DNA of 64,000 nucleotides, taken from contig JASXTE010000016.1 of assembly GCA_030280995.1 (NCBI GenBank), forward strand, positions 16,610,501 through 16,674,500, in the 5' to 3' direction. Position 1 is the stretch's first letter. Each line of letters starts with the position of its first letter. Source of the stretch: Hemileia vastatrix. Taxonomy: Eukaryota > Basidiomycota > Pucciniomycetes > Pucciniales > Zaghouaniaceae. A program made the position numbers and the translations under genes. Shown here piece by piece: positions 1 through 64,000 of this stretch. The notes under the pieces were generated by a model, which was given only the letters and a program-made list of their open reading frames with translations, did no database searches and had not been told where the DNA came from.

Positions 1-519
1 AACACATTGATAATTCTTTTTGTTTAGTTATATGTGGTTTAATGGTATTCTAGAAATAAAAATATAAGAGATTTGATGATTCAATATTTTTTTTTGATAA
101 CTCAACTGAATTGAAAATAATTATATTGAATGAACAAAAAATATAAAAATACATGAAATAAAGAATCAGGACATATGGATTATAAATTAAAAGCCAAATC
201 TTGAAATTCTGGGTTAAAAAGAGTTTTCAACAAAAAGAGCCACATATATAATTTTATATTTTTTCTCAAAAAGTTAATTAACTCATTAGAAAGCTTAGAA
301 GTAATAACTTTTAAATAAGTACTATGATTTTCAGTCTTTTTACTGATAAAGTGAGATTCACAATTAGAATTAAATTGTGTTTTATTAAAAAATACTGTGA
401 ATTTATCAGATTCTTAAGCTCTCCAACTTTGTATTTCTATTAATTTTTCATTAAACTCTCAATATTATTTCAGCACAGTATCATTCATCCTTGGTTAAGA
501 GCTCAATAAGAGCTCAAAG
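1..519. other. AT-rich stretch, no gene seen
   Basis: Very AT-rich sequence without a convincing open frame, splice-site pair or repeat shared with the rest of the window. It lies beyond the MITE fragment that interrupts the copia integrase, so it may be the unrelated sequence that replaced the missing 3' part of that element. Nothing further can be supported. Confidence 0.5.
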
Positions 520-623
520 TAAAGTTCAGTATCAGTTCACTATAGGTTTAGTCTGAGTTCCATCTGTGTTCCATCTATATTCAAGTTGAAGACTTTCTAG
601 CAAGTCCTCCCCAAATATTGCGT
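520..623 (+). mobile_element. Truncated MITE (right half)
   Basis: This stretch matches the right half of the complete MITE at 9,002-9,254. It has the repeated phrase GTCTGAGTTCCATCTG, then a decayed version of the 16-bp palindrome (CTTTCTAGCAAGTC) and an end resembling ATATTGTGT. The left half and its terminal repeat are absent. The boundary falls inside the copia integrase frame, so the MITE either inserted there and was later truncated, or a deletion removed its left half together with the downstream copia sequence. Confidence 0.6.
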
Positions 624-1049
624 GGTGACAGGTGCAAATTTTGAAACATGCCTCTGTTTAGGAATGTTGTAAACCATGTCACAGCCAAAAGGGTGAAGCT
701 TACCATAGGCTATTTTAGCTTTAGGATCCCATAGCTCAAGTAGAGTTTTATTATGGATAGAAGTTGACGGAGTTCGGTTTAGCAGGTAATTGGCCGCATT
801 AGTTGCTTCTCCCCACCAGGATCCATCTAAGCCACAAGCTGCTAACATAGCTCTGGATTTTTCAACAAGTGTACAATTTCCTCTTTCAGAAAAAGGGCTT
901 TTCTGAGGTGTTTAAGGGGCAGTGGTTAGTGATTCTATCCCTTTTTCAGAAAATAAAGCATTGAAGGCACTGTTGACAAATTCACCACCATTATCAGTAA
1001 TGACTGTTTTCACCCATTTTTCAGTTTTATTTTCAGCAAGATTTAAGAA
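597..1049 (-). pseudogene. Ty1/copia integrase C-terminal part (broken)
   Basis: The frame at 848-597 reads a typical copia integrase core end (GEATNAANYLLNRTPS..., then LHPFGCDMVYNIPK), which normally sits just upstream of the reverse transcriptase. It ends in the MITE remnant, so the last residues are MITE sequence. The 849-1,049 stretch links it to the protease/integrase frame and contains frame breaks. No RT or RNase H follows to the left, so the element is missing its 3' half. Copia family identity is well supported; function is lost. Confidence 0.75.
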
Positions 1050-1790
1050 TTATTTTAAGTAGTTGAAAGCTTCATATTTTAGTGAAAGAAAATAATTAAA
1101 AAAGTACCTGGAATGGCCATCTATAATTTGTAGAAAATATCGGCTTCCTCCTCTTGATACTGGAGTCACAGGACCACAAAGGTCCATGTGAACAACATTA
1201 AGTGTTTCTTCGGGAACAGGGAATTTTCTGGAGAAAGGAAGAAAATGAGACTTGGAGGTGAGGCATGGTATACATGATAATTTGGAGAAGTCAGTCCTGG
1301 GATACATAAGGCCAGCAGTGATGTTGTTTGGGTGACCGCAGGTGTTATGGAGATTAATCAGGGATTTAGTTACAGCTGAAATGATGCTGCCTGAGATTTC
1401 CAGGGGCAAAGAAAGGACATTATTGTTTAGTGAACATTTGATAATGAGTCTGTCTTTTTTGTCACGGATTTTGGCATTGTTGCCACACCCTTTAATAAAA
1501 AAGTTCTGACGTAATAACCAGGCTGCCGAGATTAAGTTAGATTTGACCTCTGGGACAAATAGGGCATCAGTTATTGAGAATAATTTATGATTAAAAAGAA
1601 GATCAAAAGTGCCAATACCATGAGAACAAATGATATGACTATTGGCCATAAGAAGTGATTTTGACAAAGTTTCTAGGGAAGAGAAAAATTGTTTTTCATT
1701 GAATAGGGAGAAAGAAGCTCCGCTGTCAAGGATGGCCAGGTGATTGTGAGAATAGAGAGATGATAAGACTTTCAATCTTTTAATTTGCAT
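1050..1790 (-). pseudogene. Ty1/copia protease and integrase N-terminal part
   Basis: This open 246-aa frame starts just before the aspartic protease motif LDSGASFSLF (residues about 20-30). It continues with the usual copia stretch (LISAAWLLRQN), the integrase zinc-binding HNTCGH...CIPC pair (about 145-180) and the first catalytic aspartate of the integrase (HMDLCGPV, about 200). This is the expected order PR-IN of Ty1/copia, unlike Ty3/gypsy where RT precedes IN. It terminates early relative to a full polyprotein, and the second aspartate and glutamate lie in broken sequence to the left. Confidence 0.8.
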
Positions 1791-1799
1791 TCCTTATTT

Positions 1800-2611
1800 C
1801 TTCTATGATACTTGTCCCTTTTATCTGGATGTAGTTGAAAACAAGTGACTTCAGAATGGGGAGCTAATGGATTATGCTTTCTGCTTGAACACAGATTTTT
1901 GCTTCTAACATTGAAGGCTTCATGAGACGCTTTAGGGTCTGCCTTCCTATGTTTGAAGTCTTTTTCAAGTTCTGTCAGGACTTCTTCAATTGTTAGGGTC
2001 TTCTTAGATATCTTTATGTTGGTAAAAGTTAGATGAGAAACATTTAAGTAGGATTCAGATAGTTTATGTAGTATGTAGAAGGCAATGATTGTAGATAAAA
2101 CTTTTCCTGAGAAAAGGGATGGTGAGACCTCATTTAAAAGTTTGAGATTAGAGCAAAATTCTTTGATGGTGTCTTACATGTCAGGGGAATCAAAGTGGAT
2201 GTTGAATAAGTTAGAAATTACATTAGCACAGTTTTCAGCAGAATTGGAGGCATAGTGTTCTCAAATCTGTTTCCAAAGTTTGGCTGGTTTGAATACAGAT
2301 TTATCTTGGACAAAGCGTTTATGGTTTTCAGAGTCCATAAACATTCAAATTATTATTGCAGTTTGCTTTTTGCAGAAGTTGAATGTTTCAAGGGTGGTGG
2401 CATCTGTTGGGGCAAAAACATTTTTCAGTAAGAATTTGTCTAGATTTTGGATTCCCAAGGTGTAAAACATTTGATTTTTCAAAGTGGCATAGTTTTTGTT
2501 AGTGAGGATTTCAACACCCTTAATTTTGGAATAGGAAGATGTCTCCATGTTTTTCCAGGTTATGGATTGATTGGCAGTAGATGAGGTGAGATGCTGAGTA
2601 ACAGTAACCAA
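1800..2611 (-). pseudogene. Ty1/copia gag (broken)
   Basis: The 2,611-2,345 frame contains a copia-type Gag N-terminus (KGVEILTNKNYATLKNQM, then LGIQNLDKFL). The region 2,344-1,800 continues in other frames with recognisable pieces (FKHRKADPKA, then CFQLHPDKRDKY, a fungal copia zinc-knuckle-like stretch). Order and strand agree with the protease/integrase frame to the left, so all three pieces are one decayed element. Several frameshifts and stops separate the pieces. Confidence 0.65.
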
Positions 2612-2726
2612 GGAAGAGGTTGATTTGGCGGAATCTTAGTTAGTAGGTGAGGACACCACTTTTTTAAAGAGTTAGAGGAGCACTGGGCACATAAACTTTG
2701 AAGTGAAAGCACTTGGGAATCATATA

Positions 2727-3200
2727 AGAAGTAAATTCCTGGTTCATAAGGATGAAAGCTGAGTTAAAAAATAATAAATAAAGAGAGAAATATGCCTCCA
2801 CAATAAGAAGTAAATACCTGGTTCAGAAGGATGAAAGCCAAGTTAACAAAATAATAAATAAAGAGAGAAATATTCCGCCACACTAATAAGAAATAGGTGA
2901 TAAGGATGATAAGTCAATTGAATAGAAATAAAATAAGTTAAATGTGAAATGTTGTTAAGACAAGAGATAAAGAATAAAAAGAGAGATCTTTGCATTTCAG
3001 CATAAAGAGGATACTGACATAAGAAGTAAATACCTGGTTCAGAAAGATGAAAGCCGAGTTGAAAAAATAATAAATAAAGAGAGAAATATGCCGCCACACT
3101 AATAAGAAAGAAGTGATAAGGATGATAAGTCAAGTGAATAGAAATAAAATAAGTTAAATGTGAAATGTTGTTAAGAAAAGAGATAAAGAATAAAAATGGA
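2727..3200. repeat. Three imperfect direct repeats upstream of copia gag
   Basis: A phrase beginning AAGAAGTAAATACCTGGTTC starts near 2,728, 2,806 and 3,021. The second and third copies extend together for about 180 bp (to AGATAAAGAATAAAAA), while the first is cut to about 77 bp. The repeats sit just upstream (in the minus orientation) of the copia gag, in its leader or LTR. The reading frames across them are artefacts of repeated sequence. Confidence 0.7.
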
Positions 3201-3225
3201 GATGCTGATAAGCGGAAAAGTAATC

Positions 3226-3237
3226 TCCCTTTTTATA
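3226..3237 (-). promoter_or_regulatory. Possible TATA box of the copia leader/LTR
   Basis: On the minus strand the sequence reads TGCTATAAAAAGGGAG, a good TATA match facing the copia gag and about 600 bp upstream of it. No LTR partner is present, so this is only a candidate promoter. Confidence 0.35.
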
Positions 3238-5236
3238 GCAAGCTAGGTGATGTATGCATAATGGAACCAGGATACAGAAGTAAAATGATGGAAAAAAATA
3301 ATATAATATTTACACATAAGAATGAATGGTGATCACTAATTAATATTGCTAATGACTATATTGGATTCTAATAGTTGTAAGATGGAAAGGGCATAATGAT
3401 GGTTGGAGAAGAGATGTATAGTGAGAAAAAGAGTTTCAAACTTCAGGGAAGCAATGATTGTAGGAAGGGGTGGTGAGGGAGGTAAAAAAGGTGGAGAAAA
3501 GCCAATTTTGTACTCTGATTTTTGAATAAACGTCCAGGTGCACCTATAAATTAAGTTAATGATTAAAGACACAGCTGTAATTAGAGAGTGTGAGGGCTAA
3601 TTTAAAGCTATAAACTGCTCAACTTGTGAGAATAGAAATATATATTCACCTATAAACATACAATAATGGTATATTCTGGTTTATGGCTTTGTATACACCT
3701 TTTTTCATCTACAGTACATCAGTAATATTTTTTTTAATTATAAGCATTGAAATATAAAAATTAGGAGTGAAAAAATGCCAAAAATTGCTAAAAAATAAAT
3801 TTATGGAATTTGGTTACACACTATGTCCATGATGATAAAATAAGTAATATTGGTAAATTCTAGAAATAATTTTGAACAAAAAAACCAATATTTAAATCTA
3901 AATTACTGTTATTGGAATAATGAGGTGAGTTCACTTTGCTTTCAATATGACTTCTAGCTCTGTTGGTGTGGCACAAAATATATTTTACATTAATTATATA
4001 ATTAAAGAAATAAAATAACCTAAATACTTTTGATATATCTCACCTTTTAGCTCAATTTTTAGTATTTATATTTTTTCAAACACCTGAATAATAGATGTAA
4101 TAATTACAAATTTAAGAAAATAAAAATTGATAATATGTCTTAAAATAAAAATTATTGTTTATTCAGTAACAAGAGAAACTCTTTAATTTATCTTAATTAC
4201 TAAATAAATTTGATGAAAATGAACATATCTATATTTGAAAAAGTATATATATAAGCTTTGATGGAACTTAGATTGAAATCCCAATGCCATCTAGGTCCTG
4301 ACTTTTTTTGAAGCTAAATTAGGCTGCGTGATTTTTTTTTGAATTTGATATCATATTGTTAAATGTATATAACTGTATATTATTTTATCAACAAGTTTTA
4401 TGTTAAGTACTACATACAAGTCTGGAAATAAATAAAACTATAGATCAATTTTTAATTTTTTTGAATTCAAAAAATGTGCATTTTTATTTTCACACAGTAT
4501 AATATGATTTTTTTGAATATGATAGATTAAACACAGCTCTAAACTTAGTATTTTAGAACTATTTTATGTAACAAAACAGGTCCCATTATTGGTTTATATT
4601 TAAATAAATTTGATAGAAGAGCATTCTTGTTTTAAGAAAAATCATACAGCTCCTTCTGAGTATTTAATTATTTTTTTAGATGGATATGTCATAGTTTATA
4701 CTAAAAATTAAGGCAATTACTAGTTTAACTTGATTTTTCTTTTTTTTTCATCAACTGAAATTTGATTATGAAAAAGCTCTTAAAACAATTTTTCTTTCTA
4801 AATAGTTAAATTTCTTCTTGTTGAAATGACTATCATTAAAAATATAAAAATTTAAGTATTTTATTTGATAAGGGAAATAACTAAGCAGATATATGTAGTC
4901 TTTTTTTTCTAAAGAATATCAAATATAGTTAATTTTTTAAATTTACTTTTTGTAAAAAAAAATTACTTTTTTACTCAATAATTTGAGTATTCTATTACTA
5001 TTAGGCATCAAAAAATCTTTTAACCATGTTGTTTTATGTGAAAATGATGTGTAAATTTCAAGCTGTGATTTAACTTTGTGGAATATTTTGTCCCAAAGAA
5101 AAAGCATGTACACCTTCAAATTTGTACTTGATTTAAAAATCAAAAGAAAAATATTAAAATATTACAAATATAAGCTTAAATTATTTTTTAAATTTATGTT
5201 AATTAAAATACAATTCTTCTAATATACAAATTTTCT
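3238..5236. other. AT-rich stretch, no gene seen
   Basis: About 2 kb of very AT-rich DNA with long A and T runs. Open frames are short and lack any family resemblance or codon structure. It lies between the copia remnant and chromovirus copy A. No terminal repeats, splice sites or direct repeats could be supported here. Confidence 0.5.
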
Positions 5237-6018
5237 ATGAGAAGAGCTAAAAAAATTTATCATTTGTATATTAAACCTTGTGCAACAGGTTCTTTTAAAG
5301 AAGTGGCACAATATTTTTGTTCAAGAAACAATGAGTTCAACTGTTCTTCAATGTTTGTTTCCTTAGTTTTCACTCTTGGAATACTGGATAATGTCTCATT
5401 GATAGTTGCAAAAGATGATTGATTCTTGTTTTGCAGAGATGAATAATGGTCACTTAGTCTTTTCAAGTTCAACTTATGTCCTTCTAACTCCTGGAAACAG
5501 ATAGACACAGATTCTTATAACTTGGACAAATCATTTTTGATATTTTTCCACAAAGAAACTTTCTTTTCATGAGTCACTTTGTAGCCATACAAATCATCAG
5601 AAACCCTCTGAAATTCACTTCTCACTGCTTTGTAACCTTGTTCAGTTAACAAACTTTTAAATTTTTGAGTCAATTTTATGTTGTTCATTATATGATTTTG
5701 TTTAGTAATAATATCTCTCAAATATTTGTCATTGATAGTAGCTACATCAGGAGCATTTCTAAATAGAAATACAGAGTAATTTTCCAGAGTCTCATAAACT
5801 TCAGGATCAATTGTTTTATCTATAACAGCCATATCAGGGTTTATAATTGAAGTAGAAATTAATACTAAAGGAGTAGTGAAATCAGAAAATTGATTAATAT
5901 TCCTACTAGAACCAACCTCTACAGGTCTCAAGGTATCATCTCCCATTCTAGAATTACCTGCAGAAACTGAATCAGTAACAAGAAAGGGAACTGGAGATTC
6001 AATGGAGGGCTTTACCAT
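5237..6018 (-). pseudogene. Chromovirus copy A: Gag N-terminal half, truncated
   Basis: In the Gag frame a start codon at 6,018 (context ACCATGG) opens MVKPSIESPVPF, and the frame runs through the family's Gag coiled-coil section (IITKQNHIMNN, VSLWKNIKNDLSKL), a stop, and the next piece (LKRLSDHYSS). Similarity to the other copies stops near 5,265, so the capsid domain, zinc knuckle and all of pol are missing. This start codon overlaps the stop of the upstream frame (ATGGTAA, 6,012-6,018). Confidence 0.75.
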
Positions 6019-6632
6019 GGTTTTGGAAAGATTTGGAAGTGATTGTTTTTCATTTTTCTTCCTCCTTGGTAAGGGTGAGAAGGGGTTGGGTTGAATTGTT
6101 GGGGTCTGGAGAGGCCTGCTTGGGGAGCTTGTTGCATTTTTTGAGCTTGGAGGGAGTCCCACTGAGAGTTGAGCTAGTCCCACTTCCAATTTGACACTTT
6201 CACCTTTTCTTGTTGATGAGGAGGCAATTGTGGAGGGTTTTTGCTTCTTGTGGATGTTTCCTCTTCTCTAGAAGAAAATTCTCTACACTTTTTAGCTTTT
6301 CTTCTAGCAACTCTACCTTTGTTTTTAACCTGAGGTTCTCTGATTTCAACTCCTTGATGTGAGTTGACAGGTTGTTTACTTGCTGCTGCAAGGGCATCTT
6401 TTTTATTTTAAAGACTTTTGAAAACTCTTCTGGGGAGATCACTTGGGGCTTTGATTCCAGAGAAGTGTTCTCTATTTTTATCTCTACCTCCAGCATTTCT
6501 ACATCCTGCTTGGTCCAAAAATTGATTAATTTGAGCAAGTTTAGCAGTCAAAGGAGAACTTACAGAAGTCTTATCATAATAAATCAGGTCCAACTCCTCT
6601 TCATGGGTAGTAGAAGCACATAAATCAGCCAT
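6012..6632 (-). pseudogene. Chromovirus copy A: spliced ORF1 (exon, intron, exon)
   Basis: Exon 1 (6,632-6,564) codes MADLCASTTHEEELDL..., an acidic peptide. A 58-nt intron (6,563-6,506) has donor GTAAGT and acceptor AAGCAG. Exon 2 opens with DVEMLEVEI and holds a coiled coil (LSTHIKELKSENLRLK), then a Pro-rich end (NPTPSHPYQGG) and a final PW followed by TAA. Exon 2 is broken by a frameshift near 6,220 and a nonsense codon. The same exon/intron layout occurs in copies B, C, D and G. Product function unknown. Confidence 0.65.
6506..6563 (-). other. Intron in copy A (58 nt)
   Basis: The donor is TCT|GTAAGT and the acceptor CCAAGCAG|GATG. Position, phase (0) and length match the introns of copies B, C and D. 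Confidence 0.7.
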
Positions 6633-7831
6633 CTTTAGTATAACTTGAGCTGAGAAAAACAGGAAATATTAATTTTTAATCAGTTATTATATAATTTGTT
6701 GAAAAAAAAATAAAAGATAAAATAGGGGGTATCAATGTTAGAAATCTTCTATTTCAAAATACCTCTTTTGTCCACCAAATCAACCATAATTATTTTTTAA
6801 AATATGCCATATTGTTCCCCCAAAACCCCTTTTTACAGAGAAATAATGTCAAATCTGTAGCTTTATTTTTGTGTTGTGAAATATCTTTTAAATAATTAGA
6901 AATTTCTAACATTGATACCCCCTAATAAAAATATTTTAAGTATATTATCAATTACCAAGATTATTAATCAACTGAAATAATGAAAATATAATCCTTATCA
7001 GGACCAAAAAATCAACTGAAATAATTATTACAATTTTTTAATTAAACAAGTTTAACTAAGATATTGATATTTTATTACAAGGATTTTAATAAATCAAGTG
7101 AAATAATAAAATAATTTATTAATTATGAGGAAAAGAAGTCAACTGAAATAATTAACACAATTCTTAATCAAATAATAATTTATATATTGATATATAATTA
7201 TCAGGACTTAATTTCAACTGAATATTTAATTACCAGGACTAACTTTCAACTGAAATAACTTAATATAACTTCTTATCAATTAATTTACTTATATATTTAA
7301 TATTTTAATACCAGGACTAATTATCAATTGAAGTAATAAAATAACATTTTAATAATAAGGACAAAATGTCAACTGAAATAATTAAAAAAAGATTTATAAT
7401 ATAATTTATTAATGTAGTTATATTACTTCTAGGACTAAGAACAAAATTTCTCTATCTTGGTCAACTATGAAAAAAAATATTTTATATTTCAGACACCTCC
7501 CTCTGTAATTTGAGCAATTTAATGCCAACTACAGAGTGCTAATAAAAAAGATATACATGAAATAAGAAATATGCAGAGTAAGGCCCACAGATTGTAACCA
7601 CTATAATCACTACAAATATATAGGAAAATTACACTTATATAAACCTTAACTTTGGGGTGAGGTTTGATTCCCAGTTGTGGCAAAAAAAGGTAAGTCATGT
7701 GCCTTTTGATGTTCATTGTTTGTTGTTTGTTTTTTGTCCAAAAATCACTATTGGTCATTGTAGTCAATGGCCCCACAGTTGCCAGCATCAAGTTGTTGAT
7801 GTTTTGATGAAAATTCAGATAGGCCCCCAAT
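6633..7831 (-). other. Copy A 5' leader with hairpin motif array
   Basis: Non-coding leader between the 5' LTR and ORF1. From about 6,960 to 7,475 it repeats a motif that reads CAGTTGA...GTCCTG on the element strand, ending with the long version near 7,430-7,475 (TAG-TT-GAC ... GTC-CTA). Nearer the LTR lie a G-rich block that reads as AGACACCTCCC on the plus strand (7,491-7,501) and a tRNA T-arm-like block (7,655-7,683). All of these recur in the other copies. Confidence 0.65.
7655..7683 (+). other. tRNA T-arm-like block, copy A
   Basis: On the plus strand it reads GGTTTGATTCCCAGTTGTGG, a decayed version of the GGTTCGATTCC box of tRNA T-arms. It lies about 150 bp from the LTR edge, the same spacing as in the other copies. 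It is antisense to the element. Confidence 0.5.
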
Positions 7832-8490
7832 TATCAGAAGGTGACTTTTGGTCTAGAAGAATTTTCAAAGGTCCAATGGTGGTGATAGGTTTAGGAAGAC
7901 TCAAGATTTCATAATTGTGTACCTATTAATTTTCTTATATTTTATTACTCAAGTAAAAGGTAAATGGAGTTATTATTATTATTTCAAGCCTTAGAAATAC
8001 ACATATGTAAATACCAAGATAATAAATAGTAGTAATAGTTTGATTTGCTGTATATAAAATATAATTTTAAAGTAAGTAAGAATGGAATGAATGAAAATAG
8101 CCAGAATGAGAGGCCTTATATAGGCAAAAATGAGAAAAAATATGGAATTAAAATTCTATATACATGAGTATGAGAGAAAGAACAAATCCATTATTAGATA
8201 TTTTCAAATATTAAAATTTTTCTATAAATAATGTACCAATATACTGTATTTAACTTTATATGTCCTTTTTTTTTCTGTAAATGTCAAAGTAAGAATAAAA
8301 TGATTTGAATTTAATATTAAGTATTATTATATTTTTATTTCACCTCTCAACTGTCATGAGGATGTTGTCAAGGGATAAAAATAAGGGACATTAAATTTAA
8401 ATAATTACTTTATTTTACTCATTTTAATTAGTTAAATTATTATAAGTAAATTGAAAAGTAAGTATAATTAATAAAATAAGAGATAAAGGT
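7832..8490 (-). mobile_element. Copy A 5' LTR, truncated
   Basis: The LTR edge is degenerate (TATCAGAAGG for TGTCAAGG) but is followed by the family phrase CTTTTGGTCTAGAAG. The near-palindromic TATA segment GGCCTTATATAGGC is at about 8,112-8,125. The last 60 or so bases (CCAGTAAATAAT...CTGGCTGACA) are missing; instead the sequence abuts an oppositely oriented LTR at 8,502. Confidence 0.7.
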
Positions 8491-8501
8491 GTTTCTCTAT
8501 C

Positions 8502-9503
8502 TGTCAGCCAGGCTACTAGACTTACCCAGGAAAAGAATTAATTATTTACTGGGATGAAGCCACACCTATAATTCATATTTTATTAATTATATTATATTTA
8601 ATTTATCATTTACTTGTAATAAATTAACTAATTGAAATAAGTAAATCAAGTAAATATTTAAAATTAATGTCCCTCATATGTTTATTCCCTAACACTGTCC
8701 TCATGACAGGTTAGAAGTGAAATAAAAATATATTAATACTAAGTTTCGAATTCAAATTATTTTATTTTAAGAGCGACATTTACAGAAAAATTTAAAATAA
8801 ATCAAATAATTTGATATATACAGTAACTACATTCTATTGACACATTCTTTATAGAAAACTCTTATTATTTGCAATATCTTATTTTGGAATTTTTCTCCCA
8901 CTCACACTCCTGTATGTAGATTTCTTAAAATTGTGGTTTCTCTCCTTTTTGCCTATATAAGGCCTTCCATTTTTGCTGTTTTTTCTCATTCCTTACTCAC
9001 AACACAATATGGGGGGTGGACTTGCTAGCAAGTCGGTAACCTTGGACCCAAACTCACCACAGATTGAACACACATTGAGCTATTTATAAAGGAACCATAC
9101 AGTCAGGGATGAACACCACTCAGAAGAACAGTTTTAGGTGGGTGTTCAGGTAGAGTTTAGTATGGGTTGAGTATGAGTTCAGTCTGAGTTCCATCTGAGT
9201 TCCATCTGAGTTCAGGTTGAGGACTTGCTAGCAAGTCCACCCCCTATATTGTGTAGAGACTTACTTCCATTTTATTATGCACAATCAAATTCATCTTTAT
9301 TACTACTATTACTGCTTTAGTACTTACATTTGCAAAAATCTATATCTTATAAGTAATAATAAAAATATTCTATACCTTTTACTTGAGTAATAAAATCATA
9401 AAAGATAAAATTTAATTACCCACTTTGAAATTGTTGACTTATCCATTTTTTTCTGCCATTGGACCGCTGTTAAAACCTTCTAGACCAAGAGGACCCCTTG
9501 ACA
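8502..9503 (+). mobile_element. LTR F1 (plus orientation) carrying a MITE
   Basis: It begins TGTCAGCCAGGCTACTAG and ends ...AGGACCCCTTGACA, the canonical ends of the family in plus orientation. The TATA segment GCCTATATAAGGCC is at about 8,949-8,962. Without the 253-bp MITE at 9,002-9,254 its length is 749 bp, matching F2 (737 bp). It stands back to back with copy A's LTR, forming a large inverted repeat centred near 8,495. Confidence 0.8.
9002..9254 (+). mobile_element. MITE with 33-bp terminal inverted repeats
   Basis: A 253-bp insertion in LTR F1. Its ends are inverted copies of one another over about 33 bp with one mismatch: ACACAATAT, a G run, TGGACTTGCTAGCAAGTC, and the complement at the right end. 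The inner 16 bp, GACTTGCTAGCAAGTC, is itself a perfect palindrome, so each end holds a small cruciform-capable element. The interior has direct repeats of GAGTTCCATCT and TGAGTTCAG. No coding capacity. A clear target duplication could not be fixed. Confidence 0.75.
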
Positions 9504-9617
9504 GTTGGGAGCCCTTCCAAATTGTTGTTGAAGCACCGTTATCTTGACCCCAGCAACTGTGGGACCTTTGACTACAAGGACCAATAAGTACTTGTGGACA
9601 ACTGAAAATGAAAAAGT
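9504..9617 (+). other. PBS-side spacer between tandem LTRs F1 and F2
   Basis: It starts GTTGGGAGCCCTTCCAAA, the same sequence that follows the 5' LTR in the minus-strand copies, so it probably holds the primer-binding region. Only 114 bp separate F1 from F2, which indicates an internal deletion or LTR recombination product. Confidence 0.55.
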
Positions 9618-10354
9618 TGTCAGTCAGGCTACTAGAATTACCTAGTAAAATAATTAATTATTTACTGGGATTAAGCCACATCTTTAATTTCTTATTTTTA
9701 ATTATATTATATTTACTTAAATAAATTACTTGTAATAATTTAATTAATAAAAATAAGTAAATTAAGTAAATATTTAAAAAATTAATGTCCTCCATATTTT
9801 TACGTCCCAACACCGTCCTCATGAAAGGTCAGGAGTGAAATAAAAATATATTAATACAAAATTTTAAATTCAAATAATATTATTTTAAAGATGACATTTA
9901 CAGAAAAACTTTAAAATAAATCAAATAATTGGTACATACAGGAAATACATTTTATTGACACATTCTTTGTAGAAGATTCTTAATATTTACAAAATATTAT
10001 TCTGGAATTTTCCTTCTCTCATACTTCTGTATATAGAATTTTAGCTCTGTGGTTTCTCTCCTTTTTGCCTATATAAGGCCTCCCATTTTGGTTTTTTTTC
10101 ATCACTCCATTCTCACCTTACAAATTTATTATTTTTATATAAAACACATCTATTACTGCTATTACTACCTTAGTATTTACATCTATGTACTTTTAAGTTT
10201 TTAAAGTAATAATAATAATTATCTTTTACATTTTCATTGAGTATTAAAATTATAAGGATAAAATTTATGTACCTTTTTTAAATCTTGAGTTCCCCACCTT
10301 CCACTGCTGTTGGACTGCCTTTAAATCTTCTAGACCAAATTTAACCCATTGACA
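9618..10354 (+). mobile_element. LTR F2 (plus orientation)
   Basis: It begins TGTCAGTCAGGCTACTAG and ends ...AACCCATTGACA, 737 bp, with the TATA segment GCCTATATAAGGCC at about 10,067-10,080. It is the same family and orientation as F1. It is followed by a shortened leader instead of the full primer-binding region. Confidence 0.8.
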
Positions 10355-10872
10355 AAAGCTATCAGGCACGTGACTTACCTTTATTTCTACAACTGGAAAT
10401 TGAACCTTGCCCCAAATTTAAGGTTTATATAGGTGTAATTGTCATATATATTTGTTGTGACTATACCAGCTACTATCTGTAGGTCTCACTCTTCATATTT
10501 CATATTTCACATATATCTTTTTACTTGGAACCCTGTAGTGGAATTAAATTTCTCACATAACAGGGGGAGGTGTCTGGAATAATAATAATTTTTTTTCCTA
10601 GTTGACCAAGATAGAGCAATATTTCTCTGAGTCCAAGAAGTAATAAAAGTTTTTTTTAATAAATTATATTATTTTTTTTAATTATTTTAGTTGACATTTT
10701 GTCCTGATAATTAAAATATTATTTTATTGTTTCAGTTGACAATTTGTCATGGCAGTGAAGTAAAAAATATATAAATAAATTAAATTAATTTTATTTAATT
10801 ATTTCAGTTGACATTAAGTTCTGGTAATTAAATTCTCAGTTAGCTCTTAGTCCTGATAATTATATATCAAGT
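10355..10872 (+). other. Leader remnant of copy F
   Basis: This is chromovirus leader in plus orientation: a decayed tRNA T-arm-like block (10,388-10,413, minus strand), the G-rich block CAGGGGGAGGTGTCTGG (10,560-10,577), the long hairpin (CCTAGTTGACC...GAGTCC, about 10,600-10,640) and several short TTTCAGTTGACA motifs. The leader breaks off before any gag sequence and joins a minus-strand LTR fragment, so F is a deletion derivative. Confidence 0.65.
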
Positions 10873-11370
10873 TAAGAAGCCTACATACAAGGGTGTGAGA
10901 GAAAAGATCCTTCCAAAATAAGAAATAACCAATAACAGAGAGTACTAAAAAGATTCCCAAATACAATATGTTTTGATATATATCAATTTATTTGATATAT
11001 CTTAAAGTTCATTTTTAAATGTCACACTTAGTGCAAAATAGTTTCAAATTTCAATTTTTAGAAATTTTAATATAATTTAAATATTTTTAGATAAACTCAT
11101 TTGAATTTTTTACCATTTTTTAGTATTAGTATTTTTTTATTTCTTTAACCTGTTATTAAGAATGGTGTTAGGGAATAAAAATATAAGGGACATTAATATT
11201 AATTTTAAATATTTACTAAATTTACTTATTGTAGTTAGTTAATTTATTATAAGTAATTTTAAAGTAAATATACTATAATTAATAATAAAATAAGAAATAA
11301 AAAAAGGTGTGGCTTCATCCCAGAAAATAATTAATTATTTTACTGGGTAAGTCTAGCAGCCTGGCTGACA
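10873..11370 (-). mobile_element. Copy G 3' LTR, truncated
   Basis: This is the distal part of a minus-orientation LTR. It has the GTGTGAGAGAAAAG phrase, then the conserved AAGGTGTGGCTTCATCC and ends CCTGGCTGACA at 11,370. The first part of the LTR on this side, including the TATA region, is missing at the junction with copy F's leader. Confidence 0.7.
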
Positions 11371-11390
11371 CTCCCCCACACTAAAAGCAA
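11371..11390 (-). promoter_or_regulatory. Copy G polypurine tract
   Basis: On the element strand AGTGTGGGGGAG directly precedes TGTCAGCC of the 3' LTR. It occupies the normal place of the plus-strand primer, and a purine-rich AG-GGAG tract is present at the same place in copies B, C and D. Confidence 0.55.
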
Positions 11391-11419
11391 TAAAAAATAC
11401 TATTATGTTTTCTTTTTAT

Positions 11420-13540
11420 ATTTCTATAGCAGAGTAGGAAGATTAGATATCTCCTTCCAAGGAATCCAAGAATCATATTCAGAAGATTTTTTCTTGAATC
11501 TCAATAAGTATTCAGTACCTTTTTCAGCAGTAATTATTCTGTCATTTAGAATCTTATCAATTTCTGCTGTTTCAGTGATTTCATTAGGGGTCTTCTTTGG
11601 TCTTCCCCTGTATTTGGGAAATAAATCACTATTATAGGTGTAAGGTTTCAGAAGAGATATTGGAAAAACATGATGTTTTGTGTCATATAGATATTACAAG
11701 ATAACTTCAACTGCATTATCACCAACCATTCTTTTGACAAAAAATGGACCTACAAATGGGTCTTTTAATTTTTAATTACCTTGGTAATTGAAGTAAACTG
11801 TAGAAATTAGTACTTCATTGCCCTTTTTAAAAGTGTATTCTTTATGGGATTTATCCCACCTCTTCTTCTCATATTCAAAAGATTTTTAAATTAATTTTTG
11901 AGCATGACTTCTGCAAAGTTGTTGCATTTGAAGAAAAGATTTTACACCAGAATTTAAATACAATTTAGGTATTATATTATTGACAATTTGTGAAGGATTA
12001 TTGAGAGAATATTCAAGCCAAAGCTCATAAGGCTTTTTCTGAGTAACAGAATGAACAGTGCTATTATAAGCAAATTCCAACCCAGGAAGTAAGGTAACTC
12101 AATCATGAGTGAATATGTCATTAACCCAGTCAAGAGTAAATCTGTCATTGTCTTTATATTCTAATCCAAAGGCACAACACCTTCTAATCATATCTTTCAG
12201 AGTTTGAATTATTCTTTCAGCTAGACCATCAGTCTGAGGATGGTGAGCTGTAGACAATTTTAACTCACAGCCACAAATATCCATCAAAGATGTCCAAAAT
12301 TCAGATGTAAATTATGGGTCTCTATCAGAGATAATGGCTTTAGGAAATCCAACAATATTAAACATGTAAGTCCACCATAAGAAGGCTAATTCTTTTGTGC
12401 ATACATCTTTGTGGGTGGGAATGAATTTTCACATTTTGGTGAACCTATCCACTATTACCCAACAAGAGTTATAACTGTCTTTACCTGCTACAGGAAGACC
12501 AGTGACAAAATCCATGTTAATGAATTTCCAAGAAGAATAAGGTGCTTCAATATTTTGTAAAAAATCCTGCTCTTTTACCTGCCAGTCTTTTAAATTTTTG
12601 ACAAGAATCACAAGATTCAACATATAATTTAGTCTCTTCAGAAATATTAGCCCACCAAGCAGTGTTTTTAATTCTGATTAAGGTTTTCTCAAGGTCAAAA
12701 TGTCCTGCTAATATGTCTTCATTACAAAGCTTTAAGATGGTTTCTTTCATTGAAGGAGGAATAACAATAACATTGGTCAGTTTTCTCCTGTAATAAATGT
12801 AACCATCTTCAATGGAAAACTTTCCTTTACTCAAAGAATTTTGGTACTTTGGAGGAAGAGTTTTTATTAATTCTTGAATAGAGGAATTATTTGTATCATT
12901 CAAGATTGTAAATAATTTATTTAAATCAGAATATTTATCATATGAATCCAGAATTAATTGTAATAGTTCATCTTCTTTATCAACAATGTATATACCATAT
13001 ATGTGTACTGTATCATCTTCAGGTACATAAGCTGGATTGGATACATCATTTGGAAGAGGTAATCTAGACAACATATCTACATTTGGATGAAAATTTCCAA
13101 ACCTGTGAATAATATTCATTCTACCTCTGTATTCTGGAACAGCAAGTTGCCACCTAGACATATGTCTATTTTATGTTTTCAAGTTCAAGAGAGATTTCAC
13201 AGCACTGAAATCAGTAACTAATTCAAAATTTTGGTCATCTAGATGATTTTGGAGCTTTTCTAAAGCACATACAACTGAAAAGCACTCTAACTGAGTGGCA
13301 CCATACTTCAATTCACTTTTTCTCAAGGTTCTTGAAATATAACAAATTAATACTTCTGAAACTTTTTCATTAATAATTTGTTTCTGGTGTAGAGCAGCAC
13401 CAAGTCCAGTAAAACTTGCATCTGTATAAAGAACGAAAGGCTTATTAAAATCAGGAAGGGCAAGGATTGGATGTGACATTAAACATTTTTTTAATGTATC
13501 AAAGGCTCTTTGAGTATCCTCATTCCATATATAATCCACA
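11420..13540 (-). pseudogene. Copy G pol: RNase H, integrase and chromodomain (decayed)
   Basis: Pieces in order: RNase H (VLYTDASFTGLGAALHQ, 13,539-13,171, with GATQLECFSVVCALEKL), the integrase zinc-binding region (DILAGHFDLEKT...CDSCQK, in 13,161-12,547), the catalytic segments NMDFVTGLPVAGKDS and AHHPQTDGLAERIIQTL, and the C-terminal SEYDSW chromodomain stretch near 11,450-11,500. Stops and frameshifts break it into at least five frames. It is more diverged from copy B than C and D are. The RT part lies beyond the solo LTR. Confidence 0.8.
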
Positions 13541-13545
13541 TCTTT
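13541..13545. repeat. Target duplication TCTTT, left
   Basis: Five bases TCTTT immediately left of the solo LTR are repeated at 14,723-14,727. Removing the LTR and one copy restores the chromovirus RT sequence expected from copies B-D. Confidence 0.7.
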
Positions 13546-14722
13546 TGTCAGCCTGGATATCCCTAAGACTGAGTATGTCTTATACTTAAAATAAGATAAC
13601 CTTAAGTAAATTAAGCTTATATCTTAAAAATAAGGTTAAAACAATTATATATATGATTATATTACATATATATATAATTATTATGCTATTTTATAAATTA
13701 TAGTAGTTTAAATAGCTAATCCATAGCCTAATAATACTTATTAAGATCTTAATGGAGTCATATTATATTTATCTTAAGTGATATTAAGTAATTATTTACA
13801 TACATAAGCTTATATGTATACATAAATCTCATATTCAGTGAAATATGCAGTATATTATGTATATTTGGGTCTATAAGTGGGTTTTAACCTCTTAATAGAC
13901 TATAACCTTTGTTTTTCTGCTTATTTTATGTCATATGGACATATCCAGTGGAGTCACAACGCCTACAGAAGAATAGGCATCTATTTCAGGCGCATACACT
14001 CAGTTTGGACCACTTAATCTGCTTCCTTGGATTGATATTCACGGATTTATGAGTTGAAAGGTCATTTCTGGGTTAATATGGATGCTTGGGGATGTTATTG
14101 GGGGCTTGGACATTTCATTTGTTTCTTTTATATGCTTTGGGTTTCATTATATCCTCTTTAGATGAGTTATTTTACCTGTTTCTTTATGGTATCTGCTTTT
14201 ATCTGGATTTTCTATTTATGGTATGGGTCTGTGTTATCATTAATTGTGATGGAGGGTCCTTACTGGAGTTCTGGGTGTTGAATCTTCTTGAAGTGGACGC
14301 CTTGGGGAGGTGATGGGCCCTCACAGTTCTGTAATTGCCAAGGATATCAGTGATATCATATGGATTGAAGGTCTGTGCACTCCAATGGATTTTGGTATAA
14401 GTAAGGGAGGATTTTGACGGTTATTAGACATCACTTACTTACTAAAATTCAAATAAACATTATAACACAATTATTATCATTTAGAAATATATTATAAAGC
14501 CTTTATAAATTGATTTTATCTTTATATAAGCTATAAACTATATTATATTCATCTATTTTCCACCACTAGCATGCATTTAAATCCAAGTATTGTGAGTTTT
14601 ATTTGAGTATAACTATTTTATAAGTCATCCCCTGAGGTTTTATCACTAAATAATTTATCAATAAGTAGTAGGACCATTAATAAATACTATTAAATCATAC
14701 TTATATACTAGATACACTGACA
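13546..14722. mobile_element. Solo LTR of a different family inside copy G
   Basis: A 1,177-bp insertion with ends TGTCAG...CTGACA (an inverted hexamer) and a 5-bp duplication TCTTT, the hallmark of an LTR retrotransposon. No gag or pol lies inside, so it is a solo LTR left by LTR-LTR recombination. Its body is unlike the chromovirus LTR, although both begin TGTCAGCC. The 75-aa hydrophobic frame at 14,086-14,313 is not a credible gene. Confidence 0.75.
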
Positions 14723-14727
14723 TCTTT
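14723..14727. repeat. Target duplication TCTTT, right
   Basis: Right copy of the 5-bp duplication flanking the solo LTR. The interrupted RT sequence resumes directly after it. Confidence 0.7.
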
Positions 14728-15965
14728 TCTTGTTAGTTGGGTAAGTGGTAAGGCTATTACTTGATAATTTTTAATATATTGTCTATAGTAGCCACAAATT
14801 CCCAAAAAACTTTTTATTTCTCTTACAGAAGTTGTTGCAGTCACATTTTGGATAGCAGCAACTTTTCCTTGGTCTACACATGTTTGTAAGCCAGAAACTA
14901 CATGTCCTAGAACTTTTAGAGATTGAAAACTAAATTTACACTTTTTTAAGGGTCATGTTAATTTCATTTGTTTTCTGGAAGAATCTATATAAGTAGTGGA
15001 TATTTTCATCAAAAGGTTTAGAAAAAACTATGATGACATCAATATAAACCATTAACCATCCTTCAATTATTACCTGATGAAATGTGTTATCCATTACTTT
15101 TTGGAATACTGAGGGGCATTTTTAGGGCCAAAAGGCATCCTAACATATTTGTAAATTCCCATACGTGTTGCAATTAGCAAAAAATTCTGTGAAGATTTTT
15201 CAACAGGTATTTGATGATATCCTTTATTTCCATCTAGACAGCTTATGAATTTTCTACCTTGCTAGGTAGCATGTATGTAGCTAATTCTAGGTAAAGATAA
15301 ATATCATCCACAGTATAAGTATTCAAAGCTCTATAATCTCCACAAAGTCTAGCTTTATCCTTTTAATAGGAGATCAGAACTGGAGTGATGACACAATATT
15401 TGGGTGTCACATCAACATTTTCAATAATATTCATACTTAATAAAGTTGAGATATTATCTTCAATATCTTTTCTCTTTGTTGGAGCATCAGGATAAGTTTT
15501 TTTCTTAAGGCTAGGAGGTATTTCATACAATTTTCAGGATAAAAAAATTTTCATTTCTTCTTTAACCAATCCTAACACATGGGAACCATGAGCAAAAGCC
15601 ATTGGGAAAGATGTTATTAATTCCACTATTGAAATTTTTTGATCATCAGTCAATTGATCACCAAATGAAGCTGTATCAATTTCAGACAATAAAACATCCA
15701 TTTCCTCTGTTTGTCCGCCTTTACATTCGATAAAAGAGTGACAAGATTTTAATAAGGGTTCAGAATGCTTTTTAGAAGAAGAAATTCTAAATTTTCTTTT
15801 CCCATTCATGACCAAGATAAAACAATTGTTAGCAGGATCCAATTTAATGCCAAAATTAGTTAAAATGTCATTTCCCATGATAAACCAACTGCTTGAATTA
15901 TCATTTTTCATAACAACAAATTTACAAATAGCTCTGACAAAACCACAATTAGAATTAAAAAACAC
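14728..15965 (-). pseudogene. Copy G pol: protease end and reverse transcriptase (decayed)
   Basis: The 15,965-15,534 frame covers the end of the protease region (WFIMGNDILTNFGIKLDP) and the linker into RT (SEIDTASFGDQL, MAFAHGSH), and has glycine codons where copy B has its nonsense codon. From 15,533 to 14,728 the RT is recognisable only in short pieces (equivalents of GDYRALN, the YIDD segment near 15,030-15,060 and the FGPKNAP segment) in shifting frames. It is inactive. Confidence 0.75.
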
Positions 15966-16013
15966 AGAGGTCTTGTATTTGCCAATGGGACATAAAACAG
16001 AACCATAACCTTT

Positions 16014-16337
16014 TCATTTTTCAGATGTTATAGGTAATAATTTGCATTGATAATCTCTATCCACAGAAGCCAGAGCTTTTTCAGACACCACACTTCCTCC
16101 AGCACCAGAGTCAAGAATAGCTTCAACATTTTTAGCATTTATGATTACTGGATCTCTAAAAGGTGATTTTAAAATAAAACAGTCAGAAATATCTTTGATT
16201 ACTTCAGCATTTTCTACCAAAGATAAGTCAATATCACAATTTTCAGACCAATTATCTAAATATTGGATATCTTTCTCTAAAACTAGAACTTTTTGAGAAG
16301 AATCATGGTCATAAGAGATATTGCTATTACAGTCACT
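16014..16337 (-). pseudogene. Copy G protease
   Basis: A frame with ILDSGAGGSVVSEKALAS, the retropepsin active-site DSG with its family flanks. It is separated by short frame breaks from the Gag frame upstream and the RT linker downstream. Confidence 0.75.
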
Positions 16338-18101
16338 TTAGGAATCATAAAGATCAGCTTGAGTATTTTCAGAGGCCTCATTATGTTCAAAAAGATGAAT
16401 TTTCTTGTCACAAATATGTCCTTTATTCCAAGGTTTGTTACATTTAAAACAAATGTTAGTTGCATATTTCTTTGGTGAAACAGGGGCAGAAGGTCTACCA
16501 GTTTTGTCTGGAAGTTTTGTGGAAGGTGTTTTCTGGTCATGATAAGATTTAACAGGATAATTCCTTGGTTCATATCTATGATTTAGTAGGACTTCATTAC
16601 AGATATTAATAAATGAAGAATTCTCTCTCACACGCTCAGTTCTTTCCAAAATCAAATCTCTCAGAGAATTTGGTAATTTATAGAGAATTTTATCTCTCCA
16701 AATATCATAATCCATTTTAGGTTCCATGGCTCTAAGAATTTTTGTAATTTTCATAAAGAAAAAAGTAGAGTTTTCAGGAAAGGAGGACACATATTTAGCA
16801 TTTTCATATAATCTCTGCTGGGCAAGCCTGAATTTGGAACCACCAAATTGATTTTCAATCAATTTTTTCCATTCTTTCCAAGTATAATGTTCCTTGTCCA
16901 GTAAGACAGATTCATACCACATTAAAGCTACATTGGAAAATAAAGAAATTAATATAGAAACAATTTCTTCATCAGGAAATTTATAAGATTTTTTCAGATT
17001 ATCAATTCTCTGAACAAATTGTTGCCAGTCAGATGAAGAGTCACCATCAAAAGCAGGATATTGATCCAGTTTGGGCCAATTTTTCTGGATACTGGGGTGG
17101 TCCATCTTTTGATTTGAATTATTTAACATTAATAATTCTTGAAGTTTAGCCAGGTGTTCAGAAATTTCATTATTTACAGAAACAGCTGGTTCATGACCAT
17201 TAAAAGATTTTTTGCTAGTAGAAAAAGATTTTACAGACTCATCTTCAGTTTGTTTAATGGCTGAAGTATAGGGAAGAAAAGAGCTGCTTTTTTCAGGCCC
17301 CTTTCCTATATTTTTATGCAACTTATGGGAAGCATATTCATGTACACCATAATGATTGACAGCTAAGGCTGAGAATCTTTCTTGTAGGTCAGACAAAGAA
17401 TTTCTTATTCTTGGGATTTCAGACATCTGGTCATTTATTTTTGCAAGGAATAAAACATTTCTGTCTTCAAAAACTGTGTATTTGGTACTCAGAGCTTGGA
17501 AATCATTTTTCAGTTTCTTCAACTCATTTTTTGGAGACTTAATTTCACTTTTCAATGAATAATTCTCTTCAATAAAGGTTTTTAACTCACTCAAAGCTCT
17601 ATGCAGATGAATATTTTTATCTGAGATAGCTCTATGATCACTTCTTATTTGTTTTTGTTGGCTAAGAACAATATTCAAATTTTCTTTAATTTTAAAATAG
17701 GCTGTATCATGCACAGAAGGGCTTACTTTACAATGTAAGTGCAAATTATTCAATCTATCACTCTCATGTATTAATACATCTCTCAAATTTTTGCCTTTTA
17801 CAACATTAAAATCAAGTGTATCTTTCAATATATCCTCAGAATTTTTCTCAAGCAAGGTATAGACTTCAGGGGAAACAGAATCATTTTTAATTGCAAGAGA
17901 TGGATTAATTAAAGAAGTAGAAGTCAAATGTAAAGGTTTATCAAATGATAATTTACTAATTACATCATTAGAGCTACTCATTAAAGGAAGTTGTCTCTTT
18001 ATGGGTTTAACTGTTCTTTCACCATTATCCACAATATTACATGTGGAAGAATATTTGTTATTATACATACCAACATGTTTATCAAACAAATTACTTACCA
18101 T
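16338..18101 (-). CDS. Copy G Gag
   Basis: A long open frame (642 codons if read from the upstream GTG/ATG region at 18,266). The likely start is the ATG at 18,101 (context GCCATGG), giving about 587 residues. It contains a long coiled-coil region (NNLHLHCKVSPS through FSALAVNH), the capsid-like domain starting NWPKLDQYPAFDGDSSSDW and a zinc knuckle CFKCNKPWNKGHIC (CX2CX7HXC). It ends before the protease, which is in another frame. Gag would coat the RNA in cytoplasmic particles. The frame upstream of 18,101 overlaps ORF1 and shows no conservation. Confidence 0.7.
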   Translation of the reverse strand: MVSNLFDKHVGMYNNKYSSTCNIVDNGERTVKPIKRQLPLMSSSNDVISKLSFDKPLHLTSTSLINPSLAIKNDSVSPEVYTLLEKNSEDILKDTLDFNVVKGKNLRDVLIHESDRLNNLHLHCKVSPSVHDTAYFKIKENLNIVLSQQKQIRSDHRAISDKNIHLHRALSELKTFIEENYSLKSEIKSPKNELKKLKNDFQALSTKYTVFEDRNVLFLAKINDQMSEIPRIRNSLSDLQERFSALAVNHYGVHEYASHKLHKNIGKGPEKSSSFLPYTSAIKQTEDESVKSFSTSKKSFNGHEPAVSVNNEISEHLAKLQELLMLNNSNQKMDHPSIQKNWPKLDQYPAFDGDSSSDWQQFVQRIDNLKKSYKFPDEEIVSILISLFSNVALMWYESVLLDKEHYTWKEWKKLIENQFGGSKFRLAQQRLYENAKYVSSFPENSTFFFMKITKILRAMEPKMDYDIWRDKILYKLPNSLRDLILERTERVRENSSFINICNEVLLNHRYEPRNYPVKSYHDQKTPSTKLPDKTGRPSAPVSPKKYATNICFKCNKPWNKGHICDKKIHLFEHNEASENTQADLYDS

Positions 18102-18717
18102 GGCAAGGGAGGAAATTTCCCCTGTGCCTTCTTTCTCATGCCTCCTTGATGAGGATGGACCTGAGGAGATTGATGGTAGGTTTGTTTCCTGGATAGGCCA
18201 GGTTGTTGAGCTTCTTGCTGCTGAACATTCTGTTTGTAATTGCTCATCAGGTAGTCCCATTTCCACTGTTCCACTTGTAGAGTGTTTTGACTTTGAGTGA
18301 AAGAGCTGGGTTCCTGATGGGGCTGTGCTGAGGCTGAGAGGCTGGGAAAGGAGGAGGTTGAACCTTCTTGTGATTTAAGAGCTCCTGCATCTGTTTCCAG
18401 GGTGTGCCTATTCTTGACTTGTACTTCATTCTTTCTGCCTTCAGCTCTTTTATATGGCTGTAAAGATTGTTTATTTGAAGCATCAGAGGGATCTTTTTTA
18501 TTTTTATACCCTTAAGAGAATTTTCCTGATTGATCTGAGGCTTTACTTCTTTTAGAGTAGTTTGGTAAGGGAGGTTTGCCACTTCTCCTTACATTTCTAT
18601 GTCCTGAGGAGTATGAAGGTTTTTTTTAGCTGAAGAATTCTTGTAAGTTAATTTTGAAGAACCTACAGATTCATTATCAACATCCACATCAATTTCATCT
18701 AAATGAAGATTATCCAT
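18095..18717 (-). pseudogene. Copy G ORF1 (spliced), broken
   Basis: Exon 1 is 18,717-18,667 (MDNLHLDEIDVDNES). The intron of 63 nt (18,666-18,604) has donor GTAGGT and acceptor CTCCTCAG. Exon 2 opens DIEM, then has a nonsense TAA, and continues with IKIKKIPL and LYSHIKELKAE. After a frameshift near 18,290 comes WKWDYLM, a Gln-rich stretch and PLPW followed by TAA. That TAA overlaps the Gag start (ATGGTAA, 18,095-18,101). Because the intron is 63 nt here and 58 nt in the other copies, the shared exon reading supports true splicing. Confidence 0.65.
18604..18666 (-). other. Intron in copy G (63 nt)
   Basis: Donor TCT|GTAGGT, acceptor CTCCTCAG|GACATAGAAATG. It is five bases longer than the equivalent intron in A-D, yet both flanking exons align in the same frame once it is removed. 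Confidence 0.7.
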
Positions 18718-18974
18718 GCTTTTTGCCAAACTACTGGATATGAAAAGTGTGAACAAAAAATCAAATGGATTTAATGATTTAAATTTATATTTTCAATCAA
18801 AAAAAATTAAATTATTTCATTACAAAAATTTAAATTTTTTCAAAAAATTAATTAATTAACAATAAAAATGTAATACAAAAATAAGTAATTACAAATGATA
18901 TTATTAAGAAATAAAAATAATTATTAAGGGACCAACCAAAAAGGTTTAATAATTCAACCAAAAATGATAAATAC
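18718..18974 (-). other. Copy G leader, shortened
   Basis: Only about 257 bp lie between ORF1 and the 5' LTR, against roughly 0.8-1.2 kb in the other copies. The hairpin array, the G-rich block and the tRNA-like block are not visible, so most of the leader has been deleted. Confidence 0.55.
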
Positions 18975-19759
18975 TGTAAAGGGGTCTTTCAAGTCTAAAA
19001 GGTTTTACAGGGAGGTCCAATGGCGGTAACAACGGGATTTGAGGGATTCAAAATTGGGTACATATTTTCTTTTATTATAGATTATTTACTCAATATAAAG
19101 AGGTAAAAAGTTGGATTATTATTATAATTAATGGATTAGAATTACATTTAATTTAAATACTAAGGCAATAATAAATAGTAATAAAAAAATTGTAAATAGT
19201 TGTAATAAAATAAGTAAGTAATGAATGAATAAAAAACAACCAAATGAGAGGCCTTATATAGGCAAAGGAGGGACAAAGCATGGAAATGAAATTCTTAAAA
19301 CAGTAGTATGAGAGAGAGAGAAAAAGAATATTCCAGAATGAGTATTTTCAAATAATAAAGTTGTCCTAAAAAGAAGGTGTCAAAAAGATGTATTTAAAGA
19401 TGTATTTACAGTGTATGTCAGAAATACATAAATTTATTTGATATTTACTGTAGAAGTCAATTCTAAATAAGAAATTTGAATTTTTTGTATATATTTTATT
19501 TTTATTTGAATATTAAAATTTTATTTTAATTTAAAATCTATTTTTTAATATAAAATTTTATTTCTTCCAACCTGTCAATGAGAACGGTGTTAAAGAATAA
19601 AAATATAAGGGAAATTTTATATTTAATTTTACCATTCTGTAATTAGTTAATTTATTACAGGTAATTTTAATGTAACTAATTTATAATTAAATAATTAAAA
19701 TAATAAGGCATGGCTTCATCCAGTAAATAATTAATAATTTTACTGGGTAAGTCTAGCAG
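18975..19759 (-). mobile_element. Copy G 5' LTR, clipped by copy B
   Basis: It starts TGTAAAGGGGTCTTTCAAG and matches the LTR at 35,341-36,085, with TATA segment GGCCTTATATAGGC at 19,251-19,264. It stops at GTCTAGCAG, 11 bp short of the expected CCTGGCTGACA, exactly where copy B's LTR begins. Confidence 0.75.
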
Positions 19760-20583
19760 TGTCAAGGTACGCTTTTAGTCTAGAAGTTTTGGTACGAAGT
19801 TCTACGAGGATTTAAAAGTTTTAAATGGATTCTCAACAAATTTGTACGTATTTCTTAATTCAAAGATGATTATTTTACTCAATAAAAAGAGGTAGGATTA
19901 AAATATTAATATAATTTATAAATTAGAGTTACGCTATTGTAACTACTAATGATATAGAATATAAGAATAAGTTTTTATTGGTTATTGTTGTAATAAAATG
20001 GTTTGGTAAGATAGAATGATCAAAAGACAACAAAAAGAGAGGCCTTTTATAGGCAAAGGAGAGACAAAGCACGGAAATCAAATTCTAAAAACAATGGGAA
20101 AAGAGAGAGAAAAAGAACATTCCAGAAAGAGTATTTCAAATAATAAAGTTATTCCAAAAAGAAGGCATCAAAAAGATGTATTTACAGAGTATGTCAGAAA
20201 TACATCAATATTTTTAATATTTACTGTAAATGTCAATCCCAAATAAGAAATTTGATTTTTTTTTGTATATATTTAATATTATTTGAATATTTAAATCTTA
20301 TTTTATCTTTGTATTTTATTTTTTTAAATATAAAGTTTTATTTTTCCCAACCTGTCAATTGAGCACGGTGTTAGAGAAAAATATAAGGGACAAAATTATA
20401 ATTTTAATTTTACTTATTTATTTAATTAATTAATTTAATTTTAACATTCTGTAACTAGTTAATTTATAACTAATTTTAATGTAACTAAATGATAATTAAA
20501 TAATAATTAAAGATGATAAGGTGCGGCTTCATCCAGTAAATAATTACTTATTTCACTGGGTAAGTCTAGTAGCCTGGCTGACA
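19760..20583 (-). mobile_element. Copy B 3' LTR
   Basis: 824 bp, TGTCAAGGTACG...GCCTGGCTGACA on the plus strand. It differs from the 5' LTR at 27,697-28,520 at only a small number of positions (roughly 2% by eye), so copy B is fairly young. TATA (GCCTATAAAAGGCC on the element strand) is near 20,040-20,053. Confidence 0.85.
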
Positions 20584-20598
20584 CTCCCTCACTCTAAA
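20584..20598 (-). promoter_or_regulatory. Copy B polypurine tract
   Basis: On the element strand TTAGAGTGAGGGAG abuts TGTCAGCC of the 3' LTR, the expected plus-strand primer site. Confidence 0.6.
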
Positions 20599-20618
20599 AA
20601 AAATAATAAAAAAAAATG

Positions 20619-23600
20619 CTATGATTTTTTCTTCTTATACTTTTTTAGTAGAGTAGGAAGATTAGATATCTCCTTCCCAGGTATCCAAGAATCATATTCA
20701 GATGATTTATTCTTGAATCTCAATAAGTATTCTGTACCTTTCTCAGCAGTGACTATTCTGTCATTTAATATTTTTTCAATTTCTGCTGTCTCAGTGATTT
20801 CATTTGGGGTTTTCTTTGGTCTACCCCTCCTTCTTGGAAATAAATCACTATTGGATGTGTAAGGTTTCAAAAGAGATATTGGAAAAACAGGATGTTTTCT
20901 GTCATATGGGGAATACAGAATAACTTCAACTGCATTATCTCCAATCATTCTTCTGACAACAAAAGGACCAACAAATGGATCTTTTAATTTGTTATTACCT
21001 TGTAAGTTGAAGTGGACTGTAGAAATCAACACTTCATCACCCTTTTTAAAAGTGTATTCTTTATGGGATTTGTCCCATCTTTTCTTCTCATATTCAAATG
21101 ATTTTTCAATACATTTTTGAGCATGATTTCTGCATAGTTGTTGCATTTGAAGAAAAGATTTTACACCAGGATGTATATCCAATTTAGGTAATTTGTTATT
21201 GAGAATTTGGGCAGGAGTATTAGGAACATATCCAAGCCAGAGCTCAAAAGGCTTTCTTTGAGTAACAGAATGAACAGTGCTATTATAAGCAAATTCTAAC
21301 CCAGGAAGTAAGGTAACCCAATCATGAGTGAATCTGTCATTATCTTTATACTCAAGGCCAAAGGCACAATATCTTCTTATCATGTCCTCTAAAGTCTGAA
21401 TCATTCTTTCAGCTAAACCATCAGTCTGAGGGTGATGGGCAGTAGAAAGTTTCAGATCACAACCACAAACATCCATCAGAGACATCCAAAATTCAGAAGT
21501 AAATTTAGGGTCTCTGTCAGAGATTATGGCTTTAGGAAAACCAGCAGTATTAAACATATGAGACCACCATAAGAAAGCTAATTCTTTAGTGGAAACATCC
21601 TTGTGGGTAGGGATAAATTTACACATTTTTGTGAATCTGTCCACAATAACCCAACAAGAGTTATAACTGTCTTTACCAGCAATAGGTAATCCTGTTACAA
21701 AATCCATGTTTATTATTTGCCATGGAGCATCAGGAGGTTCAATATGTTGCATTAATCCTGCTCTTTTACCAGTTAATCTTTTTGATTTTTGGCATGAATC
21801 ACAGGAATCAACATATAATTTTGTGTCCTCAGACATATTAGCCCACCAAGCAGTGTTCTTAATTCTGATCATTGTTTTGTCAAGATCAAAATGTCCAGCT
21901 AATATGTCATCATGACAAATTTTCAAGATGATTTCTTTCATAGAAGGAGGAATAACAATAACATTACTCAACTTTCTTCTATAATATAGATATCCTTCAT
22001 CAATTGAAAATTTTTCTTTTTCCAAACCTTTTTGGTACTTTGGTGGGAGGGTTTTAATTAATGCTTGTATTGAAGCATTCTTTGGATCATTTAATATGGT
22101 GCATAACTTTTTCAAGTCATTGTCCTTATCATATGATTCCAGAATAAGCTGTAATAGCTCTTCCTCCATATCAACCACATATATCCCATGGATATGGATA
22201 ATTTCATCCTCAGGATCATAAGCAGGATTAGAGTCATCATTTGGTAAAGGTAACCTTGATAACATATCCACATTTGAGTGACCAATACCAGCTCTGTGAA
22301 TAATTGTCATTCTCCCTCTGTACTCTTGAACAGCCAGCTGCCATCTAAACATATGTCTATTAGGTGTTTTCAAGTTTAAAAGGGATTTAACTGCACTGCA
22401 GTCAGTGACAAGTTCAAATTTCTGGTCATCTAGGTAATAATGAAGCTTTTCCAGAGCCCATACTACAGCTAAACACTCTAATTGAGTAGCACCATATTTC
22501 AATTCACTATTTCTCAAGGTTCTTGAAATATAACAAATTAATACTTCTGAAACTTTATCATTTATCACTTGTTTTTGATGGAGAGCAGCACCAAGACCAA
22601 TGAAACTGGCATCAGTGTACAAAACAAATGGTTGATCAAAGTCAGGTAAAGCAAGAATTGGTGCTGACATCAAACAGTGTTTCATAGTGTCAAAGGCTCT
22701 TTGTTTTTCACTATTCCAGACAAAAGCAACATCCTGTCTAGTTAATTGGGTAAGGGGTAATGCTATGACTTGGTAATTCTTAATATACTGTCTATAGTAT
22801 CCACACATTCCCAAAAAACTTTGGAGCTCTCTTACTGTTGTAGGAGCTTTCACCTGTTGTATGGCTGCCACTTTGTTCTGGTCAACACATATCTGTAAGC
22901 CTGAAACAACATGACCAAGAACTTTTAAAGAATGGAAACCAAATTTACATTTCTTCAAAGCAAGTGTCATATTTATTTTGTCCATTTTCTGGAATACTTT
23001 ACACAGGTGTTTAAGATGGTCCTCAAATGTTTTTGAGAATATAATGATATCATCAATATAAACCATCAGCCAACCTTCAATTATCTCTTGATGGAATGTG
23101 TTATCCATTACTTTTTGGAAAACTGAAGGGGCATTTTTAGGGCCAAATGGCATCCTAATATACTTATAAATACCCATATGAGTGGCAATCATCAGAAAGT
23201 TCTGAGAATTTTTCTCAACAGGTACCTGGTGATATCCCTTATTACCATCCAAACAGCTGATATATTTAGCACCCTGTAAAGTAGCATGTATAGAGCTGAT
23301 TCTAGGTAAAGGATAGATATCATCAACAGTATAAGTATTTAGTGCTCTATAATCACCACATAACCTGGCTTTATCTTTCTCATATGAAATTAGGACAGGT
23401 GAGATAACACAATATTTAGGTGTTTCAACTACCTTTTCAATAATATTCATTTTTAAAAGGGTAGAGATATTATCTTCAATATCTTTTCTCTTTGTGGGAG
23501 AAGCAGGATAAGGCTTCTTCTTTAAACTAGGTGGTATATCAGTTAATGGGCAAGACAATGAAAGTTTCATTTCCTCCTTAACTAATCCCAGTTCATGTGA

Positions 23601-23732
23601 CCCATGAGCAAAGGCCATAGGAAAAGATTTTATCAAGTTAATGATGGAATCTTTATCCTCACCAGAAAGTTGTTCTCCAAAAGAGGCATTGTCAATTTCA
23701 GACATAAGGGCATGCATTTCCTTTGTAGATCT
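20619..23732 (-). pseudogene. pol: Copy B Pol: RT, RNase H, integrase, chromodomain
   Basis: An unbroken 1,032-aa frame from Met at 23,717, downstream of a TGA. Reverse transcriptase: GDYRALN, MPFGPKNAPSVFQKVMD and catalytic YIDD at 220-223. RNase H acidic residues are in YTDAS (D369), QLECLAVVWALE (E414) and VTDCSA. Integrase has an H-H-C-C zinc site (AGHFDLDKT...CDSCQK) and a D672, D734, E770 triad with DX35E spacing, then a GPF/Y-like VGPFVVRRM and a C-terminal chromodomain (residues about 975-1,020, EYLLRFKNKSSEYDSW). All catalytic residues are present. It would be translated only as part of Gag-Pol, which the TGA blocks. Confidence 0.9.
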
Positions 23733-26639
23733 TCATTTATATTTAACCACAGAATTACATGTGTTCAATTCTGGTTTTAATAATTTTTTAGGGGAGGAAA
23801 TTTTAAATTTTCTCTTCCCATTCAACCCCATTGTGAAACATTGGTTTGAAGGATCCAATTTTATGCCATACTTGGTTAAAATATCATTCCCTACAATAAA
23901 CCAATTGCTCAAGTTATCATTTTTCATGACAACAAAATCACAAATAGCTCTTACAAAACCATGGTTATATTTAAAAAACACTGTGGCTTTGTATTTCCCA
24001 ATGGGGGACAAAACAGAGCCATACCCTCTCCAATTTTCAGAAATGATAGGCAACAGTTTAGATTTATAGTCTTGATCTACTGAAGCAAGTGCTCTTTCAG
24101 ATACTACACTTCCTCCAGCTCCAGAATCCAGAACAACTTCAATGCTGGTTCCATTGATCAAGACTGGTGCCTTAAGAGGGGCAATAATAATTGAGTTATC
24201 CTCAATGTTCTTTATGATCTCAGCATCCACAACTGTAGATAAATCATTATTATCAATGTCAATAGTATTTAAATAATGAATATCTTCTTCCAGCATCAAG
24301 ATTTCTTGTTGAGATTCATATGAAATATTGCTGGCACAATCACTTGATGTATCATCCAGTGCCACTGTGTCATCAGCATGCTCCTCTGTGTGTTCTACAA
24401 GATTTATCTTCCTTTCACAAACATGGCCTTTCTGCCAAGGCTTGTTGCACTTGAAGCAAGTGTTTGTTGCATACTTCTTTGGTGCAACAGGGGCAGAAGG
24501 TTTACCAACCTTTTCCTGAGGTTTTTGTTGGTAAGTGGAGGGTTTCTCCAAAGGGGTCCTAGGAATGAATCTTTTTGCATCATACTTATTGTTTAGAAGT
24601 ATCTCATTGCAAGTATTAATGAAAGAAGAGGGTTCTTTGGAGAACTCAGTCCTAGCCACAATCAAGTCTCTCAGAGACATTGGTAATTTATAGAGGATCC
24701 TGTCCTTCCATAAATCAAACTCCATATTTGGGTCCATTGCCCTTAAGATTTTGACAAGTTTCATTAAAAACTCAATAGTTTTATCAGTAGAAGAGCTATA
24801 TCTAGTTTCCCCATACTGCCTTTGTTGAGCCATTCTGAACTTGGAGCCACCAAATTGTGCTTTAATTAATTTCTTCCAATCCTCCCATGAGTAGTCATTC
24901 CCATCCAGGAGAACAGATTCATACCACATCAGGGCAGCATTAGTGAACAAAGAAATTAATTTGGACACAATTTCCTCATCTGGGAGTTTGTAAGAATTTT
25001 TTAAATTATCAATTCTGCAAATAAATTGTTGCCAATCAGAGGAAGAATCACCATCAAATGTTGGGTACTGGTCAAGTTTTGGCCAATTCATTTGATTTGA
25101 AGGAGTCTCCTTAGTACTAGCTTGTTTCTGAGTAAGAAGCAGCTGTAATTTCTCTAATTGTGCTGAAATCTCATTGTTTAATTCTGTTGCAGATCCTGGT
25201 GCATCATCAGTTTTTGATGGAAACTCAGTGTTATCAACAGGTATTTCTGGATCAATTTTTATTTTAGATGAACTAGCCACAGGTACTGGTTGAGCATCCT
25301 GCACTATATGTTCCTTCACAGAAATGTCAGAATATTTTTGGTCATTTAACAATGAGTTCAATGATTCTTCAATGGTTGTTAGTCTTGTTTTCATTCTTGG
25401 AAGACTAGATAAACTTTCATTGATAGTTGCAAAATATAATTGATTTTTATGTTGAAAAGATGACAAATGGTCACTCAATCTTTTCAGATTTATCTTATCT
25501 ATCTCTACCTCCTGGCAACAGGCTGATACAGTATCTTTTAGTTTAGATAAATCATTTTTTATATTTTGCCATAAAGCAATTTTCTTTTCATGAGTTGCTT
25601 TGTAATGAGACAATTCATCAGAGACTCTCTGTGCTTCACTTTTTAATGCTTGATAACCCTGATCAGTTAACAATCTATTATATCTCTGAGTCAATTGCAT
25701 ATTGTTCATTATATGATTTTGCTTGGCAATAATATCTCTCAAGTGCTCATCATTAATTCTTGCTACATCTGGAGTGTTTCTCAATAAGGAAACTGAGTAA
25801 CTTTCCAGACTATCATAGAACTCAGGGTCAAGAGTTTCATCAATCACAGCCATATCAGGATTAATCATTGAGGTAGCAATTAAAAGTAATGGATTAGATA
25901 CATGAGATAACTGTCTACTATTTCCAGCTTCTATAGGTCTCAAGGTTTCATCCTGCCTTCCAGATTTACCTGAAGGAACAGAGTCAGCCACAAGAAAAGG
26001 CACTTGAGAATCAATAGAGGGACGTACCAGGGTTTGCTGGGTATCACCATATTGGGCTTCCTTCTTCTTTTGCCTCCTTGATAAGGGTGGGGAGGAGTGG
26101 GGTTTGCCTGGGTGGGCCTTGATGGACCTACCTGAGGTAATTGATGCTGATTTTGAGCTAAGTAGTCCCACTGTGTGTTGAGCCAGTCCCACTGCCACTT
26201 GGACACTTCTACCATCTCTTGGGATTGGGGAGCCAATTGTTGTTGATCCCTGGGAGGAAGAGGTTTCCTTTTCTCTTGGAGAGAAGTATTTGTTCTTTTC
26301 TCCCATTCTTCCAAGGCATCTACCCTTACCTTTAGTTTTAAGCTGTCTGTCTTTAACTCCTTTATGTGGGTTGACAGATTCTTTATCTGCTGGGACAACG
26401 GCATCTTTTTTATCTTGAAGCCTCTTGGAAGCTCTTCTGGTGGGTTTGTCCTGGGTTTCTGATCCTGAGTATTGTCCACTAGGATTTCTACTTCTTCCAT
26501 TTCCACATCCTGTTTGGGGCAAGGATTTATCAGTTTGAGAAATTCTTCTTGTTAAAGGAGAACTTACAGAAGTAGGCTCATCATAATCAATTAAGTCTAG
26601 TTCTTCTTCACGTGCAGCAAAACCACTTTGATCAGTCAT
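23733..26639 (-). CDS. gag: Copy B Gag-protease polyprotein
   Basis: An open 968-aa frame starting MTDQSGFAAREEELDL. Residues 25-204 are read through the retained intron and across the frame overlapping ORF1, and are poorly conserved. From V205 the frame is conserved in all copies. It has coiled coils at about 320-450, a capsid-like domain from NWPKLDQYPTFDGDSS (about 518-690), a zinc knuckle CFKCNKPWQKGHVC from C728 and a retropepsin with D838 in VVLDSGAGGS. It ends ...VVKYK at a TGA where three other copies have a glycine codon GGA, so this stop is a mutation rather than a normal gag-pol boundary. Confidence 0.85.
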   Translation of the reverse strand: MTDQSGFAAREEELDLIDYDEPTSVSSPLTRRISQTDKSLPQTGCGNGRSRNPSGQYSGSETQDKPTRRASKRLQDKKDAVVPADKESVNPHKGVKDRQLKTKGKGRCLGRMGEKNKYFSPREKETSSSQGSTTIGSPIPRDGRSVQVAVGLAQHTVGLLSSKSASITSGRSIKAHPGKPHSSPPLSRRQKKKEAQYGDTQQTLVRPSIDSQVPFLVADSVPSGKSGRQDETLRPIEAGNSRQLSHVSNPLLLIATSMINPDMAVIDETLDPEFYDSLESYSVSLLRNTPDVARINDEHLRDIIAKQNHIMNNMQLTQRYNRLLTDQGYQALKSEAQRVSDELSHYKATHEKKIALWQNIKNDLSKLKDTVSACCQEVEIDKINLKRLSDHLSSFQHKNQLYFATINESLSSLPRMKTRLTTIEESLNSLLNDQKYSDISVKEHIVQDAQPVPVASSSKIKIDPEIPVDNTEFPSKTDDAPGSATELNNEISAQLEKLQLLLTQKQASTKETPSNQMNWPKLDQYPTFDGDSSSDWQQFICRIDNLKNSYKLPDEEIVSKLISLFTNAALMWYESVLLDGNDYSWEDWKKLIKAQFGGSKFRMAQQRQYGETRYSSSTDKTIEFLMKLVKILRAMDPNMEFDLWKDRILYKLPMSLRDLIVARTEFSKEPSSFINTCNEILLNNKYDAKRFIPRTPLEKPSTYQQKPQEKVGKPSAPVAPKKYATNTCFKCNKPWQKGHVCERKINLVEHTEEHADDTVALDDTSSDCASNISYESQQEILMLEEDIHYLNTIDIDNNDLSTVVDAEIIKNIEDNSIIIAPLKAPVLINGTSIEVVLDSGAGGSVVSERALASVDQDYKSKLLPIISENWRGYGSVLSPIGKYKATVFFKYNHGFVRAICDFVVMKNDNLSNWFIVGNDILTKYGIKLDPSNQCFTMGLNGKRKFKISSPKKLLKPELNTCNSVVKYK
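25940..26639 (-). CDS. Copy B ORF1: spliced small coiled-coil protein overlapping gag
   Basis: Exon 1 is 26,639-26,568 (24 codons, shared with Gag), the intron 26,567-26,510 (58 nt) and exon 2 26,509-25,940. Spliced it gives about 213 aa in a frame shifted from Gag. It has an acidic start (DVEMEEVEIL), then KIKKMPLSQQIKNLSTHI and a leucine-rich coiled coil, WQWDWLNTQWD, and a Pro-rich end (NPTPPHPYQGGKRRRKP). This frame is more conserved among copies than the overlapping Gag frame. No homologue is recognised; a nucleic-acid or Gag-associated factor is possible but unproven. Confidence 0.65.
26510..26567 (-). other. Intron in copy B (58 nt)
   Basis: TCT|GTAAGT ... CCCCAAACAG|GATG, phase 0. 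If retained, it is read in frame into Gag; if removed, translation enters ORF1. Confidence 0.7.
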
Positions 26640-27530
26640 TTTAAGATTCTACTGAAATGAAGGAAAAGAGACAAAATTAATTAGTCTTTATTTTTAATAT
26701 TTTTATTTAACAGAAATAAAATAAAAATAATAAAAAAAAATCTTTTTAGGATGAAAATCAACTTTAAATAAAATTAATAAAAAAAAATTTAAAACCAGGA
26801 TAATGCAATCAACTGTAGAAATAAATTAGAATTTCTATTAATTTTTATTTTCAGGATTTAAATCAACTAATTTATTACCAGGATTTATTGTCAACTGAAA
26901 TAATCAAATATGAATCTTTTAAAAATTATTTTAACTGATTAATTAACTACCAGGACTTAATGTCAACTGAAGTAATTTAAATATGAATTTTATTACTTAA
27001 AAAGATTTATTGGATTACCAGGACTCAAAGTCAACTGAAGTAATGAAATGTTAATTATTTATTTAAAAAAAATATAATTGTCAGGACAATTTGTCAACTG
27101 GAACAATTAATTAATCAGGACAAATGTCAACTGAAAAATTATAATAATTTATTTATTTAATAAAAATATTATTGTCAGGACAGTTTGTCAACTGGAACAA
27201 TTAAAATTCAAATTAATCAGGACAATTGTCAACTGAAAAATGATAATAATTAATATTAATATATAATTATTTTATTACCTCTGGGACTAAGAACAGTTAT
27301 TGCTCTATTATGGTCAACCAGGAAAAATAAAAAAAAATATAATAATAAAAATAAATTCCAATTACCAGACACCTCCCCCTGCAAAATGAGCAAATTAATG
27401 CCACTTACAGAGTGCTGAGTAAAAGGAAATACGTAGCAAATGAAAAGTGAAGAGTAACCCACAAATAGTAATCACAATAATTACCACAATATATACGATC
27501 TTTAGTCAGTATATGAATTTAAGTTTTGGA

Positions 27531-27556
27531 GCGCGGTTCGATTCCCGTTCGCAGCA
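27531..27556 (+). other. tRNA T-arm-like block, copy B
   Basis: The plus strand reads GCGCGGTTCGATTCCCGTTC then GCAGCA. It contains a perfect tRNA B-box (GGTTCGATTCC) in the setting of a tRNA 3' end without CCA. It lies 140 bp from the LTR, too far for an ordinary primer-binding site, and is antisense to the element. No 5' tRNA half is present, so it is not a tRNA gene. Confidence 0.55.
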
Positions 27557-27679
27557 AAAAACTTTTATCACGTGATGTATGACGTTCGTCGTTTTCTCGC
27601 CTCCACTCGTCCTTTACAGGTGCTTGTACGCCGATGGTCCCCTCGATTACGCCTCAAGTAATGTTGTGCCGTCGATATT

Positions 27680-27696
27680 TCGGAAATGTTCCCAAT
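27680..27696 (-). promoter_or_regulatory. Candidate primer-binding site, copy B
   Basis: Directly after the 5' LTR the element strand reads ATTGGGAACATTTCCGA; the equivalents are GTTGGAAAACTTTCC in C, ATTGGGAGCCTTTCC in D and GTTGGGAGCCCTTCC in F. It has the usual TGG near the LTR, but no specific tRNA could be assigned by eye. Confidence 0.35.
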
Positions 27697-28520
27697 TGTC
27701 AAGGTACGCTTTTAGTCTAGAAGTTTTGGTACAAAGTTCTACAAGGATTTAAAACGTTTAAATGGATTCTCAACAAATTTGTACGTATTTCTTAATTCAA
27801 AGATGATTATTTTACTCAATAAAAAGAGGTAGGATTAAAATATTAATATAATTTATAAATTAGAGTTACGCTATTGTAAATACTAATGACATAGAATATA
27901 AGAATAAGTTTTTATTGGTTATTGTTGTAATAAAATGGTTTGGTAAGATAGAATGATAAAAAGACAACAAAAAGAGAGGCCTTTTATAGGCAAAGGAGAG
28001 ACAAAGCACGGAAATCAAATTCTAAAAACAGTAGGAAAAGATAGAGAAAAAGAACATTCCAGAAAGATTATTTCAAATAATAAAGTTATTCCAAAATGAA
28101 GGCGTCAAAAAGATGTATTTACAGAGTATGTCAGAAATACATCAATATTTTTAATATTTACTGTAAATGTCAATCCCAAATAAGAAATTTGATTTTTTTT
28201 TGTATATATTTAATATTATTTGAATATTTAAATCTTATTTTATCTTTGTATTTTATTTTTTTAAATATAAAGTTTTATTTTTCCCAACCTGTCAATTGAG
28301 CATGGTGTTAGAGAAAAATATAAGGGACAAAATTTTAATTTTAATTTTACTTATTTAATTAATTAATTAATTTAATTTTAACATTCTGTAACTAGTTAAT
28401 TTATAACTAATTTTAATGTAACTAAATGATAATTAAATAATAATTAAAGATGATAAGGTGCGGCTTCATCCAGTAAATAATTACTTATTTCACTGGGTAA
28501 GTCTAGTAGCCTGGCTGACA
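27697..28520 (-). mobile_element. LTR shared by copies B (5') and C (3')
   Basis: 824 bp of the same type as the LTR at 19,760. On the right it joins directly to copy C's polypurine tract (CTCCCTCACTATAAA) and pol end. It therefore serves as B's 5' LTR and C's 3' LTR. TATA (GCCTATAAAAGGCC on the element strand) is at 27,979-27,992. Confidence 0.85.
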
Positions 28521-28582
28521 CTCCCTCACTATAAAAAACTATAATAATAAAAAATGCTATTATTTTTTCTTTTTATATTTCT

Positions 28583-31500
28583 TTAGCAGAGTAAGAAGAT
28601 TAGATATTTCTTCCCAGGTATCCAAGAATCATATTCAGAAGATTTATTCTTGAATCTCAACAAGTATTCTGTACCTTTTTCAGCAGTAAATATTCTGTCA
28701 TTTAGAATCTTATAAATTTCTGCTGTCTCAGTGATTTCATTAGGGGTCTTTTTTGGTCTTCCCCTCCTTTTGGGAAATAAATAACTATTAGATGTGTAAG
28801 GTTTCAAAAGTGATATTGGAAAAACAGGATGTTTTCTGTCATATGGGGAATACAAAATAACCTCAACTGCATTATCACCAACCATTCTTCTTACAACAAA
28901 TGGACCAACAAATGGGTCTTTCAATTTGTTATTACCTTGTAAATTGAAGTGGACTGTATAAATCAACACTTCATCATCCTTTTTAAATATGTATTCTTTA
29001 TGGGATTTGTCCCATCTCTTCTTCTCATATTCAAAGGATTTTTCAATACATTTTTGAGCATGACTTCTGCAAAGTTGTTGCATTTGAAGAAAAGATTTTA
29101 CACCAGGATGTAAATCCAATTTAGGTATTTTATTATTGAGAATTTGGGAAGGAGTATTTGGAACATATCCAAGCCAGAGCTCAAAAGGCTTTATTTGAGT
29201 AACAGAATGAACAGTGCTATTATAAGCAAATTAAAACCCAGGCAGTAAGGTAACCCAATCATGAGTGAATCTGTCATTGTCTTTATACTCAAGGCCAAAG
29301 GCACAATACCTTCTTATCATGTCCTCTAGAGTCTGAATCATTCTTTCAGCTAATCCATCAGTCTGTGGGTGATTGGCAGTAGATAGTTTCAGATCACAAC
29401 CACAAATGTCCATCAGAGACATCCAAAATTCAGAAGTAAATTTAGGGTCTCTGTCAGAGATTATGGCTTTAGGAAATCAAGAAGTATTAAAAATATGAGA
29501 CCACCATAATAAAGCTAATTCTTTAGTGGAAACATCCTTGTGAGTAGGGATAAATTTACACATTTTGGTGATACTGTCCACAATAACCCAACAAGAGTCA
29601 TAACTGACTTTTCCAGCAATAGGTAATCCTGTTACAAAATCCATGTTTATTATCTGCCATGGTGCATCAGGAGGTTCAATATGCTGCATTAATCCAGCTC
29701 TCTTACCAGTCAATCTTTTTTATTTTTGGAAAGAATCACAAGATTCAACATATAATTTGGTGTCTTCAGACATATTAACCCACCAAGCAGTTTTTTTAAT
29801 TCTGATCATTGTTTTTTCAAGATCAAAATGTCCAGCTAATATGTCATCATGACAAATTTTAAAGATGATTTCTTTCATAGAAGGAGGAATACCAATGACA
29901 TTACTCAACTTTCTTCTATAATATAGATATCCTTCATCAATTGAAAATTCACCTTTCTCCAAAGCCTTCTGGTACTTTGGTGGAAGGGTTTTAATTAATG
30001 CTTGTATTGAAGCATTCTTTGGATCATTTAATATGGTGCATAACTTTTTCAAGTCAGTGTCCTTATCATATGAATCCAGAATAAGCTGTAATAGCTCTTC
30101 CTCCATATCAACCACATATATACCATGAATATGAATAATTTCATCCTCAGGATCATAAGCAGGATTAGAGTCATCATTTGGTAAAGTTAAACTTGATAAC
30201 ATATCCATATTTGAGTGAACAAAACCAGCCCTATGAATAATTGTCATTCTCCCTCTGTATTTCTGAACAGCCAGCTGCCATCTGAACATATGTCTGTTAG
30301 GTGTCTTCAAATTTAAAAGGGATTCAACTGCACTGCAGTCAGTGCCAAGTTCAAATTCCTGGTCATCTAGGTAATAATATAGCTTTTCTAGAGCCCACAC
30401 TATGGTTAAACATTCAAGCTGTGTGGCACCATATTTAAATTCACTATTTTTCAAAGTTCTTGAAATATAACAAATTACTACTTCTGATACTTTATCATTC
30501 ATCACTTGTTTTTGATGGAGGGCATCACCAAGACCAATAAAACTGGCATCAGTGTACATAACAAATGGTTGATTAAAGTCAGGTAAAGCAAGAATTGGTG
30601 CTGACATCAAGCAGTGTTTCATGGTGTCAAAAGCTTTCTGTCTTTCACTATTCCAGACAAAAGCAACATCCTTTCTAGTCAGTTGGGTAAGGGGTAGAGC
30701 TATGACTTGGTAATTTTCAATATACTGTCTATAGTATCCACACATTCCCAAAAAACTCTGGAGCTCTCTATCCGTGGTAGGAGCCTTCACCTGCTGTTTG
30801 GCTGCCACTTTATTCTGGTCAACACATATCTGTAACCCTGAAACAACATGACCCAGCACTTTTAAGGAATGAAAACCAAATTTACATTTCTTCAAAGAAA
30901 GTGTAATATTTATTTCATCCATTTTGTGGAACACTTTACACAGGTGGTTGAGATGGTCCTCAAACGTTTTTGAGAATATAATGATATCATCAATATAAAC
31001 CATCAGCCATCCTTCAATTATCTCCTGATGGAATGTGTTATCCATAACTTTTTGAAAAACTGAAGGGGCATTTTTAGGGCCAAATGGCATCCTAACATAC
31101 TTATAAATACCTATATGAGTAGCAATCATCAGAAAATTCTGGGAATTCTTCTCAACAAGTACCTGGTGATATCTCTTATTACCATCCAAGTAGCTTATAT
31201 AATTAGCACCTTATAAGGTATCATGTATAGAGCTAATTCTAGGTAAAGGGTAGTTATCATCGACAGTAAGTATTCAATGCTCTATAATCACCACATAACC
31301 TGGCTTTATCTTTCTCATAAGAAATTAGGACAGGTGAGATAACACAATATTTAGGTTTTTCAACTACCTTTTCAATAATATTCATTTTCAAAAGGGTAGA
31401 GATATTATCCTCAATATCTTTTCTCTTTGTGGGAGAAGCAGGGTAAGGCTTCTTCTTCAAACTAGGTAGTATATCAGTTAATGGACAAGATAATGAAAGT

Positions 31501-31868
31501 TTCATTTCTTCTTTAACTAATCCTAGTTCATGTGACCCATGAGCAAAGGCCATAGGAAATGATATTATCAATTTAATGATGGAATCTTTATCCTCACCAG
31601 AAAGTTGTTCTCCAAAAGAAGCATTGTCAATTTCAGATATAAGAGCATGCATTTCCTTTGTAGACCTTCCTTTATATTGAATCACAGAATTACATGTGTT
31701 CAATTCTGGTTTTAAAAATTTTTTGGGGGAGGAGATCTTAAATTTTCTCTTCCCATTTATCCCCATTGTGAAGCATTGGTTTGAATGATCCAATTTTATG
31801 CCATATTTGGTTAAAATGTCATTTCCTATAATAAACCAACTGCTTAAGTTATCATTTTTATGACACAA
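28583..31868 (-). pseudogene. Copy C Pol (decayed)
   Basis: Pieces in order: RT N-terminus (31,868-31,257, through GDYRALN), a 489-aa frame (31,189-29,720) with RT YIDD, RNase H YTDASF and the integrase zinc-binding segment, then integrase core pieces (NMDFVTGLP at 29,713-29,477; NHPQTDGLAERMIQTL at 29,422-29,231, with His to Asn in the HHPQTDG motif) and the C-terminal/chromodomain piece (29,119-28,583). Stops and frameshifts separate them. Sequence is close to copy B throughout. Confidence 0.85.
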
Positions 31869-33869
31869 TTTTCAGAAATGATAGGCATCAGTTTTAATTT
31901 ATAGTCTTGATCCACTGAAGCAAGTGCTTTTTCAGATACTACACTTCCTCCAGCTCTAGATTCCAGAACAACTTCAATGCTGGTTCCATTGATCAAGACT
32001 GGTGCTTTGAGAGGGGCAATAACAATTGAGCTATCCTCAATCTTCCTTATGATCTCAGCATCTTCAACTGTAGATAAAGCATTATTATCAATATCAATAG
32101 TATCTAAATAATGAATATCTTCTTGCAGCATCAAGATTTCTTGTTGAGATTCATATGAAATATTGCTGGCACAATCATTTGAAGTATCATCCAGCTCTAT
32201 TGTGTCATCAGCCTGCTCCTCAGTTTGTTCAACAAGATTTATCCTCTTGTCACAAACTTGGCCTTTTTTCTAAGGCTTGTTGCACTAAAAGAAAGTGTTT
32301 TTTGCATACTTTTTTGGTGCAACAGGGGCAGAAGGTTTACCAACTTTTTCCAGAGGTTTCTGTTGGTAAGTGGAGGATTTCTCCAAAAGGGTCCTAGGAA
32401 TGAATCTTCTGGAATCATACTTCTTTTTTAGAAGGATCTCATTGCAATTATTAATGAAAGAAGAAGGTTCTCTGGAGAACTCAGTCCTAGCCACTATCAA
32501 GTCTCTCAAAGACATTGGCAATTTATATAGGATCCTGTCCTTCCATAACTCAAACTCCATATTTGGGTCCATTTCCCTCAAGAATTTTACAAGTTTCATT
32601 AAGAACTCAATAGTTTTATCAGTAGAAGAGCTATATCTAGTTTCCTCATACTGCCTTTGTTGAGCCATCCTAAACTTGGAGCCACAAAATTGTGCTTTAA
32701 TCAATTTTTTCCAATCTTCCCATGTGTAGTTATTCCTATCCAGGAGAACAGATTCATACCACATTAGGGCTACATTGGTAAACAAAGAGGTTAACTTAGA
32801 CACAATTTCCTCATCTGGGAGTTTGTAAGAATTTGTTAAGTTATCAATTCTGCAAATGAATTGCTGCCAATCAGAAGAAGAATCACCATCAAATGTTGGG
32901 TACTGGTCAAGTTTTGGCCAATTCTTTTGATATGGAGGAGCTTCCTTAGTATTAGCTTGTTTCTGAGTAAGAAGCAGCTGTAACCTCTCCAATTTTGCAG
33001 TAATCTTATTGTTTAATCCTTCTGTTGAAGATCCTGGTGCATCATCAATTTTTGATGGAAACTCAGTTGTATCAACAGGCATTTATGAATCTAATTTTAC
33101 TTTAGATGAACTAGCAACAGATAAACTTGGAGCATCCTGTACCATATGTTCCTTCAAAGAAGTTTCAGAATATTTTTAATCATTAAACAATGAATTCAAT
33201 TTTTCTTCATTGGTTGTTAGTCTGGTTTTCACTCTTGGAAGACTAGATAAACTCTCATTGATTGTTGCAAAAGATAACTGGGTTTTACTTTGAAAAGATG
33301 AATAATGATCACTCAATCTTTTTAGGTTTATCTTATCTACCTCTAGCTCCAGGCAACAGGCAGATAAAGTATCTTTCAGTTTAGAGAAATCTTTTTTGAT
33401 ATTTTGCCATAAAGCAACTTTCTTTTCATGGGTTGCTTTGTAATGAAACAAATCATCAGAAACTCTTTGTAACTCACTACTCAATACTTGATAACCCTGT
33501 TCAGTTGACAAACTATTATATATCTGAGTCAATTGCATGTTGTTCAGTATATGATTTTTTTAGCAATAATATCCCTCAAATATTCATCATTAATGTTAGC
33601 TACATCTGGAGTGTTTCTCAATAAGAAAACAGAGTAACTTTACAGATTCTCATAAAACTCAGGCTCAAGTTTTTCATAAATAATAGCCATATCAGGATTT
33701 ATCATTGAAGTAACAATTAGAACTAAAGGATTAGATACATTTGAAATTTGAGCAATTTGTCTACTGTTATCAGCCTCTACAGGTCTCACAGTCTCATCTC
33801 CTCTTCCAGAATTACCTGAAGGAACTGAATCAGTTACAATAAATGGTAGTTGAGATTTAATAGAGGGGC

Positions 33870-34491
33870 TTACCATGGCTTGGGAAAGACTTGGATGTGG
33901 TTGTTCTTTCTCCTTCTTCCTCCTTGATAGGGATGAGGAGGTGTTGGATTGAAATGATTTGTTCTTGAAGGACCTGCCTGAGGTACTTGATGCTGTTGCT
34001 GTTGGGACAGATAATCCCACTGGGTGTTCAGCCAATTCCACTGCTACTTTGAGACTTCCATGTTTTCTTGTTGCTGGGGGGCCAGCTGTGGAAGGGCTTT
34101 TGGAGGGGGAGGTTTCTTCTTCTCTTGAAGAAAAGACTCTATGTTTCTTACTTTGTCTTCTAGACAGTCTATTCTTGACCTCAGCTTGAGATTTTCTGTC
34201 CTCAACTCCTTGATGTGAGTAGAGATATTTTTTACCTGCTGGCTTAAGGTCATCTTTTTTATTTTGAAGCCTTTGGGAAGCTCTTCTGGGGGGTTTATTG
34301 AAGGTTTTTGATCCTGGGAATTTGTCTCTACCAGAATCTCCACTTCCACCATTTCAACATCCTGATTGATTCAATTATTTATTAATTTGAGCTAATTTTG
34401 TAGTTAAAGGAGATCTCACAGAAGCAGCCTCATCATAATCAAACAGATCCAGTTCATCTTCATGTGCAGCAGAAAAACCTTGGTCAGTCAT
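33870..34491 (-). pseudogene. Copy C ORF1 (spliced)
   Basis: Exon 1 is 34,491-34,420, the intron 34,419-34,362 (58 nt, donor GTGAGA, acceptor AATCAG). Exon 2 opens DVEMVEVEILVE and holds the coiled coil (ISTHIKELRTENLKLRSR) and PPPKALPQLAPQQQENMEVSK, then a stop. Similarity continues in the same frame (NPTPPHPYQGG, FPKPW) to a TAA that overlaps Gag's ATG (ATGGTAA, 33,870-33,876). The retained intron contains an in-frame TAA, so unspliced RNA cannot reach Gag from the first ATG here. Confidence 0.65.
34362..34419 (-). other. Intron in copy C (58 nt)
   Basis: TCT|GTGAGA ... AATCAATCAG|GATGTTGAAATG; same phase and length as in A, B and D, though the interior has diverged. Confidence 0.65.
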
Positions 34492-35340
34492 TGTTTTAAA
34501 TCTAACCTGAAGTGAGGGAAGGAAACAATAAGATGAATTAGTTTTATTTTTGCTTTTTAAAGAAAAATAATAATCAAAGAATATAAAATTCTTCAGGACA
34601 AAAAATCAACTGAAAATAATAATCAATTATTTATTAATTCAAAATAATCTTATAACCAAGATTTTTAAGAAATCAACTGAAGAAATAAAAATAAATTTTA
34701 ATTTAACAAATTAATTTATGATAATTATCACGATTCAAATCAACTGAAAGATTTTTTAATTACCAGGACTCAATTTCAACTGAAATAATTTAATATAGTT
34801 TATTTTTTTAATTATTTAAATTTTATTGTCAGGACAATTTGTCAACTGGAACAAAAAAAATTTTTTATAATTTATCGGGACAAAGTCAACTGAAAATTAC
34901 AATTAATTTTTAAAAAAAATAAAAATTTATTACTTCTAGGACTAAGAACACAATTGCTCTATCTTTGTCAACTAGGAAAATAAATATATAAAAAAAATAA
35001 ACTTCAATTTACCAGACACCTCCCCCTGTAAAATGAGCAAATTAATGCCACTTACAGAGTGCTGGGTAAAAGGAAATATGTAGAGTATGAAGAGTGCAAA
35101 GTGACCCACTAATGGTAATCAATAATTACCACGAAATATATAACTATTAGTTAGTATTTAAGCCTAAGTTGAGGAGCGCAGTTTGATTCCCGTTTGCAGC
35201 AAAAAATAAGTCACATGATATATGATGTTCATCGTTTTTGTCGTCCACTTGTCCTTATAGATACCTCAATGGCGATGGTCCCACAGTCTCTGGTTCTCAA
35301 GATAACAATGCACCGTCAACAACTTGGAAAGTTTTCCAAC
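34492..35340 (-). other. Copy C 5' leader with hairpin array
   Basis: Short motifs of the CAGTTGAC...GTCCTG type lie from about 34,598 to 34,890. The long hairpin (CTAG-TT-GAC ... GTC-CTAG) is at about 34,934-34,978, then a G-rich block (35,018-35,034) and the tRNA-like block GCGCAGTTTGATTCCCG (35,175-35,201). The outer stem of the long hairpin differs from that in B and D on both sides, keeping pairing. Confidence 0.65.
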
Positions 35341-36085
35341 TGTCAAGGGGTCTTTCAAGTCTAGAAGGTTTTACAGGGAGGTCCAATGGCGGTATTGACA
35401 GGATTTAAGGGATTCAAACTTGGGTACATATTTTCTTATCTTATAGATTATTTACTCAATATAAAGAGGTAAAATGTTGGATTATAATTACGTTTAATGT
35501 AAATACTAAGGCAATAATAGATAGTAATAAAGGGATTGTAAATAGTTGTAATAAAATAAGTAATGAATGAATGAATAAAAAAACAACTAAATGAGAGGCC
35601 TTATATAGGCAAAGGAGGGACAAAGCGCAGCAATGAAATTCTAAAAACAGTAGTATGAGAGAGAGAGAAAAAGAATATTCCAGAAGGAATATTTTCAAAT
35701 AAAAAAGTTGTTCTAAAAAGAAGGCGTCAAAAAGATGTATTTACAGTGTATGTCAGAAATACATAAATTTATTTAATATTTACTGTAGAAGTCTTTTCTA
35801 AATAAGAAATTTGAATTTTTTGTATATATTTACTTTTATTTTAATTTAAAATCTATTTTTTAATATAAAATTTTATTTCTTCCAACCTGTCAATGAGCAC
35901 GGTGTTAGAGAATAAAAATATAAGGGACATTTTATATTTAATTTTACCATTCTGTAATTAGTTAATTTATTACAGGTAATTTTAATGTAACTAATTTATA
36001 ATTAAAAAATTAAAATAATAAGGTGTGGCTTCATCCAGTAAATAATTAATTATTTTACTGGGTAAGTCTAGCAGCCTGGCTGACA
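35341..36085 (-). mobile_element. Copy C 5' LTR
   Basis: 745 bp, TGTCAAGGGGTCTTTCAAG...GCCTGGCTGACA, with TATA segment GGCCTTATATAGGC at 35,596-35,609. It belongs to the same LTR type as copy G's 5' LTR and differs clearly from C's other LTR (27,697-28,520), so C's two ends come from different copies. Confidence 0.8.
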
Positions 36086-36558
36086 AATACCAAAAATATA
36101 TATTGGTAATACTGGGACTAAGTACTGGGTACTATTATGGTCAACCAATAAATCAAGAAAAAAATTTCAATAAAATTAATTTATTAATTTATTTTAAAAA
36201 TTTTTAATGATCCTCTAAGACTAAGAGTATAGCTTTTTTATGGTCAACTAGGAAAAAAAATCAAAAAAATAATAATGATCACTTACAGTCAGTGATTCAG
36301 TAATTAAGCCAAAAACACTGTTATTGCAATAAAAATTTAATAATATATTTGAGAGGTGCAAATGTTTACTTACTATAGTGATCAAGAAATCACTTTAAAC
36401 AATATATAATTTAATATATTATAAATCGAAAAGATCAAACCCAATTTCAAAACACAGTCATGGCAAAAATTTTCTGTTTTGCGCTAGGTGGTCCGTGCGT
36501 TATGATGTTCGTCAAAAAAGGTCCTTGTTGTTTGGAATGGTCCCCAATTTTTGGTGGG
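36086..36558 (-). other. Leader fragment of a further, diverged chromovirus copy
   Basis: It contains two long-hairpin equivalents (GGTTGACC...GTCCCAG near 36,112-36,152 and CTAG-TT-GAC ... GTC-TTAG near 36,212-36,255). It then has a decayed tRNA-like/CAAAAA block near 36,440-36,470 and a primer-side sequence (TTGGGGACCATTCC on the element strand, near 36,537-36,553). No gag follows. Confidence 0.5.
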
Positions 36559-37794
36559 TCATCTAGAAGAAGGTGAAAGAGAAGAAGATATGGAGCGGAG
36601 GAGATGGAAGTAATAAAGAGAGGATAAAAAAAGGAGAAAGAAATATAAATGATAAAACTAACAAAATAATTAAATCAAAATGAGAGAGATGCAATGACAG
36701 TATATGAGGAATGACACAACAGTAATGACTGATTTATTGATAAATTTTAAATTAAGTAAGTGGAGATTTCTCTGCATGGCTAACAAACAATATTATGAAT
36801 AAACTTAAAGCAACCTTAGATTATTTATTGATGATTTATACTAGATTTGTGATACTAATAAAAAATAATAATAATGAATTGTAAGATTTAAAATGTGTGT
36901 AATATAAGTGATGCCTGCTAAAGGGGAATCCCAAAGCCCTTCTACAGGCAAGGATACCTCTGAAGCACCTCAATCGTATATAAAAAAGTAGTAATAGTGT
37001 GTAACAAAAGAAATTAATTAAAATATACAAATTGAGTGAAAAATTGAAACAACAACTTAAATCCATGAATAAGTAAATAATTTTCCCACCATAAATTCCC
37101 AAACAAGTAATGAATATAATGAGTAACTAAATCAGTATGAGACCATGAGAACTATGAAAAAAAATATTCTAAACAAATATTATAATAAGATGAAAAGGGT
37201 TTAATTAAGACAAATAAAATTATTTCCACACCAAAATTTATGGAATCAATTTAATTCAGTTATCAAGAGAATTTAATTCATTATTTTAACTATCTTAGTA
37301 ATTTAATAACTAATTTAATTGAAACAAATAATAAATTTAGTTTAACTAATTTAAAGTGAGAATTTAATATAATTATATTAAATATGTGTTTAAGTTATTT
37401 AGTAATTTTATAGACAAAGTTAAGGGTCAAAAAAGTGCCCAATATTTGTGGATAATATTATATGATGAGTTGGATTTAATTATATTAATTTATTTGTTTG
37501 TAATTACATTATAAGTTAAATATTATTAAGCTTATAATGTAATAATTGATTTATTAAATTTTAAGAAATATTAAATACATAGAAATGCTCCATGTTTTTA
37601 TAGAATATAATATTTGTTTATGTAATAAAAATTATTTAATAATAAAATTAAGTATAGTAATTATTTTACTTATTCATATAATATTTATAATTTTATTATT
37701 TAATAAAATAATTTATTGTAACTACATAACACATAATGTTATTCCCTTACATGATTTCAGTAATTTATTATATAAATTAATGGGCTACTGATAT
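36559..37794. other. Possible diverged LTR, otherwise unexplained AT-rich DNA
   Basis: By position, an LTR should start at TGGGTCATCTAGAAG (about 36,560), next to the primer-side sequence. The body does not align by eye to the other LTRs and no second edge was found before copy D's LTR at 37,795. A few GC-richer bases near 36,910-36,970 stand out. No credible gene. Confidence 0.3.
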
Positions 37795-38583
37795 TGTTAA
37801 GGGGTCCTTTTGGTCTAGAAGCTTGGTTCGAGGTTTTCACGAGGTTTTTAAGGAATGAAATGGACTCTCAACAAAATAGTATGTATTTTTTAATCAAAAT
37901 GATTGTTTTAATCAAATATAAGAGGTAGAATTTAAATATTAATATAGATTATAGATTAGAATTACGCTGTTGTAAGTACTAATGTTATAAAATATAGAAA
38001 TAAGTGTTATATTGTAAAATATAGTAATAAAAGTAAGTAATGAAGGAATGTCTTGAAAAGCACAAAGTAAGAGGCCTTTTATAGGCAAAACATGAGGGAA
38101 TAAAATATAAGGAATTTACACCATCTACTGTAAGAGTGTGAGAAAAAGGATAACAAAAAAAAGGAGTACATATATGACATAAGAAATAAATAAACTGGTA
38201 CGTCAACAAGGGCATCAAATTTATTAGCAATAAAGTTTGAGTTCCTTGGACTGTCACAATTAAATAATTAATTAATTATATTACTTTCACAGGATTCCAG
38301 ATCTCTCACTGAGGTAATATAATTGTTTTAAAGTTTTTTTATTATAAGTTTATTATTAAATTTTATTCCCATTGACTTATACTATTGAGCACGGTGTTAG
38401 GGAGTAAAATTGTAGGGGACATTTTATTTACACTAATTATTTATACTACTTATTGTACTTAACTAGTTAATTGTAAGTAATACTTAAGTAGATAATTAAT
38501 TATTAGTAAGAAGAAGGGGCATGGCTTCAACTCAGTAAAATAATCAGTTATTTTACCGGTCAAGTCTAGTAGCCTGGCTGACA
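37795..38583 (-). mobile_element. Copy D 3' LTR
   Basis: 789 bp, TGTTAAGGGGTCCTTTTGG...GCCTGGCTGACA, nearly identical to 45,557-46,332. TATA (GCCTATAAAAGGCC on the element strand) is near 38,070-38,083. No matching 5-bp duplication flanks the pair. Confidence 0.85.
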
Positions 38584-38615
38584 CTCCCTCATTCTAAAAA
38601 AACAATAAAAAAATG

Positions 38616-41600
38616 CTATGATTTTTTCTTTTTATACTTTTTTAGTAGAGTAGGAAGATTAGATATCTCCTTTCCAGGTATCCAAGAATCATATTCAGAT
38701 GATTTATTCTTGAATCTCAATAAGTATTCTGTACCTTTTTCAGCAGTGACTATTCTGTCATTTAGAATTTTTTCAATTTCTGCTGTTTGAGTGATTTCAT
38801 TTGGGGTTTTCTTTGGTCTTCCCCTCCTTTTTGGAAATAAATCACTATTGGATGTGTAAGGTTTCAGAAGATATATTGGAAAAACAGGATGTTTTCTGTC
38901 ATATGGAGAATACAAAATAACCTCAACTGCATTATGTCCAATCATTCTTCTGACAACAAATGGACCAACAAATTGATCTTTCAATTTGTTACTACCTTGT
39001 AAGTTGAAGTGGACTGCAGAAATCAACACTTCATCACCCTTTTTAAAAGTGTATTCTTTATGGGATTTGTCCCATCTCTTCTTCTCATATTCAAATGATT
39101 TTTCAATACATTGTTGAGCATGATTTCTGCATAGTTGTTGCATTTGAAGAAAAGACTTTACACCAGGATGTATATCCAATTTAGGTATTTTGTTATTGAG
39201 AATTTGACCAGGAGTGTTTGGAACAAATCCAAGCCAGAGCTCAAAAGGCTTTCTTTGAGTAACAGAATGAACAGTGCTATTATAAGCAAATTCAAACCAA
39301 GGAAGTAATGTAACCCAATCATGAGTGAATCTGTCATTATCTTTATACTCAAGGCCAAAGGCACAATATCTTCTTATCATGTCCTCTAAAGTCTGAATCA
39401 TTATTTCAGCTAAGCCATCAGTCTGTGGGTGATGGGCCGTAGAAAGTTTCAGATCACAACCACAAACATCCATCAGAGACATCCAAAATTCAGAAGTCAA
39501 TTTAGGGTCCCTGTCAGAGATTATGTCTTTAGGAAAACCAGCAGTATTAAACATATGAGACCACCATAAGAAGGCTAATTATTTAGTGGAAACATCCTTG
39601 TGAGTAGGGATAAATTTACACATTTTAGTGAATCTATCCACAATAACCCAACAAGAGTTATAACTGTCTTTTCCAGCAATAGGTAATCCTGTTACAAAAT
39701 CCATGTTTATTATCTGCCATGGTTCATCAGGAGGTTAAATATGTTGCATTAATCCTGCTCTTTTACCAGTTAATCTTTTTGATTTTTGGCAAGAATCACA
39801 AGACTCAACATATAATTTTGTGTCTTCAGACATATTAACCCACCAAGCAGTGTTCTTAATTCTGATCATTGTTTTTTCAAGATCAAAATTTACGGCTAAT
39901 ATGTCATCATGACAAATTTTCAAGATGATTTCTCTCACAGAAGGAGGAATAACAATAACATTACTCAAATTTCTCCTATAATATAGATATCCTTCATCAA
40001 TTGAAAATTTACCTTTTTCCAAAGCCTTCTGGTACTTTGGTGGAAGGGTTTTAATTAATGCTTGTATTGAAGAATTCTTTGGATTATTTAATATGGTGCA
40101 TAACTTTTTCAAGTCAGTGTCCTTATCATATGAATCCAGAATAAGCTGTAATAGCTCTTCCTCCATATCAACCACTTATGTCCCATGTATATGAATAATT
40201 TCATCCTCAGCATTATAAGCAGGATTAGAGTCATTATTTGGTCAAGGTAACCTAGATAACATATCCACATTTGAGTGAACAATACCAGCCCTATGAATAA
40301 TTATCATTCTCCCTCTGTATTATTGAACAGCCAACTGCCATCTGAACATATGTCTGTTTGGTGTTTTCAAGTTTAAAAGGGATTCAACTGCACTTCAGTC
40401 AGTGACAAGTTCAAATTTCTGGTCATCTAGGTAATAATGAAGCTTTTCTAGAGCCCACACTACAGCTAAACACTCTAATTGAGTAGCACCATATTTCAAT
40501 TCACTATTTCTCAGGGTTCTTGAAATATAACAAATTACTACTTCTGAAACTTTATCATTCATCACTTGTTTTTGAAGGAGGGCAGCACCAAGACCAATAA
40601 AACTGGCATCAGTGTACAAAACAAATGGTTGATTAAAGTCAGGTAAAGCAAGAATTGGTGCTGACATCAAACAGTGTTTCATAGTGTCAAAGGCTCTTTG
40701 TTTTTCACTATTCCAGACAAAAGCAACATCCTTTCTAGTTAATTGGGTAAGGGGTAAAGCTATGACTTGGTAATTTTTAATATACTGTCTATAGTATCCA
40801 CACGTTCCCAAAAAACTCTGTAGCTCTCTAACTGTATTAGGAGCCTTCACCTGTTGTATGTCTGCCACTTTGTTTTGGTCAACACATATCTGTAAGCCTG
40901 AAACAACATGACCATGAACTTTTAAAGAATGGAACCCAAATTTACATTTCTTCAAAGCAAGTGTCATATTTATTTCATCCATTTTTTGGAACACTTTACA
41001 CAGGTGGTTGAGATGGTCCTCAAATGTTTTTGAGAATATAATGATATCATCAATATAAACCATCAGCCATCCTTCAATTATCTCCTGATGGAATGTGTTA
41101 TCCATGACTTTTTGAAAAACTGAAGGGGCATTTTTAGGGCCAAATGGCATCCTAATATACTTATAAATACCCATATGAGTAGCAATCATCAGAAAATTCT
41201 GAGAATTTTTCTCAACAGGTACCTGGTGATATCCCTTATTACCATCCAAACAGCTGATATATTTAGCACCCTGTAAGGTAGCATGTATAGAGCTAATTCA
41301 AGGCAAAGGATAGATATCATCAACCGTATAAGTATTTAGTGCTCTATAATCACCACATAACCTGGCTTTATCTTTCTCATAAGAAATTGGGACAGGTGAG
41401 ATAACACAATATTTAGGTGTTTCAACTACCTTTTCAATAATATTCATTTGTAAAAGGGTAGAGATATTTTCTTCAATATCTTTTCTCTTTGTGGGAGAAG
41501 CAGGATAAGGCTTCTTCTTTAAACTAGGTGGTATATCAGTTAATGGACAAGACAATGAAAGTTTCATTTCTTCCTTAACTAGTCCTAGTTCATGTGACCC

Positions 41601-41765
41601 ATGAGCAAATTCCATAGGAAAAAACTTTATCAAGTTAATGATGGAATCTTTATCCTCACCAGAAAGTTGTTCTCCAAAAGAGGCGTTGTCAATTTCAGAC
41701 ATAAGGCCATGCATTTCATTTGTAGATCTTCCTTTATATTGAACTACAGAATTACATGTGTTCAA
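38616..41765 (-). pseudogene. Copy D Pol (decayed)
   Basis: Four main pieces: RT N-terminus (41,765-41,298), RT-RNase H (41,249-40,395, YIDD and YTDASFIGLGAAL intact), integrase zinc region (40,175-39,735, with AGH changed to AVN in DILAVNFDLEKT) and integrase core to chromodomain (39,554-38,616, with HHPQTDGLAEIMIQTLEDM and SEYDSWIPGKEISN). Single stops and small indels separate the pieces. The linker into RT has glycine where copy B has TGA. Confidence 0.85.
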
Positions 41766-43988
41766 TTATGGTTTTAATATTTTTTTGAAGGAAAAAAATC
41801 TTAAATTTCCTCTTCCCATTCATTCCCATTGTGAAACATTGGTTTGAGGGATCCAATTTTATGCCATACTCGGTTAAAATATCATTCCCTACAATAAACC
41901 AATTGCTCAAGTTATCATTTTTCATGACAACAAAATCACAAATAGCTCTTACAAAACCATGGTTATATTTAAAAAGCACTGTGGCTTTGTATTTACCAAT
42001 GGGGGACAAAACAGAGCCATAACCTCTCCAATTTTCAGAAATGATAGGCATCAGTTTTGATTTATAGTCTTGATCCACTGAAGCAAGTGCTCTTTCAGAA
42101 ACTACACTTCCTCCAGCTCTAGAATCCAGAACAACTTCAATGCTGGTTCCATTAATTAAGACTGGTGCCTTGAGAGGGGCAATAACGATTGAGTTATCCT
42201 CAATGCTCTTTATGATCTCAGCTTCTTCAATTGTAGATAAAGCATTATTATAAATATCAATAGTATTTAAATAATGAATATCCTCTTCCAGCATCAAGAT
42301 TTCCTGTTGAGATTCATATGAAATATTGCTGGCACAATCACTTGACGTATCATCCAGTGCTACTGTGTCATCAGCATGCTCCTCTGTTTGTTCTACAAGA
42401 TTTATATTCTTGTCACAAACATGGCCTTTCTTCCAAGGCTTGTTGCACTTGAAGCAAGTGTTTGTTGCATACTTTTTTGGTGAAACAGGGGCAGAAGGTT
42501 TACCAACCTTTTCCAGAGGTTTCTGTTGGTAAGTGGTGGGTTTCTCCAAAGGGGTCCTAGGAATGAATATTCTGGCATCATACTTGTTGTTTATAAGGAT
42601 CTCATTGCAAGTATTAATGAAAGAAGAGGGTTCTCTGGAGAACTCAGTCCTAGCCACTATCAAGTCTCTCAGAGACATTGGTAATTTATAAAGGATCCTG
42701 TCCTTCCATAACTCAAACTCCATATTTGGGTCCATTGCCCTTAAGATTTTTACAAGTTTCATTAAAAACTCAATAGGTTTATTAGTAGAAGAGCTATATC
42801 TAGTTTCCTGATACTGCCTTTGTTGAGCCATTCTGAACTTGGAGCCACCAAGTTGTGCTTTAATCAATTTCTTCCAATCCTTCCATGAGAAGTCATTCCC
42901 ATCCAGGAGAACAGATTCATACCACATTAGGGCAAAATTAGTAAACAAAGAAATTAACTTGGACACAATTTCCTCATCAGGGAGTTTGTAAGAATTTTTT
43001 AAGTTATCAATTCTGCAAATAAATTGTTGCCAATCAGAGGAAGAATCACAATCAAATGTTGTGTACTGGTCAAGTTTTGGTCAATTCTTTTGATTTGAAG
43101 GAGTCTCCTTAGTACAAGCTTGTTTCTGAGTAAGGAGCAGCTGTAACTTCTCTAGTTGGGCAGTAATCTTATTGTTTAATCCCTCTTTTAAAGGTCCTGG
43201 TGCATCATCAGTTTTTGATGGAAACTCAGTGGTATCAACAGGTATTTCTGGAGCTATTTTTACTTTAGATGAACTAGCCACAGGTAATATTTGAGCATCC
43301 TGCACTATATGTTCCTTCACAGAAATGTCAGAATATTTCTGGTAATTCAACAATGAGTTCAATTTTTCTTAAATGTTTGTTTGTCTTGTTTTCATTCTTG
43401 GAAGACTAGATAAACTCTCATTGATAGTTGCAAAAGATAACTGATTTTTATTTTGAAAAGATGAATAATGGTCATTCAATCTCTTCAGATTTATCTTATC
43501 TATCTCCAGTTCCTGACAACAGATAGATACAGTGTCTTTTAATTTGGACACATCATTTTTGATATTTTGCCACAAAGCAACCTTCTTTTCATGAGTTGCC
43601 TTATAATTAAACAAATCATCAGAGACTTTCTGCAATTCATTCCTTAAGAATTGATACCCTTGCTCAGTTAATAAACCATTAAACTTCTGAGTTAATTGCA
43701 TATTGTTCATAATATGATTCTGTTTTGCAATAATATCTCTCAAGTACTCATCATTAATCTTTCCTACATCTGGAGTGTTTCTCAATAAGGAAACTTAGTA
43801 ACTTTCCAGACTCTCATAGAACTCAGGGTCAAGAGTTTCATCAATTACAGCCATATCAAGGTTAATCATTGAGGTAGAAATTAAAAGTAATGGATTAGAT
43901 ACATGAGTTATTTGTCTACTTCTCTCAGCCTCTACTGGTCTCAAGGTTTCTTCTTCCCTCTCAGATTTACCTGAAGGAACAGAATCAG

Positions 43989-44640
43989 CTACAAGAAACG
44001 GCACTTGAGAATCAATAGAGGGGCGTACCAGGGTTTGCTGGGTATGACCATATTGGGTTTTCTTCTTCTTTTGCCTCCTTGATAGGGGTGAGGAGGTGTG
44101 GGGTTGACCTGGTTGGGTCTTGACGGACCTGCCTGAGGTAACTGATGCTGGTTTTGAGACAGGTTGTCCCACTGAGTGTTTAACCAGTCCCACTGCCACT
44201 TGGACACTTCCACCTTCTCTTGGGACTGGGGAGCCAATTGTTTTTGATCCCTGGGGGGAAGAGGTTTCTTCTTCTCTTGAAGAAAGGTATCTATCTTTCT
44301 CACCTTTTCTTCCATAGCATCTACCCTTGCCTTTAGTCTCAAGTTTTCTGTCCTTAGCTCCTTTATGTGAGTTGACAGATTCTTTACCTGTTGGGGCAAT
44401 GGCATCTTTTTTATTCTGAAGCCTTTTGGAAGTTCTTCTGGTGGGTTTATCACAGGCTTCTGATCCTGAGTTGTGTCTACTAGGATTTCCACTTCTTCCA
44501 TCTCTACATCCTGTTTGGGGCAAGGATTTATTAATCTGAGGAATTCTTCTTGTTAAAGGAGAACTTACAGAAGTAGGCTCATCATAATCAATCAAGTCTA
44601 GTTCCTCTTCACGTGCAGCAGAACCACTTTGGTCAGTCAT
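43989..44640 (-). CDS. Copy D ORF1: spliced small coiled-coil protein
   Basis: Exon 1 is 44,640-44,569, the intron 44,568-44,511 (58 nt), exon 2 44,510-43,989; about 197 aa, uninterrupted. It has the coiled coil LSTHIKELRTENLRLKAR and continues through FLQEKKKPLPPRD, KWQWDWLNTQWDNL and PTPPHPYQGGKRRRK. With copy B it is one of two intact versions. It stays open although the overlapping Gag-Pol of copy D has many nonsense codons. No known family is recognised. Confidence 0.65.
44511..44568 (-). other. Intron in copy D (58 nt)
   Basis: TCT|GTAAGT, interior TTTAAC and TTAATAA as possible branch sites, CCAAACAG|GATG at the end. Phase 0. Confidence 0.7.
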
Positions 44641-45556
44641 TTTAAGATTTAACTGAAATGAAGAAAAGAGACAATAAGATGAATTAGTCTTTAATTTTAA
44701 TTTTTATTTAACAAAAATAAAATATAAATTAAAAAAATCTTTTTAGGATAAAAATCAACTAAATAAAATTAATTTATTAATTCAAAAATAATTTAAAACC
44801 AGGATTATAATATAATCAACTGAAGAGATAAATTAAAAAATTTTATTAAAAATTTTAATTAATTATTTTCAGGATTTAAATCAACTAATTTATTACCAGG
44901 ACTTAATGTCAACTGAAGTAATTAAATATGAATTTTTATTAATTAAAAAAAACTTTTATTGAACTGATCACTTAACTACCAGGACTTAATTTCAACTGAA
45001 GTAATTAAATATCAATTTTTATTAATTAAAAAAAAATTTATTGTCAGGACAATTTGTCAACTGGAACAAATAAAATTTAAATTAATCAGGACAAAATGTC
45101 AACTGAAAATTATAATAATTAATATTGAAATATAATTGTTTATTACTTCTGGGACTAAGAACACTATTGCTCTATTATTGTCAACCAGGAAAAAAAAATA
45201 TAATAATAAAATTAAATCCAAATTACCAGACACCTCCCCCTGTAAAATGAGCAAATTAATGCCACTTACAGAGTGCTGAGTAAAAGGAAATATGTAGCAA
45301 ATGAAGAGTGCAAAGTAACCCACAAATAGTAATATCAATAATTACCACAATATATATGACTTTTAGTCAGTATATGAACCTAATTTTTGGAGCGCGGTTC
45401 GATTCCCGTTTGCAGCAAAAATATTTTTTCACGTGATGTATGACGTTCATCGTTTTTGTCGCTCTCTCCTCCTTACAGGTACTCGAATGCCGATGGTCCC
45501 TTCGATGTACGCCTCAAATAATTTTGCGCCGTCAATACTTTGGAAAGGCTCCCAAT
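44641..45556 (-). other. Copy D 5' leader with hairpin array
   Basis: Short hairpin motifs at about 44,750-45,100 (clearest near 44,898, 44,980, 45,045 and 45,088). The long hairpin CTGG-TT-GAC ... GTC-CCAG is at about 45,149-45,190, with a G-rich block at 45,228-45,245 and the tRNA-like block GCGCGGTTCGATTCCCG at 45,392-45,417. The order is the same as in B and C. Confidence 0.65.
45392..45417 (+). other. tRNA T-arm-like block, copy D
   Basis: It contains the perfect GGTTCGATTCC box followed by CGTTTGCAGCA and an A run, 140 bp from the LTR edge, as in copy B. Confidence 0.55.
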
Positions 45557-46332
45557 TGTCAAGGGGTCCTTTTGGTCTAGAAGCTTGGTTTGAGGTTTTC
45601 ACGAGGTTTTTAAGGGATGAAATGGACTCTCAACAAAATAGTACGTATTTTTTAATCAAAATGATTGTTTTACTCAAATATAAGAGGTAGAATTTAAATA
45701 TTAATATAGATTATAGATTAGAATTACGCTGTTGTAAGTACTAATGTTATAAAATATAGAAATAAGTGTTATATTGTAAAATATAGTAATAAAAGTAAGT
45801 AATGAAGGAATGTCTTGAAAGCACAAAGTAAGAGGCCTTTTATAGGCAAAACATGAGGGAATAAAATATAAGGAATTTACACCATCTACTGTAAGAGTGT
45901 GAGAAAAAGGATAACAAAAAAAAGGAGTACATATATGACATAAGAAATAAATAAACTGGTACGTCAACAAGGGCATCAAATTTATTAGCAATAAAGTTTG
46001 AGTTCCTTGGACTGTCACAATTAATTATATTACTTTCACAGGATTCCAGATCTCTCACTGAGGTAATATAATTGTTTTAAAGTTTTTTTATTATAATTTT
46101 ATTATTAAATTTTATTCCCATTGACTTATACTATTGAGCATGGTGTTAGGGAGTAAAATTGTAGGGGACATTTTATTTACACTAATTATTTATACTAAAT
46201 ATTGTACTTAACTAGTTAATTGTAAGTAATACTTAAGTAGATAATTAATTATTAGTAAGAAGAAGGGGCATGGCTTCAACTCAGTAAAATAATCAATTAT
46301 TTTACCGGTTAAGTCTAGTAGCCTGGCTGACA
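45557..46332 (-). mobile_element. Copy D 5' LTR
   Basis: 776 bp with the same ends as 37,795-38,583 and TATA (GCCTATAAAAGGCC on the element strand) at 45,833-45,846. It is followed by a plus-orientation LTR fragment rather than by ordinary flank. Confidence 0.85.
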
Positions 46333-46446
46333 AATAAAATCATAAAGGTAAAAGTTACCTACCCACTTTGAAATTCTTGAGTTATCCACCTTTCAACACC
46401 ATTGGAACGCCGTTAAAACCTTCTAGACCAAGAGGAACCCTTGACA
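46333..46446 (+). mobile_element. Partial LTR, plus orientation
   Basis: It matches the last 114 bp of LTR F1 (CCCACTTTGAAATT, then CCTTCTAGACCAAGAGG and ending CCCTTGACA). The rest of this LTR is missing, replaced by copy D. Confidence 0.7.
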
Positions 46447-46855
46447 CATTCCCTCTTCCCACGTCCCCCCATCCTGTATGTAAAATAGACATATCATATA
46501 ACCTAACCCAACCTACATCAAACAAAAAAATTAAAATACTAAAAAACTAAAAAATTTAAAAAAATTTAAAAAAATTTAAAAAAATTATAAAAAATTATAA
46601 ATAAAATTATAAAAAATAAAAAATAAAATAAAATGCAACAATAAAAAATTTTAAAAAACGATTAAAAATATTTAAAAAATTAAAATTAAATATGCAACAA
46701 CAAACTCACTCACCCACCCCCTCACTCAATCACTCACTCACACACCTAATCTTCAAATATCTCCCATTCTCATGAAAACACTACCACCACCACTACCACT
46801 ACCACTACCACCACCACATCCATTCCCCTTCACCCCACTGGCACTACATCCACAT
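46447..46855. repeat. Low-complexity and microsatellite tract
   Basis: A C-rich opening is followed by AAAAATTTAAA-type repeats (about 46,540-46,680), a CACTCACT tract (about 46,700-46,745) and a (CCACTA)n/(CCA)n tract (about 46,780-46,820). No gene. Confidence 0.7.
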
Positions 46856-47062
46856 TCACCCCCCCTCACCAATTGGATCTCTGTCAAAATGTTCAGGAAT
46901 CTTGTTAATCAGTAGATGTTGTGAGAGAATGAAACCACCTTTTTTATGTATTACTTTAACCCCAACAATGTTTTTTAATTCTTCCCCCCATTTTATTGTA
47001 ACCAATTCTGACAGCTGTTTCTGAAAAAATTTTAATATCTCCTTGCTGTAACCTGTTATCAC
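46856..47062 (-). pseudogene. Copia J reverse transcriptase, downstream part
   Basis: It reads VVITGYSKEILKFFQKQLSE, then IKWGEELKNIVGVKV and GGFILSQHLLI, the copia RT segment following the catalytic Asp pair. The first bases (GTGATAACA) join the upstream part of the same gene at 62,493 once element H is removed; the junction falls a few residues after the VDD box. The start of this frame beyond 47,062 is LTR sequence of H. Confidence 0.75.
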
Positions 47063-47735
47063 TGTGGTACACATCTTGCAGTAATGCAGAAATGTTGCAG
47101 CTTGCAGCCAGCACAACAAAGGGGTTGTTAAGTAGGTTGGCTACATGAGTGCAACAAAGGTATGTGATAGCACAGAAAAGGTAGACTCTCCACACGCAGT
47201 TTTTCTTTGTGTATTATGGAATTATAAGCCACGGAAATAAAAATTTTAGGGTAAGTACATAATGGGCTAAAGGACAAGGAAATATGATATGTACTTGCAA
47301 AAAGTCATGGGCAGCGCTAGATGTATGATATGGACTTATGAGGCAGCAATAGAGGTGTCATGGAAATTTACGCTTAAGTTAGCAGAAATGCTTTCAGGAG
47401 AAGCTGTTCCTGCCCATGAAGATGAAAAATGTGTTAGAAAAATAAGTAGAAGTGCTAGAAAGACAAAAGTCTTTACAATTAGCACTCACAAAAAGGATAA
47501 GAAAGATAGGAATTGAGATAGGAAAGTCATTTTCTGAAGCGCAAAGGGTTTAACAATTAGTGGATACTTGTGTCACCAGCATGGGTCATTGCAATAGGTA
47601 TGAAAGGTGGTGCAGTACCTATTATTTAGTGAGGGATCTTAAGAAGTGTAGGTTTCAGGTGCTATTGGTGCCAAAACCCATGCTAATAAATGTACTTAGA
47701 TCTTTGAGATATTTAGATAACATTTGATATACTTG

Positions 47736-47740
47736 TATTA
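47736..47740. repeat. Target duplication TATTA, left
   Basis: TATTA precedes the transposon and recurs at 51,503-51,507. The uninterrupted 3' LTR has a single TATTA at the same site (CTTGTATTAGTGCTG, near 61,955). Confidence 0.75.
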
Positions 47741-47771
47741 GGGGGTGTCAGTTCTGGCAAATCCGCACTTA
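47741..47771 (+). repeat. Harbinger left terminal inverted repeat
   Basis: 31 bp starting GGGGGTGTCAGTTCTGGC, an exact inverted match to 51,472-51,502. It runs into AATTAAGTGCGGATTT, which forms an inner palindrome with the end of the repeat. Confidence 0.85.
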
Positions 47772-48110
47772 AATTAAGTGCGGATTTCAAACCAAATCAG
47801 CACTTACAAATCAGCACTTAAATTTTGCAAAAAAGTCACTTATTTCAAAAAAGGGTGTCAGTTATGACCTCAAATCAGCACTTTTTTCCCGTTTTTTTTC
47901 ACAACCACATTTTGGCCACAAAACATCCCTTCCTTTCTTACCCCATCCCTGTCACATGTGACACACTGACCTTCCTCGCTACCTACCCATCAATCCTCGG
48001 CACACACCCCTTCCTGACATTTTCAATATTTTGACCAGGCATGTTTACATTCTTTTTTACTTATTTCTTCTACTTTTTAATCTTTTTTCTTGTTATGTGC
48101 CAGTTTCATA

Positions 48111-48212
48111 ATGCCTCCCAGACATTCCAAATCTCAAAAGGTAACTCAAAAATCTGCTTCGTCACAAAAGTCTCCTCGTAAAGCAAGGATTACATATAAA
48201 AAAAATCAGTGA
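48111..48212 (+). CDS. Short Lys/Ser-rich frame, possible remnant of the second Harbinger gene
   Basis: A 33-codon frame MPPRHSKSQKVTQKSASSQK... rich in Ser, Lys and Arg, divergent from the transposase. Harbinger elements normally carry a second, Myb-like DNA-binding gene, and this is where its N-terminus would be. AAAAG|GTAACT inside it could be a splice donor, and TTTTTACAG 102 nt further on an acceptor. No Myb domain is visible, and the tandem array begins inside this frame. Confidence 0.3.
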   Translation: MPPRHSKSQKVTQKSASSQKSPRKARITYKKNQ

Positions 48213-49646
48213 CTTTTTCTATTACTTACAACTGTTTTTACAGAATTGAAAACTATGTTTCAGCTAATATTTTATGGAAGTGAGCTCTGTTCTTCGCCCG
48301 AAGAACAGAGTTCATCCTCCTATTTTCACACTCTGTTTGCACCAATCTCCATCCCTTTCAATTCTATAAACACATGCTTGTCTTCCCTCCCCATGCCTTT
48401 CGCTATCCTCCCAGCCCCATTGTATGCCATCCTCTTTTAAAGGTAACTCAAAAATCTGCTTCATCACAAAAGTCTCCTCGTAAAGCAAGGATTACATATA
48501 AAAAAAATCAGTGACTTTTTCTATTACTTACAACTGTTTTTACAGAATTGAAAACTATGTTTCAGCTAATATTTTATGGAAGTGAACTCTGTTCTTCGCC
48601 CGAAGAACAGAGTTCATCCTCCTATTTTCACACTCTGTTTGCACCAATCTCCATCCCTTTCAATTCTATCAACACATGCTTGTCTTCCCTCCCCATGCCT
48701 TTCGCTATCCTCCCAGCCCCATTGTATGCCATCCTCTTTTAAAGGTAACTCAAAAATCTGCTTCGTCACAAAAGTCTCCTCGTAAAGCAAGGATTACATA
48801 TAAAAAAAATCAGTGACTTTTTCTATTACTTACAACTGTTTTTACAGAATTGAAAACTATGTTTCAGCTAATATTTTATGGAAGTGAACTCTGTTCTTCG
48901 CCCGAAGAACAGAGTTCATCCTCCTATTTTCACACTCTGTTTGCACCAATCTCCATCCCTTTCAATTCTATCAACACATGCTTGTCTTCCCTCCCCATGC
49001 CTTTCGCTATCCTCCCAGCCCCATTGTATGCCATCCTCTTTTAAAGGTAACTCAAAAATCTGCTTCATCACAAAAGTCTCCTCGTAAAGCAAGGATTACA
49101 TATAAAAAAAATCAGTGACTTTTTCTATTACTTACAACTGTTTTTACAGAATTGAAAACTATGTTTCAGCTAATATTTTATGGAAGTGAACTCTGTTCTT
49201 CGCCCGAAGAACAGAGTTCATCCTCCTATTTTCACACTCTGTTTGCACCAATCTCCATCCCTTTCAATTCTATCAACACATGCTTGTCTTCCCTCCCCAT
49301 GCCTTTCGCTATCCTCCCAGCCCCATTGTATGCCATCCTCTTTTAAAGGTAACTCAAAAATCTGCTTCGTCACAAAAGTCTCCTCGTAAAGCAAGGATTA
49401 CATATAAAAAAAATCAGTGACTTTTTCTATTACTTACAACTGTTTTTACAGAATTGAAAACTATGTTTCAGCTAATATTTTATGGAAGTGAACTCTGTTC
49501 TTTGCCCGAAGAACAGAGTTCATCCTCCTATTTTCACACTCTGTTTGCACCAATCTCCATCCCTTTCAATTCTATCAACACATGCTTGTCTTCCCTCCCC
49601 ATGCCTTTCGCTATCCTCCCAGCCCCATTGTATGCCATCCTCTTTT
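48138..49646 (+). repeat. Tandem array, five units of 302 bp
   Basis: Five nearly identical units start with AGGTAACTCAAAAATCTGC; their internal ATG frames begin at 48,246, 48,548, 48,850, 49,152 and 49,454, exactly 302 bp apart. Each unit contains a perfect 15-bp inverted repeat with a two-base loop (GAACTCTGTTCTTCG, CC, and its complement), apart from one base changed in the first and one in the last unit. Units differ at only a few positions, so the amplification is recent. The 64-69 codon frames in each unit are by-products. Confidence 0.9.
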
Positions 49647-49935
49647 GATCCCCATTTCACCCCTCTCAACCTCTCCCAGACCCTTTTCTTCATTTAAAAT
49701 GCCTCGGAACCCTTAAACTTCCCTTCCAACTCTTTCCCAACCTTTGAGTGACTGAAAAAATATGCGTTTGCTGAAAATATGCGATTTCATGTTGAGTTGA
49801 TGAAAGAAAACACAGAGAGAAAAAAAAATAAGACTTTAACAGCAAATTCAAAAACCAAAAAAATATGCAAAAAAATTTACCATTCTCAGTGAATAATACA
49901 TGCAAATTGATAATTTGAAGAGAAAGAGAAAAAAA

Positions 49936-51195
49936 TTAAAATTGCGTTGAAAAATGTTGGAGTGTTATTGGAAGGATTTTCGCCCTTATACTAGTTGATT
50001 GAGAAATAGAAGTGTTGGATATAGTCGGAGGTGAATCAACTTGTTCATCTTCATACAGCTCTAACCATTGATCTTTGAGGTCAGCAAGTAGGTTATGAAG
50101 TATAGTGCAACACAGAATCCAGTTGATCACCGCCTCCATTTCAGATTTATTTCTAAGAGGACTTCTTAATTCCCTTAAACTAGAAAAACGGCCTTTCAAG
50201 ATTCCAATAGAATGTTCAATACGGACTCTTGACTTTGCCAAATGATTGTTGAATTTGGCATTTTGACTGTCTTCTGAAGCTGCTCCCCGAAAAGCAGGAA
50301 GTACATACTTTCCATTCACATAAGCAGAATCTGCAAGAAGATACTGATTTTCATCAAAGAATTTTTCAGGTTCATTTGAAATATGCATTCTTTGGAAGAC
50401 GTAGGAGTCATGACATGAGCCAGGATAGCCAGCGAAGAATGATATAAATTTTTTGTTTACGTCACATATAAGCTGAACGTTAATTGAATATCTATAAAGA
50501 AGATATATTTGTTTGTGTTAGTTTCAAGGAGGATGAAAGGAGTTAAAAATAATCTACCTCTTTTTACGGTCAAAGTGATTGTTTCCACCTTGACCAGGTT
50601 TCTGGCTCAAAGGAATAGTAGTACCATCAACAAAACCAATACATCCTGGAAAGCCCTCTGCTTGCATAACCTGAGATGATTCAAGTCGCTCTTCTTTTGT
50701 TGGCCAGGTGAGAAGTTGAGATTCCAAGGAGTTGATGGCAGTGATACATCGTTTGGTATAAGTGTTAACTGAACCATACCCTAAATCAAAGACATTTTCT
50801 AAACGTTTCAAAGCGGCTCCATTACCATTTGAACCCAAACGACATAGTGTGATGGCCAATTGAATTGAAGGATGTCGTTGTTCTTTTTGAGAATTATTGT
50901 GAAATATGGGATGATCCTGAATAAGCTCAAGCAATTTAAGGAAACATTCCTGAGAAGTCCTGAACAGCTGTCTAAAACTGGGTGTAGATAGGCTAAGAAG
51001 TGTTTGGATGGTGTACTTGGGGGTATGAAGTACTTGAGGCTTTCTGGGAAGAAGGTAACGTTTCCTGGCCATTTTTGATAAAACGACAAAATCTTCTTCT
51101 AGATCAGAATCGGAATCAGAGTCCAAGAGCAGTTCAAGCGCCATGAAAGTCTTTGCTTTATGTAATTTATCACGATTTGAAAGTGAGGAAGGCAT
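49936..51195 (-). CDS. HARBI1-like transposase (two exons, intact)
   Basis: Exon 1 is 51,195-50,558 (MPSSLSNRDKLHK...), the intron 50,557-50,492 (66 nt, donor GTAGAT, acceptor CTTTATAG), exon 2 50,491-49,936; 397 aa, typical for the family. The DDE nuclease triad is visible as D190 (GFVDGTTIPL), D267 (LLADSAYVNG) and E305 (VRIEHSIGILKGRF), with the family block GYPGSCHDS between. An N-terminal helical region (about 70-180) resembles the usual DNA-binding part. It would cut and paste the element. No inactivating change is seen. Confidence 0.9.
50492..50557 (-). other. Intron in the Harbinger transposase (66 nt)
   Basis: AGAG|GTAGAT, pyrimidine-rich end CTTCTTTATAG|ATATTC. Removing it joins FDRKKR to YSINVQLICD in frame, as in related transposases. 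Confidence 0.85.
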
Positions 51196-51471
51196 GACTC
51201 TTATATGATCTGATATGAAGATGTAAGTGATGTACGATGTTTTGAGTTATGAAGTGTTATGCTGCGGAGTGCTGCGTATGAATGGGATGATGCTGACAAA
51301 TCAGTGAAATGGGACTTGATGGTGAAATCAGCACTTTTGGTTGAGAAAGTGCGGATTTGAGTGAAATAAGTGACTTATTTCATTTTGAAATCCACCAGTA
51401 TTGGGGCTAGTGTGTTTTGGAAATCCGCACTTATTTAAGTGCGGATTTGGTCAAATTTAAGTGCGGATTTG

Positions 51472-51502
51472 TAAGTGCGGATTTGCCAGAACTGACACCC
51501 CC
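51472..51502 (-). repeat. Harbinger right terminal inverted repeat
   Basis: 31 bp ending CAGAACTGACACCCCC, the inverted match of the left end. It is preceded by three more copies of AAGTGCGGATTTG. Confidence 0.85.
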
Positions 51503-51507
51503 TATTA
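51503..51507. repeat. Target duplication TATTA, right
   Basis: Right copy of TATTA; the LTR sequence (GTGCTGAACTTGTG) resumes immediately after. Confidence 0.75.
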
Positions 51508-52036
51508 GTGCTGAACTTGTGTAGGAAAACCTGTAGGCAAGGAAACATAGGAAAGAGGCACTGAACATACAAATGTATATAAGTAATCACTTGTAAATAG
51601 AAGAGGTGTGTGGGTGCATGTAAGTTAGTAATTAATAGATAAAAAGATATATTTTATTATTTGTACATACTGGGTGTGCATACCAGAAGTAGCGCTGTAG
51701 AGTTATTTTATTGCTACAGTAATGATAGTATTATATAGAGTGCTTCAAGAGGGAGTGACTGAGAATACTAGTGCTTACCGAGAATAGATATAGCCACTAG
51801 TTTGATTGCTAATATTAGAATATATCTATATTTTATTCCTTTTATTATTATTAACCGTCATTCTACTTCCACCACCACACCCAGAATAAATAACCCGACT
51901 TAAAATACGTGCTTTCACTGTCTTTAAATATTAGAGTGGCAGGCACTTCTTTTTAAAGCTATATTTAGGAAGGAGAACAACCCCATCTTGGAATTGTGCC
52001 TAAAACTTAGTATTAGAGAACTATTTCTTGTCTACA

Positions 52037-52286
52037 ATTGTTGTCCCAACAGTGGTAGCAATATTGTAAGTACAGTTATTATCTTCTTGTTGTTTTTTAG
52101 GGTTTTTTCAAAAGGGGTGTAATCAAGCTGGCGCTTCAGTGGAATAGTCATAGGGTCTACAACAAGTGTATTAAGAGCCATTATCAGAGGATAGAGAAGG
52201 GCTGTATTAAAAAAGTTATATAGTCAATATAAGATTTTAGTGCTTATGTGTTTTTGTTTATAATTATAGTAGTTAAAAAAGGTAGA
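52037..52286 (+). other. Element H leader
   Basis: A 250-bp leader after the 5' LTR. It opens ATTGTTGTCCCAACAGTGGT, which may include the primer-binding site (TGGTAGCAA), but no tRNA match was made. No hairpin motif of the chromovirus type is present. Confidence 0.5.
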
Positions 52287-53570
52287 ATGGATCCTACAGC
52301 TACTACATCTTAAGTCACTCAGGAGAGGGTAACGTTTCCCAATTCTATGGCACCAATACTGCCTTGGTTTTTGACAATTATTAGGTGTAAAGATGAAAGC
52401 TTTCAATTTACTGGGATTAACACTCAAAAGTTTTTGAGGAGGTTTGAACAAGCAGCGGAAGTACATGGGGCATTGGATTATGATATGGTGCATCAAGTGT
52501 TATTTTTTGTTGCAAATGAATGTAAAGACAATCTAGAAGAGCTGGATGGTCACGAGAAATGTGACTGGATGGCGTTAAAAGCAAAAATGTTAAAAATATG
52601 ACCTAAACTTACAGAAGAAACTAGGTACACAATTAAAGACTTGGATGTCTTAGTGAATAAGGAAAAGGCTAGAGGGGGTATCAGAGACCCTAAAAATTTT
52701 AAAAAATTGTGACAAGAATTTGTTCAGGTTTTGTATTATTTGGCCAGTAATGAGGACTTTAGTGATACTAGTGCCTCATTACCTTGGTTCTGTGAGGCGC
52801 TAGCACCTGAGGTCAAAGATTGGGCAAAAAGGTGCCTTGATAATGAGGTGAAACTAGCTAGAAAGAGGAATGGAGACTATAAGTATCCAGGGTTGGAGGA
52901 AGTGGAAATGGCTTTAGAAGCAGAAATGAAGCTGTGTTGGGTAGAGGGCTAAGCCTCTAGGGTTTCTTTAGAGGATGAAGAGATGATAGAGGTTTAGCCT
53001 AGCACTAGATCACCTTCTTTGGCAACAACTCCAAAAGTTAAAGTGATGTCACAGGATTCAAATTCTGTAATGGCAAGAATTGAAGTTTTGGAGAAGAGCT
53101 TGAGAAAAGCGGCTAAACCCAAGCCCCAATTTACTCCTCAACCATTGCCTTTTTATTCAATGGTATGTTATTACTGTTGTAAAGAAGGTCATACTAGGAT
53201 GAGGTGTAACATGCTTCAAAAGGATAAAGAAGATAAAGTTGTTTTTGAAGAAGGTACAGCGCTGATGCTAGAGGATAGAAAAAAACTTTTCATGGATAAG
53301 GATCAAGGGATGAGAACAAATTTCATTGATCATATTAATAAAAAGTCTATGGAGGGAAATTCAAGCAAGGAAAAGGACACAAAATCAATTAATTTTGCAG
53401 TGACTTGCATGGTTTTGGATTTTAAAGTAAAAAAAGGAGCGGTTGCAGCACCACTTACTGCAGCGCACTTGGAAATGTTTGCAGCAAAGCACAAGAAAAT
53501 GGCCCCACCAACTATTAGTAGGCCAAGAAGAGCTGGCGCCAAGTATGCAAATCTGGAAGATATTGAGTAA
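52287..53570 (+). pseudogene. Element H Gag (nonsense codons)
   Basis: One reading frame from ATG 52,287 (MDPTATTS) through capsid-like pieces (FQFTGINTQKFLRRFEQAAE; SNEDFSDTSASLPWFCEALA) to a standard zinc knuckle CYYCCKEGHTRMRC (CX2CX4HX4C) near 53,169. It is interrupted by in-frame stops at about 52,311, 52,599, 52,710, 52,950 and 52,997. Each could be a single C-to-T change of CAA, CAG or CGA. The architecture (C-terminal CCHC) is that of fungal Ty3/gypsy Gag. Confidence 0.75.
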
Positions 53571-54491
53571 TTAGCTTATATTACAAGGGAGAATACACCT
53601 GCGCCTATGTAGAATATTGAAATGGATGATGTGGAATCTGTTGGGTATTGTATGGATCATCAGTCAGGAGAGAAACCTGCAAAGATGGAGGACCCAGAGG
53701 CAGTTCAGAAAAGAGCGGTACCAGCAGAGGTAATTCCAAGAGCAAGGTGTAATACTCCAAAGAACCCACCTGGAAGAGCAAAAGCTGGTGCAAAGGCAAC
53801 TCAACCTAAGTGGAGGATTCAGCGCCCAGTTCACGCTGACTTTCCTAAGGCAGCTGAGGATTTAGTTGAACAGTGTTTAAAAACTACAGTTTTGGTTCCA
53901 TTAAAGGTACTGACAGCAGTAGCACCAGACATAGCAAATAGAATTGTGGATAAGTGCAGGAAGAGAAGGGTTGCTGATTGCACTGAGTTTGATGTAGGGG
54001 AAAAGTCATTTCAGCCAGTCATTTGATTTCCTAGGGCCCCACATTATGCAGGTCCCTTAAGGTATTTGAAGATTACTGTAAATGGTAAGCTGATTAGAGT
54101 GTAAGTGGATACAGGTTCAAAAATCAATGTAGTTTCAGTGGATGATGCTGTGGAGCTAGGTCTTCCTGTAAAAGATGGTGAGGGCAGTGTCACAGGAAAT
54201 GGCAGAGGTAGGTTGCCTGTTATAGGTGTAGCAGAGTATGTATGAACTAGAGTTGCAGGAGCAACAAGAGATATTCATTTTTATGTTCCAATGGGTGTAG
54301 TTAAACCAGTTTTATGTATGCCATTTTTAATGAATTATTCTGCAACTATTGATTATTGTTTGAATAAAACTATTGGAATTAGGATTATGGGTTATGATGG
54401 TATTCTGGTGACAGAAGTCTTAGTAATGCCTAAAGATGGTGGCTGGTATACTAAGTACTCTGGAGCTGTGAGGTTGGAGAAAGAAAGATAG
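53571..54491 (+). pseudogene. Element H linker and protease (nonsense codons)
   Basis: It continues the Gag frame. The retropepsin signature VDTGSKINVVSVDDAVELG is at about 54,108-54,165, followed by IGVAEYV and MGVVKPVLCMPFLMNYS. Stops interrupt it near 53,568, 53,610, 54,024, 54,102 and 54,243. The DTG triad is intact. Confidence 0.75.
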
Positions 54492-54538
54492 ATTTATGAG
54501 GAAGTCTCAGATGATGAAATTGGGCGACCACTAGGAAG

Positions 54539-55911
54539 GTGCCAACATTTTCATTAGGGACTGGCATTTTAGGTGTTACTATCTCTCAAGATGAGAGGAA
54601 CCCAGATAGTGACCAGTCAGTCCAACAAGAGGGGATATGTAAAGCAGTACTTCATAGTTGTCTTGATTATACTACAGTAGAATTTATTATACCTAGGCTT
54701 TTTAATTTCTTTGATTATGGATTTTGTTATACTTCTATTAAGAAGAAAAGAAAAAAACAGGATGTAGGTAAAACCTGTAGTTATATCAGGAAGGTTTTGA
54801 TTTTAAGTAATGAAGGAAGCTGCAGGCGCTGTTGTGCATCAAAGTATAAACCAGTAGCGTTCAAGGTTAAACCAGTTAATGTTCCAATTCCAGATTTGAA
54901 TCCTCTTTTTCAGAGGCTTGCGCTGTTTAGGAATCCTTATGATACTCCTTTAACATAGTTTCCGCCGGAATTTATGCCTACTAATAGAATCACAATGGAA
55001 AGGCTTCAGATGGTTAATTTTGGACCAGAAGATTGGTTATCTCAGGAAGAAAAGAAGTTATTGTTACATGTTATGGTTCTTAGGGAAAAGGCTATTGCAT
55101 TTTCAGAAGAGGAAAGATGTTTGTTAAAAAACTCTTATGGTACACCTTATATTGTTCCAGTAATACCTCATGTGCCGTGGCAAAAGAAGGCTTTTCCAAC
55201 ACCAGTGGCAATAAGGGAAGAATATACAGAGCTAATAAGGGAAATATTAAGGTCTGGCTTGTACAAACAGTCAATTTCTAGTTACTCAAGTCCAGTATTT
55301 TGTGTTGTCAAGCATAATGGTAAGTTAAGGGTTGTTCATGACTTGAGAGAAATAAACAAGGTTACAGTTAAAGATGCAGGGTTACCACCAATGCCAGAGG
55401 AATTTGTGGATTCTTTTGCAGGACGTGCATGATATGGATTAGGGGATATAATGGGAGGAGACAATGAGTGGGAGTTGGATATGTTGTTGAGACCCATTAC
55501 TACATATGAAACTCCATTGAAAAGCTTTAGGTTGACAAGTTTACCACAGGTGCTATGAATTCAGTGGCAGAGTATCAGGCACATAAGATGTGGATATTAC
55601 AGGATGATATCCCAGAGCATGTGGGAATCTTCATTTATGATTTTGGTATAAAAGGACTGGCCAGTGATTATGATGGGGAGGCTCTAGAGGAGAACCCATA
55701 CATTAGGATGTTTATATGGGAATATTCTGTTACTCTTGAAAGGGTACTATTTAGGATAGAAGAGGCTGGATTGATGGTCTCAGGGACAAAATTTTTGTGT
55801 TGCATACCAGCACTAGATATTTTTGGTCATGTTGTATGTATGAAGGGAAGAATTATTTCAGAAAAAAAAGGTGCTCACATGGCCAAGACCAAGAAATACT
55901 ATGGAAGTTAG
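54539..55911 (+). pseudogene. Element H reverse transcriptase (catalytic Asp lost)
   Basis: Fungal Ty3/gypsy RT: YTELIREILRSGLYKQSISS, FCVVKHNGKLRVVHDLREIN, VKDAGLPPMPEEFVDSFAGR, then after frameshifts the palm end. The active-site box that should read FIDD reads FIYDFGIKG (near 55,630-55,655): the first Asp is Tyr. The segment CIPALDIFGHVVCMKGRI is the normal continuation. A frameshift lies at about 54,490-54,539 and others near 55,430-55,555. Confidence 0.8.
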
Positions 55912-56496
55912 GGGTTTTTTGGGTATTTGTACCTATGTGAGGATGTTCATTTGTGATTTTGCCTTGTTTTCTTCACCATTAAGGCGCTTAACAAGAAAAG
56001 ATGTTGTATGGAATTAGACAGAGGAATGTGAAGAATCATTTGAGTTGTTGAAAATAATTTTAGGAAAAGATATACTTTTGAAAAGTCTGGAGTATGAACC
56101 AGGCACTAGAAAAATTAGTCTAGAAGTGGATTCTAGTGTGTCTGCAGTAGGCACAGTTTTAATGCATGAGGATGAGGAAGGTAATGATAGACCTTTACTA
56201 AAGTGGAGTCTAGATACTCTCAATCTAAGTTGGAGTGATTTGGTGTAGCAAAAACTCTTAAGAAGCTACAATGGATGCTTTGTGGGCAACATTTTGAGTT
56301 TCAGGTTGATGCACTGTTGCTGGTGCAAATGATTAGTAGCCCCAGTTTACCAGATGCGCCCATGACTAGGTGGGTAGCGCAGATTAATTTGTTTTCTTTT
56401 AATTTAGTACACAAGCCAGGGAAGTCTTTCACTATTCCAGATTCATTATCTAGGAGGCCATTGTGTGAAGAAGATTCTGAGGTGGAAGAGTTTTAA
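55912..56496 (+). pseudogene. Element H RNase H-like region
   Basis: Pieces ISLEVDSSVSAVGTVLMHED (56,045-56,248) and HFEFQVDALLLVQMISSPS with LVHKPGKSFTIPDSLSRRP (56,275-56,496) match the RNase H domain and the link to integrase of fungal gypsy elements. A stop separates them. Confidence 0.7.
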
Positions 56497-58101
56497 GAAG
56501 ACAAGAGGTGGATAAACAGCATAGACTATTGTTATCAAAGATTTAGGAATAAGGACATCTGTAAAGATGTCAAACTAAATGATTATGATAGGAAGGACAT
56601 CTGGGACAACAGTAAACTAGCAGCATGTAATTTCCACAAAGACATTAGATTAAATATGTGCAAGAAGGATGTTTGTAGCAAGGATAATCTGCAACTGGAT
56701 TTAGGGAACACTGACGTCAATGTTTCAACAAGGAGTGCACTAAACAAGACAGCGGAAGAATCAGATGATTAAGATGACTCAAGGAAAAGTCAAGATAGTA
56801 ATGCACCTCCAGGAGATGGGGAGTATTCTGAAGATGATGCATCTACTGATGGGGAAGCAAAGCTGTTAAGTTTATATCTGGAAGGTAGTAGTTGACCAGA
56901 TTTTTGTGATGAAAAGTTTTGGAGCAACATCAAGAAGCGCGCTAACATTTATTTTATTAAAGATGGAAATCTATGGAGGAATCAATCTTCTTTTCCTCAG
57001 TTAGTAACTTGAACTATGGAAAGGAGGGAAAAAATTCTTAGAGAGTTACATGAGAATTTAGGACATAGGGGTCAAGATGAGACATACTGTAAAGTCAGGG
57101 AAAGATTCTGGTGGCCTAATATGAGAGCAGAGGTTGAGAATTGGGTTCAATATCTCCCAGAATTCCAGCGTAGGAGTTACAGAAAGCCCAAATAAAAAGG
57201 GAAAGAAACAGGAGAAGATACTATTTTTGGAAGAATTAGTTTAGATGTGGCTCATATTAAAGAAGGATGCTTTGAGTACTTGGTAGTAGCCAGGGATGAT
57301 CTGTCAGGATGGGTTGAAGCAGCACCATTGGTAAGCCTTAAGGTGAGTAATGTAGCTGAATTTTTAAAAAAGGAATGGGTATATAGATATGGAGTAATGA
57401 AAATGGTAACTGTGGATGGTGGCGCTGAATTTTCTGGTAAATTTCAAGAAGTTGTCAAAGGGATTGGCACTTAAATTTGAGTTGCAACACCATATTACCC
57501 AGAGGAGGAAGGAATGATTGAGAGAGGGCATCAAGTAATAAAGGATGTGCTGGTTAATTTATGTGGAAATAATGGTGCAAAGTGGAAGAACTACTTGCCA
57601 TTAGTTTTGTTTGCAGATAGGATTTTAGTTAAAAGGATGGCTGCTTTTTCACCATATGAACTTATGTTTGGTCTAAGGGTGGTATTACCTATTGATCTAG
57701 AAGCTGGATCTTTTCTAAGATGCAATTGGGATTAAGTGCGCTTGACTGATGATTTAATTCTAGTGAGGGTAGCACAACTTGAAAGAAAGGATGAGTTTGT
57801 GGAGAAGGCATATGAAAGAATGATGCAAATCTGGGACAAATCAGTTAAATATTGGGATGAGAATTTAGCGCATAGATTAAGAAAGCCATTGAACCTAGGA
57901 GATTTGGTTTTGGTCTATAATAGAAGTCTATAAATCCAATGAGGAAAAAAAATTTTTGACAGATGGAATGGTCCTTATAGGATCAGGAAACAAATAACTG
58001 GAGGGTCTTACTTACTGGAGAAATTACATGGTACTGAATGGAAGCGACATGTAGCAGCCAATCAGATCAAAATATTCTACCCAAGAGGGATATCAGTAAC
58101 A
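56497..58101 (+). pseudogene. Element H integrase
   Basis: Zinc-binding region HENLGHRGQDETYCKVRERF with WWPNMRAEV (near 57,050-57,130; the Cys pair is damaged). Core pieces: DVAHIKEGCFEYLVVARDDL (first Asp), VTVDGGAEFSGKF (second Asp) and EEGMIERGHQVIKDVL (Glu). The C-terminal piece, DRWNGPYRIRKQITGGSYLL, has the GPY/F-like motif. It ends at TAA near 58,101. Stops and shifts break it into at least five frames. No chromodomain is seen. Confidence 0.75.
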
Positions 58102-58127
58102 TAAGAATCACCTCCAGAATGAGGTAA

Positions 58128-58364
58128 AACTACCAAATTTATGTTTTAAAACTCCATGATGAGTATGAAACTATCAGCAGTATTTTTTTAGGAGGCAATG
58201 ACACAACTGTGACGGATAGGGTGCTAGCAATGGCAAAGCAACTATGGCTGAACAAGTGGTTGGCATTAGAGCTTGATCAAAGTTTTGTGGATTTAAGATG
58301 CTTTGTCATTAGAGGGGATATGAGGCAATTGGTTAACTGGATAGAGGAACAGCTTTCTGGGTAA
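58128..58364 (+). CDS. Unknown sense frame after pol in element H
   Basis: An open stretch without initial ATG, NYQIYVLKLHDEYETI..., containing VTDRVLAMAKQLWLNKWLAL and FVIRGDMRQLVNWIEEQL, ending in TAA. The composition looks protein-like (amphipathic helices, conserved-looking Trp residues). It follows the end of Pol by about 25 bp, so it may be a C-terminal extension or a small downstream ORF. Not recognised. Confidence 0.4.
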   Translation, partial: NYQIYVLKLHDEYETISSIFLGGNDTTVTDRVLAMAKQLWLNKWLALELDQSFVDLRCFVIRGDMRQLVNWIEEQLSG

Positions 58365-58730
58365 ATTAGAAGGCTACAGTATGCTTAGCAGAAGGTGGGC
58401 AGCTTAGTTGAAGAAGATTGGCAGATGGAGAACCCAAATTCAGGCAACCATTTTCATAAATAATCTCAAAATAAAAAGTTAAACTATGGGGTTGAAAATT
58501 GTTTAAAGATAGTAGAGGGAGTTTTAGCAAGCGCTCTCTAGAAAAAATTGTATGAGGAAAGAAGGCAAGTGTGTCACAAAGCGCTATGCACGTTACTCAT
58601 GATTTTACAAATAATTACAAGTTTATGATAATTACAAATGATAATGAAAGTCATAGTTTAATGGGAACTATGTACAAGTGTTAAAGTAATGGCACTAATC
58701 AGAAAGGAAAGTGAAGAGGAAAAGTTAAGA
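58365..58730. other. Spacer between sense pol and antisense gene Y
   Basis: About 370 bp in which sense-strand coding gives way to antisense coding. The sense strand keeps a few short open pieces (VGSLVEEDWQ). The 3' end and polyadenylation region of antisense gene Y probably lie here. No motif could be fixed. Confidence 0.4.
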
Positions 58731-59533
58731 CTAATTGGAGTCTTCTTCAAAACTACTGGGGAATCCTTTCCACTCTTCTGGCATAATAAAGTTGTTGGGA
58801 TCTGCAGGAAAACCGGGAATAGAAGTGGAACTAATTTCATTCATTAACTGACCCATCATTTCTATATGATTATAGCAAGCATTCAATTCTTCATCTGAGA
58901 ACGCAGGAGAAAAATTATAGGAGGATGACATAGTGTCATAAATAAGACAAAGGCAGAAGAAGATTTGCATTGAATGAACAAAGGGAAGGGGTATGGGAAC
59001 CCATCCTAAGGAAATGGATTTGTTAAAATCTTAGGATAGAATAACATGAGGAATAATTAAATAAAAGAAATATTTTATGATGAACTTACTTTCTAGTAGA
59101 TTCAAAGGCCACACAGAAGGTGAAAGCACTCTTACAGTATTGGGTACAGCTGTAGAGCAAGATTGAATGGTGAATTCTTGTTCAGAGGAAGAAGGTGATT
59201 CAGCCTTAGGTTGAATAGAGATTTCTTGTCAAGAGTGCGCAGTAAGAGAAGCACTATCAATAGGTAAGGTTTCATTAGATGGTAAAGTAGCACTAATAGG
59301 TCTAGCTAGAACAGTAGGAGTGCTAGAAGTATCTACGGATGGGAACTGGATGTAGCTATTAGGAGAACTATTTCATTCATAAGAAAAGGTAAAAGTCTTA
59401 TGAAATTTAAAGCATTTATCACAAGTGGGTGTAAAAGCAACACAACCACAAGGCTTAGAGAAAAAACATTTAAATTACCGTGGCAGCAAAAGCTACAAGC
59501 TTCTTTTCTAGGTATAGTACAATATATGGTCAT
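58731..59533 (-). pseudogene. Antisense gene Y in element H: Cys-rich N-terminus, two exons
   Basis: Start ATG 59,533: MTIYCTIPRKEACSFCCHGN, then after a one-base frame break CFFSKPCGCVAFTP, TCDKCFKFHKTF, i.e. a CX2CC, CXC, CX2CX3H pattern that looks zinc-binding. A Ser/Thr/Pro-rich middle follows (two nonsense codons), then an intron 59,089-59,030 (60 nt, GTAAGT...CCTAAG). Exon 2 ends with an acidic C-terminus (FSDEELNACYNHIEMMGQL, EEWKGFPSSFEEDSN). Splicing keeps the frame. The layout (small metal-binding domain, loose linker, acidic tail) suggests a regulator, but no family is recognised. Confidence 0.55.
59030..59089 (-). other. Intron in antisense gene Y (60 nt)
   Basis: GAAA|GTAAGTTCATC ... 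TATCCTAAG|ATTTTAAC; phase 1 on both sides gives one continuous frame. Confidence 0.6.
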
Positions 59534-59592
59534 GTCTAATTAGAACTTGTGAAGAATAATGGAATGGATAGGGTAGAAGAGCATATTACAGG

Positions 59593-59602
59593 CCTATTTA
59601 TA
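59593..59602 (-). promoter_or_regulatory. TATA box of antisense gene Y
   Basis: The minus strand reads TATAAATAGG, 60 bp upstream of the ATG at 59,533. It faces away from the element's own 3' LTR and is in non-coding DNA. Confidence 0.55.
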
Positions 59603-59619
59603 ATATTCAGGTGCTGTAA

Positions 59620-60053
59620 GTATGAAAAGAAAAGACAAGCTCTGAATAGTATCCAAGTGGGGGAGGCTAATAAGCAGAAGAATATAGTGTATCAAGATTT
59701 ATGAGAAAAGGAAGGTAGTGCTAAGGAGTGTAAGATCTTGGGAAGATCTGAGTTTACTTCAAGAATAATAGGTTGAGGAGGATATGGCACTAGCAATTTA
59801 AAATATGTGTGAAAACTTTTATTTTTTCAAGCTTGTTTCAGAAGGAGTCAAGAAAATAAGATTTTCAGAAGAAATCCTATTATTTTTAAGAAATTATGGG
59901 ATCCTTTCACTTTCACCAAATAATCATGGGCAATGGTTGGCAACGTTTTTTGGGAAATAATAATTTTTTTTTACAAGAAAAGATAATGATACACTAGTTA
60001 CATAGTGGTACAACAAGAAATAATTTAAAGTCAAAAAGAATTTTTTTTTTTTG
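59620..60053. other. Spacer between antisense genes X and Y
   Basis: AT-rich, with A/T runs and several stops in all frames. It probably holds the 3' end of gene X (a possible last exon begins at 60,053 with a CA-rich, slipped A run) and upstream sequence of gene Y. Confidence 0.4.
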
Positions 60054-60590
60054 CTGAAGAAAGAAAGGAAAATTAATATTTAAATAATGAATAAGGAAAA
60101 GAGATTGAAACTTACTTTAACGTCTATCAAGGAAGGCATACTCCCAGTAATTATAAATGTTATTATAAGTCAAATTCAGAGTTTTGACTAGGGTGACTTG
60201 ATTTTGGACATCCCACTTGTCAAGGGCTAGTGTATTTTCATAGTAAGTGTATACTAAATTGAAAGCAGCATTGACTCAATTGACAGTGCGGTATTAAGGG
60301 GCTGCAACCACTTGATTAAGGACTTGCTAATCTTGAGGGAAAGGAAGGTGAATTTGAGGGGTATCTTCCTTGAAAGTATGATTTGAAGTTGGAGGAGCAG
60401 AGAACCAAACGTCAGGGGTGAAGGGTGGAGGAGTAGCCTCTTTCTCAGGACAGGTAACTGTGTCTTCTGTGACCGGGGAGAAACAAGCACCAGGCATTAT
60501 AGCCCAGAAGAGATCTTCTTTGAGACCCAGGATAGTAAAGTTGACACAAGAAGTTGAAGGCGTCACAGCATAAGGAGTGTTAGGGACATC

Positions 60591-60665
60591 CTAAGTAGAA
60601 GAAGAAGAAAAATATTGTTGTCAGCAAGGAAAATTTAAAGGGAATGAAAAAGAAGAGTGACTTAC
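60591..60665 (-). other. Intron 2 of antisense gene X (75 nt)
   Basis: ATACT|GTAAGTCACTC, long pyrimidine tract TTCTTCTTCTTCTACTTAG|GATG. Phase 0. Confidence 0.6.
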
Positions 60666-60887
60666 AGTATGAATTGACTCTTCAGAGAAGAGTGGACGTA
60701 GCATTTTATTTGACTGGTGCTTGAAGTCAGCAAGAAATGATTTTGTCATGCTCTCTTAGGAGCAGGGCGCTTAATGGCCAGCTTACTCATAAGATTTGAG
60801 GTCAAAGTATTGGGATCAACAATAGGAGTGGCAGGGGGACCATTTAGACTGCATCTTTTCTTGCAACTTCTTTCAAAAGTTGCATGA

Positions 60888-60957
60888 CTAGAGAAAAGAA
60901 AAAGAGGAGATCAGCACCAAAGTTTCAAAAGGAAGGTAACAGAGGAAAATAGCTTAC
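60888..60957 (-). other. Intron 1 of antisense gene X (70 nt)
   Basis: TTTACT|GTAAGC, end CTCTTTTTCTTTTCTCTAG|TCATGC. Strong splice signals on the strand opposite to pol. Confidence 0.6.
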
Positions 60958-61245
60958 AGTAAAAAAGCTGTTACCACAAAGGGTTTTCAAAAAGCGGCAC
61001 AGGGTAATGCTGTTATCAATACAGTGTTGGCAATGCTTGGCACCAGTGAGGACAGCTTTGACTTTAGGGGTGGCAGGAGTGGCAGCTTTCTGCGTGCCAA
61101 TGAGTTGATGTATGGCATTGACAATTTCTTGATTGGCATCCATAATAATAGAGTGAATTAAAGTTAGAAGAGAAGGAGGAAAAAGTAAGAAGATAAAGAA
61201 AGAGAAGAAGAAGGAATGACAAAGCAGCGCAAGATATGCACCGGG

Positions 61246-61252
61246 TTTTATA
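61246..61252 (-). promoter_or_regulatory. TATA box of antisense gene X
   Basis: The minus strand reads CACTATAAAACCCGG, about 104 bp upstream of ATG 61,143 and just inside the 3' LTR boundary (61,285), so it belongs to the internal region and not to the LTR. Confidence 0.5.
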
Positions 61253-61284
61253 GTGCCTGGGGACAGTCACAAGTAGAAGGAGAC

Positions 61285-62492
61285 TGTGGTACACATCTAG
61301 CAGTAACGCAGAAATGTTGCAGCTCACAGCAAGAGCAAAAAAAGGGGTTGTCAAGTAGAATTTCTAGATGAGCGCAACAAAGGTATGTGATAGCGTAGAA
61401 AAGGTAGACTCTCCACGCACAGTTTTTTTTGTTTATTATGGAACTATTAGCCAGGGAAAGAAAAAGTTTAGGGTATGTACATAATGGGCTAGAGTAAAAG
61501 GAAATATGGTATGTAGTTGCGAAACGTCATGGGCAGCGCTAGATGTATGATATGGACTTACAAGGAGGCAATAGAGGTGGCATGGAAATTTACGCTTAAG
61601 TTAGCAGTGATGCTTTTGGGAGAAGCTGGGCCTGCCCATGAAGATTGAAAATATGTTAGAAAAATAAGTAGAATTTCTAGAAAGACAAAAGGATTTACAA
61701 TTAGCACTCAAGAAAAGGATAAGAAAGATAGAACTTGAGATAGGAAAGTCATTTTCTGAAGCGCAAAGGGTTTAACAATTAGTGGATACTTGTGTCACCA
61801 GCATGGGTCATTGAAATAGGTATGAAAGGTGGTGCAGTACCTATTATTTAGTGAGGGATCTTAAAAAGTGTAGGTTTCAGGTGCTATTGGTGCCAAAACC
61901 CATGCTAATAAATGTACTTAGACCTTTGAGATATTTAGATAACATTTGATATACTTGTATTAGTGCTGAACTTGTGTAGGAAAACCTGTAGGCAAGGAAA
62001 CATAGGAAAGAGGCACTGAACATACAAATGTATATAAGTAATCACTTGTAAACAGAAGAGGTTTGTGGGTGCATGTAAGTTAGTAATTAATAGATAAAAA
62101 GACATATTTTATTTTTTGTACATATTGGGTGTGCATACAAGAAGTAGTGCTGTAGAGTTATTCTATTGCTACAGTAAGGATAGTATTAGATAGAGCGCTT
62201 CAAGAGGGAGTGCCTGAGAATACTAGTGCTTACTGAGAATAGATCTAGCCAACAGTTTTATTGCTTATATTTGAATATATATATCTTTTATTCCTTTTAT
62301 TATTATTAACCATCATTCTACTTCCACCTCCACACCCAGAATAAATAACCAGACTTACAATACGTGCTTTCACTTTCTTTAAATATTAGAGTGGCAGGAG
62401 CCTCTTTTTAAAGTTATATTTTTGGAAGGAGAAGTAACCCATCTTGGAATTGTGTCTATAGCTTAGTATTATAGAACTCTTTCTTGTCTACA
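61285..62492 (+). mobile_element. Element H 3' LTR
   Basis: 1,208 bp, TGTGGTACACATC...TCTTGTCTACA, preceded by purine-rich AAGTAGAAGGAGAC (polypurine tract). It provides the empty-site sequence for the Harbinger insertion (near 61,955). Flanks of the whole element H (ATCAC on the left, CACCA or CCACT on the right) give at most a 3-bp duplication (CAC). Confidence 0.85.
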
Positions 62493-62841
62493 CCACTCCA
62501 TCATCTACATGAATTCACAAGATTCCCTTGTTGATTTGATCTTGAAGTATGTACATGGAACTGTCATAGTAGCTTGGAATATAATTCATTGACTGAAATT
62601 TAGACCCTAAGTGCTTCCACCAACACCTTGCAGCCTGCTTTGTACCATACAAAGCCTTTGTAAGTTTGAATACGTTGAGGGGTATATGTAATTTTAGAGG
62701 AACATAAAAGGAAAAGTTGGACATATTGCCTGTGACATGATGAGTAGCACCACTATCTAAGACTGGGAGGGGTCCATTGTCCAAAATTGAAAGTTTTTCA
62801 ATATGTATCTTGGATGGTTCTTTTGAATTGTCAATTTCCAA
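62493..62841 (-). pseudogene. Copia J: protease fused to reverse transcriptase, internally deleted
   Basis: The frame starts in the Gag-PR linker, has the protease motif VLDSGATHHVTGNMSNF, and some 20 residues later is already in RT (VFKLTKALYGTKQAARCWWK, a hallmark copia RT block). The whole integrase and the first part of RT are missing, so a large in-frame internal deletion has occurred. RT continues to the VDD region at 62,493-62,520, where element H interrupts it; the rest is at 46,856-47,062. Confidence 0.8.
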
Positions 62842-63931
62842 TAGGCATGTTTTTATATTTTTGATATCTTTGTTGTAATTAGGTCTGTATTACTTTGCTT
62901 TACAATCATCTGGTTGTTGTTGTTGTCATGGAAATGGAGGTGGATAAGGAAAATTTGGGAATATAAGATATGGATTGTTTGGAGTGAGTGCAAGGTAAAA
63001 AGGCATTGGGTAATGTGCAGTATACAAAGTTGTTTGTTGAGGGTAAGATGAAATTGTTTGTTTTTGTGAAGATTGAAACTTGGCTGCAAAATATCCAGGT
63101 CAGCTACACCAATAACAGATTATTTGATTTATTGTATGTTTCACTGCATCAGCTTCAATTGAGTCTGGCTCTTTATTTGTTTGAAATGTAGTTTTATTGA
63201 TAGTCATAAATTTCTCTTTCCCATTTTTTGTCTTCAAAGATTCTTGTCTTTGCAAGTCAATGATTACTCTTGAGATTTCTTTTGATGATGGTACATCACT
63301 GACTCAATATAGTGTACTAATCTGATTCATAATATCATCTTCAAGTCTGGAATTGACCTTTGCTTGATTTTGAAGCATCAAGCCTATAATGTTGTCCACA
63401 GTTGTTTTGAGTCCTGAATCCCTCATAGTCCTAAACATTTTGTACATAGCTTGTGTAAATTCCACACCTGAAGGAAAATCAGCTAATTTCAGAGATAAAG
63501 TTTCTTGCCATAGATTTAGAGGATGAATTTGGGTGCTCTGATTAAAATGTGTAACCAAAAAGGCCAATAAGTTGAATGCTGTTGGATAATTTCCATTACA
63601 AATAAGTTCTTTGACAGAGTCTTCAACACATTCAATGAGTATTTCTCAAACTAGATAGTCTTTGTGAAGATTGATTTGCCATTTTCTGTTGTCAGCATAG
63701 TCTTCATCTCTAATTATGTTTCCAAGTAATGGTCAAATCTTCATTATCCACATCTGAAAGTTGTTGCCATTTGAATTTAATTTTGGAGTTGCATCAATCC
63801 ATGATTTAGCTTTTTGTAAGTTTAGCAAAAGCATAGTCCTTGTCCCATCCAGTTTCTGTGTATGTCAAGATCCTATGCGGTTCATGACTTTCATTTTCAT
63901 CTGCCGTGGGTTTGGCTGGTGGAGTTGGCAT
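62842..63931 (-). pseudogene. Copia J Gag (decayed)
   Basis: From an ATG at 63,931 (MPTPPAKPTADENES) the copia Gag can be followed in shifting frames: SWIDATPKLNSNG, FQMWIMKI, then a clean piece at 63,567-63,304 (FLVTHFNQSTQIHPLNLWQ, LKLADFPSG, LEDDIMNQIS). A damaged zinc knuckle CYWC...PGYFAAKF lies at about 63,115-63,070 (His and last Cys replaced). Strand and order match the protease-RT piece. Confidence 0.65.
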
Positions 63932-64000
63932 TGCTTCTGTGGTTCTTCTATTTTGCCTAGATGATAATGATGGACAAGATATAGTGAATATAAAAGTGAA
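63932..64000. other. Window edge, copia J leader
   Basis: A short stretch upstream of copia J Gag. No LTR edge is reached before the window ends. Confidence 0.4.

What the first reader, a model, noticed from the sequence alone, without database searches (positions are those of the whole stretch)
58731..61252. Antisense two-gene cassette inside a Ty3/gypsy element
Seen: between the end of pol and the 3' LTR of element H, the strand opposite to gag-pol carries two separate gene-like units. Each has a TATA box (61,246; 59,593), an ATG 60-104 bp downstream, a Cys-rich N-terminus and short introns with strong GTAAGT/C donors and pyrimidine-rich acceptors. Known: typical Ty3/gypsy elements have only gag-pol here; antisense ORFs are reported in some plant and viral retroelements. 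Inferred: H belongs to a lineage carrying its own accessory regulators, transcribed toward pol, which could repress or modulate the element or act on the host.
Basis: partly seen in the sequence, partly recalled or inferred. Interest (0 to 1): 0.88.

Follow-up and report, generated by a model that had tools for sequence, protein, structure and literature searches.

The report
Rust-type retrotransposon with antisense zinc-cluster genes
A family of mobile DNA elements in what looks like a rust fungus carries, on the strand opposite to its own replication genes, two small split genes kept by natural selection, which probably make zinc-binding regulators of the element itself.

Summary
Element H (LTRs from about 47,063 and 61,285-62,492) is a decayed Ty3/gypsy element whose reverse transcriptase matches Austropuccinia and Puccinia proteins. 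Between integrase and 3' LTR the opposite strand carries two spliced genes. Over 26 fetched copies plus H, median dN/dS is 0.38-0.64 in the claimed frames and 0.85-1.15 in shifted frames; ATGs, TATA boxes, stops and most splice sites are conserved although every row is broken. LTR sequence flanks the cassette in 24 of 26 copies. Six further elements, chosen because the cassette DNA search had not listed them, encode four tested exons in the same order at 22-60% amino-acid identity. Both proteins begin with a Cys cluster resembling the fungal Zn(2)Cys(6) domain, at best exactly on Pfam's cut-off. A conserved palindrome lies upstream of gene 2. Best reading: two self-encoded regulators with their own promoters, transcribed antisense. 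Antisense extra ORFs at this place are known in plant elements and fungal Boty; two intron-bearing zinc-cluster-like genes in a rust-type lineage are a new variant. Expression and function are untested.

The parts
47063..62492 (+). Element H, a decayed Ty3/gypsy element, including the nested transposon at 47,742-51,502
   Evidence: LTR-LTR match and translations
47063..47741 (+). 5' LTR, first piece
   Evidence: 91% identical to 61,283-61,963
51503..52036 (+). 5' LTR, second piece, after the nested transposon
   Evidence: 92.5% identical to 61,958-62,492
52290..58104 (+). Sense gag-pol, broken by stops and frame changes
   Evidence: three-frame translation; 24 stops in 1,597 codons counted; RT piece finds rust proteins
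58731..59005 (-).
   Evidence: dN/dS 0.501 over the part 59,008-58,737; stop kept in 20 of 21 rows
59006..59089 (-). Gene 2 intron
   Evidence: GT kept in 21 of 24 rows, AG at 59,007 in 19 of 23 and at 59,031 in 19 of 22
59090..59533 (-). Gene 2 exon 1, ATG at 59,533, Cys/His-rich N-terminus; frame broken in H
   Evidence: ATG in 24 of 26 rows; dN/dS 0.637 over 59,466-59,091
59597..59602 (-). TATA box of gene 2
   Evidence: TATAAA in 22 of 26 rows
59733..59749 (.). Palindrome with 7-bp arms in the conserved non-coding stretch upstream of gene 2; candidate operator
   Evidence: within one mismatch in 22 of 26 copies; relaxed form (2-3 mismatches) at a like distance in 6 of 6 distant elements
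60054..60115 (-). Further intron just after the stop codon of gene 1 (probably in the 3' untranslated part)
   Evidence: GT in 22 of 26 and AG in 22 of 26 rows
60117..60590 (-). Gene 1 exon 3 with stop codon at 60,119
   Evidence: dN/dS 0.375; stop in 25 of 27 rows
60591..60665 (-). Gene 1 intron 2
   Evidence: GT in 16 of 27 rows (9 read AT), AG in 24 of 27
60666..60887 (-). Gene 1 exon 2, holding the second half of the Cys cluster; frame broken in H
   Evidence: translations of copies; left out of the dN/dS test
60888..60957 (-). Gene 1 intron 1, inside the Cys cluster
   Evidence: GT in 20 of 25, AG in 22 of 24 rows
60958..61143 (-). Gene 1 exon 1, ATG at 61,143
   Evidence: ATG in 23 of 25 rows; dN/dS 0.454
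61247..61252 (-). TATA box of gene 1
   Evidence: TATAAA in 17 of 21 rows
61285..62492 (+). 3' LTR
   Evidence: matches the two pieces of the 5' LTR; 95 differences in 1,211 aligned sites

Best explanation
A Ty3/gypsy lineage of what is most likely a rust fungus carries a two-gene accessory module between integrase and 3' LTR, on the antisense strand. Shown here: position, exon-intron structure, purifying selection on the proteins, conserved TATA boxes, and similar Cys-cluster N-termini in both proteins. Inferred: each gene is transcribed antisense from its own promoter and spliced; the introns survive transposition because the genomic RNA is the sense strand, on which they cannot be spliced. 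The proteins are probably nuclear DNA-binding regulators (Zn(2)Cys(6)-like cluster, a basic stretch, a variable tail) that act on the element's own promoters, for example at the palindrome upstream of gene 2: an autoregulatory switch or copy-number control. The cassette differs between subfamilies far more than integrase does, which suggests that each subfamily carries its own version and that the cassette can be exchanged as a module.
For: dN/dS 0.375-0.637 in claimed frames against 0.849-1.148 in shifted ones. Third-position excess among states shared by copies (P 0.0002 for gene 1 exons 1 and 3, 0.023 for gene 2) but none among private changes. Lower pN/pS between subfamilies A and B (gene 1 0.45, gene 2 0.56, integrase 0.33) than within them (0.66-0.85). 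Conserved ATGs, TATA boxes, stops and splice borders. LTR on the outer side in 24 of 26 copies, reaching the first bases of the LTR in 23; integrase on the inner side in 16 of 26 within the stretch fetched. Same module in 6 of 6 elements found through integrase, with intron-1 donors in 6 of 6 and intron-2 donors in 5 of 6. Zn_clus at 21.0 bits on a cut-off of 21 for one gene 2 piece and 18.8 for one gene 1 piece; GAL4 and LAC9 top the list of solved structures, E 0.069 and 0.43. Conserved palindrome.
Against: No RNA or protein data. Every row of the alignment is broken, so no working gene was seen. The Zn_clus match is borderline: 3 of 6 N-terminal pieces, 2 of 4, both of these far below the cut-off, none in H. 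The first two Cys of gene 2 are Cys in only 9 and 8 of 18 copies, the others mostly Phe. The linker is longer than recalled for the family and the halves match in reversed order. Gene 2 exon 1 alone shows no significant third-position excess (P 0.21) and gene 1 exon 1 alone is marginal (P 0.053). The palindrome has no second good copy in H's LTRs, so nothing ties the proteins to the LTR promoter. No homologue of H's antisense proteins was found among 5.8 billion proteins.
Confidence: 0.55

Rival explanations
1. The two antisense protein genes are real but do another job: helper of particle or pre-integration complex, nuclear import, counter-defence against host silencing, or action on host genes.
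For: The selection and conservation evidence is the same. The zinc-cluster match is only borderline. Gene 1 differs strongly between subfamilies (22-28% over about 150 residues in 5 elements), as expected also in a conflict with the host.
Against: The nearest described domain is a fungal transcription-factor DNA-binding domain; conserved promoter-like DNA lies within the cassette.
Confidence: 0.27
2. The functional product is antisense RNA (double-stranded RNA, silencing or self-limitation); the proteins are secondary.
For: Antisense transcription of LTR elements without coding role is reported in other organisms (PMC7264820, read in part). Non-coding DNA between the genes is among the best conserved parts.
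Against: Amino-acid-level constraint and reading-frame conservation at 22-60% identity, where the DNA between the genes is hardly alignable.
Confidence: 0.09
3. Recent capture or nested insertion of host genes into H.
For: Antisense position and spliceosomal introns look like ordinary host genes; a nested DNA transposon does sit in the 5' LTR of this copy.
Against: LTR at the outer edge in 24 of 26 copies and the same module in 6 of 6 elements of a diverged subfamily. An ancient capture remains possible.
Confidence: 0.06
4. Chance open frames on a pyrimidine-rich strand.
For: Plus strand purine-rich throughout H; test on stops alone weak.
Confidence: 0.02

Closest known systems
Antisense additional ORFs between pol and 3' LTR (aORF-3R) of plant Ty3/gypsy elements: maize Grande gene23, rice RIRE2, Silene Retand and the Retand lineage (TRP28 domain)
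   Same: Same place and orientation; kept in many copies; Grande's gene has its own promoter and a nuclear protein; TRP28 is predicted to bind DNA (PMC7264820, two of three parts read; PMC11963269, abstract and passages)
   Different: Here a rust-type fungus, two separate genes, spliceosomal introns, and a zinc-cluster-like N-terminus instead of TRP28. The passages seen of PMC11963269 do not mention introns (0 occurrences)
Antisense ORF of the fungal element Boty (Botrytis, Sclerotinia)
   Same: Fungal Ty3/gypsy element with an antisense ORF between pol and 3' LTR, as named in the review (PMC7264820)
   Different: Ascomycete host; its sequence was not compared here
HBZ and other antisense genes of HTLV-type retroviruses
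   Same: Antisense regulator gene near the 3' LTR (named in PMC7264820 and PMC11963269; that HBZ is spliced is recalled)
   Different: HBZ's promoter lies in the LTR, here the TATA boxes lie inside the internal region; unrelated host and protein (recalled)
Fungal Zn(2)Cys(6) binuclear cluster domain (Pfam PF00172, GAL4 type)
   Same: Two C-x2-C-x6-C half clusters, basic residues in one half; borderline profile match
   Different: Linker of 14 residues, halves matched in reversed order, encoded by a retroelement

Membership tests
Antisense aORF between pol and 3' LTR (aORF-3R) | Coding region between pol and 3' LTR, opposite to gag-pol | tested here: met
Antisense aORF between pol and 3' LTR (aORF-3R) | Present in most copies of the family | tested here: inconclusive
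   6 of 6 elements found through integrase carry it, but 6 of 3,813 first-look candidates is a small sample; the other 26 copies were found through the cassette itself
Antisense aORF between pol and 3' LTR (aORF-3R) | Own antisense transcription | not testable with these tools
   no RNA data; TATA boxes conserved
Zn(2)Cys(6) domain (PF00172) | Pfam gathering score 21 bits | tested here: inconclusive
   21.0 bits in one gene 2 piece, 18.8 and 14.7 in two gene 1 pieces, no match in three; 11.2 and 10.0 in 2 of 4; none in H
Zn(2)Cys(6) domain (PF00172) | Six Cys as C-x2-C-x6-C, linker, C-x2-C-x6-8-C | tested here: inconclusive
   spacing met in better-kept copies, with x7 in the first half of gene 1; first two Cys of gene 2 in 9 and 8 of 18 copies only
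Zn(2)Cys(6) domain (PF00172) | Linker of about 5-12 residues, basic half first (recalled) | tested here: not met
   linker 14 residues; first half matches the second half of the profile and the reverse
Zn(2)Cys(6) domain (PF00172) | Binds zinc and DNA | not testable with these tools
   bench work
Ty3/gypsy elements of Pucciniales | Reverse transcriptase closest to rust-fungus proteins | tested here: met
   8 hits, 5 named: 4 Austropuccinia psidii (58-63%), 1 Puccinia coronata (57%); best, unnamed, 70%. No tool named the window's species

The most novel reading that the evidence does not exclude
Each subfamily of this retrotransposon carries a pair of self-encoded zinc-cluster transcription factors that recognise that subfamily's own promoter DNA; the cassette evolves with its targets and is exchanged as a module between pol backbones, giving the element a heritable self/non-self switch for its own activity and copy number.
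Probability: 0.25. Interest if true: 0.87.

Novelty: new variant of a known kind. Interest (0 to 1): 0.7.

Why it matters
The review seen here says that the function of antisense ORFs of LTR elements is not known (PMC7264820). This lineage offers two such genes with introns, their own TATA boxes, a recognisable DNA-binding-like domain and a candidate target palindrome, so the question whether an LTR element encodes its own transcriptional regulator becomes directly testable. The retained antisense introns are also a record that an antisense mRNA is spliced but is not the transposition template (inference). If high-copy elements of this kind carry their own brake or accelerator, that bears on how such large fungal genomes grew.

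Tried and rejected
Chance ORFs: rejected by dN/dS and distant conservation. Sense env-like gene: the plus frames carry 18, 29 and 52 stops in 485 codons. Recent host-gene capture: rejected. Protein searches with H's own decayed spliced proteins found nothing at E 0.001 (gene 1) or E 1 (gene 2); a control search with H's RT piece did find rust relatives, so the database holds the lineage, but the antisense proteins may be too diverged, or split by introns. Viral-contig scans with RT gave no relative. BLASTP of H's gene 1 against gene 2 gave nothing; a profile comparison gave P 0.005 but probability 6.7%, so common origin of the two genes is a lead only. RNA structure between the genes: energies of -4 to -5 kcal/mol at the palindrome, z -3 to -11 against 25 column shuffles, not pursued. 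A genome search with one copy's gene 2 protein was asked five times and never answered. Structure prediction was not tried: stretches taken by the fetch from genomes are not among the inputs its description lists. Ten paper searches listed no report of such genes in rusts; I looked into four of the listed papers only, and subscription journals are mostly not held.
Full report
The window and the element. The window lies in an assembly of 747.6 Mb in 791 contigs. H's reverse-transcriptase piece finds 8 proteins; the 5 with names are from Austropuccinia psidii (4; 58-63%) and Puccinia coronata (1; 57%), and the best, unnamed, is 70%. A. psidii belongs to the Pucciniales; that Puccinia does too is recalled. 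So the host is most likely a rust fungus, though no tool named it. Self-comparison shows that the LTR is about 1.21 kb: 47,063-47,741 plus 51,503-52,036 matches 61,285-62,492, and the gap is a PIF/Harbinger-type transposon nested in the 5' LTR. The two LTRs differ at 95 of 1,211 aligned sites, with 5 gapped positions. A clean target-site duplication of H was not found at the LTR ends (read by eye). gag-pol reads through 52,290-58,104, with 24 stops in the 1,597 codons counted.

Are the antisense genes real in H alone? The plus strand is purine-rich in every part of H measured (0.56-0.60), so pyrimidine tracts on the minus strand mean little. Stops alone are modest evidence: an ORF-chain score was reached by 4 of 150 shuffles at a mild setting and by 26 of 150 at a strict one. 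Period-3 composition is stronger: the best chain scored 49-51 per 500 codons against shuffle means of 10-13; 0 of 300 shuffles reached it at two settings and 3 of 300 at a third. The claimed exons themselves scored 95.9, but they were chosen, not optimised by the same rule. A model trained on the other exons preferred the claimed frame in 5 of 5 exons, by at least 9.0 log units, though gene 1 exon 2 scored slightly below zero in its own frame. That exon turned out to be frame-broken in H: in most copies it reads from its first base in another frame. Period-3 does not tell the strand, and 22 of 98 window stretches score at least as high; those listed are mostly transposon coding regions or their reverse strands, judged by position. 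The strand follows from stops: 6 of 485 codons in the claimed frames, 18, 29 and 52 in the plus frames. GTAAGT/C donors number 5 in 2.52 kb on this strand, against a window mean of 0.62 per kb; 4 of these 5 sit at or just past the ends of coding stretches.

Other copies. A search of the assembly with 61,300-59,500 gave 41 matches, the window's own included; the others are 73-92% identical. Only 40 of 719 first-look candidates were scored, so the number is a lower bound. I fetched 26 of the 40 others: 24 nearly full-length and 2 partial, and aligned them with H (27 rows). Every row has at least one stop or length break in an exon other than exon 2 of gene 1. Exon lengths are nearly constant, while introns and exon 2 vary. 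States shared by two or more rows, which mostly reflect change while the lineage was active, concentrate at third positions: gene 1 exons 1 and 3, 0.685/0.525/0.904 at positions 1/2/3, P 0.0002; gene 2, 0.535/0.574/0.677, P 0.023. Taken alone, gene 1 exon 1 is marginal (P 0.053) and gene 2 exon 1 not significant (P 0.21). Private changes, which mostly reflect decay after insertion, show no such excess (columns with fewer than 12 rows left out). Introns 1 and 2 have 0.83-0.84, like third positions. Median pairwise dN/dS is 0.454, 0.375, 0.637 and 0.501 for the four exons tested (300, 351, 291 and 231 pairs; 10-90% ranges reach up to 1.17), against 0.849-1.148 in the shifted frames. Gene 1 exon 2 was left out. 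I set two groups by identity to H, not by a tree: A (7 rows) and B (7 rows), 14 of the 16 rows with integrase aligned in that call. Between A and B pN/pS is 0.33 for integrase, 0.45 for gene 1 and 0.56 for gene 2; within groups it is 0.66-0.85.

Signals. Of rows with bases at the site, H included: ATG 23 of 25 and 24 of 26; TATAAA 17 of 21 and 22 of 26; donors 20 of 25, 16 of 27 (9 more read AT), 22 of 26 and 21 of 24; acceptors 22 of 24, 24 of 27 and 22 of 26; gene 1 stop 25 of 27; gene 2 stop 20 of 21; the two candidate gene 2 acceptors 19 of 23 and 19 of 22. A further intron, 60,115-60,054, lies just after the stop of gene 1.

Place in the element. In 24 of 26 copies LTR sequence lies on the outer side, in 23 up to the first bases of the LTR; the two without are the partial matches. 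In 16 of 26 the integrase lies on the inner side within the fetched stretch. These copies were found through the cassette, so they cannot show how often it is absent. In 6 of 6, translated comparison with exons of three copies found gene 2 exon 2, gene 2 exon 1, gene 1 exon 3 and gene 1 exon 1 in this order on the minus strand, each at E 0.01 or better: gene 2 exon 1 40-60% identical, gene 2 exon 2 30-53%, gene 1 exon 3 22-28% over about 150 residues in five and only a short match in the sixth. Intron-1 donors are in place in 6 of 6, intron-2 donors in 5 of 6, and a TATAAA 46 bases before gene 2 in 5 of 6.

What the proteins look like. In better-kept copies the N-terminus of gene 2 shows C-x2-C-x6-C, 14 residues, C-x2-C-x6-C; gene 1 shows the same layout with x7 in the first half, split by intron 1. 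It is not uniform: of 18 copies of equal length the first two Cys of gene 2 are Cys in 9 and 8, the others in 13-16. In H the layout is blurred by private frame breaks. Pfam's Zn_clus scores 21.0 bits at a cut-off of 21 (gene 2 of L038), 18.8 (gene 1 of L039) and 14.7 (gene 1 of L036), with no match in the three other N-terminal pieces; 11.2 and 10.0 in 2 of 4 earlier pieces; none in H. The first half of our cluster matches the second half of the profile and the reverse. Against solved structures the top two are GAL4 and LAC9, E 0.069 and 0.43, not significant alone. A profile comparison aligns the clusters of the two genes in register with P 0.005 but probability 6.7%, on 10 and 14 pieces after 7 and 10 with stops were dropped.

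Regulatory DNA. The non-coding stretch at about 59,625-59,940, upstream of gene 2, is among the best conserved of the cassette (0.39-0.47 shared states per site, against 0.83-0.84 in introns and 0.40 at the end next to the LTR). It holds a palindrome with 7-bp arms at 59,733-59,749, within one mismatch in 22 of 26 copies, and a relaxed form with 2-3 mismatches about 190 bases before gene 2 in 6 of 6 distant elements. At up to 3 mismatches the window has 6 matches where shuffles give 9.7, so only the exact match means anything by itself; H's LTRs hold no better than a 3-mismatch match. If it is an operator, it is one for gene 2 and not shown for the LTR.

Mechanism. Shown: two antisense protein genes under purifying selection, with introns, in a fixed place, in elements of very different cassette sequence. 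Inferred: antisense transcription from two internal promoters, splicing, and nuclear regulators that bind element DNA. The introns are themselves an argument: sense genomic RNA cannot lose them, so they persist through transposition, and selection would keep their borders only if an antisense mRNA is spliced. At synonymous sites the integrase tail of the distant elements is not much further from group A (pS 0.35, about 30 sites per pair) than group B is (0.25 over the same tail, 0.34 over the whole piece), yet their cassette DNA is alignable only in patches. Steady divergence hardly gives this; it suggests that the cassette moves between pol backbones. The distant integrase piece is short, so this is a lead.

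What is known. [quoted passage not shown] Grande's gene23 has its own promoter and a nuclear protein; the review says the functions are not known and asks for attention to antisense and spliced transcripts (PMC7264820, parts 1 and 2 of 3 read). In plant Retand elements 97% of clusters have antisense ORFs with a TRP28 domain that probably binds DNA (PMC11963269, abstract and passages). The main texts of two fungal surveys hold no word 'antisense' (PMC3248453 and PMC3411680, term look-up only). Ten paper searches listed no such genes in rusts. Hence a new variant of a known kind.

Noticed in passing
47742-51502: A PIF/Harbinger-type transposon (DDE_Tnp_4, E 4.5e-26) nested in the 5' LTR of H; TATTA stands on both sides, and the 3' LTR shows the empty site.
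   Followed up: partly
48137-49646: Five copies of a 302-bp unit, 99% alike, inside the nested transposon.
   Followed up: no
5289-46332: Several related Ty3/gypsy elements on the minus strand (for example 20,471-27,012 and 38,468-45,043, 92% alike), with long open gag and pol frames (1,037 and 971 aa); a chromodomain-like end was judged by eye only.
   Followed up: no
47063-62492: The plus strand of H is purine-rich, 0.56-0.60, in LTR, gag-pol and antisense region alike; cause unknown.
   Followed up: no
61285-62492 against 47063-52036: Differences between the two LTRs: 40 transitions and 55 transversions, few gaps; no C-to-T excess as expected of repeat-induced point mutation.
   Followed up: no
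59625-59940: Conserved non-coding DNA between the two antisense genes with a palindrome; alignment folds give z -3 to -11 there on either strand, at small energies.
   Followed up: partly
62515-62889 and 597-1793: Minus-strand remnants that look like Ty1/copia pol: RVT_2 (26.6 bits) and Pol_BBD below their cut-offs in the first; the second judged by eye from its translation.
   Followed up: no
57000-58100: Integrase DNA of H has 3,813 first-look candidates in the assembly against 719 for the cassette DNA, which hints at much larger related subfamilies; these are not counts of elements.
   Followed up: partly
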